A stretch of DNA of 64,000 nucleotides from the NCBI GenBank assembly GCA_949358305.1, contig OX442320.1, positions 808,501-872,500 of the forward strand, given 5' to 3'. The position numbers and the translations under genes are program-made. This document shows, piece by piece, positions 1-64,000 of this stretch. The first letter of the stretch is position 1, and each line of letters begins with the position of its first letter. The DNA comes from Strigamia acuminata (taxonomy: Eukaryota; Arthropoda; Chilopoda; Geophilomorpha; Linotaeniidae). Under the pieces are notes generated by a model. It was not told the origin of the DNA and ran no database searches. It saw only the letters and a list, made by a program, of their open reading frames with translations.

Positions 1-3000
1 CTATTTCTGAACATTCAGAGACATTGGTCTTGTGGTGTTTGTGCTAAGTCAACTGTGATGAGAAAAAAAGTCTATTCTCGCAAATCATTGCTTGGATGTT
101 GCTAAAACTTCTCTTGAAGTCTTCTACTAAGGTTTAAACACTATTTCTGAACATTCAGAGACATTGGTCTTGTGGTGTTTGTGCTAAGTCAACTGTGATG
201 AGATCAAAAGTCTATTCTCCCAAATCATTGCTTGGATGTTTCTAAAACTTACATTGGAGCCTTCTACTAAGGTTTAAACACTATTTCTGAACATTCAGAG
301 ACATTGATCTTGTGGGGTTTGTGCTAAGTCAACTGCAATGTGAAATAAGCTCAAAATTTTTTTTTCAAAATTTATTGCTTGGATGTTGCTAAAACTTACA
401 TTGAAGGCTTCTACTAAGGTTTAAACACTATTTCTGAACATTCAGAGACATTGGTCTTGTGGTGTTTGTGCTAAGTCAACTGTGATGAGATCAAAAGTCT
501 ATTCTCCCAAATCATTGCTTGGATGTTTCTAAAACTTACATTGGAGCCTTCTACTAAGGTTTAAACACTATTTCTGAACATTCAGAGACATTGGTCTTGT
601 GGTGTTTGTGCTAAGTCAACTGTGATGAGATCAAAAGTCTATTCTCCCAAATCATTGCTTGGATGTTTCTAAAACTTACATTGGAGCCTTCTACTAAGGT
701 TTAAACACTATTTCTGAACATTCAGAGACATTGGTCTTGTGGTGTTTGTGCTAAGTCAACTATGATGAGATCAAAAGTCTATTCTCCCAAATGATTGCTT
801 GGATGTTTCTAAAACTTACATTGGAGCCTTCTACTAAGGTTTAAACACTATTTCTGAACATTCAGAGACATTGGTCTTGTGGTGTTTGTGCTAAGTCAAC
901 TGTGATGAGATCAAAAGTCTATTCTCGCAAATCATTGCTTGGATGTTGCTAAAACTTCTCTTGAAGTCTTCTACTAAGGTTTAAACACTATTTCTGAACA
1001 TTCAGAGACATTGGTCTTGTGGTGTTTGTGCTAAGTCAACTGTGATGAGATCAAAAGTCTATTCTCCCAAATCATTGCTTGGATGTTTCTAAAACTTACA
1101 TTGGAGCCTTCTACTAAGGTTTAAACACTATTTCTGAACATTCAGAGACATTGATCTTGTGGTCTTTGTGCTAAGTCAACTGCAATGTGAAATAAGCTCA
1201 AAATTTTTTTTTCAAAATTTATTGCTTGGATGTTGCTAAAACTTACATTGAAGGCTTCTACTAAGGTTTAAACACTATTTCTGAACATTCAGAGACATTG
1301 GTCTTGTGGTGTTTGTGCTAAGTCAACTGTGATGAGATCAAAAGTCTATTCTCCCAAATCATTGCTTGGATGTTTCTAAAACTTACATTGGAGCCTTCTA
1401 CTAAGGTTTAAACACTATTTCTGAACATTCAGAGACATTGGTCTTGTGGTGTTTGTGCTAAGTCAACTGTGATGAGATCAAAAGTCTATTCTCCCAAATC
1501 ATTGCTTGGATGTTTCTAAAACTTACATTGGAGCCTTCTACTAAGGTTTAAACACTATTTCTGAACATTCAGAGACATTGGTCTTGTGGTGTTTGTGCTA
1601 AGTCAACTATGATGAGATCAAAAGTCTATTCTCCCAAATGATTGCTTGGATGTTTCTAAAACTTACATTGGAGCCTTCTACTAAGGTTTAAACACTATTT
1701 CTGAACATTCAGAGACATTGGTCTTGTGGTGTTTGTGCTAAGTCAACTGTGATGAGATCAAAAGTCTATTCTCGCAAATCATTGCTTGGATGTTGCTAAA
1801 ACTTCTCTTGAAGTCTTCTACTAAGGTTTAAACACTATTTCTGAACATTCAGAGACATTGGTCTTGTGGTGTTTGTGCTAAGTCAACTGTGATGAGATCA
1901 AAAGTCTATTCTCCCAAATCATTGCTTGGATGTTTCTAAAACTTACATTGGAGCCTTCTACTAAGGTTTAAACACTATTTCTGAACATTCAGAGACATTG
2001 GTCTTGTGGTGTTTGTGCTAAGTCAACTATGATGAGATCAAAAGTCTATTCTCCCAAATGATTGCTTGGATGTTTCTAAAACTTACATTGGAGCCTTCTA
2101 CTAAGGTTTAAACACTATTTCTGAACATTCAGAGACATTGGTCTTGTGGTGTTTGTGCTAAGTCAACTGTGATGAGATCAAAAGTCTATTCTCGCAAATC
2201 ATTGCTTGGATGTTGCTAAAACTTCTCTTGAAGTCTTCTACTAAGGTTTAAACACTATTTCTGAACATTCAGAGACATTGATCTTGTGGTCTTTGTGCTA
2301 AGTCAACTGCAATGTGAAATAAGCTCAAAATTTTTTTTTCAAAATTTATTGCTTGGATGTTGCTAAAACTTACATTGAAGGCTTCTACTAAGGTTTAAAC
2401 ACTATTTCTGAACATTCAGAGACATTGGTCTTGTGGTGTTTGTGCTAAGTCAACTGTGATGAGATCAAAAGTCTATTCTCCCAAATCATTGCTTGGATGT
2501 TTCTAAAACTTACATTGGAGCCTTCTACTAAGGTTTAAACACTATTTCTGAACATTCAGAGACATTGGTCTTGTGGTGTTTGTGCTAAGTCAACTGTGAT
2601 GAGATCAAAAGTCTATTCTCCCAAATCATTGCTTGGATGTTTCTAAAACTTACATTGGAGCCTTCTACTAAGGTTTAAACACTATTTCTGAACATTCAGA
2701 GACATTGATCTTGTGGTCTTTGTGCTAAGTCAACTGCAATGTGAAATAAGCTCAAAATCTTTTTTTCAAAATTTATTGCTTGGATGTTGCTAAAACTTAC
2801 ATTGAAGGCTTCTACTAAGGTTTAAACACTATTTCTGAACATTCAGAGACATTGGTCTTGTGGTGTTTGTGCTAAGTCAACTGTGATGAGATCAAAAGTC
2901 TATTCTCCCAAATCATTGCTTGGATGTTTCTAAAACTTACATTGGAGCCTTCTACTAAGGTTTAAACACTATTTCTGAACATTCAGAGACATTGGTCTTG

Positions 3001-6000
3001 TGGTGTTTGTGCTAAGTCAACTGTGATGAGATCAAAAGTCTATTCTCCCAAATCATTGCTTGGATGTTTCTAAAACTTACATTGGAGCCTTCTACTAAGG
3101 TTTAAACACTATTTCTGAACATTCAGAGACATTGGTCTTGTGGTGTTTGTGCTAAGTCAACTATGATGAGATCAAAAGTCTATTCTCCCAAATGATTGCT
3201 TGGATGTTTCTAAAACTTACATTGGAGCCTTCTACTAAGGTTTAAACACTATTTCTGAACATTCAGAGACATTGGTCTTGTGGTGTTTGTGCTAAGTCAA
3301 CTGTGATGAGATCAAAAGTCTATTCTCGCAAATCATTGCTTGGATGTTGCTAAAACTTCTCTTGAAGTCTTCTACTAAGGTTTAAACACTATTTCTGAAC
3401 ATTCAGAGACATTGGTCTTGTGGTGTTTGTGCTAAGTCAACTGTGATGAGATCAAAAGTCTATTCTCCCAAATCATTGCTTGGATGTTTCTAAAACTTAC
3501 ATTGGAGCCTTCTACTAAGGTTTAAACACTATTTCTGAACATTCAGAGACATTGATCTTGTGGTCTTTGTGCTAAGTCAACTGCAATGTGAAATAAGCTC
3601 AAAATTTTTTTTTCAAAATTTATTGCTTGGATGTTGCTAAAACTTACATTGAAGGCTTCTACTAAGGTTTAAACACTATTTCTGAACATTCAGAGACATT
3701 GGTCTTGTGGTGTTTGTGCTAAGTCAACTGTGATGAGATCAAAAGTCTATTCTCCCAAATCATTGCTTGGATGTTTCTAAAACTTACATTGGAGCCTTCT
3801 ACTAAGGTTTAAACACTATTTCTGAACATTCAGAGACATTGGTCTTGTGGTGTTTGTGCTAAGTCAACTGTGATGAGATCAAAAGTCTATTCTCCCAAAT
3901 CATTGCTTGGATGTTTCTAAAACTTACATTGGAGCCTTCTACTAAGGTTTAAACACTATTTCTGAACATTCAGAGACATTGATCTTGTGGTCTTTGTGCT
4001 AAGTCAACTGCAATGTGAAATAAGCTCAAAATCTTTTTTTCAAAATTTATTGCTTGGATGTTGCTAAAACTTACATTGAAGGCTTCTACTAAGGTTTAAA
4101 CACTATTTCTGAACATTCAGAGACATTGGTCTTGTGGTGTTTGTGCTAAGTCAACTGTGATGAGATCAAAAGTCTATTCTCCCAAATCATTGCTTGGATG
4201 TTTCTAAAACTTACATTGGAGCCTTCTACTAAGGTTTAAACACTATTTCTGAACATTCAGAGACATTGGTCTTGTGGTGTTTGTGCTAAGTCAACTGTGA
4301 TGAGATCAAAAGTCTATTCTCCCAAATCATTGCTTGGATGTTTCTAAAACTTACATTGGAGCCTTCTACTAAGGTTTAAACACTATTTCTGAACATTCAG
4401 AGACATTGGTCTTGTGGTGTTTGTGCTAAGTCAACTATGATGAGATCAAAAGTCTATTCTCCCAAATGATTGCTTGGATGTTTCTAAAACTTACATTGGA
4501 GCCTTCTACTAAGGTTTAAACACTATTTCTGAACATTCAGAGACATTGGTCTTGTGGTGTTTGTGCTAAGTTAACTGTGATGAGATCAAAAGTCTATTCT
4601 CGCAAATCATTACTTGGATGTTGCTAAAACTTCTCTTGAAGTCTTCTACTAAGATTTAAACACTATTTCTGAACATTCAGAGACATTGGTCTTGTGGTGT
4701 TTGTGCTAAGTCAACTGCGATGTGAAATGAGCTCAAAATTTTTTTTTCAAAATTTATTGCTTGGATGTTGCTAAAACTTAGAATTGGAGCCTTCTACTAA
4801 GGTTTAAACACTATTTCTGAATATTCAGAGACATTGGTCTTGTGGTGTTTGTGCTAAGTCAACTGTGATGAGATCAAAAGTCTATTCTCCCAAATCATTG
4901 CTTGGATGTTTCTAAAACTTACATTGGAGCCTTCTACTAAGGTTTAAACACTATTTCTGAACATTCAGAGACATTGGTCTTGTGGTGTTTGTGCTAAGTC
5001 AACTGTGATGAGATCAAAAGTCTATTCTCGCAAATCATTGCTTGGATGTTGCTAAAACTTCTCTTGAAGTCTTCTACTAAGGTTTAAACACTATTTCTGA
5101 ACATTCAGAGACATTGGTCTTGTGGTGTTTGTGCTAAGTCAACTGTGATGAGATCAAAAGTCTATTCTCCCAAATCATTGCTTGGATGTTTCTAAAACTT
5201 ACATTGGAGCCTTCTACTAAGGTTTAAACACTATTTCTGAACATTCAGAGACATTGATCTTGTGGTCTTTGTGCTAAGTCAACTGCAATGTGAAATAAGC
5301 TCAAAATTTTTTTTTCAAAATTTATTGCTTGGATGTTGCTAAAACTTACATTGAAGGCTTCTACTAAGGTTTAAACACTATTTCTGAACATTCAGAGACA
5401 TTGGTCTTGTGGTGTTTGTGCTAAGTCAACTGTGATGAGATCAAAAGTCTATTCTCCCAAATCATTGCTTGGATGTTTCTAAAACTTACATTGGAGCCTT
5501 CTACTAAGGTTTAAACACTATTTCTGAACATTCAGAGACATTGGTCTTGTGGTGTTTGTGCTAAGTCAACTGTGATGAGATCAAAAGTCTATTCTCCCAA
5601 ATCATTGCTTGGATGTTTCTAAAACTTACATTGGAGCCTTCTACTAAGGTTTAAACACTATTTCTGAACATTCAGAGACATTGATCTTGTGGTCTTTGTG
5701 CTAAGTCAACTGCAATGTGAAATAAGCTCAAAATCTTTTTTTCAAAATTTATTGCTTGGATGTTGCTAAAACTTACATTGAAGGCTTCTACTAAGGTTTA
5801 AACACTATTTCTGAACATTCAGAGACATTGGTCTTGTGGTGTTTGTGCTAAGTCAACTGTGATGAGATCAAAAGTCTATTCTCCCAAATCATTGCTTGGA
5901 TGTTTCTAAAACTTACATTGGAGCCTTCTACTAAGGTTTAAACACTATTTCTGAACATTCAGAGACATTGGTCTTGTGGTGTTTGTGCTAAGTCAACTGT

Positions 6001-8655
6001 GATGAGATCAAAAGTCTATTCTCCCAAATCATTGCTTGGATGTTTCTAAAACTTACATTGGAGCCTTCTACTAAGGTTTAAACACTATTTCTGAACATTC
6101 AGAGACATTGGTCTTGTGGTGTTTGTGCTAAGTCAACTATGATGAGATCAAAAGTCTATTCTCCCAAATGATTGCTTGGATGTTTCTAAAACTTACATTG
6201 GAGCCTTCTACTAAGGTTTAAACACTATTTCTGAACATTCAGAGACATTGGTCTTGTGGTGTTTGTGCTAAGTTAACTGTGATGAGATCAAAAGTCTATT
6301 CTCGCAAATCATTACTTGGATGTTGCTAAAACTTCTCTTGAAGTCTTCTACTAAGATTTAAACACTATTTCTGAACATTCAGAGACATTGGTCTTGTGGT
6401 GTTTGTGCTAAGTCAACTGCGATGTGAAATGAGCTCAAAATTTTTTTTTCAAAATTTATTGCTTGGATGTTGCTAAAACTTAGAATTGGAGCCTTCTACT
6501 AAGGTTTAAACACTATTTCTGAATATTCAGAGACATTGGTCTTGTGGTGTTTGTGCTAAGTCAACTGTGATGAGATCAAAAGTCTATTCTCCCAAATCAT
6601 TGCTTGGATGTTTCTAAAACTTACATTGGAGCCTTCTACTAAGGTTTAAACACTATTTCTGAACATTCAGAGACATTGATCTTGTGGTCTTTGTGCTAAG
6701 TCAACTGCAATGTGAAATAAGCTCAAAATTTTTTTTTCAAAATTTATTGCTTGGATGTTGCTAAAACTTACATTGAAGGCTTCTACTAAGGTTTAAACAC
6801 TATTTCTGAACATTCAGAGACATTGGTCTTGTGGTGTTTGTGCTAAGTCAACTGTGATGAGATCAAAAGTCTATTCTCCCAAATCATTGCTTGGATGTTT
6901 CTAAAACTTACATTGGAGCCTTCTACTAAGGTTTAAACACTATTTCTGAACATTCAGAGACATTGGTCTTGTGGTGTTTGTGCTAAGTCAACTGTGATGA
7001 GATCAAAAGTCTATTCTCCCAAATCATTGCTTGGATGTTTCTAAAACTTACATTGGAGCCTTCTACTAAGGTTTAAACACTATTTCTGAACATTCAGAGA
7101 CATTGGTCTTGTGGTGTTTGTGCTAAGTCAACTGTGATGAGATCAAAAGTCTATTCTCCCAAATCATTGCTTGGATGTTTCTAAAACTTACATTGGAGCC
7201 TTCTACTAAGGTTTAAACACTATTTCTGAACATTCAGAGACATTGATCTTGTGGTCTTTGTGCTAAGTCAACTGCAATGTGAAATAAGCTCAAAATCTTT
7301 TTTTCAAAATTTATTGCTTGGATATTGCTAAAACTTACATTGAAGGCTTCTACTAAGGTTTAAACACTATTTCTGAACATTCAGAGACATTGGTCTTGTG
7401 GTGTTTGTGCTAAGTCAACTGTGATGAGATCAAAAGTCTATTCTCCCAAATCATTGCTTGGATGTTTCTAAAACTTACATTGGAGCCTTCTACTAAGGTT
7501 TAAACACTATTTCTGAACATTCAGAGACATTGGTCTTGTGGTGTTTGTGCTAAGTCAACTGTGATGAGATCAAAAGTCTATTCTCCCAAATCATTGCTTG
7601 GATGTTTCTAAAACTTACATTGGAGCCTTCTACTAAGGTTTAAACACTATTTCTGAACATTCAGAGACATTGGTCTTGTGGTGTTTGTGCTAAGTCAACT
7701 ATGATGAGATCAAAAGTCTATTCTCCCAAATGATTGCTTGGATGTTTCTAAAACTTACATTGGAGCCTTCTACTAAGGTTTAAACACTATTTCTGAACAT
7801 TCAGAGACATTGGTCTTGTGGTGTTTGTGCTAAGTCAACTGTGATGAGATCAAAAGTCTATTCTCCCAAATCATTGCTTGGATGTTTCTAAAACTTACAT
7901 TGGAGCCTTCTACTAAGGTTTAAACACTATTTCTGAACATTCAGAGACATTGGTCTTGTGGTGTTTGTGCTAAGTCAACTGTGATGAGATCAAAAGTCTA
8001 TTCTCCCAAATCATTGCTTGGATGTTTCTAAAACTTACATTGGAGCCTTCTACTAAGGTTTAAACACTATTTCTGAACATTCAGAGACATTGGTCTTGTG
8101 GTGTTTGTGCTAAGTCAACTATGATGAGATCAAAAGTCTATTCTCCCAAATGATTGCTTGGATGTTTCTAAAACTTACATTGGAGCCTTCTACTAAGGTT
8201 TAAACACTATTTCTGAACATTCAGAGACATTGGTCTTGTGGTGTTTGTGCTAAGTTAACTGTGATGAGATCAAAAGTCTATTCTCGCAAATCATTACTTG
8301 GATGTTGCTAAAACTTCTCTTGAAGTCTTCTACTAAGGTTTAAACACTATTTCTGAACATTCAGAGACATTGGTCTTGTGGTGTTTGTGCTAAGTCAACT
8401 GCGATGTGAAATGAGCTCAAAATTTTTTTTTCAAAATTTATTGCTTGGATGTTGCTAAAACTTAGAATTGGAGCCTTCTACTAAGGTTTAAACACTATTT
8501 CTGAATATTCAGAGACATTGGTCTTGTGGTGTTTGTGCTAAGTCAACTGTGATGAGATCAAAAGTCTATTCTCCCAAATCATTGCTTGGATGTTTCTAAA
8601 ACTTACATTGGAGCCTTCTACTAAGGTTTAAACACTATTTCTGAACATTCAGAGA
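1..8655 (+). repeat. Satellite DNA array, left arm (140-148 bp monomers, higher-order repeats)
   Basis: About 61.5 head-to-tail monomers fill this arm. Each begins CTATTTCTGAACATTCAGAG and ends CTACTAAGGTTTAAACA. Five recurrent types are visible. A is 140 bp with GTGATGAGATC and ACATTGGAGCC. B is 140 bp with CTATGATGAG and AAATGATTGC. C is 140 bp with CTCGCAAATC and CTCTTGAAGTC. D is 147 bp with GCAATGTGAAATAAGCTC and a T-run. E is 148 bp with GCGATGTGAAATGAGCTC. Types recur in order, for example D-A-A-B-C-A at 281-1127 and 1128-1974. A longer block D-A-A-B-C-E-A... starts at 3956, 5658 and 7220. The last monomer (8635-8655) is cut by E1. Both arms run in the same direction. No ORF is supported. 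The organisation resembles centromeric or pericentromeric satellite, but that is inference. Confidence 0.97.
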
Positions 8656-10367
8656 TGTTGCGAATCGGTTCGAAACAGGAAATGCTTCTCAAAATATAAG
8701 GGAGAGAAAAGATGGTGAAAGTTGAAATAGGTTCGAACTTTTCACTAAAGAAAGAAAGAAATAAATTAGTTAAATTTATTTACCACTCAGAAGGCAATCA
8801 GTTGTCACTTAGTTGAAGTTGAACAGGCATCGTCTCGGGTTGTCGATCACATTGAAGTTCTAGGAGGTTCTGAAAAGGAGTTCGAGCTTTTAAATAATGG
8901 TTCATATCGGGAATTAATTGCTACGACTTATCTGACTTTGAAGAACTCCCCGGGTCGGGATAAAATCTCTGGATTCGAGTATGTCTGAAAGGAAAATAAG
9001 TATTAGTTAGAATCGTGGTTTACAGTGTTTCAATTGCGTTGATTTATCACTTACGGATAAATTAAGACGGTTCGCGGGATGGGGCAGAAGTCACCGATCT
9101 GCTTCAGATGAGGGAATGACTGTAAATAAAGAATGTATAGGTTAAATATAATTACACTAATTGTTGAGTTATGTTTTAATTTATAACCGCTCATTTGCTT
9201 ACCTTAAGTTTACGAAATCCGGATGCAATTCAACTCGGGAGTTGCATGATGCTGTAAATAGATATTAAGTTTTATTTACACTTGTTATTTATTCGGATAT
9301 TTATGTACCTTACAGTTATATCGTTGAAGAACATCTCACGCTGTTGTGAAATCGAGGAGACGGAAATCGTACGGCTTGGTTCGGGTGATGGACGCTGAAA
9401 TGGCCAAAGGAAACGCTCGTTTAAGCTCAAAGACACAAGCAATATGTTGGAAGGAAATACATATGTGCTTACTTACCTGATCGGTAATTCATGGGATCGC
9501 GGGAGAGAAGTAATCCGCAGCAAAAGGCGATCGTGAGCGAAGGCGTTGTATTTGGTCGGCCATTTTCAGAAGTTGAGAACCGGATGAAGCGTGCAGTTGA
9601 ATGTTTCTTCGATTACCTGTTGAAGTAATGAGTAATTAGGTTTGAATGTATAATTAGAAGAATTAGTTTAAGTAATTTGTTCACTTTCACTCCTGATTTA
9701 ATTTCGATGTACGAGTAGACGATTTGCGAGAGATGACAAGAAGCGATGGAGCAGTCATACTCGCAAATGACGTCATACACAGAGGAGTTGTATTTTTGTC
9801 AATGTTTATATAACTCAAGTTGTTGTTTGTTAGGTTAAAATATGTTTTTATCTCAGATTGCTACTTTCTATGTGATCTGAGAAGTGTATTTAAGTTTGAT
9901 CATTTGTATTCAATCATTTACAATGTTAAATTATACACTTGTGTTAAAAGTGAGGATTTTAGGCCAGAAAAGCGCCTGAAAACTTCACCCCTGTTATCTT
10001 TAATTAGGAAACTTCATGTCTTCTATAAATGAAGTTTCTGAAATATAATTAAAACATTTTATGCAATGTTAGGCTTAAAACATAAACCTTGTTTTGTAAC
10101 ACTTGATATTTAATTGTTGTCCATCTCGTGTCACGTCTCGTCTCATTGTTAAAAGGATTAAATTCCTCACTTGCGAATAAAAGATCAGGTTGAGCAGTCA
10201 ACCATTCTCTCTCTCTCTATCTCCTTGCAAAAAATGCCTAAAAGCAGGCCGAATACAGAGAGTCGAAGCGACTCTGATCGAGCGATTTGCACAAGGCAAA
10301 TCAACGCTCCGTACCCGAATCCTAACCTCGAATCGCTGGCGTGGAAATTGACAGGCGATTCGAAAAA
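8656..10367 (+). repeat. E1 5' LTR
   Basis: This 1712 bp repeat begins TGTTGCGAATCGG and ends GATTCGAAAAA, so it lacks the usual terminal CA. Its first 22 bases form an inverted repeat (TGTTGCGAA/TTCGAAACA). A CRE-type site TGACGTCA lies at 9768-9775 and a TATATAA box at 9807-9813. AATAAA follows near 10176, which suggests U3 up to about 9835 and a short R/U5. An ATG at 10234 opens a frame that leaves the LTR. Confidence 0.9.
9768..9813 (+). promoter_or_regulatory. E1 LTR core promoter candidate: CRE palindrome plus TATA box
   Basis: TGACGTCA (9768-9775) is followed 31 bases later by TATATAA (9807-9813). Just upstream, ATTTGCGAG and CTCGCAAAT form inverted arms around a 32-base loop (9722-9767). 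CRE sites bind ATF/CREB-type bZIP factors in animals; use here is inferred from the motif only. The same elements are present in the 3' LTR. Confidence 0.45.
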
Positions 10368-10827
10368 GTGGTGCCGTGGACCAAAATGCGAGCCAGGGAT
10401 GTGTGGGCCTAATTCGAATGGAGACGATTCTAAAGTGAAAATGGCGGACGTACAGCAGAAAGAATTGTTTCAAGTTGAAACAAAGACGACTGTTCGCCAA
10501 GAGAGTAACGCTAAGAAGCTGGCGGTAAGACGTAACAAATATGAGAGAATTAATCGAGAAAAGGCACTGAAGATTGAGCATGCTGCACGCCTCGTGAAGT
10601 GGAAAATAGCCGCTCTTAATCGGAAGACGTTAGGCCTGAAGATTAAACTAACATTCGAATGTACCGTTAAGAAGTTTACAGCAATGGGGGCCATCTACGA
10701 AGACACAACGCAATGGAGATACGGATATGGTGTTGGAACGTCGGGACGACACGGAACGAGCTCAGTTCAAGACGGAGCCGATGACGAAGCGAGCATCGAG
10801 ATGAGAATCCATTACAAAGAGACTTAA
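10234..10827 (+). CDS. Hypothetical 197-aa basic protein of E1, starting inside the LTR
   Basis: The ATG at 10234 lies in the 5' LTR downstream of the TATA box. The frame crosses the LTR end and primer site and closes with TAA at 10825-10827. About 44 N-terminal residues come from LTR sequence. The middle (about residues 85-150) is rich in Lys and Arg and looks helical or coiled; the C-terminus is acidic and Gly-rich. I see no zinc knuckle, protease or capsid signature. It could be a degenerate gag or accessory protein, or a chance ORF in a non-autonomous element. No longer E1 ORF exists. I do not recognise the product. Confidence 0.3.
   Translation: MPKSRPNTESRSDSDRAICTRQINAPYPNPNLESLAWKLTGDSKKWCRGPKCEPGMCGPNSNGDDSKVKMADVQQKELFQVETKTTVRQESNAKKLAVRRNKYERINREKALKIEHAARLVKWKIAALNRKTLGLKIKLTFECTVKKFTAMGAIYEDTTQWRYGYGVGTSGRHGTSSVQDGADDEASIEMRIHYKET
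10369..10382 (+). promoter_or_regulatory. E1 primer-binding site (tRNA-His-like)
   Basis: TGGTGCCGTGGACC begins one base after the LTR. Animal tRNA-His ends ...TCACGGCACCA, so the first ten bases would pair. E2 and E5 have recognisably related sites. The tRNA assignment is from memory of tRNA-His. Confidence 0.6.
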
Positions 10828-11282
10828 TTGAGAAGTTCAAGACTTGTTGACTTGTTTTGTGTTATATTGAATTTTGTGTTCAGTTGTGCAATAGTTTTAA
10901 GTATTTGATTTTTCTGTTAGTCTTTAAGTTTTTGGATTCAACCACCGGTTACGAGAGATGGATTCACTGAATGAGTACAAGGTTGGTGAACAACTTTTAG
11001 CATGTTTATTAGTATAAAGAGTTTTCGTTTAAGTTTGAGAAGTTTAACAGAGTTTGTCATAATTTGGTTTTGGCTTTAAGATAGCTTTAAGTTAGTCTAA
11101 GTGTGGCTTTCTCTACCCCCCCGGTAGTTGCAAAGAGAGAGTGGATCGCAAGTCGCTTTGTAAAAAGGGTTTTTTCGATTTTGCAAAGTAAGATCTATTG
11201 TGGAGTTGTAAGGAGAAATTATCGTGGGGATTAGTTTCTTAAATTGAATGAATCTTTGAGGAAAAACCTCTGCTATTAATGG
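10828..11282 (+). other. E1 internal non-coding segment up to the E2 insertion
   Basis: This is about 450 bp of T-rich sequence between the hypothetical ORF and E2. It contains a CTACCCCCCCGG stretch near 11114. No ORF, RNA gene or domain is visible. It ends with the ATGG target duplicated by E2 (11279-11282). Confidence 0.6.
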
Positions 11283-12557
11283 TGTTGCGAGCAGGAACGC
11301 AACAAAAAGATTTAGAAGTTTTCCACGTTTTGGCTTCTGAAAAGAAGATTTGACTTTTTAATTTGCTTTTTAGTTTTTGACACAAGTTGGAGACATATCT
11401 GAGATGTCCGGTTGTTTGGCTGACCAGCGGTCTTGTTTGGTGATGTCCTTGACGGTCGTCATGCTGCCAGTCGCACCTGGATTGGTCGGGAGATGTGTTG
11501 TCGGTCACTTGTGGTCGTTTTGATGTGATCGTTTTAGTGGTTTAGTAATTCTGTGTATTAGTTTAAGAATTATTAGAGTTGTTTTGAGATAGGCATATTT
11601 TATTTGATTGTTGTTTACCTTTTGATTGATGTTTTAGGGGGTCAGCGACTTTCCAAGACGTGAGGCAGCAGGTGGCGAGCGGAGTAAAGCTCCCGTGACA
11701 GTGACGGCATTTGGACGCATCGGATCCGCGTGTGTGTTTAGAGCGGCGTCGATACGCCTTGGTTTGGACTCTCGTTCGAGTCCCCACGCTGTTTGGAAGG
11801 TCCTTGCGTCGATGTCTGGTCAAGGGCGGCTATGGAAGTCTGTCTGGCTCGCTCCTGTTCGCCTGCACAGCTGTTAGCAAGTTGCTGTGCCGCCATCTTG
11901 CATGATGAGCGGTTGGCTTTTGTCTTTGAGAAGGGAAGTTGGCTTTCCTCCGGAACTAAGATTGGGAATTGTTAATACTTGTTTATTTATGTATTTTATG
12001 CCTCTAATAGATGTTAAGTTTAAGCTTTTATTACTTATTATCAATTTGATGTAAAAAGGGTTAAGTTTGAGACACGTAGCGCCCTCTTTGGAGGCAATAA
12101 GTTATTTATAATGAGTAATTGTCATTTGTAATTAAGCCTATTTTTTTAGCGCCATTGTTTACGGTTGCCAGGCGCCTGTTGTTGCTAGGTAGAGAGTGAG
12201 TTACTGTTGTTACTAGCTGTTGCTAGAAGAAGCTTGTTATGGTTGATTTAGAATAAATAAGTTGTTATTCTTTTCTCTTTCTTTGATATTCTTCCTTTGG
12301 ATTATTTCTGAAATGAGTTCCCAGAGAATGAGTGAGTAGAGAGCCAAGCTGACTCTCCTCCTCCTTGAAGACACATTTGCTTGCCCATTAGCTGAGATGT
12401 TTTTCCCATTTGATCTACTGTTTGAGAACTAGGCCTAATGCTAGGCCTAACGCTTTCTGCTGCTGGAATTTCTACTATACGATCATGGATGCGCAACAGG
12501 ACAGTTGCCTATGAATGTACCACGCGACTTCCGAGTTCGACATGTCTGTTTGCAACA
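11283..12557 (+). repeat. E2 5' LTR
   Basis: It starts TGTTGCGAGCAGGAACGCAACA, a 7-bp inverted repeat around an 8-base loop. It holds a GCCGCCATCTTG motif (11889-11900), which matches the YY1/Pho consensus, and an AATAAA at about 12252. It ends TTTGCAACA. Confidence 0.95.
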
Positions 12558-13360
12558 GGGGAAGTTGTTTTTTGGTGCCTGTGACCCGGATTCGTGCGCG
12601 TTTGATCACCGTGCGTGAAGCTAGAGTTTGGCCACTTCACAGACGATTCAGGGGATTTGTGACAACAGGACGGTTTGTGCAGTTAGCGGCTGGTTCCGCA
12701 TGTATTTCCGATCAAGTTTGTGCAGCTGAGAATCGTCTAGAAGTAACCATCAATGCCAGGGGTCCAGTTCAAGTGACACAACGCAATGTGCAGCAGTTCG
12801 CCATGCTTTTTGAAGATGACATTCAGTTGTTTCTTTGTGATTTTGATGGGTTTTGCTTTGGGTTTTTATTTGTGTCCTTTTGGGGGAGATATGAGTCTTG
12901 CTATTGCATTTTAAGTGATATAAAATAAGTTTTGGCTCTACTATAACTGCATAAGCAGGAGAGCAACAGATTTAGCTAGAATAGTCTATAGTTTGCATGA
13001 TTTTTAGTGGAATTCTTGTGAACAGGGATTATTTAAGTTCTCTTAGAGCATTTATTTGTAAACAGAAGCAGTTTACTTGTAATTTTAGAAGAGAGTTAGT
13101 CAGTCTGAGTATTTACATTCTCAGAATTGTTAGGGATTTATTCTAAAAAGGTTTTAGTTGAGATTTTGAGTGAGTCTGTGATTCAACCACTCAAATTATA
13201 TTAGAAATCCTCTTGGAGTTTGTCTGTATAGCAGAGAGTTTGGGTGTTTAAGCACTCAGATTCTAAAGGTTCGTCTTAAGTTTAACGTGTGTGTTGTGTG
13301 TTGGTGTAAGGTGACCGTAGTAATTGTCTTTGCTTTCCAACCTTTTCAGGTGCGATCAGC
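12558..13360 (+). other. E2 untranslated leader
   Basis: This is 0.8 kb between LTR and gag-pol. The first part resembles the leader of E5 (shared ACACAACGCAATGTGCA near 12777, and CGGCTGGTTCCG-like sequence). A 137-codon frame (12515-12928) crosses the LTR edge, but its frame is not kept in E5, so I do not call it a gene. A polypyrimidine tract with TTTTCAG (AG at 13348-13349) precedes the gag ATG and is a possible 3' splice site. Confidence 0.6.
12573..12594 (+). promoter_or_regulatory. E2 primer-binding site (tRNA-His-like)
   Basis: TGGTGCCTGTGACCCGGATT and the bases following lie 15 bases past the LTR. This is complementary to the 3' end of animal tRNA-His (...AATCCGAGTCACGGCACCA) apart from one inserted T and one mismatch. 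The assignment rests on remembered tRNA sequence. Confidence 0.65.
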
Positions 13361-16300
13361 ATGTCTACGTCACCAGGAAGAACCTCACCTACACCGGTTA
13401 CAATTCCTAAGCCGGATGAGTTGGACGTTTTGACCTCTCGATTTGAGACGGTTGGGGTCGCAGTTGAGGAGTTGTTGAAGGAATCAAAGGCCATTACCGA
13501 TCCTGCAGAGCTAGAAGCAACTGCTTTAGCCGCAGAGGAACAGATTAAGAAGATGGTTGATGACCTGAACTTGATGCAACCACTGATACCCAGAGATCAG
13601 TACATGACCAACCTTAAGGAGATTGAGGGTTATTACACGCCTATGGCAGTGTTGAAGCACCGTAGCCAAGTGGCGCAACGATTTGTGTCGCATTGGACAG
13701 CAAATGCGTCGACGTTGTCTGCCAATACAAGCCAGAATCAGACTAATGTTTCACAACAAAGTAGTCTTTCGCAATTAACGCGAAGAAATCGCAACGCTAA
13801 ACTTCCAAAGTTGGAAATAGCAAAGTTTGGTGGAGAAGTTGTGGAGTTCAAGTCCTTTTTGGATCGATTTGACTCAACAGTGCACACAAACTCAGACCTC
13901 TCGGAAGTAGAGAAGCTGCAATACCTGCAGTCATTCTGCACAGGTGAAGCAGCAACGCTAATATCCACCTTTAGACAAGTGGATGGATCCTACGACTTAG
14001 CTCGTAGTGAATTGATTCGAAGTTATGGGGACGACGAAGCGCAAAGGGCGGCTTTGCTCAAGTCTCTTAAGGAATTGAAACCAATCACAGAAGTACACCC
14101 TGTCAAGGCGGTGAAGGCGCAACTTACAAAGTTGTCTGCGACCATTAGGGTGCTTGAGCAGTTAAGTGTTCCTGTTCAGACAGCGGGCTTTCTTTTAGCA
14201 CCTGACGTGTTGAGGAAGTTCCCGCCGGTTATGGTCACTCAGTTTTACAGATCCCATGGAACCAAATCCTCAAATTTATTGACGATTTTGGACTTTTTTG
14301 CCACAGAAGTTAAGCTTCTAGAGCAAGTAGAAGACGTTATGGGATCCAATCTCCTTCACATTAAGAAGGACAAGGTCGATAAGAGCGACCAAAAAGAGCA
14401 ACGAAAAGGGACAATGTCCACTTGTGCATTGGCTCAAGGGACAAAGAGCTCGAGTAATCCCAAGTTGACAGTCGATAAAGCGACTTGCATTTTTTGCAAA
14501 GAAGGGCACGCTAACTCCTTTTGCAAAAAAGAGATTAGCGTTGAGGACAAGTCTGCCATTGCGCAAAAGAATCGGCTTTGCTACAATTGTCTGCAAAGCG
14601 GACATATGGCCATTAGATGCCGATTGAAGACGTCTTGTAGGACGTGCGGTGGTCGACACCACTCCAGCATTTGCAGGAAGTCAATCGTTACGAGTCCAGG
14701 TGGGGCAGAGAAGTCGAAGGACGTTAGTGCTAACGTTTCTTTGGCGATCTCGTCAACGCTCCAATTGATGATTTTTACTGCCGAAGTAAAGACGAAATCT
14801 GGTGGTTCGCACACGGTACGTGGGATGTTAGATCCTGGAAGTCACCGTTCTTATATTCTTAAGAGCGTAGCTGACCGGATACGGCTGAAGAGTTGTGGTT
14901 CAATAGAGGCCACAGCCCAACGTCTCAATGAGGAGAACGCAGGGTCGGCGTCTTATGACGTCTACAAGATCTTGCTTCAGTCTCGACACGGAGCCAAAGA
15001 GCTCAAGGTGACAGCTTTAAGCGCAAAGAGTTTACCCCATGTGTATGGGATAGCCAGCCCAGATGTTATTCAGAAAGTTAAGAATTTGGGGTTTGAATTG
15101 GCTGAGGACTTACCTTCAACTGCAGGCAATGTTGATATCTTGCTTGGCGTTGATGTCTGGTGGGAAATCTGCTTGGATGGACGCAAACGCCTGGATGGTC
15201 GACTGGGTTTGGTGAACACCATCTTTGGGTGGGTGTTATCAGGAGCAGCTGGGTCGACTGATGTCTTCTCAGAGAGCTCGCGCGACGTTTCTTGCTGCAA
15301 CACCTGTGATATTAAAACAGACCGAGACTTGGAGAAGCTATGGAGTTTAGAAGCCGTTGGTATTAGTGCCGGCGAGCGTGATTCCGATTTTATTAGAGAT
15401 CGTTTCGAGAAAACAAAGACAAGAAGAGAAGATGGTTGTTATGAAGTTTGCTTACCTTTCAATGAGCGAATTGGTTCGTTGGAATCCAATTGGGATTTGG
15501 CATTGAATCAGTTGTCGCACACGTTGAGAAGGATTGACAGCAGCAGTGACCACAAAGAACGTTACCACAAAGCTATGTGGGACTACGTGCGCGAAGAGCA
15601 CGCAGAAGTAGTACCTCTTGCAGAAAGATACAAGAAGTCTGGCGTTTATGTTATTCCGCACCATCCAGTGATTAGGGAGGATAGAGATACAACGAAGTTT
15701 AGAGTAGTTTTTAACGCGTCGTCTTCAAAGAAAGGAGTTCCTTCTTTAAACGACTGCTTATACCCTGGTCCGAGCCTTAATCCGGACATTGTGCCAGTAA
15801 TTGTTCGTTTCCGACTTTACTGTGTGGTTGCGATAGCGGACATTAAACAAGCCTTTCTTCAGGTATTGATTAAGTTAGAACACTGCGATTACTTAAGATT
15901 TTTGTGGGTTTCCGACGAATATTTTCAGAACGAATATTCATGGCAAAACTTATGGGACCATTTGGTTGTGTTACGGATGATAGTTGTGCCTTTCGGTGTC
16001 AACTCATCCCCGTTTTTGCTCTGCGCGGTTATTCGAGCGCAGGGGCGTCTATATTTAGTCCTTTTTCCGAAGGAAGCAGACGCCCTGGACAAGGGAATTT
16101 ACATGGATGACCTGACGTCCGGCGACGATAACGCTGCAAAGACGACGCAACATTGCGTGAATTTACGAACTATTCTAGATGAGGGAAAATTGCCTCTTGT
16201 AAAGTGGGCTACCTCAAGTGCTGAGGTTTTCAACGCGCTTAAGGGAGAAGATTTTCATATGAGAGCAGAGGAATTTAAGGATTTAGACATTATCAAGATG

Positions 16301-17707
16301 TTGGGTATTGTTTGGAAAGTTCAAGAAGATGTTATCATGTTTAGGATTCCTGAAGGAGTTGAGATTACCAGAAGAAGAAGGGGTATCTTATCTTTGGTGG
16401 CATCGGTCTTCGATCCTCTCGGATTGATCTCACCGGTCATCTTGCCGATGAAGTTGCTTTTGCAGTCCATGTGGGGGCGAGAGATCAAGTGGGATGATAG
16501 GATTTCGTACGAGAGTTCTGAGCGAGTTACCAAATGGTACACCGACTTGCAACGTCTTATTGACGCAAAGGTCAAGCGATGGATAGGAACTTATTCGGGT
16601 CAATCATTAGATCTTGAAGTATATTGCGACGCAAGCCCGCAAGCGTATGGATGCGCAATTTATGTCCGCGCTGCATCTGGAGAGTGTCAATTGCTTCTAA
16701 GCAAAGGACGCATTGCTCCGATGACCAAGCTATCCCTACCACGCCTAGAGCTGACCGCCACAGTAGTGGGCGTCCGTATGACAGAGTATTTGAGGAAGGA
16801 TTTCCTGCCTACCTATCCCATTGGTAAAGTCAGTTACTTCTCTGACTCAATGGTAGCATTAGGCTGGATAAGATCCGTTAAAAACCGTTGGAAGCCCTAT
16901 GTTTCCAATCGGGTTGCAGAAGTTTTAGAAAAGTCTAGTCCGGAACAGTGGACATACATTCCGACAGAGCGGAATCCAGCAGACGTTTTTACGCGACCTT
17001 GCGACGCTAGAAGCCTAATTGCTAATCGTCTTTGGTGGGATGGACCTGGCCAACCAGAAGTTCTTCCTATCGATTTAGATACCGTCGTTTTTCCGCTTGA
17101 GGAAGAGAAAAAAGGGAAGGTTGTTACAGCTAGCATGCTGGGAGAAGCATTCAGGATCAAATTTTTTGAACGCTTTAGCTCATTTAGTAAGCTTGTGAAA
17201 GTGTTTGCGCGCATGAGGCGCTGGCTACCTTTTTCTTCTTCGCGTGGGAGGGACCTCGAGTACCTCGAAATGGAGTTAGCCGAGGAAAAGGTTATTCGTT
17301 TAGCACAGGACGCGTACTTTCGAGACGAGATATTAGCCACAGAGCTTAAGGAGAAGGTCCACAAGGAGTCAATCCTGAAAAATTTCGACATTTTTCTTGA
17401 CGAAAAAGAGATTTTGAGACTTAGAAGTCGTTTAGGGAAGTCGACACTGTCTTTCGACGAAGCTTACCCTATTCTGTTACACCCTGACAGCTGGGTCACC
17501 AAACTGATCATTAGACGAGCTCACCTGCAGTTGTTGCATGGTGACCTTAGCGAGACACTTTATCGTGTCCGAGATCGCTATTGGGTGATACGAGGTCGAA
17601 GAACAGTTAAGTCTGTGATTCGTAGCTGCCTAACCTGTAGGAAGGAACGATTAGGACGTCATAATCCTTCTACTGGCGATCCTCCTATTGTTACGTGGCC
17701 AGACTGA
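13361..17707 (+). CDS. gag-pol: BEL/Pao Gag-Pol polyprotein, gag to N-terminal integrase (pol cut by E3)
   Basis: This is the structural and enzymatic polyprotein of E2. The ATG at 13361 follows a splice-acceptor-like TTTTCAG. Gag (about residues 1-370) contains the Pao-type PKLEIAKFGG...FLDRFDSTVH...LQYLQSF block. Cys/His knuckles follow at about 376-438. The protease active site reads DPGS (Asp at 491), not the usual D-S/T-G. RT follows with RVVFNASS and catalytic YMDD at 914-917. RNase H of the Pao type has CDAS (Asp about 1090) and SLPRLEL. The integrase zinc-binding region ends HLQLLHGD...CLTCRKE. True E2 sequence stops at 17688; the last few codons and stop are E3 LTR sequence. The frame is open throughout. 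It cannot yield a full integrase in this copy. Confidence 0.93.
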   Translation: MSTSPGRTSPTPVTIPKPDELDVLTSRFETVGVAVEELLKESKAITDPAELEATALAAEEQIKKMVDDLNLMQPLIPRDQYMTNLKEIEGYYTPMAVLKHRSQVAQRFVSHWTANASTLSANTSQNQTNVSQQSSLSQLTRRNRNAKLPKLEIAKFGGEVVEFKSFLDRFDSTVHTNSDLSEVEKLQYLQSFCTGEAATLISTFRQVDGSYDLARSELIRSYGDDEAQRAALLKSLKELKPITEVHPVKAVKAQLTKLSATIRVLEQLSVPVQTAGFLLAPDVLRKFPPVMVTQFYRSHGTKSSNLLTILDFFATEVKLLEQVEDVMGSNLLHIKKDKVDKSDQKEQRKGTMSTCALAQGTKSSSNPKLTVDKATCIFCKEGHANSFCKKEISVEDKSAIAQKNRLCYNCLQSGHMAIRCRLKTSCRTCGGRHHSSICRKSIVTSPGGAEKSKDVSANVSLAISSTLQLMIFTAEVKTKSGGSHTVRGMLDPGSHRSYILKSVADRIRLKSCGSIEATAQRLNEENAGSASYDVYKILLQSRHGAKELKVTALSAKSLPHVYGIASPDVIQKVKNLGFELAEDLPSTAGNVDILLGVDVWWEICLDGRKRLDGRLGLVNTIFGWVLSGAAGSTDVFSESSRDVSCCNTCDIKTDRDLEKLWSLEAVGISAGERDSDFIRDRFEKTKTRREDGCYEVCLPFNERIGSLESNWDLALNQLSHTLRRIDSSSDHKERYHKAMWDYVREEHAEVVPLAERYKKSGVYVIPHHPVIREDRDTTKFRVVFNASSSKKGVPSLNDCLYPGPSLNPDIVPVIVRFRLYCVVAIADIKQAFLQVLIKLEHCDYLRFLWVSDEYFQNEYSWQNLWDHLVVLRMIVVPFGVNSSPFLLCAVIRAQGRLYLVLFPKEADALDKGIYMDDLTSGDDNAAKTTQHCVNLRTILDEGKLPLVKWATSSAEVFNALKGEDFHMRAEEFKDLDIIKMLGIVWKVQEDVIMFRIPEGVEITRRRRGILSLVASVFDPLGLISPVILPMKLLLQSMWGREIKWDDRISYESSERVTKWYTDLQRLIDAKVKRWIGTYSGQSLDLEVYCDASPQAYGCAIYVRAASGECQLLLSKGRIAPMTKLSLPRLELTATVVGVRMTEYLRKDFLPTYPIGKVSYFSDSMVALGWIRSVKNRWKPYVSNRVAEVLEKSSPEQWTYIPTERNPADVFTRPCDARSLIANRLWWDGPGQPEVLPIDLDTVVFPLEEEKKGKVVTASMLGEAFRIKFFERFSSFSKLVKVFARMRRWLPFSSSRGRDLEYLEMELAEEKVIRLAQDAYFRDEILATELKEKVHKESILKNFDIFLDEKEILRLRSRLGKSTLSFDEAYPILLHPDSWVTKLIIRRAHLQLLHGDLSETLYRVRDRYWVIRGRRTVKSVIRSCLTCRKERLGRHNPSTGDPPIVTWPD

Positions 17708-18207
17708 CTACTGTTTGACCACGTAAATACTTTATTATTAAACTGGGGGTTTGCAATTGCACTAAGTTAAACTAGCATTTAAACTGTGTTGCTAATAAGA
17801 AGGTAATGAAGAGGACTCATTGTATTATTATTAAAATATAACAGTATGTTTATTAAATCATAAATACAATCTGAAATAAACCAAAGATTAACTTAAAACT
17901 AAATCTTATAAAACTATCTTAAATCTAGTAAGCATGAATAACTTTGGTGGGTGAAGAACCTCAAGATGCCGCGGCAGTACCTGCCCGACAACCTCTCGGT
18001 ATGAAAGCTCGGAATGAACTGACATTTCAGTTCTCCTCATCAGCCAAGTAAACTTGGGTGATTCTACTATTACTTAATGGGTAAATTAGTGAGATCATTC
18101 GCTTAAGGCGAACTCTAGTGAGGGTTTACAGCATTAATTCGAATCGTTTAGTTACGGAAGCGAGGTGGCGACAACTGGTTCACAGTGTGCTCGTCAACCT
18201 CGTAACA
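17689..18207 (-). repeat. E3 3' LTR (sense of the element)
   Basis: This 519 bp copy supplies the stop codon that ends the truncated E2 frame at 17707. Confidence 0.95.
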
Positions 18208-18507
18208 GCCCCCTCCTTTAGATTTTTGGACCCCAAAAACAAGTTATTTAACTAAACAAACTCCCTTGTTGTTCATGCTTATATATGAGTTCATTCCCTG
18301 TTATTCATGCTTACTTTCACAAAATTTATACTTTAAACAATATTTACTAAAAACAATTTCAAATTACAAAAATTCAAAATCATATGTCAATTATTACACA
18401 AATACACTTTCAAGATTAACACTTTTTGATATTTTTACACTTATATTACTTTTTTTTCTCAGTTTTCCTATTTTCTATACAAACTAATAATTCAAAAAAA
18501 ATAATAT
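18208..18507 (-). other. E3 3' untranslated region, downstream part, with polypurine tract
   Basis: This is the rest of the E3 3' region beyond E4. The 13 bases next to the 3' LTR (18208-18220) read TAAAGGAGGGGGC on the minus strand. That is a normal polypurine tract and nearly the same as E4's. The remainder is A/T-rich without an ORF. It ends with the ATAT target of E4 (18504-18507). Confidence 0.7.
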
Positions 18508-19012
18508 TGTTACGCGGTAGAGCCGTACCGTGTATCGGCTGGCTCTGCTCGCTCTGTTTAGGCATTTAATGCAATGAATTCTCACTAGACGGCGCTGCGC
18601 ACCTAATTGGATGCACAGACCGTTCAACTTAGTTGATAGGGGGAATAGGAGTTTACTTAGTGAGTTGATTAAGCCAGAGAGCTCAGATCTCTTTTGATTC
18701 TCAAACTGTTACCTTCACCTACTACTGCCAGCCGGTTGACGGTCAGGCAGGACTAGGTTTTCTAAACTGAATTGAATTGACAACAGCATCATCCTTATTT
18801 AGTTACTTATTTGATTTGAATGAACCATTTATGTGTTTTAGGTTTAATAAATGAACAAATGTAATAAGAGCTGATGACCGAACATTTACATTAGTAAATG
18901 TCCGACTTTGAACAATAAAGCCAATAGGCATTTTACATATAAAACCCTGTGTCATTCTTGATTGAATTCATGTCACGTAGGACTAAATCAATCCCCATTT
19001 AGCCACGTAACA
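18508..19012 (+). repeat. E4 5' LTR
   Basis: 505 bp. Near its end lie a CCAAT (about 18921), a TATA-like CATATAAAA (about 18936) and TCATTCT (about 18952), an initiator-like sequence of the arthropod TCAKTY type. Most of the LTR would then be U3. Confidence 0.95.
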
Positions 19013-19014
19013 AC

Positions 19015-19028
19015 TGGTGGAGATGCGG
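19015..19028 (+). promoter_or_regulatory. E4 primer-binding site (tRNA-Ala-like)
   Basis: TGGTGGAGATGCGG starts two bases after the LTR. It is complementary to an animal tRNA-Ala 3' end (...GCATCTCCACCA). This is inference from memory of tRNA-Ala. Confidence 0.65.
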
Positions 19029-19573
19029 TCTCGATTGTAGCCCGTTTAGATTTTAAAATCCCATTAAAATTGGATTAAAATTGCCAAAATAATTTAATAA
19101 AAATCAAGAAATAAAAACTTGAAAATTTCTGATTTTATAGCAATTATCTTGAATGACTCAGAGTTGGTAAAAACAAGTGAAGTCACAGCTTGAATATTTA
19201 ATGTCATTGTGTGAAATAATTTGCATTTTGGAAATTGAACCCTATATTTAGTAATTTAGTAGTTTAATTGTTTATTAGGGATTAATAAATTGATTTACAA
19301 TTGTTATATTTAGAATAAATAAAATATATAGTGTATAAATACTAATTTTGATATTTATTTACAGGAAATTTTGTGAATTTATAGGAATTGAAAAATTGTT
19401 TTGAAATGTTATTGTTGGATTATTTTCTTAGTAATTTTGAGTGTAATATTTATGTATTATATGCTAATAACACTTTAAGTTTTCAGGTAATGAATTCGTG
19501 TTAGTGTATTCAGTGTTTAGAAAGAGATTAGTGCTAGTGAAGTGAATAAAAAAGTGCAATATAAGGCTTCAGT
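19029..19573 (+). other. E4 untranslated leader with candidate splice sites
   Basis: About 545 bp of A/T-rich leader. TATTTATTTACAG (about 19354-19365) resembles a 3' splice site. TTTTCAG/GTAATG (junction about 19486/19487) resembles a 5' splice donor. A donor here could serve a spliced mRNA for ORF3 whose acceptor is at 25255-25256. No in-frame ATG for gag is present; a TAA lies four codons before the GTG. Confidence 0.5.
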
Positions 19574-20905
19574 GTGGATAAGCCGGTGAAATTGTCACAA
19601 TTCAACTTGGATAATCTTCAGGATCTACAAAATTTGCAGTCACCTGAACCAAATTTGAAAAATATCACCACTAGAAGAAGTAAAAACGCTAAATCCGAAT
19701 CTGACACTGAACCTCAGAAGGAAGATAAAGAAGTCCGATCTCAACCTCAATCAATATTACAGAAATTGGATTTTGCTACTCCAGCAATAAAATTAATTCC
19801 ACAAAAAGGTTTAGAAGAAATAATAAAGACATTTACACCAGTAAAAACTAAACCAGTTCCAACCCCAATTAAACCAAATTTTCCGAAAATGACATCACCA
19901 CAGACTCCAACGGACGTATTGACCGACTTATTGAAGAGTTTGGTAGTGCAGAAGCGACCTGTTGTCACTTATGATACAGAAAAGGGCAACATCGACCAAT
20001 GGCTTGTGGCATATGAAGCTACAATAGGAACAGATGATGAGAGGGTAAAACATCTAGCATTAGCCTTAAAGACTGATGGATTGGCATGGTTTGTGGAACA
20101 ACTTAAGAAGAATCCGACATGGAAATGGACGGATTGGAAACCACAGATCGAGAAAAAATTTAGAAGAAGCCAAGAAAATGTTTACAATACTCTCCACTTC
20201 ATGAAACACAAAGAGGGTACAGCAGATGCCTTCATGAAGAAAGTCTTGGCCGAATGTGCGTTTATTCTACCAGAGATGACTGAAACTCAGAAAATAAATT
20301 ATGTTTACCAAGGTTTGAAGCCTGCAATGCAGAAGATGATGATAACAGTATTTCCATCGACGTTAGAAGAAATGGAACAGAGACTTAAATTGTATGAAAG
20401 TCACAAAACAGAAGAACCAGCGGATCTACTGCTCACAATGTTCAAAAAAGTTGTAGATGAAAAGGTGAACCCTACGACAACAGGTATACTGTCTGGAACA
20501 GGGGGATCCCCAGTAAGCTACGCCGAGTTATTAGCTGAAAATATTAAATTAAAACAGCAAAAGCTCGTTAGTGAGTCAGTAGAGCCACAACAATCGGTTC
20601 CATTATTCATACAAGGCGAGTGGTATATTCCAGCATCGCAGCGCGGACAGAACTTTAGAGGTAGATACAACAGAGGTAGACAGCGGTCAAATAGTAGTCC
20701 GACAACAACGCGTTCATGTGGATGTTGGCATCGTTATGGTTGTGAACATAACACATCAGCGCCACAGGAGCAACAACCTCAAGAAAATAGAGGGAACCCA
20801 AACAATAGAAGGTGGTTTAAGAAGAAAAGGACACAAGGGGGTGGTAAAACGAACCCTAATCCTAAGCAGAACCCACAACAAGGTCAACAAGAAGAGGAAA
20901 ACTAG
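19574..20905 (+). CDS. gag: Gypsy Gag protein of E4
   Basis: This is the Gag of E4 (443 codons), which assembles the particle and packages RNA. The frame opens at GTG 19574 just after an in-frame TAA (19562-19564). The first in-frame ATG is at 19889 (codon 106). The region before that ATG is conserved with E3, so initiation is either non-AUG or via splicing. The core contains YDTEKGNIDQWLVAYEATIG, FVEQLKKNPTWKW and KKFRRSQENV. The tail is Arg/Gly/Gln-rich with SCGCWHRYGCEH (about 382-392), which is not a CCHC knuckle. The end GAAAAC-TAG leads into pol in the -1 frame. Confidence 0.9.
   Translation: MDKPVKLSQFNLDNLQDLQNLQSPEPNLKNITTRRSKNAKSESDTEPQKEDKEVRSQPQSILQKLDFATPAIKLIPQKGLEEIIKTFTPVKTKPVPTPIKPNFPKMTSPQTPTDVLTDLLKSLVVQKRPVVTYDTEKGNIDQWLVAYEATIGTDDERVKHLALALKTDGLAWFVEQLKKNPTWKWTDWKPQIEKKFRRSQENVYNTLHFMKHKEGTADAFMKKVLAECAFILPEMTETQKINYVYQGLKPAMQKMMITVFPSTLEEMEQRLKLYESHKTEEPADLLLTMFKKVVDEKVNPTTTGILSGTGGSPVSYAELLAENIKLKQQKLVSESVEPQQSVPLFIQGEWYIPASQRGQNFRGRYNRGRQRSNSSPTTTRSCGCWHRYGCEHNTSAPQEQQPQENRGNPNNRRWFKKKRTQGGGKTNPNPKQNPQQGQQEEEN
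20896..20905 (+). promoter_or_regulatory. Candidate -1 ribosomal frameshift site of E4
   Basis: GGAAAAC followed immediately by the gag stop TAG. E3 has GAAAAAC-TAG at the same place (32567-32575, minus). Pol is open in the -1 frame across this point in both. It is not a perfect X XXY YYZ heptamer, but A-AAC next to a stop is conserved. Confidence 0.5.
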
Positions 20906-23900
20906 TGGGTCGGCCACAAGGAAGATGTCACCATCAACAAGGAAGATGTTGTCATCCAAAGAAGAAAAGAAAAAGTAGAAAAGAGAAGATAATCGTAGTC
21001 AATATGAACATTTCAGAATCTCTATTGGAAATTCCAGTAATAGTGAACAACATGGAAGTCAAGGCAGTTATGGACACTGGAGGAAAACGCAATGTTATCA
21101 GCGAAGAGCTTGCTGAAGCTTTACAGTTGAAGTACCCGCCAAGCCCAAATATACGATTACAAGGGGTAAGCGGAGAACTTGTGACTCCAATAGGAAAAGC
21201 CAAGATGAACATTACAATTGGTGAATTAACATACAGGATCGAGGTCCTGATTGTTAAAGGATTTCATTATGAATTACTGCTAAGTGACCCATTCATGCTG
21301 TTCGCGAAGTGCGTGTTAGACTACGACAAACAAAAAATCTTTGTGGGCCGAACTAGTGGAAAGGAAGTGTCATTTCCAATGAATAAAACTTTTGTTGATC
21401 AGAATTATGTTGCGAGGGTAATGAAGAACATCACAATTCCACCAATGCATGAGTGCATTGTTCCCATCTATTTGAATAAAGCAATAACATTGGACATGTT
21501 TGTGCAACCATTACATAATGTTACTGATAGATTTGCTGTGATAGGTTGTAAAACTTTAACAGATTTCAAGAACGGCAAAGGCATTATTCGAGTGGCTAAC
21601 CCAACCAAGAAGACAGTCTTTCTGAAGGAGAAGTCAGCAATCGCAAAAGCTTATTATGTGGTTGATGTTGGGGTGTTTGATGAAAAACAGGTACACTGTT
21701 TTGACTTTGACTCCTCAATAGCAAAAGACAAAATGAATAAAGACCAACAAGAGCAAATGCGACAACTTCTTCAAAAGAATCAAGACAGATTTGCTGTTTC
21801 TGACAAGGATTTGGGAAGAGTTCAAGTGTATAAGCATAAAATCGATACTGGAGACCATGACCCAATACATCTGCAACCGTATCGTCGTTCTATGAAGGAA
21901 AAAGAAGTCGAAGCTGAGGAAACAAAGAAATTGCTTGATATGGGAGTGATAAGGGAATCAGAAAGTCCCTGGAGCGCGCCTGTATTGCTAATAAAGAAAA
22001 GAGATGGTAAGTGGAGATTTTGTGTCGACTGGAGACGTTTGAATGCGATAACAAAGAAAATGGTGTACCCATTGCCAAGAATAGATGACACTTTAGATCA
22101 GCTGGCAGGTGCACAGTTCTTCTCCATGATGGACCTTATTCAAGGATATTATCAAGTCGAAATAGATGAACAAGATCGCGAAAAAACAGCATTTACCACT
22201 TCAAGCGGACATTTTGAGTTTAACGTCCTAGGAATGGGATTATGCAATAGTCCAGCAGCTTTTCAAAAGTTAATGAATAAAGTTTTAGGCAACCTCCTAG
22301 GCAAAGTTTGTATAGCGTACATTGACGACCTTATCATTTTCTCTAAAACATTCGATCAGCATTTGAAAGATCTAGACAACGTTTTCGACAAGCTTAGACA
22401 ATCTAACTTAAAGGTGAAGTTGAGCAAGTGCACATTTGGAACGAACACCATCAAGTATTTAGGACATGTCGTGGACTCTGAGGGTATATCACCAGACCCT
22501 AGGAACTTGGAATCCGTCGCGAAGTTTCCAGTTCCTACTAACCTCAAACTTCTTCGAGGATTCATAGGGCTCTGTTCGTATTACAGGAAGTTCATTCCAG
22601 GTTTTGCGGACATATCCAAGCCCTTAGTCAATTTGACGAAGAAGGACGAGAAATTTGATTGGGGCCCACCTCATGACAAGGCCTTCAAAACATTGAGGAC
22701 CGCCCTTATCACCGTGCCAGTGCTTGCGCACCCTAATTTTGAAGAACCCTTCATGGTATCGACTGACGCGAGCGCATATGGTCTTGGAGCAGTGTTGAAA
22801 CAGAAGATAAACAAACAAGAACATGTGATAGCTTATGCCAGCAGACTTCTCAGCCAAGCAGAACAGAATTACACAGCCACAGAAAGGGAATGTCTGGCTA
22901 TTCTGTTTGGAATTGAAAAGTACCGACCTTATCTGTATGGTAAGAAGTTCCAGATAATTACAGACCATTCGGCACTCCAATGGCTAAAATCAGTCAAAAA
23001 CCCCAATGGCAGACTAGCTAGATGGAGCCTACAGCTAGTAGACTTTGATTTCGATGTGATCTACAAGAGCGGAAAAGCGCACAAAGATGCCGACGCCTTG
23101 AGCAGAATTCCAGAAGATTTAAGCGAGGAAGAAAACGAAATAGTTCCCTCACTTTTACTCGAACAGCTCGACCTTCCTGCTGAGCAGCGTAAAGACAAGA
23201 AGCTACTGGAATTGATCACCGCAATGAATCAAGTAGAGCAACTTCCGAAGAAGAGAAGACGTCCTCTAAAGCAGTTCGTTCTTCTCGACAATGTGTTGTT
23301 TAGGAAGAAAAATTCTTTGAATTCCCTAGACACGGAAGTAAATCTGTTATATGTTCCGCAGCATTTGAAAACTGCAGTTCTTGAAGAAATGCATGACGGA
23401 CTGACGGGTGCTCACTTGGGCCTAAACAAAACGTGGAAGAGAATGAGAACAAGATTCTTCTGGCCCCGGATATATAAAGACGTTAGAAATTACGTACTTT
23501 CTTGTCCACATTGCGCGAGCTCGAAATCAATGACAACAGCGCCAAAAGGTTTAATGCAGCCGTGGTCTACGATATCTAAGCCTTTCGAGAGGATTGGAAT
23601 CGATACACTGGGAAGTTTTCCGACCTCCGACAAGGGCAACAAGTATGTTTTCGTAATGACAGATTATTTGTCGCGGACAGTGATTGCTAGAGCAGCTCCA
23701 GCATCAACAGCGTTGGAAGCAGCTAGAACTTTGCTTTATGAGTTAATGTTGAAGGAAGGCAGTCCGAGAGAAATCCTGAGCGATAGAGGCACAGAATACA
23801 GAAACAAAATGGTGGAAGAAGTATCAAATATGTTTAAAGCCCTACACAAAACCACTTCAGGGTACCATCCAAGGACCAATGGACTTACCGAGCGTTTTAA

Positions 23901-24849
23901 TGCGACGTTTGCAAAAATGTTGCAGATTTATGTTGATAAGGACCAGAGGGACTGGGATGATTTTTTGCCATTTTTGCTTTTCTCATATAATACCGGTGTG
24001 CATGAAACGACAGGATATACACCTTATTATCTTTTGAAAGGATATGAAGTTGATTTGAACGTGGACGTAAACCTCAACTTACCTCAAAAAGAATTTACCT
24101 TGCGAACCTCAAAATTCATCAGAGAAGCTAGGAAGATAGCAAATGAAAGGTTGGAATGGCAAGGAGGAAAAAGCAGAAAAAGATTCGATCAAGGCCGAGT
24201 TCATGTGGAATTTGACCCAGGAGAATTAGTATATCTCAAAACACCCAATAGAAAAGTTGGGTTAAGTGAAAAACTCCTGCCACAATTCTCAGGCCCATAC
24301 GAAATAGTAAGAAGAACCGCGCCAAATGACTACGAAATTAGAAGTTCAAATGGAAAGAAAACAGATATTGTTAACATTGAACGATTAAAACCGTATAAAC
24401 CCAGAGAAGAAATTCCAGCGGAGATATTAGAAGAATTGACAGCTAAAAAAGTCACATTTGCTGATGAAACTGCAACACAGAGTGAAAAACAACAAGAAAT
24501 TGAAGAAAACACGTCAATTTCGCCAATTCCGATCGCTAAAGAACGATTCATTAGCGATGACGACCAAATTTCGTTAAAAACACTCTTTGAACCTGAAGAA
24601 AATACAATAAAAGTGTCAAATTTCCCAATTTCAAGTGAAAAAGAGCGATTAAAAGCGCTCTATGGACCGAAAGAAATTATGGAAAGATGGCAAAACGAAG
24701 ACGAACGGAAAAACGAAGAAAATCAATTGCGAAAACCGCCGACAGGTGTCGCTGACGCAGTCGATGACGCGTCGCCGCCTGAAATCGAGAGTTTCCGGTC
24801 ACGTCGCCTTCGCAAACAGGCTCGTCGTGACTACAGTGGATTGTGTTAA
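20902..24849 (+). CDS. pol: Gypsy Pol polyprotein of E4 (protease, RT, RNase H, integrase)
   Basis: Pol is read in the -1 frame from the end of gag. A basic, Cys/His-containing start (RCCHPKKKRK) precedes retropepsin with DTG (Asp codon 21073). RT has WRFCVDWRRLN, GMGLCNSPAAFQ and YIDD (22318-22329). RNase H has STDASAYG (Asp 22764), TERE and TDHSALQWL. The integrase zinc motif ends CPHC (about 23503-23514). The catalytic Asp 23602, Asp 23782 and Glu 23890 have perfect D-59-D-35-E spacing. The GPY/F-type motif FSGPYEIVRR and a long charged tail follow. The frame has no break. The first start-like codon is GTG 20905, but frameshift expression is more likely. Confidence 0.94.
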   Translation, partial: LVGRPQGRCHHQQGRCCHPKKKRKSRKEKIIVVNMNISESLLEIPVIVNNMEVKAVMDTGGKRNVISEELAEALQLKYPPSPNIRLQGVSGELVTPIGKAKMNITIGELTYRIEVLIVKGFHYELLLSDPFMLFAKCVLDYDKQKIFVGRTSGKEVSFPMNKTFVDQNYVARVMKNITIPPMHECIVPIYLNKAITLDMFVQPLHNVTDRFAVIGCKTLTDFKNGKGIIRVANPTKKTVFLKEKSAIAKAYYVVDVGVFDEKQVHCFDFDSSIAKDKMNKDQQEQMRQLLQKNQDRFAVSDKDLGRVQVYKHKIDTGDHDPIHLQPYRRSMKEKEVEAEETKKLLDMGVIRESESPWSAPVLLIKKRDGKWRFCVDWRRLNAITKKMVYPLPRIDDTLDQLAGAQFFSMMDLIQGYYQVEIDEQDREKTAFTTSSGHFEFNVLGMGLCNSPAAFQKLMNKVLGNLLGKVCIAYIDDLIIFSKTFDQHLKDLDNVFDKLRQSNLKVKLSKCTFGTNTIKYLGHVVDSEGISPDPRNLESVAKFPVPTNLKLLRGFIGLCSYYRKFIPGFADISKPLVNLTKKDEKFDWGPPHDKAFKTLRTALITVPVLAHPNFEEPFMVSTDASAYGLGAVLKQKINKQEHVIAYASRLLSQAEQNYTATERECLAILFGIEKYRPYLYGKKFQIITDHSALQWLKSVKNPNGRLARWSLQLVDFDFDVIYKSGKAHKDADALSRIPEDLSEEENEIVPSLLLEQLDLPAEQRKDKKLLELITAMNQVEQLPKKRRRPLKQFVLLDNVLFRKKNSLNSLDTEVNLLYVPQHLKTAVLEEMHDGLTGAHLGLNKTWKRMRTRFFWPRIYKDVRNYVLSCPHCASSKSMTTAPKGLMQPWSTISKPFERIGIDTLGSFPTSDKGNKYVFVMTDYLSRTVIARAAPASTALEAARTLLYELMLKEGSPREILSDRGTEYRNKMVEEVSNMFKALHKTTSGYHPRTNGLTERFNATFAKMLQIYVDKDQRDWDDFLPFLLFSYNTGVHETTGYTPYYLLKGYEVDLNVDVNLNLPQKEFTLRTSKFIREARKIANERLEWQGGKSRKRFDQGRVHVEFDPGELVYLKTPNRKVGLSEKLLPQFSGPYEIVRRTAPNDYEIRSSNGKKTDIVNIERLKPYKPREEIPAEILEELTAKKVTFADETATQSEKQQEIEENTSISPIPIAKERFISDDDQISLKTLFEPEENTIKVSNFPISSEKERLKALYGPKEIMERWQNEDERKNEENQLRKPPTGVADAVDDASPPEIESFRSRRLRKQARRDYSGLC

Positions 24850-25263
24850 GGTTTTCTGAGACGAACCAGGTTTACTGTGTGACTCAAAGAAACCTAAAGC
24901 ATTAATAACAGCAGCAGTTGATTTGTGTGTGATTCCGTAAGTGAAAAGAGTGGATTTTGAACGAATTTGGCGAACAAATAGCTTAAAAACGAAACAAATC
25001 TATCGCAAATTTTGTGAAAAATAACATCGCGAAACGGAAAATTAGGCTTAAATAATTGTGTTAAAACTTCGAAATGAAATTTTAGTGTGTGCATACATTA
25101 TCAAGTGACTAATTAGTTGAAGAATTGTTAAATTTAGTGTAAATTAGTGCAACATGAGATGTTAAATGAAATAATGAATGGAAATTGGAATAATTTTGTG
25201 AAAATTTTGAATTAATGAATTAATTTTTTTTATTTTCTTTTCAAACAATATATTAGGATCCGA
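24850..25263 (+). other. E4 pol-ORF3 spacer with candidate splice acceptor
   Basis: 414 bp, A/T-rich, with no ORF. It ends with a T-rich polypyrimidine tract (25222-25242) followed by ATATATTAG (AG at 25255-25256), seven bases before the ORF3 ATG. This is the arrangement by which env-carrying Gypsy elements express env from a spliced RNA. Splicing here is inferred. Confidence 0.6.
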
Positions 25264-26637
25264 ATGGACGAAATGGCAAGCAAATTTGATCGGATGGATG
25301 TGCGTAGTGACAGTGACAGCGATGCGGATTCAGTTTGCTCGATGCAAGTGGGCGATCTTTTGGAACGTCAACTTAAGAAAGGCGATGACTTGGAAATTTA
25401 TTTAGCAAATAAGCCGAGCACAAGTAAAACTTTGGACGAATTGGTTAACTGCCCACGCCCGTTTACAGAAGGAAAACAAAAGGCGGAGGAAGACAAAAAG
25501 AAATATGCAGGACCATTAACAAAGGGTGAAGAAGGCTTATTGCGTCGTCGTCGTAAGAATCGACAATTGAAACGAGATAAGAAAGCACAAAAGAAGAAAG
25601 TGTTTGACGAGCAATCGAAAAGAATCCGGGAAGAAGAAATGCGTCACACCGTTGATCGAAACAAACGCCGATTAAATGATTTGCGAATGGAGCACCGGAA
25701 TATGGTCAACGCCATTAGAGCCAGGAAATTAAAAGGAGTGATGGGATTGCCCGACTATCAGTTGTGGAGAACAGGGGCGAATGCTTTGCTGATCCAGGAG
25801 GCGAAGATAAGAAAAAACATTTTAAAAGCCATCGCCCTAGCGAGAAGAGAGTCCTTCCAGGACCCTAGTGTAGTATTTCCTACTCCTATACGGGTATACC
25901 GTGTGGAGTTGGACGCTGCACGACAGGTCCAGGCTCTCGGACTTGCATTAGACTATAGTAATGCGCCAAAATATGACTTAGCATTCGACGCCGTAGGTTG
26001 TCCGCCGATTAAAGTCATGAACTATCAGATGGCAGCATTAGGCGATCTAACGCCGGGACGACAGAGCTGGACGTATGACAGCGTCGTTGATCACTACCTC
26101 CAACTGTTAGAAGAGCGATATCCTATATTGGCACCAATTCAATCTGAGTGGGTATACAAAATGGTGGACCCAGCTAAACGAAAGGAAGCGATCTATTGGC
26201 TAATGAGGAGACTTCCAAGTGCTCAAAAGAAGATTTGGGTGTTTCCAGTTCCTATTGAAGAGCATTGGCAGCTTTTCATAGTGGATTGGCGGAAAAAGCC
26301 AACCCAATACGTGCTTTACGACCCACGCGGACCAATAGAGCGCACATATCCAAAGTGGGAATCTTTAAGGTACTCGTTGATGGATGCAGGAGTAAAGTTT
26401 CCAAACAAATTCATACGTTGGGACCCGCCACGTATGCACCAATTGGATAATGACAGCTGTGGCCCAACCATACTCTACTTCACTAGAAGATACGTTGAAG
26501 ACCGTGACTTAATGCAGTTTGGGGAGCCATGTGAGTTACGCTTACGATTTGTGTATGAGATTGCAAACCGTGAAATTCTCCCATTCGAGTTGATCAAGGA
26601 AGAGGATAAGAAAGATCAAGTGGAAGGAGGAGAGTGA
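25264..26637 (+). CDS. ORF3: predicted Ulp1/SENP-like (C48 family) cysteine protease of E4
   Basis: A 457-aa protein in the position where some Gypsy elements carry env. It has no signal peptide and no membrane segment. Residues 1-60 are acidic and Ser-rich; 90-155 are strongly basic (RRRRKNRQLKRDKKAQKKK) with a likely coiled coil and nuclear signal. Residues 270-440 look like a C48 protease: His334 (EEHWQLFIVDW), Asp353 (LYDPRG), Gln393 (HQLDNDSCG) and Cys399 (SCGPTILYF). The H-19-D, D-40-Q and Q-6-C steps closely follow yeast Ulp1 (His514, Asp531, Gln574, Cys580). C48 enzymes cut SUMO or related proteins from targets; the substrate here is unknown. The ATG 25264 lies right after a splice-acceptor-like site. 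Residues 155-270 match nothing I recognise. The protease call is strong; the role (particle maturation, deSUMOylation, host counter-defence) is open. Confidence 0.88.
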   Translation: MDEMASKFDRMDVRSDSDSDADSVCSMQVGDLLERQLKKGDDLEIYLANKPSTSKTLDELVNCPRPFTEGKQKAEEDKKKYAGPLTKGEEGLLRRRRKNRQLKRDKKAQKKKVFDEQSKRIREEEMRHTVDRNKRRLNDLRMEHRNMVNAIRARKLKGVMGLPDYQLWRTGANALLIQEAKIRKNILKAIALARRESFQDPSVVFPTPIRVYRVELDAARQVQALGLALDYSNAPKYDLAFDAVGCPPIKVMNYQMAALGDLTPGRQSWTYDSVVDHYLQLLEERYPILAPIQSEWVYKMVDPAKRKEAIYWLMRRLPSAQKKIWVFPVPIEEHWQLFIVDWRKKPTQYVLYDPRGPIERTYPKWESLRYSLMDAGVKFPNKFIRWDPPRMHQLDNDSCGPTILYFTRRYVEDRDLMQFGEPCELRLRFVYEIANREILPFELIKEEDKKDQVEGGE

Positions 26638-27051
26638 AGTGAACTTTAACTTCTTTAAGTGAATAAGTGTAAAATCAACACGAACTTTGAACATTTTTTT
26701 TTGTGTGTGTGTTTTTTTTTTTATTTTATAGAAAATTGAAAACTGAAAAAAAAGTAATATAAAACAAAAAACCAAAAAGTGTTGTTATTGATGAAAAGTG
26801 TTAATTTTATTTAATTTTAAACTTTGAAAATTGTTTCCAATGTAAAAGTGTAATAAAAAGTGACTATGACATTTACAAACATTGAAAAGTGTATCATATT
26901 ATATTTTTGTAAAAATAAGGATGATGAAAAGAGATTCTCAAAATTGTAAAATTGTGTTTATGATTTGAAATTTTTTTTTATGTGAAAGGAGATGCGTTAG
27001 TTAGAACAATTCATTGTTTTTCGAGAGACCGAAAAAATTAAAGGGGGGGGC
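26638..27051 (+). other. E4 3' untranslated region and polypurine tract
   Basis: 414 bp, very A/T-rich with T-runs near 26695-26725. It ends in AAAGGGGGGGGC (27040-27051) directly at the 3' LTR, a typical polypurine tract for plus-strand priming. No ORF. Confidence 0.8.
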
Positions 27052-27556
27052 TGTTACGCGGTAGAGCCGTACCGTGTATCGGCTGGCTCTGCTCGCTCTG
27101 TTTAGGCATTTAATGCAATGAATTCTCACTAGACGGCGCTGCGCACCTAATTGGATGCACAGACCGTTCAACTTAGTTGATAGGGGGAATAGGAGTTTAC
27201 TTAGTGAGTTGATTAAGCCAGAGAGCTCAGATCTCTTTTGATTCTCAAACTGTTACCTTCACCTACTACTGCCAGCCGGTTGACGGTCAGGCAGGACTAG
27301 GTTTTCTAAACTGAATTGAATTGACAACAGCATCATCCTTATTTAGTTACTTATTTGATTTGAATGAACCATTTATGTGTTTTAGGTTTAATAAATGAAC
27401 AAATGTAATAAGAGCTGATGACCGAACATTTACATTAGTAAATGTCCGACTTTGAACAATAAAGCCAATAGGCATTTTACATATAAAACCCTGTGTCATT
27501 CTTGATTGAATTCATGTCACGTAGGACTAAATCAATCCCCATTTAGCCACGTAACA
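27052..27556 (+). repeat. E4 3' LTR
   Basis: 505 bp, identical by eye to the 5' copy. It is followed by the ATAT duplication and then E3 sequence. Confidence 0.95.
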
Positions 27557-27560
27557 ATAT

Positions 27561-28523
27561 ACACTACATTCAATGTGAATGAAAATGAAAACAATATCAA
27601 AATCAAAAAAATAATATCAACTTCAAATAATAAAAAAAACCATGTCTCTGCTCGCTCCAGTACACCTGGGCTCACATCATTGACGAATAATACAAAATAA
27701 ATAATACACAAAAAAAATAATTTCACACAACACTTAATGTCCGATTAAGGCTGGTTTTCCTCCTTTTCGAATGGGATCAACTTCTCGTGTAAGATCTCGT
27801 ACACTATATACGCTGGCGCAAATCAATCGGGTGGCCATGGCGCATGTTGTCCCTGTCTTCAATATATCGGCGGGCAAAATATAAGATAGTGGGCCCGCAG
27901 CTGTCACCGTCAAGCTGCTGCATGCGGGGCGGGTCCCACTTCTCATAGCCCCGTGGAAACACCATTCAAGTCTAATATGTGCAGAAAATAAATTAAACTC
28001 ATTAATCAAAGTTCATTAATGACCAATATAATATACACTCAATTTGTCTAAATTTCATTAAACTTTTAACTTTATACAATATTCAAATTATTTCATCTAA
28101 ACCAATTAAATATTCATGGCTATTTCTATTAAATTTCAAAATTAAATGCCAAGTTAACATTTCAAAAATGTGCGAAGTTCTCTTTATTCGCTGGAAAAAT
28201 GGCGATAGATTCGTTCCGTTTTGTTCACTTTCGGCACTTTTATTAATGTTATCCAAAACTGGAGAAAAATGTCTCAAAAATTGTTCAAATCAACCAGTAA
28301 ATTCGAGTTATTCTTGGTTCACTGCAAATAACTTGCGTTCGCCTCAAAAAACAAGAAAATACAACTTCAAAATCGTGTCACGTCTCGTCTGCGTTCATAT
28401 TAACTTCCGCCAATTAAAAGTACCTACTTTCACAGAAAATATGCGAAATCCTCGTCAATCACACTCGGAGAATAACAATTCCCTTCGCTCACTGCAAATA
28501 ACTTGCGTTCACTTAAAGAAAAG
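27561..28523 (-). other. E3 3' untranslated region, upstream part
   Basis: This lies between the E3 pol stop and the E4 insertion. It contains the protease remnant (27745-27965) and otherwise A/T-rich non-coding sequence. A 22-bp direct repeat TCACTGCAAATAACTTGCG (plus TTC) occurs at 28319-28340 and 28489-28510, 170 bp apart. Plus-strand frames here are shadows. Confidence 0.6.
27745..27965 (-). pseudogene. Decayed remnant of a Ulp1-like (C48) protease ORF in E3
   Basis: On the minus strand one frame reads VFPRGYEKWDPPRM then QQLDGDSCGPTILYFARRYI, then ends in TAG. This closely matches the catalytic Gln/Cys region of the E4 protease (KFIRWDPPRM, HQLDNDSCGPTILYF). The Cys codon is 27897-27899. 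After a two-base frame change the match resumes (VYEI...LIPFEKEE) and stops at 27745-27747. Upstream homology fades within about 40 bases, with another frame break and stops, and the His/Asp part is gone. About 1.1 kb of ORF is missing compared with E4. It cannot encode an active protease. Confidence 0.85.
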
Positions 28524-31500
28524 CTAGTAAAATGCAGTGTAATCTTGGCGTGGTTGCGATCTAAGTCGTCGTGACCGGAAATCACTTTCAGCAGGACGTC
28601 GCGCATGCGTATCGGCGCCAACAGCATTTGCGACACCTGGTGATGGTTTCTGCGACCGATTTTTCTTACTTTCGTCTAGCGACGATTTTAGCAACTGATT
28701 TCGCTGTTCTAACTCAACTTCCTTTTTCACTCGACGTGCCTCAATTTCTTTCGGCCCGTAAATTGCCTTCAATCGCTCCCTTTCAGTTAGAACCGGCGAA
28801 TCCGACGTTTTATCTTCGGATTCAAAGAAATTCCGCAACGAAATTTGATCGTTATCATCAATAAACCTTTCCTTCGCTCCTATTTTAGGCTTATCTCGCG
28901 AATCATCGTCCTTCTTCACAATTTCCGCATTTTGATCGTCTTTTTGCGAACTTCCTTGCACTTCATCAGAAAATGTTACTTTCTTTGGTGGTAAATCCTG
29001 CAGAATAGTTTCTGGAATTTCCTCTCTCGGCTTGTATGGTTTTAAACGCTCAACATTGACAATACTAGTTTTCTTTCCTGATGAATTCCTCACTTCATAA
29101 TCGTTTGGCGCTGTGCGTCTAACTATCTCATATGGTCCAGAAAATGGTGGCAGGAGTTTTTCGCTCAACCCTACTTTCCTATTTGGGGTTTTCAAGTAAA
29201 CTAGTTCTCCTGGTTCGAATTCAACCACAATTCTGTCCAAATCAAATCTTCTCTTGCTTTTCTCACTCTGCCATTCTAGTCTTTCGTTGGCAATTTTCCG
29301 CATCTCCCTCATAAATCTAGAAGTGCGAAGAGTGAATTCCTTTCGCGGAAGGTTCAAGTTCACGTCCACACTCAAATCAACTTCATAACCTTTCAACAAA
29401 TAATATGGGGTATATCCAGTTGTTTCATGGACTGCTGAATTATAGGAGAAAATGACAAATGGTAAAAATTCATCCCAATCTGTGTGATCTTTATTAGTAT
29501 AACATGTCAACATTTTGGCAAATGTTGCATTAAATCTTTCCGTTAATCCGTTGGTCCTTGGATGGTACCCGGAAGTAGATTTGTGCTGGGATTTAAACAG
29601 TGCTGATACTTCATTAATCATTTCGTTCCTGTACTCCGTCCCCTTATCGCTGAGTATCTCGCGTGGACTTCCCTCTTTGAGCATTACCTCGAATACAAGA
29701 GTTTTTGCTGCTTCCAACGCTGTACATGCTGGAGCCGCTCTGGCGATGACTGCACGCGATAAATAATCAGTGATAACAAAAACATATTTATTTCCACTAT
29801 TTGAAACTGGAAAGCTTCCTAACGTGTCTATACCAATCCTCTCAAACGGTCTTGAGATCGTCGACCAAGGTTGTAACAAACCTTTTTGTGGAGTGGTCAT
29901 GGACTTACTTCCTGCGCAATGTGGACAACTGAGAACGTAATTCCTTACGTCCCTGTATATCCTCGGCCAAAAGAATCTTACTCTAATCCTTTTCCACGTC
30001 TTATTTAGGCCGAGATGAGCACCTACGAGCCCGTCATGCATTTCTTCTAACACTTGCTTACGTAAATGCTGCGGTACTACTAAAAGGTTTCCTTCCATGT
30101 TTAGAGAATTGTAACTTTTCTTTCTAAACAACGTGTTATCCAGGAGAACGAACTGTTTTAAAGGACGTTTCCTGTTTCTTGGAAGTTGCTCAATGTTCTC
30201 CATTGCGGTGATGATCTCCAAAATTTTCTCGTCCTTACGCTGTTCTACAGGTAAGTTGAGTTTTTCGAGAAGTAGTAAGGGAATAATTTCTTTTTCTTCC
30301 TCACCAATCTCTTCTTGGATTCGGCTAAGAGCATCTGCATCCGTGTGCTTCTTGCCTGACTTATGTATCACATCGTAGTCGTAATCTACCAGTTGTAAAC
30401 TCCACCTGGCCAATCTACCGTTGGGATTTTTCACCTTATTCAGCCATTGTAACGCAGAATGGTCTGTCACAATTGTAAATTTCCTACCGTAAAGATATGG
30501 TCTGTACTTGTTAATGCCGAATATTATGGCTAAACATTCTCTTTCCGTAGCTGTGTAATTCTGTTCCGCTGTACTTAACAATCGACTGGCGTAACAAATC
30601 ACATGCTCTTGCTTGTTAATACGCTGCTTCAAAATTGCACCGAGCCCATAAGCACTTGCATCCGTAGATACAATGAATGGCTCTGCAAAATTTGGATGTG
30701 CTAAAACTGGTACCGTAACTAAAGCTGTCCGTAAGGCCTTAAACGCTGTTTCCTGTGGTGGTCCCCAATCAAAAGCTTCATCTTTGCGAGTTAAGTTGGC
30801 TAAGGGCTTGGATACGTCCGCAAATCCTGGAATGAACTTTCGATAATACGAACATAAACCCAAAAACCCTCTCAACTGCTTCAAATTTGTTGGTTTTGGA
30901 AATTTAGCTACACTTTCCAAATTACGTGGATCAGGTGACACTCCATCAGAATCAACTATGTGGCCTAAATATTTGATGGTATTAGTACCAAACGTACATT
31001 TGCTGAGTTTAACCTTTAAGTTTGCCAACCGCAGCTTGCTGAAGACAGCATCGAGATCCTGAAGATGCTGATCAAATGTCTTTGAAAATATTATAAGGTC
31101 GTCAATATAAGCTATACAGACCTTGCCAAGAAGATTACCAAGCACCTTATTCATCAATTTTTGAAACGCAGCTGGGCTATTACATAATCCCATTCCTAGG
31201 ACGTTAAACTCAAAATGTCCGCTTGAAGTGGTAAACGCTGTTTTTTCACGATCCTGTTCATCTATTTCGACTTGATAATATCCTTGAATAAGATCCATCA
31301 TCGAAAAATACTGGGCCCCTGCCAGTTGGTCCAATGTATCGTCAATCCTGGGCAGTGGGTATACCATTTTCTTTGTGATCGCGTTTAACCTCCTCCAATC
31401 GACACAAAATCTCCATTTACCGTCTCTTTTCTTGATGAGAAGTACTGGTGCACTCCATGGACTTTCTGATTCCCTAATGACTCCCATCTCAAGCAACTTT

Positions 31501-32570
31501 CTGGTCTCTTCTGCCTCTACTTCTTTTTCTGCGATTGAACGTCTATAAGGCTGCAAATGTATTGGATCATGGTCCCCCGTATCAATTTTGTGTTTAAATG
31601 TTGTTACTCTACCTAAGTCTTTGTCTGTGGCTGCAAATCTATCCTGATTCCTTTGAAGTAACTGCTTCATCTGCTCTTGTTGGCTTTTGTTCATCTTATC
31701 TTTAGCAATCGAGGAGTCAAAGTCAAAGCAATGCACTTGCTTTTCATCTGTCAACTCAACCGCTTTGGTTGAGGAGTCAGTGCAATACACTTGCTTCTCA
31801 TCCAACAACCCAATTTCGATAATGTAATACGCCTTACCAATTGCAGATTTCTCCTTCAGAAAGACTGATTTGTTTGTTGGATTAGCCACACGCAGAACTC
31901 CTTTACCATACTCAAAATTTGTTAATGTTTTACAACACAAAATTCCAAACCTATCTATTACATTTCCTAGAGGTTCCATAAACATTTCTGTGGTTAGTTT
32001 TGTATTTAAATAAACTGGTATAACGCATTCATGCATTGGTGGAATTGAGATATTCTTCATTACTCTGGCAACATAACTCTGGTCCGAAAATGATCTATTT
32101 ATTGGAAAAACTGCTTCTTCTACTCCACTATCATTGTTCCGGCCCACAAAGATTTTTTGTAAATCATAATCGACGACAGTTCTCGTTGACCTCATGAATG
32201 GATCCCCCAACAAAAGCTGATGATGAAATCCTGACACTATTAATACTTCCACCTTATAGGTCAGTTTTCCAATTGCAATGTTCATTTTTGTTTTACCCAC
32301 TGGAACTACCAAATCCTTTCCTATCCCACGTAGCCTAATGTTAGGGCTGGGTGAATAATCCAATTGAAGAGCTATTGCAACTTCTTCGCTTAGCAGGTTT
32401 CGTTTGGCTCCAGTGTCCATTACCGCTTTTATTTCCATTTCTTTTACAATTACTGGGATCTCCAACAATGATTCTGATACCTGAACGTCAATTATAATTA
32501 TCTTACTCTTCTTCTTTTGTCTTTTCCTTTTCTTTGGGTGGCAACAATTTCTCTGTGGCCGTTCAACTAG
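28524..32570 (-). CDS. pol: Gypsy Pol polyprotein of E3 (protease, RT, RNase H, integrase)
   Basis: This is in the -1 frame relative to gag and open from the gag stop to TAA at 28524; the first start-like codon is a TTG at 32468. It begins with a basic tract (CCHPKKRKRQKKK), then retropepsin (MDTGAKRN). RT has WRFCVDWRRLN, GMGLCNSPAAFQ and catalytic YIDD. RNase H has STDASAYGLGA and TDHSALQWL. The integrase has H-H-C-C residues, a D-D-E core and a GPYEIVRR motif near the end. No internal stop or frameshift is seen. Compared with E4, an in-frame duplication of about 18 residues repeats DEKQV between protease and RT (around 31735-31810). It is likely functional if transcribed. Confidence 0.92.
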   Translation of the reverse strand, partial: LVERPQRNCCHPKKRKRQKKKSKIIIIDVQVSESLLEIPVIVKEMEIKAVMDTGAKRNLLSEEVAIALQLDYSPSPNIRLRGIGKDLVVPVGKTKMNIAIGKLTYKVEVLIVSGFHHQLLLGDPFMRSTRTVVDYDLQKIFVGRNNDSGVEEAVFPINRSFSDQSYVARVMKNISIPPMHECVIPVYLNTKLTTEMFMEPLGNVIDRFGILCCKTLTNFEYGKGVLRVANPTNKSVFLKEKSAIGKAYYIIEIGLLDEKQVYCTDSSTKAVELTDEKQVHCFDFDSSIAKDKMNKSQQEQMKQLLQRNQDRFAATDKDLGRVTTFKHKIDTGDHDPIHLQPYRRSIAEKEVEAEETRKLLEMGVIRESESPWSAPVLLIKKRDGKWRFCVDWRRLNAITKKMVYPLPRIDDTLDQLAGAQYFSMMDLIQGYYQVEIDEQDREKTAFTTSSGHFEFNVLGMGLCNSPAAFQKLMNKVLGNLLGKVCIAYIDDLIIFSKTFDQHLQDLDAVFSKLRLANLKVKLSKCTFGTNTIKYLGHIVDSDGVSPDPRNLESVAKFPKPTNLKQLRGFLGLCSYYRKFIPGFADVSKPLANLTRKDEAFDWGPPQETAFKALRTALVTVPVLAHPNFAEPFIVSTDASAYGLGAILKQRINKQEHVICYASRLLSTAEQNYTATERECLAIIFGINKYRPYLYGRKFTIVTDHSALQWLNKVKNPNGRLARWSLQLVDYDYDVIHKSGKKHTDADALSRIQEEIGEEEKEIIPLLLLEKLNLPVEQRKDEKILEIITAMENIEQLPRNRKRPLKQFVLLDNTLFRKKSYNSLNMEGNLLVVPQHLRKQVLEEMHDGLVGAHLGLNKTWKRIRVRFFWPRIYRDVRNYVLSCPHCAGSKSMTTPQKGLLQPWSTISRPFERIGIDTLGSFPVSNSGNKYVFVITDYLSRAVIARAAPACTALEAAKTLVFEVMLKEGSPREILSDKGTEYRNEMINEVSALFKSQHKSTSGYHPRTNGLTERFNATFAKMLTCYTNKDHTDWDEFLPFVIFSYNSAVHETTGYTPYYLLKGYEVDLSVDVNLNLPRKEFTLRTSRFMREMRKIANERLEWQSEKSKRRFDLDRIVVEFEPGELVYLKTPNRKVGLSEKLLPPFSGPYEIVRRTAPNDYEVRNSSGKKTSIVNVERLKPYKPREEIPETILQDLPPKKVTFSDEVQGSSQKDDQNAEIVKKDDDSRDKPKIGAKERFIDDNDQISLRNFFESEDKTSDSPVLTERERLKAIYGPKEIEARRVKKEVELEQRNQLLKSSLDESKKNRSQKPSPGVANAVGADTHARRPAESDFRSRRLRSQPRQDYTAFY

Positions 32571-33913
32571 TTTTTCGAATTTTGGGCCTTCGTTTGTGCC
32601 TGAGGATTAGGGTTTCCATCTTGCTGTTCACCTCTTCTCCTCTTTTTATTCCACTTCCAGCTGTTACTTCCACCTCTTTCCTGTTGCTGTTGTTGCTGTT
32701 GTTGTTGCCTGGGTGGATTGTAAAACTCACAGCTGAAATGATGATAACATCCGCATGAACGGTTATTAGAATTATTACTATTGTTAGTATTATAATTATT
32801 GTAATTAGGATTAAAGCCTTGTCTTCCACCTCTACTTCTACCTCCTTGATTATACTGTCCCCTATTCCTTATTGGCGCATACCACTGATTTTGTATCAGT
32901 ATTGACTCTTCATCCAGCAAATCCACTGACTCTGCCTCTAACAATCGCCGCTTTAAATCAGCGACTTCAGCTATTAACTCAGCGTGGGTTGGTTGGGTCC
33001 CCACGGTTCCACTCAGTTTACCTGCTGTTACCGGGATCGCCTTCTCGTCCACGATTTTTTTAAACGCCGCGAGTAGAACATCTGCTGGGTCTTTTACTTT
33101 ATGACTTTCGAATAACTTAATTCTTTCTTCCATATCCGCCAAAGTCTTCGGGAATACAGTAATCAACATCTTTTGCATTTCCGGCTTCAATCCTTGAAAA
33201 ATATAATTAATCTTCAAATTCTCAGGTAATTCTGGTCGCGCATAAGCACATTCGGCCAAGACCTTCTTCATAAATGCATCGGCTTTACCATCTGAATGCC
33301 TCATAAAATGAAGAGTGTTCAATACATTTTCCTGGCTTTTCCTGAACTTCTTTTCGATTTGTGGCTTCCATTCTGTCCAAGTCCATGTTGGATTCGTTTT
33401 ATATTGTTCCACAAACCATGCCAGTCCGTCAGTCTTAAGGGCTAACGGCAATTGCTTCACTCGTTCATCGTCTGATGCTATTGTAGCTTCATAAGCCACA
33501 AGCCATTGGTCAATGTTACCTTTTTCCGTATCATAACAAACAACTTCGCGCTTTTGTATCAAAATACCCTTGAGAAGATCAGTTAAAACTGTTGTTGGAT
33601 CTGCCATCTTGGATATAAGTCCTTTTGATGTGGATTCCTTTAATTTTACTGGTGTTAACAATTCAAATACTGATTGAAAAGACTTTGATTGCGCAAATTT
33701 TAATGGGGTTGCAAAAACAAGTTTATCATCCAATGTGGAAGTATTTTGCTCAACCTCCTTTATTCCAGGCTCAGACTGTGAAGTTGTTTTTCTTTTTCTA
33801 ACCGCTACTTTGGAATCATCCACTGTGCTTACTAATTCTCTTTCTAATTCTTGATTCTTTAAGTCCAGTAGATTATCCACTTGCGCCTGTGACAACTTAA
33901 CTGGCTGATCCAC
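32567..33913 (-). CDS. gag: Gypsy Gag protein of E3
   Basis: This is the capsid-type Gag of E3. The open frame begins at a GTG (33913); the first in-frame ATG is at 33607 (codon 103). The N-terminal extension matches E4's (DQPVKLSQ versus DKPVKLSQ, then FATP and TPVK), so it appears to be translated. The core has YDTEKGNIDQWLVAYEATI and the retrotransposon-gag-like WFVEQ...KKFRKSQENV region. The C-terminus is Gln/Asn/Arg-rich with SCGCYHHFSCEF in place of a CCHC knuckle. Length is 448 codons. The stop TAG follows AAAAAC, a possible -1 slip site into pol. Confidence 0.88.
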   Translation of the reverse strand: MDQPVKLSQAQVDNLLDLKNQELERELVSTVDDSKVAVRKRKTTSQSEPGIKEVEQNTSTLDDKLVFATPLKFAQSKSFQSVFELLTPVKLKESTSKGLISKMADPTTVLTDLLKGILIQKREVVCYDTEKGNIDQWLVAYEATIASDDERVKQLPLALKTDGLAWFVEQYKTNPTWTWTEWKPQIEKKFRKSQENVLNTLHFMRHSDGKADAFMKKVLAECAYARPELPENLKINYIFQGLKPEMQKMLITVFPKTLADMEERIKLFESHKVKDPADVLLAAFKKIVDEKAIPVTAGKLSGTVGTQPTHAELIAEVADLKRRLLEAESVDLLDEESILIQNQWYAPIRNRGQYNQGGRSRGGRQGFNPNYNNYNTNNSNNSNNRSCGCYHHFSCEFYNPPRQQQQQQQQQERGGSNSWKWNKKRRRGEQQDGNPNPQAQTKAQNSKN

Positions 33914-34554
33914 TGTTAAGCCTTTACTTATACCTTCACTTTATTCACACAACGCTGTAGCAACTCACAACTTTCACTAACCCTGAAATAAACTTATGCA
34001 CAATTAATTATCACAATTAGTCACTAATTCAAAATAAATTTCAATAACCAAAAAAAAAATTATTATTATTTCCTGAAAAATAATCAAAATTAATCATCAA
34101 AATCAACATAAACTTCTACATAAACCAAAAAGAAAACATTTCCTATAATTGAATCATTATTAATATAAGTTTTATCATTAAACAAACATTGAATATTCAC
34201 CACTCTTAACCTCCAAAACAACCTCATTTTATTATATAAATTCAACTTGGGTAAATATCTTTAATAAATTCAAATATGTAATCTTTATTAGTGCACTATA
34301 ATTAAATATTCAACTCCAATTGACCTTAAAAGAAAGTTTTCACAATGAGTCACCTTTCAATCTTATCACTCATGCAAATGAGTTTGCAACTTTTCAAAAT
34401 TTTATATGAATTTCACTTGAATTTCACTGAATTTTAATGCAAATTTGTACGGATTTCAAATGGATCTTCTAATTTTAGCAAATAACTGGCCAATTTCACT
34501 TTACTTTTACTACTTTTCACTACTTTCAGCCAATTAATGGGTCTCAAATAGAAA
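33914..34554 (-). other. E3 untranslated leader
   Basis: This is about 640 bp of A/T-rich sequence between primer site and gag. No credible ORF is present. No ATG lies in frame with gag downstream of the nearest upstream stop. Confidence 0.55.
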
Positions 34555-34571
34555 GAACCGCACCTCCACCA
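34555..34571 (-). promoter_or_regulatory. E3 primer-binding site (tRNA-Ala-like)
   Basis: On the minus strand TGGTGGAGGTGCGGTTC lies three bases after the LTR. Animal tRNA-Ala species end ...GCACCTCCACCA, which would pair with the first 12 bases. The assignment is from memory. Confidence 0.6.
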
Positions 34572-34574
34572 CTT

Positions 34575-35093
34575 TGTTACGTGGCCAGACTGACTACTGT
34601 TTGACCACGTAAATACTTTATTATTAAACTGGGGGTTTGCAATTGCACTAAGTTAAACTAGCATTTAAACTGTGTTGCTAATAAGAAGGTAATGAAGAGG
34701 ACTCATTGTATTATTATTAAAATATAACAGTATGTTTATTAAATCATAAATACAATCTGAAATAAACCAAAGATTAACTTAAAACTAAATCTTATAAAAC
34801 TATCTTAAATCTAGTAAGCATGAATAACTTTGGTGGGTGAAGAACCTCAAGATGCCGCGGCAGTACCTGCCCGACAACCTCTCGGTATGAAAGCTCGGAA
34901 TGAACTGACATTTCAGTTCTCCTCATCAGCCAAGTAAACTTGGGTGATTCTACTATTACTTAATGGGTAAATTAGTGAGATCATTCGCTTAAGGCGAACT
35001 CTAGTGAGGGTTTACAGCATTAATTCGAATCGTTTAGTTACGGAAGCGAGGTGGCGACAACTGGTTCACAGTGTGCTCGTCAACCTCGTAACA
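34575..35093 (-). repeat. E3 5' LTR (sense of the element)
   Basis: 519 bp, TGTTACG...CGTAACA. It lies upstream of gag on the minus strand. It is identical by eye to the other copy, which implies recent insertion. Confidence 0.95.
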
Positions 35094-35097
35094 CTAT

Positions 35098-36025
35098 GGA
35101 GAGAGTTACGCCGGCAGCTCCGTTTCAAAACACGGGCATAGATCACCTCGGACCATTGAAAATCACGAGTAAGGAAAAGGACAAAAAGGTATACATATTA
35201 CTATTTACCTGCCTGGCGACGAGAGCCATTCACTTGGAAGTCTCGGTTGATTTATCGGTCGAGAAGTTTCTGTTGGCGTTCCGTCGTTTTGGCGCTCGTT
35301 TCGGTTATCCGGCGAAGGTCTTCTCGGACAATTCGAAGACCTTCGAGCGGGGTAGCCAAGAGATTCAATCGTGGGGGAAGTTATTGTGTAAGGACGGGAT
35401 AAAGACATTGCTTTCGGAAAAGCAAATAGTCTGGTCTTTTATCCCACCTCTCTCGCCATGGGCGGGCGGAGCTTGGGAGAGGCTCGTCCGTTCCGTGAAG
35501 GACAAGCTACGGAAGACGTTGCTTTGCCATACAGTCGATTTGGAAACGTTACAGACACTGTCGGCGGAAGTCAGTTCGGTACTGAACTCGCGTCCTCTCT
35601 CTTACGTACACGAGGAACCTGACGGGGGCCGCGTCATTTCACCCAAAAACTTCTTAACAGGAGGTATGCCGAAGTTTGTTATAAATCGACCATTGCACGC
35701 CATTCGTAGAAAGGATTTACTGCATCTAGAGAAGAAGCGGAGACTTCACCTCTGGGAGTTTTGGAGGCTTTGGAAGGAAAGCTACTTAAAGCAGCTCCGG
35801 AACTTCCACGAGGTGAAGGGGGATTCCGCATACAAAAATCCAGAAGTTGGACAAGTGGTTTTGCTGGAGAAAGTAGGAAGCAATCCCTATTTCTGGCCTC
35901 TTGCCCGTATCACCGAGGTCATGCCCGGGGAAGACGGTCTCGTTCGCGTCGTGCGTGTGCTTTCGTCAAACGGCAAAGAATACAGACGATCGGTCAAACA
36001 CGTACGGGCGTTGGAGCTGGACTAG
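35098..36025 (+). pseudogene. pol: BEL/Pao Pol, C-terminal integrase fragment (continuation of the gag-pol cut at 17688)
   Basis: This resumes E2 pol directly after E3 and the second CTAT copy. Removing E3 and one CTAT would leave the frame continuous, with no lost codon. It carries the integrase core: Asp in GIDHLGP, Asp in FSDNSKTF and Glu in GGAWERLV. The Pao-type C-terminal domain follows (LLEKVGSNPYFWPLARI...). The stop is at 36023-36025. An open frame extends upstream to 35051, but only through E3 LTR sequence. Separated from its start by 17 kb, it is not expected to be expressed. Confidence 0.92.
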
Positions 36026-36077
36026 AGCGCCGGACCGTTCGGCCGGCTGTTCTCTTCTTTTTTTCGGCTGGCAGCGA
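36026..36077 (+). promoter_or_regulatory. E2 pre-3'-LTR segment (position of the polypurine tract)
   Basis: Between the pol stop and the 3' LTR the coding strand reads CTCTTCTTTTTTTCGGCTGG then CAGCGA. It is pyrimidine-rich rather than the expected purine tract. E5 and E1 share the same motif at the same place (TTTTTTTGGCCGG and TTTTGTTTCGGCGGG), so it is conserved and probably functional. Confidence 0.5.
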
Positions 36078-37351
36078 TGTTGCGAGCAGGAACGCAACAA
36101 AAAGATTTAGAAGTTTTCCACGTTTTGGTTTCTGAAAAGAAGATTTGACTTTTTAATTTGCTTTTTAGTTTTTGACACAAGTTGGAGACATATCTGAGAT
36201 GTCCGGTTGTTTGGCTGACCAGCGGTCTTGTTTGGTGATGTCCTTGACGGTCGTCATGCTGCCAGTCGCACCTGGATTGGTCGGGAGATGTGTTGTCGGT
36301 CACTTGTGGTCGTTTTGGTGTGATCGTTTTAGTGGTTTAGTAATTCTGTGTATTAGTTTAAGAATTATTAGAGTTGTTTTGAGATAGGCATATTTTATTT
36401 GATTGTTGTTTACCTTTTGCTTGATGTTTTAGGGGGTCAGCGACTTTCCAAGACGTGGGGCAGCAGGTGGCGAGCGGCGTAAAGCTCCCGTGACAGTGAC
36501 GGCATTTGGACGCATCGGATCCGCGTGTGTGTTTAGAGCGGCGTCGATACGCCTTGGTTTGGACTCTCGTTCGAGTCCCCACGCTGTTTGGAAGGTCCTT
36601 GCGTCGATGTCTGGTCAAGGGCGGCTATGGAAGTCGGTCTGGCTCGCTCCTGTTCGCCTGCACAGCTGTTAGCAAGTTGCTGTGCCGCCATCTTGCATGA
36701 TGAGCGGTTGGCTTTTGTCTTTGAGAAGGAAAGTTGGCTTTCCTCTGGAACTAAGATTGGGAATTGTTAATACTTGTTTATTTATGTATTTTATGCCTTT
36801 AATAGATGTTAAGATTAAGCTTTTATTACTTATTATCAATTTTGATGTAAAAGGGTTAAGTTTGAGACATGTAGCGCCCTCTTTGGAGGCAATAAGTTAC
36901 TTATAATGAGTAATTGTCATTTGTAGTTAAGCCTATTTTTTAGCGCCATTGTTCACGGTTGCCAGGCGCCTGTTGTTGCTAGGTTGAGAGTGAGTTACTG
37001 TTGTTACTAGCTGTTGCTAGAAGAAGCTTGTTATGGTTGATTTAGAATAAATAAGTTGTTATTCTTTTATCTTTCTTTGATGTTCTTCCTTTGGATTATT
37101 TCTGAAATGAGTTCCCAGAGAATGAGTGAGTAGAGAGCCAAGCTGACTCTCCTCCTCCTTGAAGACACATTTTCTTGCCCATTAGCTGAGATGTTTTTCC
37201 CATTTGATCTACTGTTTGAGAACTAGGCCTAATGCTAGGCCTAACGCTTTCTGCTGCTGGAATTTCTACTATACGATCATGGATGCGCAACAGGACAGTT
37301 GCCTATGAATGTACCACGCGACTTCCGAGTTCGACATGTCTGTTTGCAACA
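36078..37351 (+). repeat. E2 3' LTR
   Basis: This is one base shorter than the 5' copy and about 1.6% different, for example GACGTGGGGC for GACGTGAGGC and GTCGGTCTGG for GTCTGTCTGG. The GCCGCCATCTTG motif is kept at 36684-36695. Confidence 0.95.
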
Positions 37352-40300
37352 ATGGATTGAGTCGCCAGTCCTATTCGGGGAATTCTTTTCTAAAAGCAGG
37401 GGTCAACAGTGGCCTTGAATAAATCGAGTTGAGTTTAGTATTTCGTGTTTGTTTTCGAGTTTCGTAATTCCATATTCTTTTGTTATCGAGTATAATTATT
37501 CTTATTTTCATAGAAAATAACGAATTAATTTACGGGGCACATCAAGAAAACTTAAGAGAGTTTTAATGAAGGATACAAGTTTTAATCGATCAGCTCCCCG
37601 TGATCGAAAGAGAAGGAAATTCTTCTTGAATTTCAAGAGACTGTATCAAAGACTATTGCTTGAATAGTGATACACCAAGAGGATTTCAGCTTAAAGAAAT
37701 CAATGGATAGTTTGAAAGTGAGGATCGAGTTTAGAGAATAAATAGATCGTTTCTTGCTAGGAAAAAGATGGAGGTTTTGTTTACTCGAGATATTCTTTTT
37801 AGAAGGAGTGTTAACTCGGAACAAGTCATCGATTTTCGTGGTTAGTTCAATTCGATTTTACGATTCGACGATATTTCGGTTTCTTTTTATGCGAGGTTTC
37901 TTGATTTTTGGACGCAATTATTCGAGGAATGCAGACGACACTTTAATTTAGTTGACTTTAAGATGATTAAGGACATAATTCTTTGCTTCAAGATTATCCG
38001 GAGGATTAGCTACCCGTTCGTTTAGTCGAGTTTGTTTTGGATTTGATACGTCATTCGTCTCGAAAAGTTTTCTTACCTTCGATTTAGATTTATTTACGAG
38101 TTAGGCAATTCGTTCCGTCAAAATAGGCTGGTGTTAATTAAAGAATTAGCAGAATTTTCTTTATAATCTGAGCGCTTTCGTGAACGATTCCGAGGTTATA
38201 TTAGATTTTTCCCGACTTTGATCTGTCAGTCGGCCAATTACACAGTTCTAGAGGACAGTTCACATCCCATTCAGTTAATTGTTTTTCAGAAAATAATTAA
38301 ATGTGGCAGCTTCCATTTGAGGGAAGTAAGAGAAGTGCACGGTTATCCTGATTAACCAGCTGCATATACACACCTTCTACAAAATAGAGAAAAAGAATTT
38401 AGTCTTTTTAGGGAATATCGAATTCCAGTTAGCTGTAGAAAATAGAAGAAGAGGATTCACTTTCCTGAAGGAATCCCATCAGATACAAGAGCTTTTTCAA
38501 AGGGAAATTTAACAAGAGGTTAATTTCAGTGATCAAGTTAAAAAAGGGCACATGTTTGAAGAAACAAAATGAGTAGTTGTTAGAACAAAGCAACATACAC
38601 TATCGTGACTCTCTCTACAGAAACTTGCTACACATAAAGAATTTTTTGATCAACTTTTAGAGTTGAAAAGATAATCTTTCTCAGGAAGTTCACGTTCCTG
38701 AAAGGAAGTGTTCTTCAGTTATCCTTACTTACTCGCTCAATAGAAAAAGGATACATAACAGGTGCTCAGTCACACACACATATAGGATAAATAATCTCCC
38801 ATCTTAGCTGTTTCGTGATATTCCTCCAATTGGTTTTACTCTATCGTTAGTTTAGTAATCCCATAACTTCCTTAAACTTATCTTGTGATGTTTAGACAAC
38901 GCTCATGTTTTTGAGACAAGCAGAATGGTAGATGACAATTGAGTGCTCGAATCATGTACCAATTGCATTTGGGTTGCAATGTTTGGTAGATAGCTGGCAC
39001 TTACATGCAAGTTGCAAAGAGCTATATCAGTAAAAACATACAAATCCTCATACTTAAAATACTAAATACTCTCTTTCATAAGCTACACTTACAAGGATGA
39101 TTGCTAGTTCTTAACCTCCTAACCACTAATTGTTTCTACAAGTCAACACTACATAGATACTCGAACGGATTTAACTCTAAGGGCAAAAGCATTGGCAGCC
39201 ATAGATGACAGTAGAAAATCCGGTGATTTCACAACTACTTTTCCGAAAGTAATGGATTGTGATATCAGAAACAGAAATAATATACAACAAGACGCTTTAG
39301 ACTTAGGTCAGAATACTGCAGAAATTTTTGAATGAATTTTTAAGGGACGAGAGTTGGGGCGATGGTTATTCTCCTTTTTGGTCAATCTCAGATAATATAC
39401 GGGTTTTTTAGTTAAGCAGTCTAAAATATCCAAAGGAACCTTCTCGGCTCGGATATAAGATATTTTCTAATTAATTCCACTTCTATAGTCACTTAACTTT
39501 TACATATCTTGGCAGTCAAGCGCTGGAGATCAAAGGATCACAGACAGGACGGGAGGTCCGAATGCGTTCGCCTCTCTCAGATTGTGATAGTTGGGAGCTT
39601 AGAAACTTGGGATCTGGAGGATTGGACTGGGGAGAGCCGTTGTTCTTGCCAATCAAGATTATTTTCTGTTGAATGAGCCAGTTCCCTTTAGGAGCGCTAA
39701 TAGAAAAGGCGAAATGGGGGAATGGGGTTTGACAGGTCCACTTGATCTTCATATAGGAAAATTTGTTCTGAATCGGTCTTTTAGCTTAAAGTAGGAAAAT
39801 AGAATTCTAGCAATTAATATAACCATCTCGGATGATAGATGAAAGTTAGATGAATTTTAAGTGAGTTTTCCTTGCAATATATGCACTGGGGATTCGGAGC
39901 GCAAAGTTTCATAACACCATTGCTCAAAATATTACAGCTCATGTATTTTAGTTTGAATTGAAGGAGGAATAAGTCAAATTTGGCTAATACAATCGAGTTT
40001 AAGATAGATGGTCGAGGCGGAATACGGTTGTCCAGGTCTTTTTCTTGGGAAGGTAAAAGCTAGGATTTTCCACATAAAGATGAGGTCTATCTTGGTCGAA
40101 TGAATTTTGCTTTCCTAGGTGATTGGGGTCTCGTTCAAAGTAATCCCATTTGTCGACATCTTTTCAATAAACAAAATACTTAACTCTTACAGTCAAATAA
40201 CCTCTACCTCTAACACACAATAACTTGAATGAGAACATAAAATGCAATTAACTTCAATAGTCTTGATTTAATTTAGAATTGCAACAATTTTACCTCATAC

Positions 40301-41165
40301 CAAGGTCAAGGACAGGCTCTTTGTTCTTACGGATTAACTTCGCTGATACAATCATCCATTGTAGGTTTGATACTTAGGAAATTCTTCTCAGTTATCACAA
40401 GGATAATTGTGAGATTTCATGCTCATTTCGCAGACAGTTGAAGCACAGTCGGTTTTGTTTGACTATTTGTCATACTAAACATTGTATAGGTCTCAAATAA
40501 TAGCTGTCCGGATACAAAGAACAGGAGAATCTTTTCCGCGACTTTTAACCCTTCACTTTCTTGACTAGTTCTTAAAGTGCAGTAATCTGCGCGTTTTCTG
40601 TTCAGTAGCACCCTATTAACTTCGCAAAGGCGGATATAGGTGTTAATTAATAATTAGGTAAATCAGTTTCCTTTTTTATTAAACTCAGTTGATGTCATAA
40701 CATACAGAATGTTTGGCCTTCAGGTCACTTCACTTCCTTTTTTGTTTGCCGGGAAGACCTCCTGAGAGGAGTGGAAAAGTCAACCTTTAGAGGACATTGG
40801 GTAGAGTGAATTGAAAGAAGAGCCCAAACAATACAATCATACAGTAGTTTGAAAGATTCACAAGGAATCAATCAATAATACAAAGAGGGAATCTTGGTTA
40901 ACATGAGGAGACTTACAATAGTACTTATGATTAGCTTTCCAATTTTCCAATAGACATTGGGATGACAGGTCTGGTATCCATTCTGTATGGTCAGATAAGA
41001 GAGAGAGAGAGAGTCACATAGTTATTTGAGATAGAAAATTACACCCTTTGTAGATATTCACAGGAAAAGTTTCGAAAATTTGGCAAGGGTCGAATATTTG
41101 GATTTGAGTCACTGCATTTTTTCCTTCCTCGTGAATTAGAAGGTCCAAGTTCGGTCAACAGCTAC
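37352..41165 (+). other. E1 internal non-coding region between E2 and E5
   Basis: 3.8 kb of E1 body starting with the ATGG duplication. Only scattered frames of about 60-80 codons on both strands, with no recognisable domain. A short GA microsatellite lies near 40999-41013. From about 41131 the first unit of the 49 bp tandem repeat begins (GAATTAGAAGGTCCAAGTTCGG), then E5 interrupts it. I see no RNA gene. Confidence 0.6.
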
Positions 41166-42744
41166 TGTAGCAAACAACCTTGGATCTCACAGGGGAGGAC
41201 TGGCGAATTGGTCACCAAACTCTGGAAACCGCCCGAGACTGTATAGTGGTTGATGAAACAAGCTGAAATCCTCTCTCTGAGCCCAAGCCTAACTTGAAGA
41301 AGGATTAGGCCTGACTGCATGAAACTAGGCCTGACTGCATTTAGATAAAGTGATTGGCAAAACCTCTTTAGCTGCTGGGTAGAAATTCCGGGCTCCCAGG
41401 GAGGAGGAGAGCAGGCAAAGCTCTCTACTCACAAGTCATCATGTTTATTGAAGTAAAAGAAACCCAGGAATAAATTATCCAAAGAAGGAGGAAAAATATC
41501 AACTGGATTTAATACTTAACAACTGATAACAACTGAGTTGCTTCTTTAGCAACCTACTCTTAACAACTGGTCACCTGATTACAATAAATGTCAGTGACCA
41601 AACAATACAGATTTGAATAATAACAATAGTGCCAACAAGGTTTCCGTATATAGACAACAGATGTCAAACTTAACATAAATAAAGGCAAAACTTAACCTAA
41701 CACCTTGAAAACAGTATGACCTGTGCAAACAGCACTTCACTCAAACTTAACAGATAATTCAAAGGCTAAAACTAACATTAACTGCACTCAAAACACAATG
41801 CTGAGCCCAAACCCCAATTGCCACCAAAAGAGGGCGCAAAGTGTCACAAACCTTAACCCGTAACAACCATACAATAACAAAGGTAAAAGCTTAGATTAAC
41901 AACCCTTAATATTGGTAATTTATACAAACAATAACTAGTAAATATTCCCTATGTCCAGGTCTCCTCAAAACCCCAAAAGAAATAATAACAGGGCAACAGT
42001 GCAGCACCAAATCCAAGATGGCGACCATGCAACTGCTAAAATGACGTGAATGGAGCCAAACAAGGTCGCGAGCGACTCACAGGCCTTCTCAACGATGGAT
42101 CTGCGTCTTAGAACGGTCAGTACAGCTTTCCCAGTGCTTGGGCATTGAAACCCGACCAATTCAACTCATTTGCAGGACCCACACGACCACGAGAGGCGTC
42201 GCAAGGCGTACGCTCACGCCCGACGCTCGCAAACGCTCACAAACGATGTCCAACGCCCATCCAGCGACCCAAGACACCTGTGGACTACCTTAAACACCAA
42301 TACAAGTTAGTATAAATTAAATCACAAGCAAAATAAGCACCAAAAACTACAATTGTGCTTATTTCAGGTTCTTCCCATCTCCCAGTTCACTTGCGCTATG
42401 GCGGCCATCTTGCCGATGCACGCCTATCTCCTTCGCAAGTGAACTGGAAACAGGAGAGAACTTACAAATACTAGAAATAACTCAGAAACGTGAAAAAGAC
42501 ACATAAATTAATTACAAAAGACTAAAAACACAACTTTCAAACATTCCAGGTGTGGCAGGCGAAGTGACAACCCTCTTGAACTACCAGGATCGTGACAACA
42601 AAGCGGCAAACCAACTGGGCATGTCAGATATGTGTTAAAAATCTATCTAAACTTGACAACAAAATTAAAAAGCCTTTTCTTTCTTTCAGAAGATGAACAA
42701 CGTGAAATCTCCAGATCCTTTTTGTTGCGTTCTTGCTCGCAACA
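41166..42744 (-). repeat. E5 3' LTR (sense of the element)
   Basis: 1579 bp, indistinguishable by eye from the other copy. A 64-codon frame at 41965-42159 recurs in both LTRs and is not considered coding. Confidence 0.93.
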
Positions 42745-44863
42745 TCGCTGCCGGCCAAAAAAGAAGAGAGCAGCCGCCCTGAAGGAACCGCATTCATGGA
42801 GAAAAGACCGAGCATACTGACTTTCACCATGCCTATATCCCTTGGCAAGAATCCACAACGAATCATAGAACCCCTTTTCCCAAATCGAAAATATATTGAC
42901 TCTTCTGTTAACAATACATTAACATGAACAGGAGCGGGTCCCCTGAAACGAGAAGATCCTAGACATACTGCAAAATAACCGGACTCTAACCTGCAACTCG
43001 TAATACAAAGAAACGACTAACAATCACAAAAAAAAGAGCTTGTCTCTCCCATAGAGATTGACCTGCAGTCAACTTTGGGAAACTGAGACCCCCAACCAAT
43101 GGGGTCAGTCAACGACAAGACACCACTAAACCACAAATAACCTTAAAGCTAAACTAACGAACCGACTTCTCATACACTTCCTTTAAGAGGTAGTTTGAAT
43201 CCTCAGACAAAATTCGCCCCTAAAGACACCGACTTACGCAAGCACCTGAGCTCAGCCATTGATCCATTCAGGAAGCCTGCCAAAGTTGACATCAAACTGA
43301 AACGAAAATGCCGCAGAAAGCTAAAGCAGATTCCTATCTAACTAAGCAAAAAACAACCAATTCATCGTTGGGACGCCAAGCGACCAACCTAAACAGGCGA
43401 TCAACTCACGACTTGATGATAAACAACCAGCCAAGCCAGCGACCGTCCACTCAGGCGGCAACTCACTGCAAAGATAAACTCGTGCCCAATTTCCTTTAAA
43501 CTAAATATCTTCCACTAGAAAGAACTAAACTAAACTGTGTAATGAACCAAAATAACAATTGGAACCAATAATACGCAATGTCAAAGAACACACCCCCAGT
43601 CTAACTACACCTGAAAAATCAAGAAAACTGTGCTCACTTTTTAAAAAACAGTTACCTGTTGACATTGCAGAAAACGAAACCCCTCCCTTAGTGAAATCTT
43701 CATTCAAACCTCTCTAGAACTCTCACAACGAGAAGCGGCCACTCAAATTTAAGACAAGTAACTTCAATCGTGCCCCACCCGACTAGTAGTACAAAATCTT
43801 TTCTCAATTTTTTTCCACTACAAGCAGGGCTCTGCTAAACTAACACAAGACAAGCCAAAAATTTGAATCTAAGAGCGCACAACACATAATTCCTTTTTTT
43901 AACGAAAAACTAGGGGTATCCCCTGACACCGCGAATTATCCTCAATGCTTTCTCCTCATTCGACCTTCTCTCTGGCTAACATCTCAGCTAAACCTTCCTT
44001 CCTATCATAACCCATTTTCCTCCCGACAGAAGAAGAATGCTGCCACGGCGTTTAAACCACTAATGCCGGAGCCAGAAAAGGTCGAAAAAAAACAACATCT
44101 GTGAATTTCTTTGTGAGAGAAACCCACCTTTTAAAGGTATAAACTATGAATTAACTAACCTTTGACTAACTAGGCTTTTATCTCAGAAGACTTCCGCGAG
44201 TATCTGATACGCCACTAACCTCAACCCCATGGTCGTGTGACCGTCAGACTCGTCGCAAAAAGCTCCGAAATCAAACACTAACAAAAAAGGCTAATTACTA
44301 ATTTCTACTATATCGTCGCCTCTACGTTCTCCTATTGGAAGCTAGCCCAAGGGGACTCGAAATCACGACTTACTCTTCATTTCTAACCTCTGCCCTTTTC
44401 TCTCATGAACCCCAAAAAAACTTGTGCACCTGTGTTCAGCCAAAAACACTTGTGCTTCTCTGCTCAAAACTTTGGGTAGGAGGGGGCGTGAAAACAAGTT
44501 GCGATCCACTCAACTTTGATCGCACATCTCCCAATGCTTGACGCATCTGACGAATTAACTGACTCAATCTCATGCATAGGCAAAAAGAAACCCGGATCCA
44601 AAGGAGGAGAAGACTTCCTTGCACAATCTAAGTACCAAGGCAAAGTTTACTGCCCATCTCGGACGAGCAATGGACAAGACCGAAAGTTGAACAGTGCTCA
44701 GAAGCTCAGGAGAACGTGAGCAACAGGAATTAAAGTATGGTGATGAAGTTCACCCTCTAAAACCGATTAGCTCCTCGTGTATTGGGTCCAATAACACGAG
44801 TGTCCACCAGAGAACCGACACGCCCAAAAAACAGTTCCGTTCCATCTCCCGCGAGACCGAAAC
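42745..44863 (-). other. E5 internal non-coding region, distal part
   Basis: 2.1 kb without a credible ORF on either strand. The first 30 bases next to the LTR (minus: CTCTTC, T-run, GGCCGGCAGCGA) are the conserved pre-3'-LTR motif shared with E2 and E1. It ends with GAAAC (44859-44863), the target of E6. Confidence 0.65.
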
Positions 44864-45436
44864 TGTAGCAGAGGTGGAAACACGGCACGAAATGGTCGTG
44901 CAAAATAAAGGAAACGACGAGAAAATAGCGGCAATGGCGGCGACCGACCCGGGCGCACTTTGCCACTATACGAGGCGACGTCTGCACGACGTGCGCGGAA
45001 ATGGCGATAGGAATCGCCGTGAAAGTGGTTTGCACTTATAATAGACGTGCAAAGGAAGCAAAAACGCTTATAAAACAATAAAATTTAATGGATAAACAAT
45101 AAACTTACAACATAATCCAGATTTGGATGAGAAAAACGAAATGCGACTATCGGTCGCCATCTTGGAAAAGTGAATCAACATAAACGCCATCTGGCGTTAA
45201 TAATTAACATCAAACTATAATCGAATTGCTAGGCATAGCAATGTGCCGTGTACATAACGACAAATAATGAGACGCATTGTGCCAATGCATACAAATACAA
45301 TCGGAAATAAGAATTACGGTACGAAATATAAATAATACATCGAGATATAATAATTAATGGATAAAATATCGAATAACATAATTAAAACATAAAGTTAGAA
45401 CTCATATTGAAGTAGACGGCGCAGAACACGCCAACA
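44864..45436 (-). repeat. E6 3' LTR (sense of the element)
   Basis: 573 bp copy downstream of gag-pol, identical by eye to the 5' copy. The internal polypurine tract abuts it at 45437. Confidence 0.95.
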
Positions 45437-45445
45437 AACCCCTCC

Positions 45446-45682
45446 ATACTTCAAAATGAGTTGAAGTAGAATTAAGAACTTAAATAGAACACGGGATCTT
45501 TCGGTGTCAAATCAGAAAAAGAAAACAATAAAATTTCGGAATTATCGTGTCGGGTACTATCGTTAACATCACTTACTAAGCTCGGAATTCCCAATCTAAC
45601 TACACGATAAAACCTCAAATCCGGGAAAGATAACTCAGGATTGTCCGAAAAACGATGGGAAAAATAAAGATGTCTTCATCGG
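45446..45682 (-). other. E6 3' untranslated region
   Basis: About 240 bp between the gag-pol stop and the polypurine tract. No ORF or further signal is seen. Confidence 0.6.
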
Positions 45683-48600
45683 TTACTGGCAGAAGATTCC
45701 CGCGGTGAGTGTTCGGAGTCGCTCCGACCCGAGCCATTTGGTGAAAATATCCGCTACGTTCGTTTCACCGGGGACCTTCCGTAAATCGAAGCACTTTGCC
45801 AGATACCACTCCCGCAACCAGTGATACTTAACGCGAATGTGTTTGGTTTTCGCGTTCTCTACGTCATTCGACGTAAACTGGATGGATGCTAAAGCATCCG
45901 AATAGACGAGAGGTCGAGACATGCGGTTTAGAAACGGGAGTTGAGAAAAGACGTGATCAAGCCAGTAGAGTTCCTTCACGCACTCGACGAGGGCGATGAA
46001 CTCTGCTTCCATCGTCGAGCACGCGACGGAAGACTGCTTCTTGGCCGCCCACCCGATGGGGACGTTGCCGATGTAAGTTATGAATCCCCCGAAGCTAAGA
46101 GATGTTTCGACTTCGGAGGCCCAAGAAGCGTCGGTGTATGCCCACAACTGGCTAGTCGTACATCCGGATAATTCGATCGCGTAATCGGCCGTATTCGCGA
46201 CATAACGGAGAACCTGGAGAAGGGCGCGAATATGGGTTTTGTCGTAGCAATTGTTATATTGCGATAACGCGATGACGGAGTACTGGATGTCGGGTCGAGT
46301 TCGAGAAGCCAGGAATAGCAGAGAACCGATTAACGATCGATATGGAAAATCGGATAAGTTCTCGGTGGAGCCCTTCTTCAGGGTCGTTCCTGGTGTGACG
46401 GGGACTTTAATCATCTTATCCGCTGTAATCTCGAATTTCTTCAACAACTTTTCGATGTAAGAACGTTGGATGATAAACACCCTCCCCGCGGATCTGATGA
46501 AGTCGACGCCTAGTAATCTCGAAATTGGCCCGAGGTTAACGATCTCGAATTTCGATGAAATCAGTCGGATGATGCGATCAAGGATGTTGTCAGTCGAGTA
46601 GAACAAAACGATGTCGTCCACGTAGACAAGCATCACTGCCGACGTTCCAAAAACATACACGCAATTGCACGCGGGAAGTTTACGAAATCCGAGTCCTCGT
46701 AGCGTTTCGTCTAACTTTTCGTACCACTGACGGCCAGATTGGTGGAGACCGTACAGTGATTTAACGAGAAGCCAGACGTTATCCGGGTTCGAACAATAGG
46801 CACCGGCGGGAATTCGCATATATACTCGGTGTTCGAGCTCCCCGTAAAGGTAAGCACACTTCACATCAAGGTGTGCGTCTTTCCAACCTTGGAGAATCAC
46901 GAGGAGACAGAAGAAAAATCGGATTAATACGAAGTTCACCACCGGGCTGAAGACCTCGTCGTAGTCGACGCCGAGAGTCTGTCTGAAACCTTGCGCGACT
47001 AATCTAGCGCGGTATCTCATAATCTGTCCCGATGCGTCCGATTTTAATTTGAAAATCCACTTGCAGCCGAGTATGGTCGTATTTGCGGGTTTCGGGACTT
47101 CCTCGTAGACTCCTCTCTTCTCGAATGTCCCCAGTTCTTCACTTATGGCATCCTGCCATTGGGGGGCATCCGGGAATTTAACAGCCTCTGCATAGGAACC
47201 CGGTTCTCGGCGGCAAAAGTGCGCAACATGTCGTTGCGGTGGTGGAAGATTCGGCATCGGTGGGAGTTGATGCTCCATATTTCCAAAGAAGAAAAGATCT
47301 TCATCGTATAGAATCCCTTCAGCGTCGCAATATTTCTGAATATCGGGTTTCGAACGCAAGCGGACTCCGGGTTTCGGGAAGTAGTAAACATCGATCTTGA
47401 TCTGTCCCGGAACCTGGTCTTTGCGGAGATGCTCCTCTCTAACCCAATTGCTGAAGGGGTTATTTCCACCCACCACACGTGACTTGTACGTGGTATGAGC
47501 CGTAGGGACGATTATCGGAGCAGCAGCTATTGGATGTGTTGCCCCAGAGCCTCTTCTAACGGCTACAAATCTTGTTGGGGATCCCGGAGGTGAAGCAGTA
47601 GGAGTAGCAGTCGGTGTCGTACCCGTAGACGGTGCTGGCGTAGTAGTTGGAGTAGCTGACGGTGTCGCACCCGTCGAAGGAGGTGGCAGAGCAGCAAAGC
47701 CAGGCGGCGGGGACACTTGACGTGGTGCAGCAGCACCCTTTTGGCTGTCTGCGTCGCTATCATCCGAATCATATTCCGTTGAAGATCCCTCATCCTCGGA
47801 ATCAGAAAGAGGCGTCCATTTCGCGTATTGTACTTTGTCGTCAAACTTGACATGTGACGACGGCGTAATTGGCGTTTCGGGTTCGAGTTCAACAGTAGAT
47901 TCACGATTCGGATTAGGGGCACGTTGCGTGCGTCGGAAAGATTGTCGTTCGTCGATTTGCACATGTATCGACTCAATCACTTTGTTATCAACCGGGTTCC
48001 ACACCCGATAGCCGCGTGTTGATGTCGCATAACCGACGAGATAACCCTCCCAGGCGCGGGGTGCCAACTTGTTACGTCCAGGCGCTGTAAAGTGGACCCA
48101 GCATTTCGATCCGAGTTTACGTAGATGCCGAACCGATAATGCACGTTGTCTCCACAGAACATACGGGACTTCGTTCTTCAAACGTGAATGGGGGCAACGA
48201 TTTTTGATGTACGCAAACGAAACCGACATTTCTGCCCAAAGTTCCTCGGGTAAACGAGTTTCGTCCAGAGTTGCTCTCATGAAGTCGGCCATTGTTCGGT
48301 TTATTCTTTCGGCCGTGCCGTTCATCTGGGGGCTCGATGGGTTCGTACGTTGACCCTGAATGCCACTTTTACGTAGATAATCGACGAATTCGTTTGATAG
48401 GAATTCGCCGCCCCGGTCCGTTCGAATTGCCTTAACTCGAGTGTCTGCCACTCGCTCGATACGGGAAACAAAATCCTTGAAGCATTCGAAAGTCTGGGAT
48501 TTTTGAGCCAGGGGAAACATCCACGTATATCGGGTTGCGTCGTCAATAATGGTGAAAATGTATCGAGCGCCGCCGAACGAAGTGGTTTGATGTGGGCCCC

Positions 48601-50497
48601 ACAGATCCATGTGGAGGAGATCTAACGCTTTTGTCATTATAGGACGATCATCGGGCTTGTGAGATGCCTTAGTTGACTTGGCTACCCTGCAATGGTTGCA
48701 GGTCAATTCCTTCGCAACCTCGCTTGGTTCGATACCGTAGACTTGGTCATTGGCCGCGAGTAATTTCATCGCATTCGTGTGGAGATGGCCAAGTCGACTG
48801 TGCCAAATACCCGTTGCGTCCTTCTTTGCAGTTGGTGCAGCCACCTTCTTCTGTTTGAGTTCAGGAGGAGGAGGAGGAGGAACATGTGCAAAAGGGATTG
48901 ACTTTAATATGTCAGTATAGGATTGGAGTGAGGGAGGCTCTGGATTGGCTTGGTGCGATGTCGGGACAGGTGCGGGAATGGGAGGAGATTTTGGAACAGG
49001 AAGTGTTTGGGCTTTCTGTGATAATGGAGGAAACTCAAATCCAAAATCTGTCAACTCGCGTTCCTTCGGTTTCTTTCTGGATTTCGGGACTTTGATGAAG
49101 TCTTCCTCAACCGTGACTAAAGTCTTTATCGGAGGCAGAGGATTCGAAACGGAAATCGCACTTGTCGTCGCATTTGCTGTCGAAGACACCGGTGGGCACA
49201 AGCCATCCACGTAGTATAGACCGCCCTTTTCTTTGGCTCGGAGAACAGGATAACGAAAATCTGCCTTGTAGATGTCCACTCGTCCTTTGTAAATATGGAT
49301 GTGATGCTCGTGTTTATCGATTTTCGACACCGAGATTAAATTTGCTTCAAAGTTCGGTGCATATAACACGTCGTGCAAATTGACTGCACACTCGCATCCA
49401 TCGATTAAAGTTTCAATTCGCACCGTTCCTTTACCAGTCACCTGAGAAGTGCCTTGGCCCAATTCGATGTCAAAGGGCACGACTTTGACAAAACTGGTAA
49501 ACCACGATGCGACGTGGGACACATGATCTGTTGCCCCGCAGTCCACGATCCATTCGTGCGACTGCATGAAGTGGGCTGCGGGCATTTCGATGATCTGTGG
49601 TGGCGCATGCACGAAAAAGTTCGATTCTCTCTTTGCTTGTGAACTTCCTCTTGGGCGCCCGTCATTCGATTTGTTGGGATTATTCTTGCCTCGATTTCGG
49701 CTTTTACTCCTGGACGGACGTTGGAAAGCCGCGGATGGGGCCGGTGACTGGCCTTTTCGAGGCTGGGGACACTTGTTCGCGTAGTGCCCCATTTCTCCGC
49801 AGTTGAAACATCTGATGGACGACAATGGACGTTGACCCCGAGAACGGGAACGCTGGTCCGTCGAGTACGCGTGAGAAGATGATGCGGATGTCGAATCCCG
49901 GGACGAATAAGATTTTTGACGCATATACTCCGAAAGGAGTTGTTCGGACACTTTTTGGGGTGTGAATATTGGATCTTCCCAATGGTAAATGGCGAATGAC
50001 ACCTGGGAATATTCAGCTGGCAGCATGTCTAGGTACTGGTACGCCAGGTGATCAGGTGAAACTTTCTCCCCAATATCTTCTAGCTTCCTGGCGTGGTAGT
50101 CGACCCTTCCCAGAAAATCCGCCATTTCCTCGTTCCGTTCCAATTTCATGTGAAGGAATTCTCGCCGTAAGGCCGCCTTTCGAGCGCGAGAGCTTGGGGC
50201 ATATATTTTGGATAAAGTGTCCCATGCCTCTTTGGGCGTATTGGCGGAGTCCAACGCTGACTTTTTGGGCTCAGACACGAAACCATAGATGAGGCCCAAC
50301 GCCTTGTCCTTACGGCGCTTATACTTTTTAAGTTCTTTGTCATTTGCCGTTTTCTTGAAATCCTCCTCGTCCTCTTCGGTAACGTGGGTCCACAGCCCTT
50401 CTGACTTCAGTAGCATTTTCATACTACGGGCCCACATTTCATAGTTGCCAACTGCGAGGATTGGCACTCGAGACACGGTGTTTTCGGACTTCTGCAT
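45683..50497 (-). CDS. gag-pol: Copia Gag-Pol polyprotein of E6
   Basis: A single ORF of 1604 aa from the first real ATG at 50497; the frame opens 20 codons earlier at a TTG. Copia order is clear. Gag has LAVGNYEMWARSMKMLLKS. A CCHC knuckle reads CFNCGEMGHYANKC. The aspartic protease has active site VDCGATDH (Asp codon 49544-49542), with Cys where Ser is usual. The pre-integrase motif is WHSRLGHL...CNHC. The integrase has MDLWGP, RTDRGGEF and NGTAERINRT (D-D-E). A Pro/Thr/Ser-rich linker follows. RT has GCKWIFKLK, LDVKCAYLYG and YVDD (about 46612-46625). RNase H has YTDASWAS and STMEAEF, then KHIRVKYHWLRE. No break is visible, so the protein looks functional. Confidence 0.95.
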   Translation of the reverse strand: MQKSENTVSRVPILAVGNYEMWARSMKMLLKSEGLWTHVTEEDEEDFKKTANDKELKKYKRRKDKALGLIYGFVSEPKKSALDSANTPKEAWDTLSKIYAPSSRARKAALRREFLHMKLERNEEMADFLGRVDYHARKLEDIGEKVSPDHLAYQYLDMLPAEYSQVSFAIYHWEDPIFTPQKVSEQLLSEYMRQKSYSSRDSTSASSSHAYSTDQRSRSRGQRPLSSIRCFNCGEMGHYANKCPQPRKGQSPAPSAAFQRPSRSKSRNRGKNNPNKSNDGRPRGSSQAKRESNFFVHAPPQIIEMPAAHFMQSHEWIVDCGATDHVSHVASWFTSFVKVVPFDIELGQGTSQVTGKGTVRIETLIDGCECAVNLHDVLYAPNFEANLISVSKIDKHEHHIHIYKGRVDIYKADFRYPVLRAKEKGGLYYVDGLCPPVSSTANATTSAISVSNPLPPIKTLVTVEEDFIKVPKSRKKPKERELTDFGFEFPPLSQKAQTLPVPKSPPIPAPVPTSHQANPEPPSLQSYTDILKSIPFAHVPPPPPPELKQKKVAAPTAKKDATGIWHSRLGHLHTNAMKLLAANDQVYGIEPSEVAKELTCNHCRVAKSTKASHKPDDRPIMTKALDLLHMDLWGPHQTTSFGGARYIFTIIDDATRYTWMFPLAQKSQTFECFKDFVSRIERVADTRVKAIRTDRGGEFLSNEFVDYLRKSGIQGQRTNPSSPQMNGTAERINRTMADFMRATLDETRLPEELWAEMSVSFAYIKNRCPHSRLKNEVPYVLWRQRALSVRHLRKLGSKCWVHFTAPGRNKLAPRAWEGYLVGYATSTRGYRVWNPVDNKVIESIHVQIDERQSFRRTQRAPNPNRESTVELEPETPITPSSHVKFDDKVQYAKWTPLSDSEDEGSSTEYDSDDSDADSQKGAAAPRQVSPPPGFAALPPPSTGATPSATPTTTPAPSTGTTPTATPTASPPGSPTRFVAVRRGSGATHPIAAAPIIVPTAHTTYKSRVVGGNNPFSNWVREEHLRKDQVPGQIKIDVYYFPKPGVRLRSKPDIQKYCDAEGILYDEDLFFFGNMEHQLPPMPNLPPPQRHVAHFCRREPGSYAEAVKFPDAPQWQDAISEELGTFEKRGVYEEVPKPANTTILGCKWIFKLKSDASGQIMRYRARLVAQGFRQTLGVDYDEVFSPVVNFVLIRFFFCLLVILQGWKDAHLDVKCAYLYGELEHRVYMRIPAGAYCSNPDNVWLLVKSLYGLHQSGRQWYEKLDETLRGLGFRKLPACNCVYVFGTSAVMLVYVDDIVLFYSTDNILDRIIRLISSKFEIVNLGPISRLLGVDFIRSAGRVFIIQRSYIEKLLKKFEITADKMIKVPVTPGTTLKKGSTENLSDFPYRSLIGSLLFLASRTRPDIQYSVIALSQYNNCYDKTHIRALLQVLRYVANTADYAIELSGCTTSQLWAYTDASWASEVETSLSFGGFITYIGNVPIGWAAKKQSSVACSTMEAEFIALVECVKELYWLDHVFSQLPFLNRMSRPLVYSDALASIQFTSNDVENAKTKHIRVKYHWLREWYLAKCFDLRKVPGETNVADIFTKWLGSERLRTLTAGIFCQ

Positions 50498-51390
50498 TTT
50501 GGTGGTCGTCGAAACACAAACGCAAAAATATCGTGGAATTGAGAATGGCACTGGCAAAATGGTGTTGTGAAACGAAGCACAAACGTAAGTGCACGAGAGT
50601 TTGATGCACTTTTATCACGGAGCACTTATCGTCGCACTTAAACCGAAGCACTGTCAATGCGGAAACCAAGACGGGGATGCCAATGCTACAATTGGCACAA
50701 ATAACCCCAGTTAAGTATCTCCCTAACGCCCTTTGCAAACCACCTGGGGTCACGGAAACGTTAGGTGGCCCTGAGAAAGCCTTAACTGGGAATACACACT
50801 TTGCTTGCCTGACTAGACAAAAGGGCAAAGTGGATTCTAAAGGACCCAACCAAAATGCTAAATCTATCTTAGTTACTAACAATATAATTTCGAAATTAGG
50901 AGAAATAGGTGAATCTGTTGTGTGTTTGCACACACAACCTCGTGCAATCAGATAACACGGGCGTGGTTTTATAGAAAAACCACCGAAAAGCGCTATTTCG
51001 GATTTAAATCCGAAATCTTCTCGAATTAACGAGGAGAATCGTCGCAAAATCAAAATCGGCGATACTGCTAACACACCGGGGTGAAAGCAGCGGATTCGAT
51101 CCGTTTCTCGGTGATTACGCCACGTAAGCGTGACGAAAATCGAAAAATCTGAAAAAATACGAAAGAATTTCGGAAAAACCGCGAAACCCGCGAGAATTTC
51201 CGGATTATCGGCGAAAACGTTGATGTTGCGTGTATCCAAACGTTGGTCCACGTCTGGAAACGTCGTGTGAACGTCCAAAATCGTCGTGAAAATTCGTCGA
51301 GACCTGAAAAGACAAAAATTCGCCGCAAATCGCGAAAATTCGCGAAATGTTGCGATATTAGCGCAGCGGAGAGTGCTTTTTGAGGAAAGC
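50498..51390 (-). other. E6 untranslated leader
   Basis: 0.9 kb between primer site and gag-pol. A 317-codon frame (51392-50439) runs through it but starts next to the primer site, overlaps the gag start in another frame and shows no domain. I regard it as chance openness. Confidence 0.55.
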
Positions 51391-51408
51391 AACCATCCTC
51401 TGCTACCA
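51391..51408 (-). promoter_or_regulatory. E6 primer-binding site (initiator tRNA-Met)
   Basis: The minus strand reads TGGTAGCAGAGGATGGTT, two bases after the LTR. It is complementary over 18 bases to the 3' end of animal initiator tRNA-Met (AACCATCCTCTGCTACCA). Confidence 0.85.
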
Positions 51409-51410
51409 AC

Positions 51411-51983
51411 TGTAGCAGAGGTGGAAACACGGCACGAAATGGTCGTGCAAAATAAAGGAAACGACGAGAAAATAGCGGCAATGGCGGCGACCGACCCGGG
51501 CGCACTTTGCCACTATACGAGGCGACGTCTGCACGACGTGCGCGGAAATGGCGATAGGAATCGCCGTGAAAGTGGTTTGCACTTATAATAGACGTGCAAA
51601 GGAAGCAAAAACGCTTATAAAACAATAAAATTTAATGGATAAACAATAAACTTACAACATAATCCAGATTTGGATGAGAAAAACGAAATGCGACTATCGG
51701 TCGCCATCTTGGAAAAGTGAATCAACATAAACGCCATCTGGCGTTAATAATTAACATCAAACTATAATCGAATTGCTAGGCATAGCAATGTGCCGTGTAC
51801 ATAACGACAAATAATGAGACGCATTGTGCCAATGCATACAAATACAATCGGAAATAAGAATTACGGTACGAAATATAAATAATACATCGAGATATAATAA
51901 TTAATGGATAAAATATCGAATAACATAATTAAAACATAAAGTTAGAACTCATATTGAAGTAGACGGCGCAGAACACGCCAACA
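51411..51983 (-). repeat. E6 5' LTR (sense of the element)
   Basis: 573 bp. It contains GTCGCCATCTTG (51700-51711), a YY1/Pho-like motif, and on the minus strand a TATTATAAG box near 51582-51590. Confidence 0.95.
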
Positions 51984-54900
51984 GAAACCATGCCCCGACT
52001 GACGAGGACCCTCAAGAACTTTACCCCATGCACCTTGAGTAAGTATACGAAACTAAACCAAAAAAAAAACGCGTGGCTCTGCCTAAAAAAGAAAAGAATA
52101 TAGAATCCCTGGCCCTTTCTCACATCAAGGTTGTTGGACTCGCACCTTGTCACTAAGGGCGAGTGTACCCTGTCCTAGAACAACCGAGAAAGTGAAAGAA
52201 CTCTGCTTCTGGGCTCCTAACCTTTCACTAACCCTAATGCTTGCACAAAAGTGCTTGCTTAAGCCTGATAGACTAAACTATCAATCGCTTAAGAACCTCT
52301 AATTCGCTTAAGCCTGACGGACTTAACTATCATCCGCTTAAAAAACCTCTTATTCGCTTAAGCCTGACGGACTGAACTATCATCCGCTTAAGACCATCTA
52401 ATTGCTTAAGCCTGACTGACTTAACTATCATCCGCTTAAGACTCTCTAAATGCTTTTTCTATGGGTTTGTTGGGCCACCGTTAACCAACTAAAACCTTTT
52501 TCTTTGGGTTTGACGGACCAACTGTTAACCGACTAAAGCCATTTTTTCCAACTCGGGGTTCGACGGACCAACTGTTAACCGACTAAAGCCCTTTTTCTAT
52601 TGTTCAGTTCGACTGACTTTGGTTAGCAGTGCAAAATGAACCTATGCAAGTGACCGTTAACTCAACACTCACATGTTAATGCTAATTCCCTATCCAACGC
52701 GACTCTTGTAACGAGATCTCACATGCTTATCACGTTACACATTGCAACGTCACGAGGCAGCTTTGGGAATTTGAGGGTTGACTGACGAATGCCCCGCCCT
52801 ATCGGCGTACTTCAACAACCTCTCTTTTCTGTTTTGACAAATAAGACTTATCTCTCTTTGGCTCTTTCTAACCTTAATCCGAACCAACGGGGCTTATTGT
52901 CCTCTTTCTTCTCCTACTGCCACTCTGACTGCAAGGCAATAGGCCTTGGCTCTTTGAACCCCAGTCCCAGAATGTATCCAAGAACTGAGTGTGGGACAAC
53001 ACTGGAATCCATTGTGAGTGGACTACTTAACTATGCTACAACTAAATTCCCTAAGAAACAAATTCGGAAAACTATCTTAACTTAAACCGCAGGAACAACA
53101 AGTCTTCAAAAGAGAGAGAAGTGCTGCGTTTCTTTTTCCAAAAATGAAATTCTAAAACATCCTCAAACACTACCTCTCTCGCTGGCTTTGCTGACCAACC
53201 ATTGTTCCATTCGTCAACGCGGCACTCTGCTCCGCCAACCGCAAATGGCTAAGCGCCAAATGGGTGCTCGAACAAGCAGGTTAACTAATCGCACAAAAAA
53301 AAAACCCGAATATGTAACTTTCTATTTCTTATAAAGACAACTTTCAATAAAAAATAAATTTAAAGACTGTTAACCTCTAATATCTAATTCTACAACTTTG
53401 GAGTCTCGAAAAATGCTCTTACAACCCTGATCTGATCAATTAAGCGCCCTTATACCCCTTCCAACCACACAATGTGCAAGGTGGAGACTGCACTTACTAA
53501 CATCAATTGTCTCGAATTTGAAAGACTGACCCTAATGGACGATCGTTTCACCCTGAACAAGCCCCAACATGCAGTAACTAACTTTCCAAAAAGGGGGGTA
53601 CCCACCCAACTGATCTACAAGCGCCCTCGCAAAGACGCTTGGTGGCTGCGAACTTAACAAGCAATTTTCCCCAAAACTCTGAACTAACTTATAACTAAAA
53701 GGTTTACACCGAGAAAATAATGACAAACCCAGTAACGCATCCAAACTTCCTAACCAATTGTGAACGCACTAAAACAAAGGTACAACACGCTGGAAGTGGG
53801 AACATCTACAAATTCTTAGCAGTAACTTCTCAAAAACCTTTTATCACAAACGAGACTGAATGGAAGACTGATTCCTAAATTTCCGCTTTCTCTAATTAAA
53901 CAGCTAGTGTGGCTTATCTTATCTCAACCCACGCACAGGTTCTTCTGAAAAACCTCACACACTAACACCTGCTTAAACAATCAACTAAATAATACGGAAG
54001 TCCCCCAAAATACGATCAAAACGCACTCTTCCATGTGGTCAGTCCACTGAAAGGCTGGCGGACAAACACGGCGGCCATTGAGACGGGATCCCTCGCCTCC
54101 ACTCTCCCACGCAACCCAATATAACTGGCTGAGTGTAGTAGGGGAGAAGGAGCGACCACTCGATTGCCACAACCGAAAGAACAAGCAAACGAGCGCGGGA
54201 CCGCTTCTCATCAGCCTCAAACATGGCCAATCTGCCGTCAGTCAACCTAACAGTTCACAATAGACCTGACCTCAAAACTTAATCAACTCTTAAAGCTAGA
54301 AAGAACTTCAAACACAAGCAAACAAAATTTTAGACTGAGAGAAGTGTCCAAGTGCTTACAGCCTTTCAAAATATTATAACCAAACTTATTTCGAAAATTC
54401 AGGAGCGTGGCTCTTTCTCAAATTGCTTGAGCAAGGGGACCATACTCTCAGGTCGCTCCCACGCAAAGCACCGAGTCTGCTCACACAGTAAAACGTTAAA
54501 CATAACTGCCTGTATCAACTTCAAAACCAAAAAACCAAACACCGCAAAAGCACCTGGATAAAACTCTCAATCTTAACAAACTTCTTTCTAAACTAATAAA
54601 AGCAAAGCTTGTCTTCTTTCTTTTCTGCCCTGACGGCAGGCGTCCACCTTCCCGTACGACTTGGCGTTAATGCTCAGTTGACTGGAGCGTGACTTGTCCT
54701 TTGACTTGTCTGCACCGACCAGCAACCCGCTTGCACCGCTAACTGTCCAGCCGTCTTCATCGTCCTGATGTGCCAACCACATGATGCGACCTTGCAACCA
54801 CAAGCTCCTTGAAGACAATTGCATTGTCCCGCTCAGCTTGACTTGACTCGTACACACCACACTGACACCTCCTGGACAAGCTCAACAACAGGAAGGCAAA

Positions 54901-55314
54901 ACTAAATTCTAACTTAATTCAAACAGAAACTCCCCTGCTTTAAGCAGTTATATGGAGTGCAAAACTTAAACGCTAACTTAAATACAAAAAAGCACACTTC
55001 CCCTCCCCCCAGAAGGAACACATCAAAAACCCAGAAAACAGCCCACCAAAAATACACTTTAATAACTAAAAGTGTTCTTCTTCTTTCAGGCTGTAGCTGT
55101 TCAACTTGCACATTGCGTTGTGTTTGACTTGGCAGACTCAGGACGTCAATGGCCGCTCTCACGTGACTCTCTGGCGTGCGCACTTGATGCCGGCCGCTCA
55201 CGGAACCAGCCGTACAAACGAACCAACTGGCACGCACCAACCCACTTGAATCACTTGCTGAACATCCAAATGACCTCTTTTCCATGCGCTCTGTACACAC
55301 GTGCACGAAATCCT
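51984..55314 (-). other. E5 internal non-coding region, proximal part
   Basis: 3.3 kb of E5 body without gag-pol. The part nearest the LTR resembles the E2 leader (shared CACAACGCAATGTGCA around 55103-55118). Frames such as 55306-54914 (130 codons) are not kept in the same frame in E2. Two short tandem arrays lie at 52257-52640. The rest shows nothing recognisable. Confidence 0.6.
52257..52640. repeat. Two adjacent short tandem arrays in E5
   Basis: Array one has four copies of a 48-50 bp unit starting GCTTAAGCCTGACGGACT (52257, 52306, 52356, 52404). Array two has about three copies of a roughly 55 bp unit containing GACGGACCAACTGTTAACCG (about 52450-52640). Both units share a CTGACGGAC-like core. 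Confidence 0.8.
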
Positions 55315-55329
55315 GGAATCACGGTACCA
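55315..55329 (-). promoter_or_regulatory. E5 primer-binding site (tRNA-His-like, degenerate)
   Basis: The minus strand reads TGGTACCGTGATTCC, 13 bases after the LTR. It aligns with E2's site and with the tRNA-His 3' end with a few mismatches. Confidence 0.55.
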
Positions 55330-55342
55330 AAAAACAGCTCCC

Positions 55343-56921
55343 TGTAGCAAACAACCTTGGATCTCACAGGGGAGGACTGGCGAATTGGTCACCAAACTCT
55401 GGAAACCGCCCGAGACTGTATAGTGGTTGATGAAACAAGCTGAAATCCTCTCTCTGAGCCCAAGCCTAACTTGAAGAAGGATTAGGCCTGACTGCATGAA
55501 ACTAGGCCTGACTGCATTTAGATAAAGTGATTGGCAAAACCTCTTTAGCTGCTGGGTAGAAATTCCGGGCTCCCAGGGAGGAGGAGAGCAGGCAAAGCTC
55601 TCTACTCACAAGTCATCATGTTTATTGAAGTAAAAGAAACCCAGGAATAAATTATCCAAAGAAGGAGGAAAAATATCAACTGGATTTAATACTTAACAAC
55701 TGATAACAACTGAGTTGCTTCTTTAGCAACCTACTCTTAACAACTGGTCACCTGATTACAATAAATGTCAGTGACCAAACAATACAGATTTGAATAATAA
55801 CAATAGTGCCAACAAGGTTTCCGTATATAGACAACAGATGTCAAACTTAACATAAATAAAGGCAAAACTTAACCTAACACCTTGAAAACAGTATGACCTG
55901 TGCAAACAGCACTTCACTCAAACTTAACAGATAATTCAAAGGCTAAAACTAACATTAACTGCACTCAAAACACAATGCTGAGCCCAAACCCCAATTGCCA
56001 CCAAAAGAGGGCGCAAAGTGTCACAAACCTTAACCCGTAACAACCATACAATAACAAAGGTAAAAGCTTAGATTAACAACCCTTAATATTGGTAATTTAT
56101 ACAAACAATAACTAGTAAATATTCCCTATGTCCAGGTCTCCTCAAAACCCCAAAAGAAATAATAACAGGGCAACAGTGCAGCACCAAATCCAAGATGGCG
56201 ACCATGCAACTGCTAAAATGACGTGAATGGAGCCAAACAAGGTCGCGAGCGACTCACAGGCCTTCTCAACGATGGATCTGCGTCTTAGAACGGTCAGTAC
56301 AGCTTTCCCAGTGCTTGGGCATTGAAACCCGACCAATTCAACTCATTTGCAGGACCCACACGACCACGAGAGGCGTCGCAAGGCGTACGCTCACGCCCGA
56401 CGCTCGCAAACGCTCACAAACGATGTCCAACGCCCATCCAGCGACCCAAGACACCTGTGGACTACCTTAAACACCAATACAAGTTAGTATAAATTAAATC
56501 ACAAGCAAAATAAGCACCAAAAACTACAATTGTGCTTATTTCAGGTTCTTCCCATCTCCCAGTTCACTTGCGCTATGGCGGCCATCTTGCCGATGCACGC
56601 CTATCTCCTTCGCAAGTGAACTGGAAACAGGAGAGAACTTACAAATACTAGAAATAACTCAGAAACGTGAAAAAGACACATAAATTAATTACAAAAGACT
56701 AAAAACACAACTTTCAAACATTCCAGGTGTGGCAGGCGAAGTGACAACCCTCTTGAACTACCAGGATCGTGACAACAAAGCGGCAAACCAACTGGGCATG
56801 TCAGATATGTGTTAAAAATCTATCTAAACTTGACAACAAAATTAAAAAGCCTTTTCTTTCTTTCAGAAGATGAACAACGTGAAATCTCCAGATCCTTTTT
56901 GTTGCGTTCTTGCTCGCAACA
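55343..56921 (-). repeat. E5 5' LTR (sense of the element)
   Basis: 1579 bp. It has the same 7-bp terminal inverted repeat as E2 (TGTTGCG...CGCAACA). It holds two opposed GCCATCTTG motifs; in the other copy these are at 42014-42023 and 42401-42412. A short duplication TAGGCCTGACTGCAT is near the inner end. Confidence 0.93.
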
Positions 56922-57240
56922 GCTACCGACGCCTAGCTTTCAGAAGTAATTGAGTCCAAATCGGGTCCATAGCTACCAGGATTGGTCTAAAAGAATAAAA
57001 GAGGTCCAAGTTCGGACAAGAGTGCCGACGCCTAGTCATTAGAATAAAAGAGGTCCAAGTTCGGACAAGAGTGCCGACGCCTAGTCATTAGAATAGAAGA
57101 GGTCCAAGTTCAGTCAAGAGTGCCGACGCCTAGTCATTAGAGCAGAAGAGGTCCAAGTTCGGACAGAAGTGCCGACGCCTAGTCATTAGAGCAGAAAGGT
57201 TCAAGTTCAGAAATAGGGTTTTTTGACACCTAGCATAATT
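56922..57240 (+). repeat. 49 bp tandem array at the E1 3' end, split by E5
   Basis: About five units of AGAGGTCCAAGTTCGGACAA plus GAGTGCCGACGCCTAGTCATTA, progressively diverged. The 5' half-unit is left of E5 (41131-41165). E5's GCTAC duplication falls inside a unit. Confidence 0.85.
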
Positions 57241-57928
57241 GAAGATTTGGAAGTTAAATACACAGTTCAGGTCGTTATTAACACGAAAATTCCAAATAGA
57301 AAATTAATTGAGGGTAACACACGTTCTTTGAAACTCCCCTTATTAATTTGAATCAAATCAGATAGAGGAAAATGTGAGGAGACATTTTTAACAGCTAGAT
57401 TTCCGTATTAAATTACCTGAGGGGTTTTCAATTTAAAGGAAATAATCGGTATCGAGATTTGATCCGTTTGAAAAATGACAATGGGTCATTTAAGGTTAAC
57501 GGTTCCATAATCGGAGAAAATCTTGGAAGTAAGGGAAAAGCTAAATTTCCACACGTTTATCCAGAAATTGGTTTGTCAGGTTGATGTAAGGTTAACTTGA
57601 ATTGTACTTAGCTTTGAAGTTCTCTTGATACATTCCATGACGAAGAGGATATCCACGTGGGTTGTCGAAGATTGAGGAATACGGTCGATATTCGTCCCTG
57701 GGTATCAGAGTCAGATAGTTAGTTGAGTCAAAAGAAAAATGTAAAGAGGAGAAAGTGCATTTGAGAAAGACAAGATATCCAAGACATTTTTGAGATTCAG
57801 AAAAAGAAGGATTTTTATTTCCCACAAAAATAGAAATACAGTTCTTTAAGTAGAAGAGAAAAAAAACTATTATACAGTATAGTTTTAAGCTTAAGGATTT
57901 GCAGTTCCTTTTGTTTCGGCGGGAGCGC
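57241..57928 (+). other. E1 3' non-coding end
   Basis: Nearly 700 bp without an ORF. The final bases TTCCTTTTGTTTCGGCGGGA (then GCGC) before the 3' LTR match the pre-LTR motif of E2 and E5. A minus-strand 77-codon frame (57825-57592) has no support. Confidence 0.6.
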
Positions 57929-59640
57929 TGTTGCGAATCGGTTCGAAACAGGAAATGCTTCTCAAAATATAAGGGAGAGAAAAGATGGTGAAAGTTGAAA
58001 TAGGTTCGAACTTTTCACTAAAGAAAGAAAGAAATAAATTAGTTAAATTTATTTACCACTCAGAAGGCAATCAGTTGTCACTTAGTTGAAGTTGAACAGG
58101 CATCGTCTCGGGTTGTCGATCACATTGAAGTTCTAGGAGGTTCTGAAAAGGAGTTCGAGCTTTTAAATAATGGTTCATATCAGGAATTAATTGCTACGAC
58201 TTATCTGACTTTGAAGAACTCCCCGGGTCGGGATAAAATCTCTGGATTCGAGTATGTCTGAAAGGAAAATAAGTATTAGTTAGAATCGTGGTTTACAGTG
58301 TTTCAATTGCGTTGATTTATCACTTACGGATAAATTAAGACGGTTCGCGGGATGGGGCAGAAGTCACCGATCTGCTTCAGATGAGGGAATGACTGTAAAT
58401 AAAGAATGTATAGGTTAAATATAATTACACTAATTGTTGAGTTATGTTTTAATTTATAACCGCTCATTTGCTTACCTTAAGTTTACGAAATCCGGATGCA
58501 ATTCAACTCGGGAGTTGCATGATGCTGTAAATAGATATTAAGTTTTATTTACACTTGTTATTTATTCGGATATTTATGTACCTTACAGTTATATCGTTGA
58601 AGAACATCTCACGCTGTTGTGAAATCGAGGAGACGGAAATCGTACGGCTTGGTTCGGGTGATGGACGCTGAAATGGCCAAAGGAAACGCTCGTTTAAGCT
58701 CAAAGACACAAGCAATATGTTGGAAGGAAATACATATGTGCTTACTTACCTGATCGGTAATTCATGGGATCACGGGAGAGAAGTAATCCGCAGCAAAAGG
58801 CGATCGTGAGCGAAGGCGTTGTATTTGGTCGGCCATTTTCAGTAGTTGAGACCCGGATGAAGCGTGCAGTTGAATGTTTCTTCGATTATCTGTTGAAGTA
58901 ATGAGTAATTAGGTTTGAATGTATAATTAGAAGAATTAGTTTAAGTAATTTGTTCACTTTCACTCCTGATTTAATTTCGATGTACGAGTAGACGATTTGC
59001 GAGAGATGACAAGAAGCGATGGAGCAGTCATACTCGCAAATGACGTCATACACAGAGGAGTTGTATTTTTGTCAATGTTTATATAACTCAAGTTGTTGTT
59101 TGTTAGGTTAAAATATGTTTTTATCTCAGATTGCTACTTTCTATGTGATCTGAGAAGTGTATTTAAGTTTGATCATTTGTATTCAATCATTTACAATGTT
59201 AAATTATACACTTGTGTTAAAAGTGAGAATTTTAGGCCAGAAAAGCGCCTGAAAACTTCACCCCTGTTATCTTTAATTAGGAAACTTCATGTCTTCTATA
59301 AATGAAGTTTCTGAAATATAATTAAAACATTTTATGCAATGTTAGGCTTAAAACATAAACCTTGTTTTGTGACACTTGATATTTAATTGTTGTCCATCTC
59401 GTGTCACGTCTCGTCTCATTGTTAAAAGGATTAAATTCCTCACTTGCGAATAAAAGATCAGGTTGAGCAGTCAACCATTCTCTCTCTCTCTATCTCCTTG
59501 CAAAAAATGCCTAAAAGCAGGCCGAATACAGAGAGTCGAAGCGACTCTGATTGGGCGATTTGCACAAGGCAAATCAACGCTCCGTACCCGAATCCTAACC
59601 TCGAATCGCTGGCGTGGAAATTGACAGGCGATTCGAAAAA
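57929..59640 (+). repeat. E1 3' LTR
   Basis: This has the same length as the 5' LTR and about 9 substitutions by eye, for example TATCAGG for TATCGGG, GATCACGGG for GATCGCGGG, and GATTGGGCG for GATCGAGCG. CRE is at 59041-59048 and TATATAA at 59080-59086. It is followed directly by the GAGA duplication and satellite. Confidence 0.9.
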
Positions 59641-62600
59641 GAGACATTGGTCTTGTGGTGTTTGTGCTAAGTCAACTGTGATGAGATCAAAAGTCTATTC
59701 TCCCAAATCATTGCTTGGATGTTTCTAAAACTTACATTGGAGCCTTCTACTAAGGTTTAAACACTATTTCTGAACATTCAGAGACATTGATCTTGTGGGG
59801 TTTGTGCTAAGTCAACTGTGATGAGATCAAAAGTCTATTCTCGCAAATCATTGCTTGGATGTTGCTAAAACTTCTCTTGAAGTCTTCTACTAAGGTTTAA
59901 ACACTATTTCTGAACATTCAGAGACATTGGTCTTGTGGTGTTTGTGCTAAGTCAACTGCGATGTGAAATGAGCTCAAAATTTTTTTTTCAAAATTTATTG
60001 CTTGGATGTTGCTAAAACTTACATTGGAGCCTTCTACTAAGGTTTAAACACTATTTCTGAATATTCAGAGACATTGGTCTTGTGGTGTTTGTGCTAAGTC
60101 AACTATGATGAGATCAAAAGTCTATTCTCCCAAATGATTGCTTGGATGTTTCTAAAACTTACATTGGAGCCTTCTACTAAGGTTTAAACACTATTTCTGA
60201 ACATTCAGAGACATTGGTCTTGTGGTGTTTGTGCTAAGTTAACTGTGATGAGATCAAAAGTCTATTCTCGCAAATCATTGCTTGGATGTTGCTAAAACTT
60301 CTCTTGAAGTCTTCTACTAAGGTTTAAACACTATTTCTGAACATTCAGAGACATTGGTTTTGTGGTGTTTGTGCTAAGTCAACTGTGATGAGATCAAAAG
60401 TCTATTCTTCCAAATCATTGCTTGGATGTTTCTAAAACTTACATTGGAGCCTTCTACTAAGGTTTAAACACTATTTCTGAACATTCAGAGACATTGGTCT
60501 TGTGGTGTTTGTGCTAAGTCAACTATGATGAGATCAAAAGTCTATTCTCCCAAATGATTGCTTGGATGTTTCTAAAACTTACATTGGAGCCTTCTACTAA
60601 GGTTTAAACACTATTTCTGAACATTCAGAGACATTGGTCTTGTGGTGTTTGTGCTAAGTCAACTATGATGAGATCAAAAGTCTATTCTCCCAAATCATTG
60701 CTTGGATGTTTCTAAAACTTACATTGGAGCCTTCTACTAAGGTTTAAACACTATTTCTGAACATTCAGAGACATTGATCTTGTGGTCTTTGTGCTAAGTC
60801 AACTGCAATGTGAAATAAGCTCAAAATTTTTTTTTAAAATTTATTGCTTGGATGTTGCTAAAACTTACATTGAAGGCTTCTACTAAGGTTTAAACACTAT
60901 TTCTGAACATTCAGAGCCATTGGACTTGTGGTGTTTGTGCTAAGTCAACCGTGATGAGATCAAAAGTCTATTCACCCAAATCATTGCTTGGATGTTTCTA
61001 AAACTTACATTGGAGCCTTCTACTAAGGTTTAAACACTATTTCTGAACATTCAGAGACATTGGTCTTGTAGTGTTTGTGCTAAGTCAACTATGATGAGAT
61101 CAAAAGTCTATTCTCCCAAATCATTGCTTGGATGTTTCTAAAACTTACATTGGAGCCTTCTACTAAGGTTTAAACACTATTTCTGAACATTCAGAGACAT
61201 TGATCTTGTGGTCTTTGTGCTAAGTCAACTGCAATGTGAAATAAGCTCAAAATTTTTTTTTAAAATTTATTGCTTGGATGTTGCTAAAACTTACATTGAA
61301 GGCTTCTACTAAGGTTTAAACACTATTTCTGAACATTCAGAGACATTGGACTTGTGGTGTTTGTGCTAAGTCAACCGTGATGAGATCAAAAGTCTATTCA
61401 CCCAAATCATTGCTTGGATGTTTCTAAAACTTACATTGGAGCCTTCTACTAAGGTTTAAACACTATTTCTGAACATTCAGAGACATTGGTCTTGTGGTGT
61501 TTGTGCTAAGTCAACTGTGATGAGATCAAAAGTCTATTCTCCCAAATCATTGCTTGGATGTTTCTAAAACTTACATTGGAGCCTTCTACTAAGGTTTAAA
61601 CACTATTTCTGAACATTCAGAGACATTGGTCTTGTGGTGTTTGTGCTAAGTCAACTATGATGAGATCAAAAGTCTATTCTCCCAAATGATTGCTTGGATG
61701 TTTCTAAAACTTACATTGGAGCCTTCTACTAAGGTTTAAACACTATTTCTGAACATTCAGAGACATTGGTCTTGTGGTGTTTGTGCTAAGTTAACTGTGA
61801 TGAGATCAAAAGTCTATTCTCGCAAATCATTGCTTGGATGTTGCTAAAACTTCCCTTGAAGTCTTCTACTAAGGTTTAAACACTATTTCTGAACATTCAG
61901 AGACATTGGTCTTGTGGTGTTTGTGCTAAGTCAACTGCGATGTGAAATGAGCTCAAAATTTTTTTTTCAAAATTTATTGCTTGGATGTTGCTAAAACTTT
62001 CATTGGAGCCTTCTACTAAGGTTTAAACACTATTTCTGAACATTCAGAGACATTGGTCTTGTGGTGTTTGTGCTAAGTCAACTGTGATGAGATCAAAAGT
62101 CTATTCTCCCAAATCATTGCTTGGATGTTTCTAAAACTTACATTGGAGCCTTCTACTAAGGTTTAAACACTATTTCTGAACATTCAGAGACATTGGTCTT
62201 GTGGTGTTTGTGCTAAGTCAACTATGATGAGATCAAAAGTCTATTCTCCCAAATGATTGCTTGGATGTTTCTAAAACTTACATTGGAGCCTTCTACTAAG
62301 GTTTAAACACTATTTCTGAACATTCAGAGACATTGGTCTTGTGGTGTTTGTGCTAAGTTAACTGTGATGAGATCAAAAGTCTATTCTCGCAAATCATTGC
62401 TTGGATGTTGCTAAAACTTCCCTTGAAGTCTTCTACTAAGGTTTAAACACTATTTCTGAACATTCAGAGACATTGGTCTTGTGGTGTTTGTGCTAAGTCA
62501 ACTGCGATATGAAATGAGCTCAAAATTTTTTTTTCAAAATTTATTGCTTGGATGTTGCTAAAACTTTCATTGGAGCCTTCTACTAAGGTTTAAACACTAT

Positions 62601-64000
62601 TTCTGAACATTCAGAGACATTGGTCTTGTGGTGTTTGTGCTAAGTCAACTGTGATGAGATCAAAAGTCTATTCTCCCAAATCATTGCTTGGATGTTTCTA
62701 AAACTTACATTGGAGCCTTCTACTAAGGTTTAAACACTATTTCTGAACATTCAGAGACATTGGTCTTGTGGTGTTTGTGCTAAGTCAACTATGATGAGAT
62801 CAAAAGTCTATTCTCCCAAATCATTGCTTGGATGTTTCTAAAACTTACATTGGAGCCTTCTACTAAGGTTTAAACACTATTTCTGAACATTCAGAGACAT
62901 TGGTCTTGTGGTGTTTGTGCTAAGTCAACTGTGATGAGATCAAAAGTCTATTCTCGCAAATCATTGCTTGGATGTTGCTAAAACTTCTCTTGAAGTCTTC
63001 TACTAAGGTTTAAACACTATTTCTGAACATTCAGAGACATTGGTCTTGTGGTGTTTGTGCTAAGTCAACTGCGATGTGAAATGAGCTCAAAATTTTTTTT
63101 TCAAAATTTATTGCTTGGATGTTGCTAAAACTTACATTGGAGCCTTCTACTAAGGTTTAAACACTATTTCTGAATATTCAGAGACATTGGTCTTGTGGTG
63201 TTTGTGCTAAGTCAACTGTGATGAGATTAAAAGTCTATTCTCCCAAATCATTGCTTGGATGTTTCTAAAACTTACATTGGAGCCTTCTACTAAGGTTTAA
63301 ACACTATTTCTGAACATTCAGAGGCATTGGTCTTGTGGTGTTTGTGCTAAGTCAACTATGATGAGATCAAAAGTCTATTCTCCCAAATGATTGCTTGGAT
63401 GTTTCTAAAACTTACATTGGAGCCTTCTACTAAGGTTTAAACACTATTTCTGAACATTCAGAGACATTGGTCTTGTGGTGTTTGTGCTAAGTTAACTGTG
63501 ATGAGATCAAAAGTCTATTCTCGCAAATCATTGCTTGGATGTTGCTAAAACTTCCCTTGAAGTCTTCTACTAAGGTTTAAACACTATTTCTGAACATTCA
63601 GAGACATTGGTCTTGTGGTGTTTGTGCTAAGTCAACTGCGATGTGAAATGAGCTCAAAATTTTTTTTTCAAAATTTATTGCTTGGATGTTGCTAAAACTT
63701 TCATTGGAGCCTTCTACTAAGGTTTAAACACTATTTCTGAACATTCAGAGACATTGGTCTTGTGGTGTTTGTGCTAAGTCAACTGTGATGAGATCAAAAG
63801 TCTATTCTCCCAAATCATTGCTTGGATGTTTCTAAAACTTACATTGGAGCCTTCTACTAAGGTTTAAACACTATTTCTGAACATTCAGAGACATTGGTCT
63901 TGTGGTGTTTGTGCTAAGTCGACTATGATGAGATCAAAAGTCTATTCTCCCAAATCATTGCTTGGATGTTTCTAAAACTTACATTGGAGCCTTCTACTAA
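59641..64000 (+). repeat. Satellite DNA array, right arm, with a regular 567 bp tetramer repeat
   Basis: This continues the satellite cut at 8655, resuming inside a monomer (GAGACATTGG...). The first 2 kb mixes all types and includes sub-variants with CATTGGACTT and TATTCACCC. From about 61.5 kb the order settles to A-B-C-E. E-type monomers start at 61883, 62450, 63017 and 63584, exactly 567 bp apart. C monomers here mostly carry CCCTTGAAGTC and E monomers mostly TTTCATTGGAGCC, forms rare or absent in the left arm. The array runs off the window end. Confidence 0.96.

What the first reader, a model, noticed from the sequence alone, without database searches (positions are those of the whole stretch)
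25264..26637. A Gypsy retrotransposon with a Ulp1/SENP-like cysteine protease in the env position
E4's third ORF has the full C48 catalytic set: His334, Asp353, Gln393 and Cys399, with DSCG around the nucleophile and Ulp1-like spacing. It has a basic coiled N-terminus and no signal or membrane segment. The element is intact, has identical LTRs and a good polypurine tract, so the ORF is part of a recently mobile element and not debris. C48-like proteases are known in some DNA transposon groups, including certain MULEs. I do not know of a well-described animal Ty3/Gypsy lineage carrying one as a third ORF. It could remove SUMO or ubiquitin-like marks from Gag, integrase or host silencing factors, or act as a second maturation protease.
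Basis: partly seen in the sequence, partly recalled or inferred. Interest (0 to 1): 0.88.

Follow-up and report, generated by a model that had tools for sequence, protein, structure and literature searches.

The report
Jumping gene carrying a SUMO-protease-like gene
A Ty3/Gypsy retrotransposon, probably of an animal, carries, where retroviruses keep their envelope gene, an intact gene related to the enzymes that strip the SUMO tag from proteins; sequence comparison indicates that selection keeps it, possibly because it weakens host silencing.

Summary
E4 (18508-27556) is a Ty3/Gypsy element with identical 505-bp LTRs, gag, pol and a 457-aa third ORF. Alone, ORF3 misses Pfam C48, but its 14 best PDB matches are SENP/Ulp1. 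A 12-member profile finds SENP1 at E=1.2e-11; 10 of 12 members hit PF02902 singly (E<=1, best 1.2e-4). His334, Asp353, Gln393, Cys399 and two tryptophans are invariant in 12 ORF3s from five groups, down to 32% identity. It is no chance capture: 94 genome matches, pol upstream in each of five groups sampled, and dN/dS 0.055, close to pol's 0.062 in the same copies. One of 30 copies lacks exactly a 320-nt GT...AG intron ending 7 nt before the ORF3 start: genomic evidence for splicing. Against a need in cis, a sister sublineage with ORF3 internally deleted occurs at four places. ORF3 has no membrane segment. Best reading: an element-borne, trans-acting SENP1/2-like deSUMOylase, perhaps nuclear and anti-silencing; activity and substrate are inferred, fold unverified. 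C48 domains are known in MULEs, Ginger1 and nematode NeSL/Utopia; my searches of an open-licence library listed none for an LTR element.

The parts
18508..19012 (+). 5' LTR of E4 (505 bp, TG...CA), target duplication ATAT at 18504-18507
   Evidence: identical to 27052-27556
19574..20905 (+). gag ORF (443 aa, GTG-initiated as listed; no in-frame ATG at its conserved start)
   Evidence: weak Ty3_capsid match E=7e-4, below that family's cut-off
20905..24849 (+). pol ORF, 1314 aa: aspartic protease, RT, RNase H, H2C2 and integrase, in Ty3 order
   Evidence: Pfam; best PDB match Ty3 Gag-Pol E=1e-120
24937..25256 (+). 320-nt intron (GTAAGT...ATATTAG) directly before ORF3
   Evidence: precisely absent from copy L034 (1 of 30 copies), which matches E4 on both sides and into the 3' LTR
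25264..26637 (+). ORF3, 457-aa SENP/Ulp1-like cysteine protease (activity inferred)
25264..25995 (+). ORF3 N-terminal half (residues 1-244): acidic/Ser-rich start, then basic, predicted-helical region (91-120 with 15 K/R); no Pfam match in E4's ORF3
25996..26598 (+). ORF3 C48-like domain (about residues 245-445)
   Evidence: profile positions 252-442 align to SENP1
26068..26070 (+). Trp269, aligned with a SENP1 tryptophan before the first domain helix; invariant in 12 of 12
26263..26268 (+). His334 (catalytic position) and Trp335; invariant in 12 of 12
26320..26322 (+). Asp353 (catalytic position); invariant in 12 of 12
26440..26442 (+). Gln393 (oxyanion-hole position); invariant in 12 of 12
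26458..26460 (+). Cys399 (nucleophile position) in DSCG; invariant in 12 of 12
27033..27051 (+). polypurine tract next to the 3' LTR
   Evidence: sequence
27052..27556 (+). 3' LTR of E4, followed by ATAT at 27557-27560
27807..27959 (-). ORF3 remnant of the minus-strand sister element E3: internally deleted and frame-broken C-terminal piece with DSCG, 67% identical to E4 ORF3 residues 379-429
28524..32468 (-). pol of E3, 74% identical to E4 pol; E3 LTRs at 17688-18207 and 34574-35093 are identical

Best explanation
E4 belongs to a Ty3/Gypsy lineage that carries, in the place of an envelope gene, its own SENP1/2-like cysteine protease. The gene is read from an RNA spliced just before its start codon. 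The protein is soluble and perhaps nuclear (basic helical N-terminal half). It most likely removes SUMO, in trans, from host proteins that silence the element at chromatin, or less likely from Gag or integrase. Shown here: the gene, its conservation across five groups, its invariant catalytic residues, purifying selection, position after pol in one sampled member of each group, and an intron missing from one copy. Inferred: enzymatic activity, SUMO as substrate, nuclear site, host targets and the anti-silencing role.
For: C48 identity: the 14 best of 17 PDB sequences matched by ORF3 alone are SENP or Ulp1, E 0.0013 to 0.022. The 12-member profile gives E=1.2e-11 to SENP1, then SENP5, SENP2, SENP3, Ulp1 and XopD; the 19 sequences listed include no SENP8, SENP6/7 or viral protease by name. 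10 of 12 members match PF02902 at E<=1, best 1.2e-4. W269, H334, W335, D353, Q393 and C399 are invariant in 12 of 12. Persistence: 94 matches in the genome; by my count of that table all 35 full-length rows at 97% or more identity are stop-free, and 26 further stop-free rows span query 1 to at least 442 at 34-42% identity. The 30 best-scoring copies (E4 included) are all full-length with H-D-Q-C, with 28 distinct DNA sequences, 16 proteins and mean dN/dS 0.055 over 325 pairs; the stop-free, gapless pol end of 26 of these 30 gives 0.062. 12 unsaturated within-group pairs over five groups give dN/dS 0.05-0.17. Linkage: pol 70-78% identical to E4's lies upstream on the same strand in 4 of 4 sister loci checked; with 45 of the 94 ORF3 rows entered, 32 of 35 pol places have an ORF3 97-473 bp downstream. 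Splicing: copy L034 lacks exactly 24937-25256. Mechanism by analogy: inactivating SUMO conjugation raises Ty1 RNA in yeast (PMC8585004, passages); [quoted passage not shown] Ulp1-bearing VANC/KIU genes of plant MULEs belong to a TE anti-silencing system (PMC13317346, passages).
Against: No activity, expression or localisation data. E4's ORF3 alone has no Pfam hit. Fold not confirmed. E3 has long gag and pol ORFs and identical LTRs but a deleted ORF3; its deletion junction occurs full-length at 4 places (E3 included), and two further places show a larger deletion, so ORF3 is dispensable in cis (duplication rather than transposition of these copies was not excluded). ORF3 diverges far more than pol: 32-50% against 75-81% between groups, and 63-64% against 96% between the two closest groups F4 and F5, so its substrate may shift, or ORF3 and pol may recombine. 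The intron is missing in 1 of 30 copies only, and a GTAAGT-type donor was not found in the spacers sampled from F2, F3 and F4 (F5 has a GTGAGT). The copies used for dN/dS are the best-scoring ones, so broken copies are under-represented.
Confidence: 0.5

Rival explanations
1. ORF3 is a real C48-like protease but acts on the element's own proteins: it removes SUMO or ubiquitin-like marks from Gag or integrase, or serves as an extra maturation protease inside the particle.
For: It is encoded by the element beside pol. Some C48-superfamily enzymes process viral polyproteins (recalled). gag also diverges faster than pol: 53% between E4 and E3, with ORF3 at 40-41% between E4 and that group.
Against: The element already has an aspartic protease in pol. 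An intron before ORF3 suggests a message of its own, not a part of Gag-Pol. The profile's C48 matches in the PDB are deSUMOylases and XopD. ORF3-deleted copies exist at several places, though trans-complementation could explain this.
Confidence: 0.22
2. ORF3 cleaves a ubiquitin-like protein other than SUMO (ubiquitin, NEDD8) on host restriction or degradation factors.
For: C48-related enzymes include deneddylases and bacterial deubiquitinases (recalled); the Pfam C48 matches are weak, best 1.2e-4.
Against: SENP1/2/3/5, Ulp1 and XopD are the only C48 chains matched in the PDB; both tryptophans that align with SENP1 tryptophans are invariant.
Confidence: 0.18
3. ORF3 is an inactive or structural C48 derivative: it binds SUMO or RNA, for example as a nucleocapsid- or export-like accessory protein, without proteolysis.
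For: The basic helical N-terminal half has within-group dN/dS like that of the domain in most unsaturated pairs (one pair 0.57 against 0.07), so it matters too; the fold was not verified.
Against: The full catalytic set is invariant in 12 of 12 aligned ORF3s and 30 of 30 copies of E4's group, which is unexpected without catalysis.
Confidence: 0.08
4. ORF3 is a chance capture of a host SENP fragment with no role for the element.
For: Similarity to cellular SENPs; ORF3-deleted copies.
Against: Five groups, dN/dS 0.05-0.17, similar place and length.
Confidence: 0.02

Closest known systems
Ty3/Gypsy LTR retrotransposons, including errantivirus-like elements with a third ORF (env)
   Same: Two identical LTRs, gag, pol with PR-RT-RNaseH-IN order, 4-bp target duplication, third ORF after pol, evidence of splicing before the third ORF
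   Different: Third ORF is a soluble C48-like protease, not a membrane glycoprotein
Bdelloid rotifer LTR retrotransposons with enzymatic ORF3s (GDSL esterase, DEDDy exonuclease; PMC5408684, abstract and passages)
   Same: LTR retrotransposon with an enzyme gene in the env position; that paper states that such ORF3s are typically expressed from spliced messages
   Different: Other enzymes; the words ulp, peptidase and SUMO do not occur in that paper's main text
NeSL and Utopia-1_TSP non-LTR retrotransposons of nematodes (PMC4640811, passages)
   Same: A retrotransposon encoding an Ulp1-like cysteine protease
   Different: Non-LTR element; the protease is an N-terminal domain
Ginger1 DNA transposons and Mutator-like elements with Ulp1 domains (PMC2836005, passages)
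   Same: Mobile element encoding a C48 domain; Ginger1 integrase resembles Gypsy integrase
   Different: DNA transposons; in Ginger1 the C48 domain is C-terminal in the transposase. The ORF3 profile scores a C48+PHD ORF of this genome at only 3.3 bits, against 47.2 for SENP1
Plant VANDAL VANC/KIU genes with Ulp1 domain (review PMC13317346, passages)
   Same: A TE gene with an Ulp1 domain, linked to trans anti-silencing of its own family
   Different: Plant DNA transposon; sequence relation to ORF3 not tested; role of the Ulp1 domain there is unknown according to the review
SENP1/SENP2/SENP5 and Ulp1 deSUMOylases
   Same: His-Asp-Gln-Cys in order, flanking motifs, both aligned tryptophans
   Different: Weak similarity, an N-terminal half without a Pfam match, encoded by a retrotransposon

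Membership tests
Ty3/Gypsy LTR retrotransposon | pol order PR-RT-RNaseH-integrase and RT closest to Ty3 | tested here: met
   Pfam order in pol; Ty3 Gag-Pol best PDB hit, E=1e-120
Ty3/Gypsy LTR retrotransposon | Paired LTRs, polypurine tract, short target duplication | tested here: met
   Identical 505-bp LTRs, ATAT duplication, polypurine tract
Ty3/Gypsy LTR retrotransposon | tRNA primer binding site | tested here: inconclusive
   TGGTGGAGATGCGG lies 2 nt after the 5' LTR; no tRNA was matched to it
Peptidase family C48 (Ulp1/SENP) | His-Asp-Gln-Cys in order and spacing | tested here: met
   Invariant in 12 of 12; aligned to SENP1
Peptidase family C48 (Ulp1/SENP) | Significant profile match | tested here: met
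   ORF3 profile to SENP1 E=1.2e-11; PF02902 matched by 10 of 12 members at E<=1, best 1.2e-4, but not by E4's ORF3 itself
Peptidase family C48 (Ulp1/SENP) | Ulp1 fold | tested here: inconclusive
   Single-sequence models, mean pLDDT 44.5 and 39.0; no fold search was run on them
SUMO-specific SENP | Cleaves SUMO | not testable with these tools
   Needs an assay
Envelope gene (errantivirus/retrovirus) | Transmembrane or fusion segment | tested here: not met
   Best 19-residue hydropathy mean 0.72
Envelope gene (errantivirus/retrovirus) | Position after pol | tested here: met
   E4 and 4 of 4 sister loci
Envelope gene (errantivirus/retrovirus) | Spliced message from the 5' leader | tested here: inconclusive
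   An intron before ORF3 is missing in 1 of 30 copies, but its donor lies after pol; no RNA data
Ginger1/MULE Ulp1 proteins | C48 fused to a DNA-transposon transposase | tested here: not met
   ORF3 is a separate ORF beside gag and pol and has no second Pfam domain
VANC/KIU anti-silencing proteins | Reverses silencing of its own family in trans | not testable with these tools
   Analogy only, from a review

The most novel reading that the evidence does not exclude
A Ty3/Gypsy lineage of (probably) an animal has evolved its own nuclear deSUMOylase, expressed by splicing from the env position, that erases the SUMO signals of piRNA/heterochromatin silencing in trans. This would be a retrotransposon counter-defence that arose independently of the Ulp1-bearing anti-silencing genes of plant MULEs, and ORF3-deleted copies would survive as cheaters on it.
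Probability: 0.38. Interest if true: 0.85.

Novelty: new variant of a known kind. Interest (0 to 1): 0.66.

Why it matters
If ORF3 is an active deSUMOylase, it would be a direct handle on how a retrotransposon answers SUMO-dependent silencing, a pathway known mainly from the host side. It would also extend a recurring pattern: unrelated mobile elements (MULEs, Ginger1, NeSL/Utopia and now an LTR retrotransposon) carry C48 domains whose use is unexplained. Intact copies, ORF3-deleted relatives and five diverged groups in one genome give natural comparisons for testing it.

Tried and rejected
Chance motif: rejected. Chance capture in one copy: rejected. Env-like glycoprotein: rejected, no membrane segment. 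Origin from a MULE/Ginger-type C48 of the same genome: not favoured, since a C48+PHD ORF scores 3.3 bits with the ORF3 profile against 47.2 for SENP1; the other C48 loci fetched (L001, L002, L004, L005) are fragmentary (about 9-14 bits), so no donor can be named.

Led nowhere: three searches of the 5.8-billion protein set found no relative, perhaps because few animal proteins are held; a viral-contig scan gave 18 pattern matches and no relative. Both AlphaFold jobs gave poor models, so no fold search was made. The host order could not be tested: the search for insect odorant receptors in the own genome (PF02949) did not complete. Most between-group dN/dS values were saturated and unusable (16 sequences, 120 pairs, 12 used). 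In that call L034 and L038 were dropped because I had taken the wrong strand, and L035 because my fixed-length cut ran past its stop codon; all three were handled properly. For alignment A1, 11 of 20 fetched diverged loci were used; the others were broken, partial or near-duplicates.

Literature: ten answered searches, nine of them aimed at this question (one search was on SUMO and piRNA), of an open-licence PMC library. I saw the listings (only part of the hits; one search listed 25 of 2,212) and passages of the papers cited; none listed is, by title or start of abstract, about an LTR retrotransposon with a C48 ORF. Repbase and most subscription papers could not be searched, so this is weak evidence of absence.

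Full report
WHAT IS THERE. The window lies in a 237.5-Mb genome of 157 contigs; that it is an animal's is inferred from the BEL/Pao element and was not tested further. It shows a nest: a 140-bp satellite flanks a BEL/Pao element (Pao peptidase; LTR pair 11283-12557 and 36078-37351). Inside that sits a minus-strand Gypsy element, E3 (LTRs 17688-18207 and 34574-35093, identical), and inside E3 sits the plus-strand element E4 of the finding. E4 has identical 505-bp LTRs, an ATAT target duplication and a polypurine tract. Its pol carries aspartic protease, RT, RNase H and integrase in Ty3 order, with Ty3 as best solved relative (E=1e-120). ORF3 runs from 25264 to 26637.

IS ORF3 A C48 PROTEASE. 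Alone, ORF3 gives no Pfam match at E<=1. In the PDB its 14 best matches (of 17 listed) are SENP or Ulp1, E 0.0013 to 0.022; the SENP1 alignments shown run through His334, Asp353, Gln393 and Cys399, while several of the others cover only the first part of the domain. I collected relatives from the same genome and aligned 12. The profile finds SENP1 at E=1.2e-11, SENP5 at 1.8e-8, SENP2 at 3.7e-7, then SENP3, Ulp1 and XopD. Ten of 12 members match PF02902 singly at E<=1, best 1.2e-4. In a control, 2000 shuffles of a SENP1 fragment reached at most 9.0 bits against 45.7 for the real one. W269, H334, W335, D353, Q393 and C399 are invariant in 12 of 12. W269 and W335 align with SENP1 tryptophans that, as I recall, clamp the Gly-Gly tail of SUMO. 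AlphaFold on single sequences was uninformative.

IS IT A GENE OF THE ELEMENT. ORF3 matches 94 places (a lower bound). By my count of that table, all 35 full-length rows at 97-100% identity are stop-free, and 26 further stop-free rows span query 1 to at least 442 at 34-42%. I call the groups F1 (E4) and F2-F5. The 30 best-scoring copies of F1 (E4 included) all keep a full-length ORF3 with H-D-Q-C, in 28 distinct DNA sequences and 16 distinct proteins; mean pairwise dN 0.0031, dS 0.0552, ratio 0.055 over 325 pairs. For the last 340 codons of pol in 26 of the same 30 copies (stop-free and gapless ones only) the ratio is 0.062. Broken copies are under-represented in both. Twelve unsaturated pairs over five groups give 0.05-0.17 (16 sequences, 120 pairs, the rest saturated or nearly so). 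For one member of each of the four sister groups, pol 70-78% identical to E4's lies upstream on the same strand, ending about 0.4-0.9 kb before ORF3. Of 35 pol matches listed, 32 have an ORF3 97-473 bp downstream and 3 do not, with 45 of the 94 ORF3 rows entered.

DIVERGENCE. Between groups pol is 75-81% identical over 481 shared columns while ORF3 is 32-50%. F4 and F5 are closer: pol 96%, ORF3 63-64%. The small trees agree in joining F4 with F5 and placing E4 next to them (support 0.93 in pol, 0.95 in ORF3). The simplest reading is common inheritance with faster evolution of ORF3; the F4/F5 contrast also allows recombination between pol and ORF3.

HOW IT IS EXPRESSED. A pyrimidine-rich stretch and ATATATTAG end 7 nt before the ORF3 ATG. 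One of 30 copies, L034, lacks exactly 24937-25256, a GTAAGT...TTAG segment of 320 nt, and otherwise follows E4 through ORF3 into the 3' LTR at 97-98%. The simplest reading is that a spliced RNA was reverse-transcribed. It indicates that this acceptor is used; the donor seen lies after pol, so whether a longer env-like splice from the leader also exists is open. AG-ended, acceptor-like sequences lie 5-6 nt before the ATG in the F2 and F3 loci and farther upstream in F5. A GTAAGT-type donor was not found in the F2, F3 and F4 spacers read; F5 has a GTGAGT.

RESULTS AGAINST. E3 keeps long gag and pol ORFs and identical LTRs, but its ORF3 is internally deleted and frame-broken, leaving a C-terminal piece. 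The deletion junction occurs full-length at 4 places, E3 included, at 100, 99, 93 and 93% identity, and two more places show a larger deletion. ORF3 is therefore not needed in cis, unless these copies arose by duplication, which I did not test; it may be supplied in trans by intact relatives, which exist, or be useful only under some conditions.

MECHANISM. Best reading (about 0.5): a soluble, perhaps nuclear deSUMOylase acting in trans on host silencing. Inactivating SUMO conjugation raises Ty1 RNA in yeast (PMC8585004, passages). [quoted passage not shown] In plants, VANC genes with a captured Ulp1 domain belong to a trans-acting anti-silencing system, the role of the Ulp1 domain being unknown (PMC13317346, passages). 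Action on Gag or integrase, or on another ubiquitin-like protein, remains possible.

NOVELTY. C48 domains are known in MULEs and Ginger1 (PMC2836005, passages) and in nematode NeSL/Utopia non-LTR elements (PMC4640811, passages). Enzymes in the ORF3 position of LTR elements are known in rotifers (PMC5408684, abstract and passages). The combination, a C48 gene as third ORF of a Ty3/Gypsy lineage, was not in the listings of nine searches aimed at it, some of which showed only part of their hits; Repbase is not in that library. I rate it a new variant of a known kind.

Noticed in passing
window 27557-28524 and 4 places: An ORF3-deleted sublineage of the E3 group has at least four copies sharing the same deletion junction, like a cheater lineage; two further places (C5:10891910, C3:4153382) show a larger deletion.
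   Followed up: partly
window 19574 and 33913: gag of both E4 and E3 starts, by conservation, at GTG (VDxPVKLSQ) with no ATG there and an in-frame stop just upstream in E4, hinting at a spliced leader or a non-AUG start.
   Followed up: partly
L050 with L061 (F4) and L051 with L062 (F5): F4 and F5 share 96% of pol over 481 columns but only 63-64% of ORF3: very fast ORF3 evolution or recombination.
   Followed up: no
L006, L007, L008 and three more places: A 1075-aa open frame with C48 and PHD matches, at six places with identical scores; by eye like a Ulp1-bearing DNA transposon, type not established.
   Followed up: partly
C1:22252003 and C1:33635212: An 1828-aa open frame with a C48 match at two places with identical scores.
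   Followed up: no
window 44861-51983: A Copia-type element: minus-strand 1624-aa ORF with Copia gag, integrase and RVT_2 matches, between a 576-bp identical repeat pair at 44861-45436 and 51408-51983, presumably its LTRs.
   Followed up: no
window 1-8655 and 59640-64000: A 140-bp satellite (also scored as 427-bp period) on both sides of the nest, so the nest lies within a satellite array.
   Followed up: no
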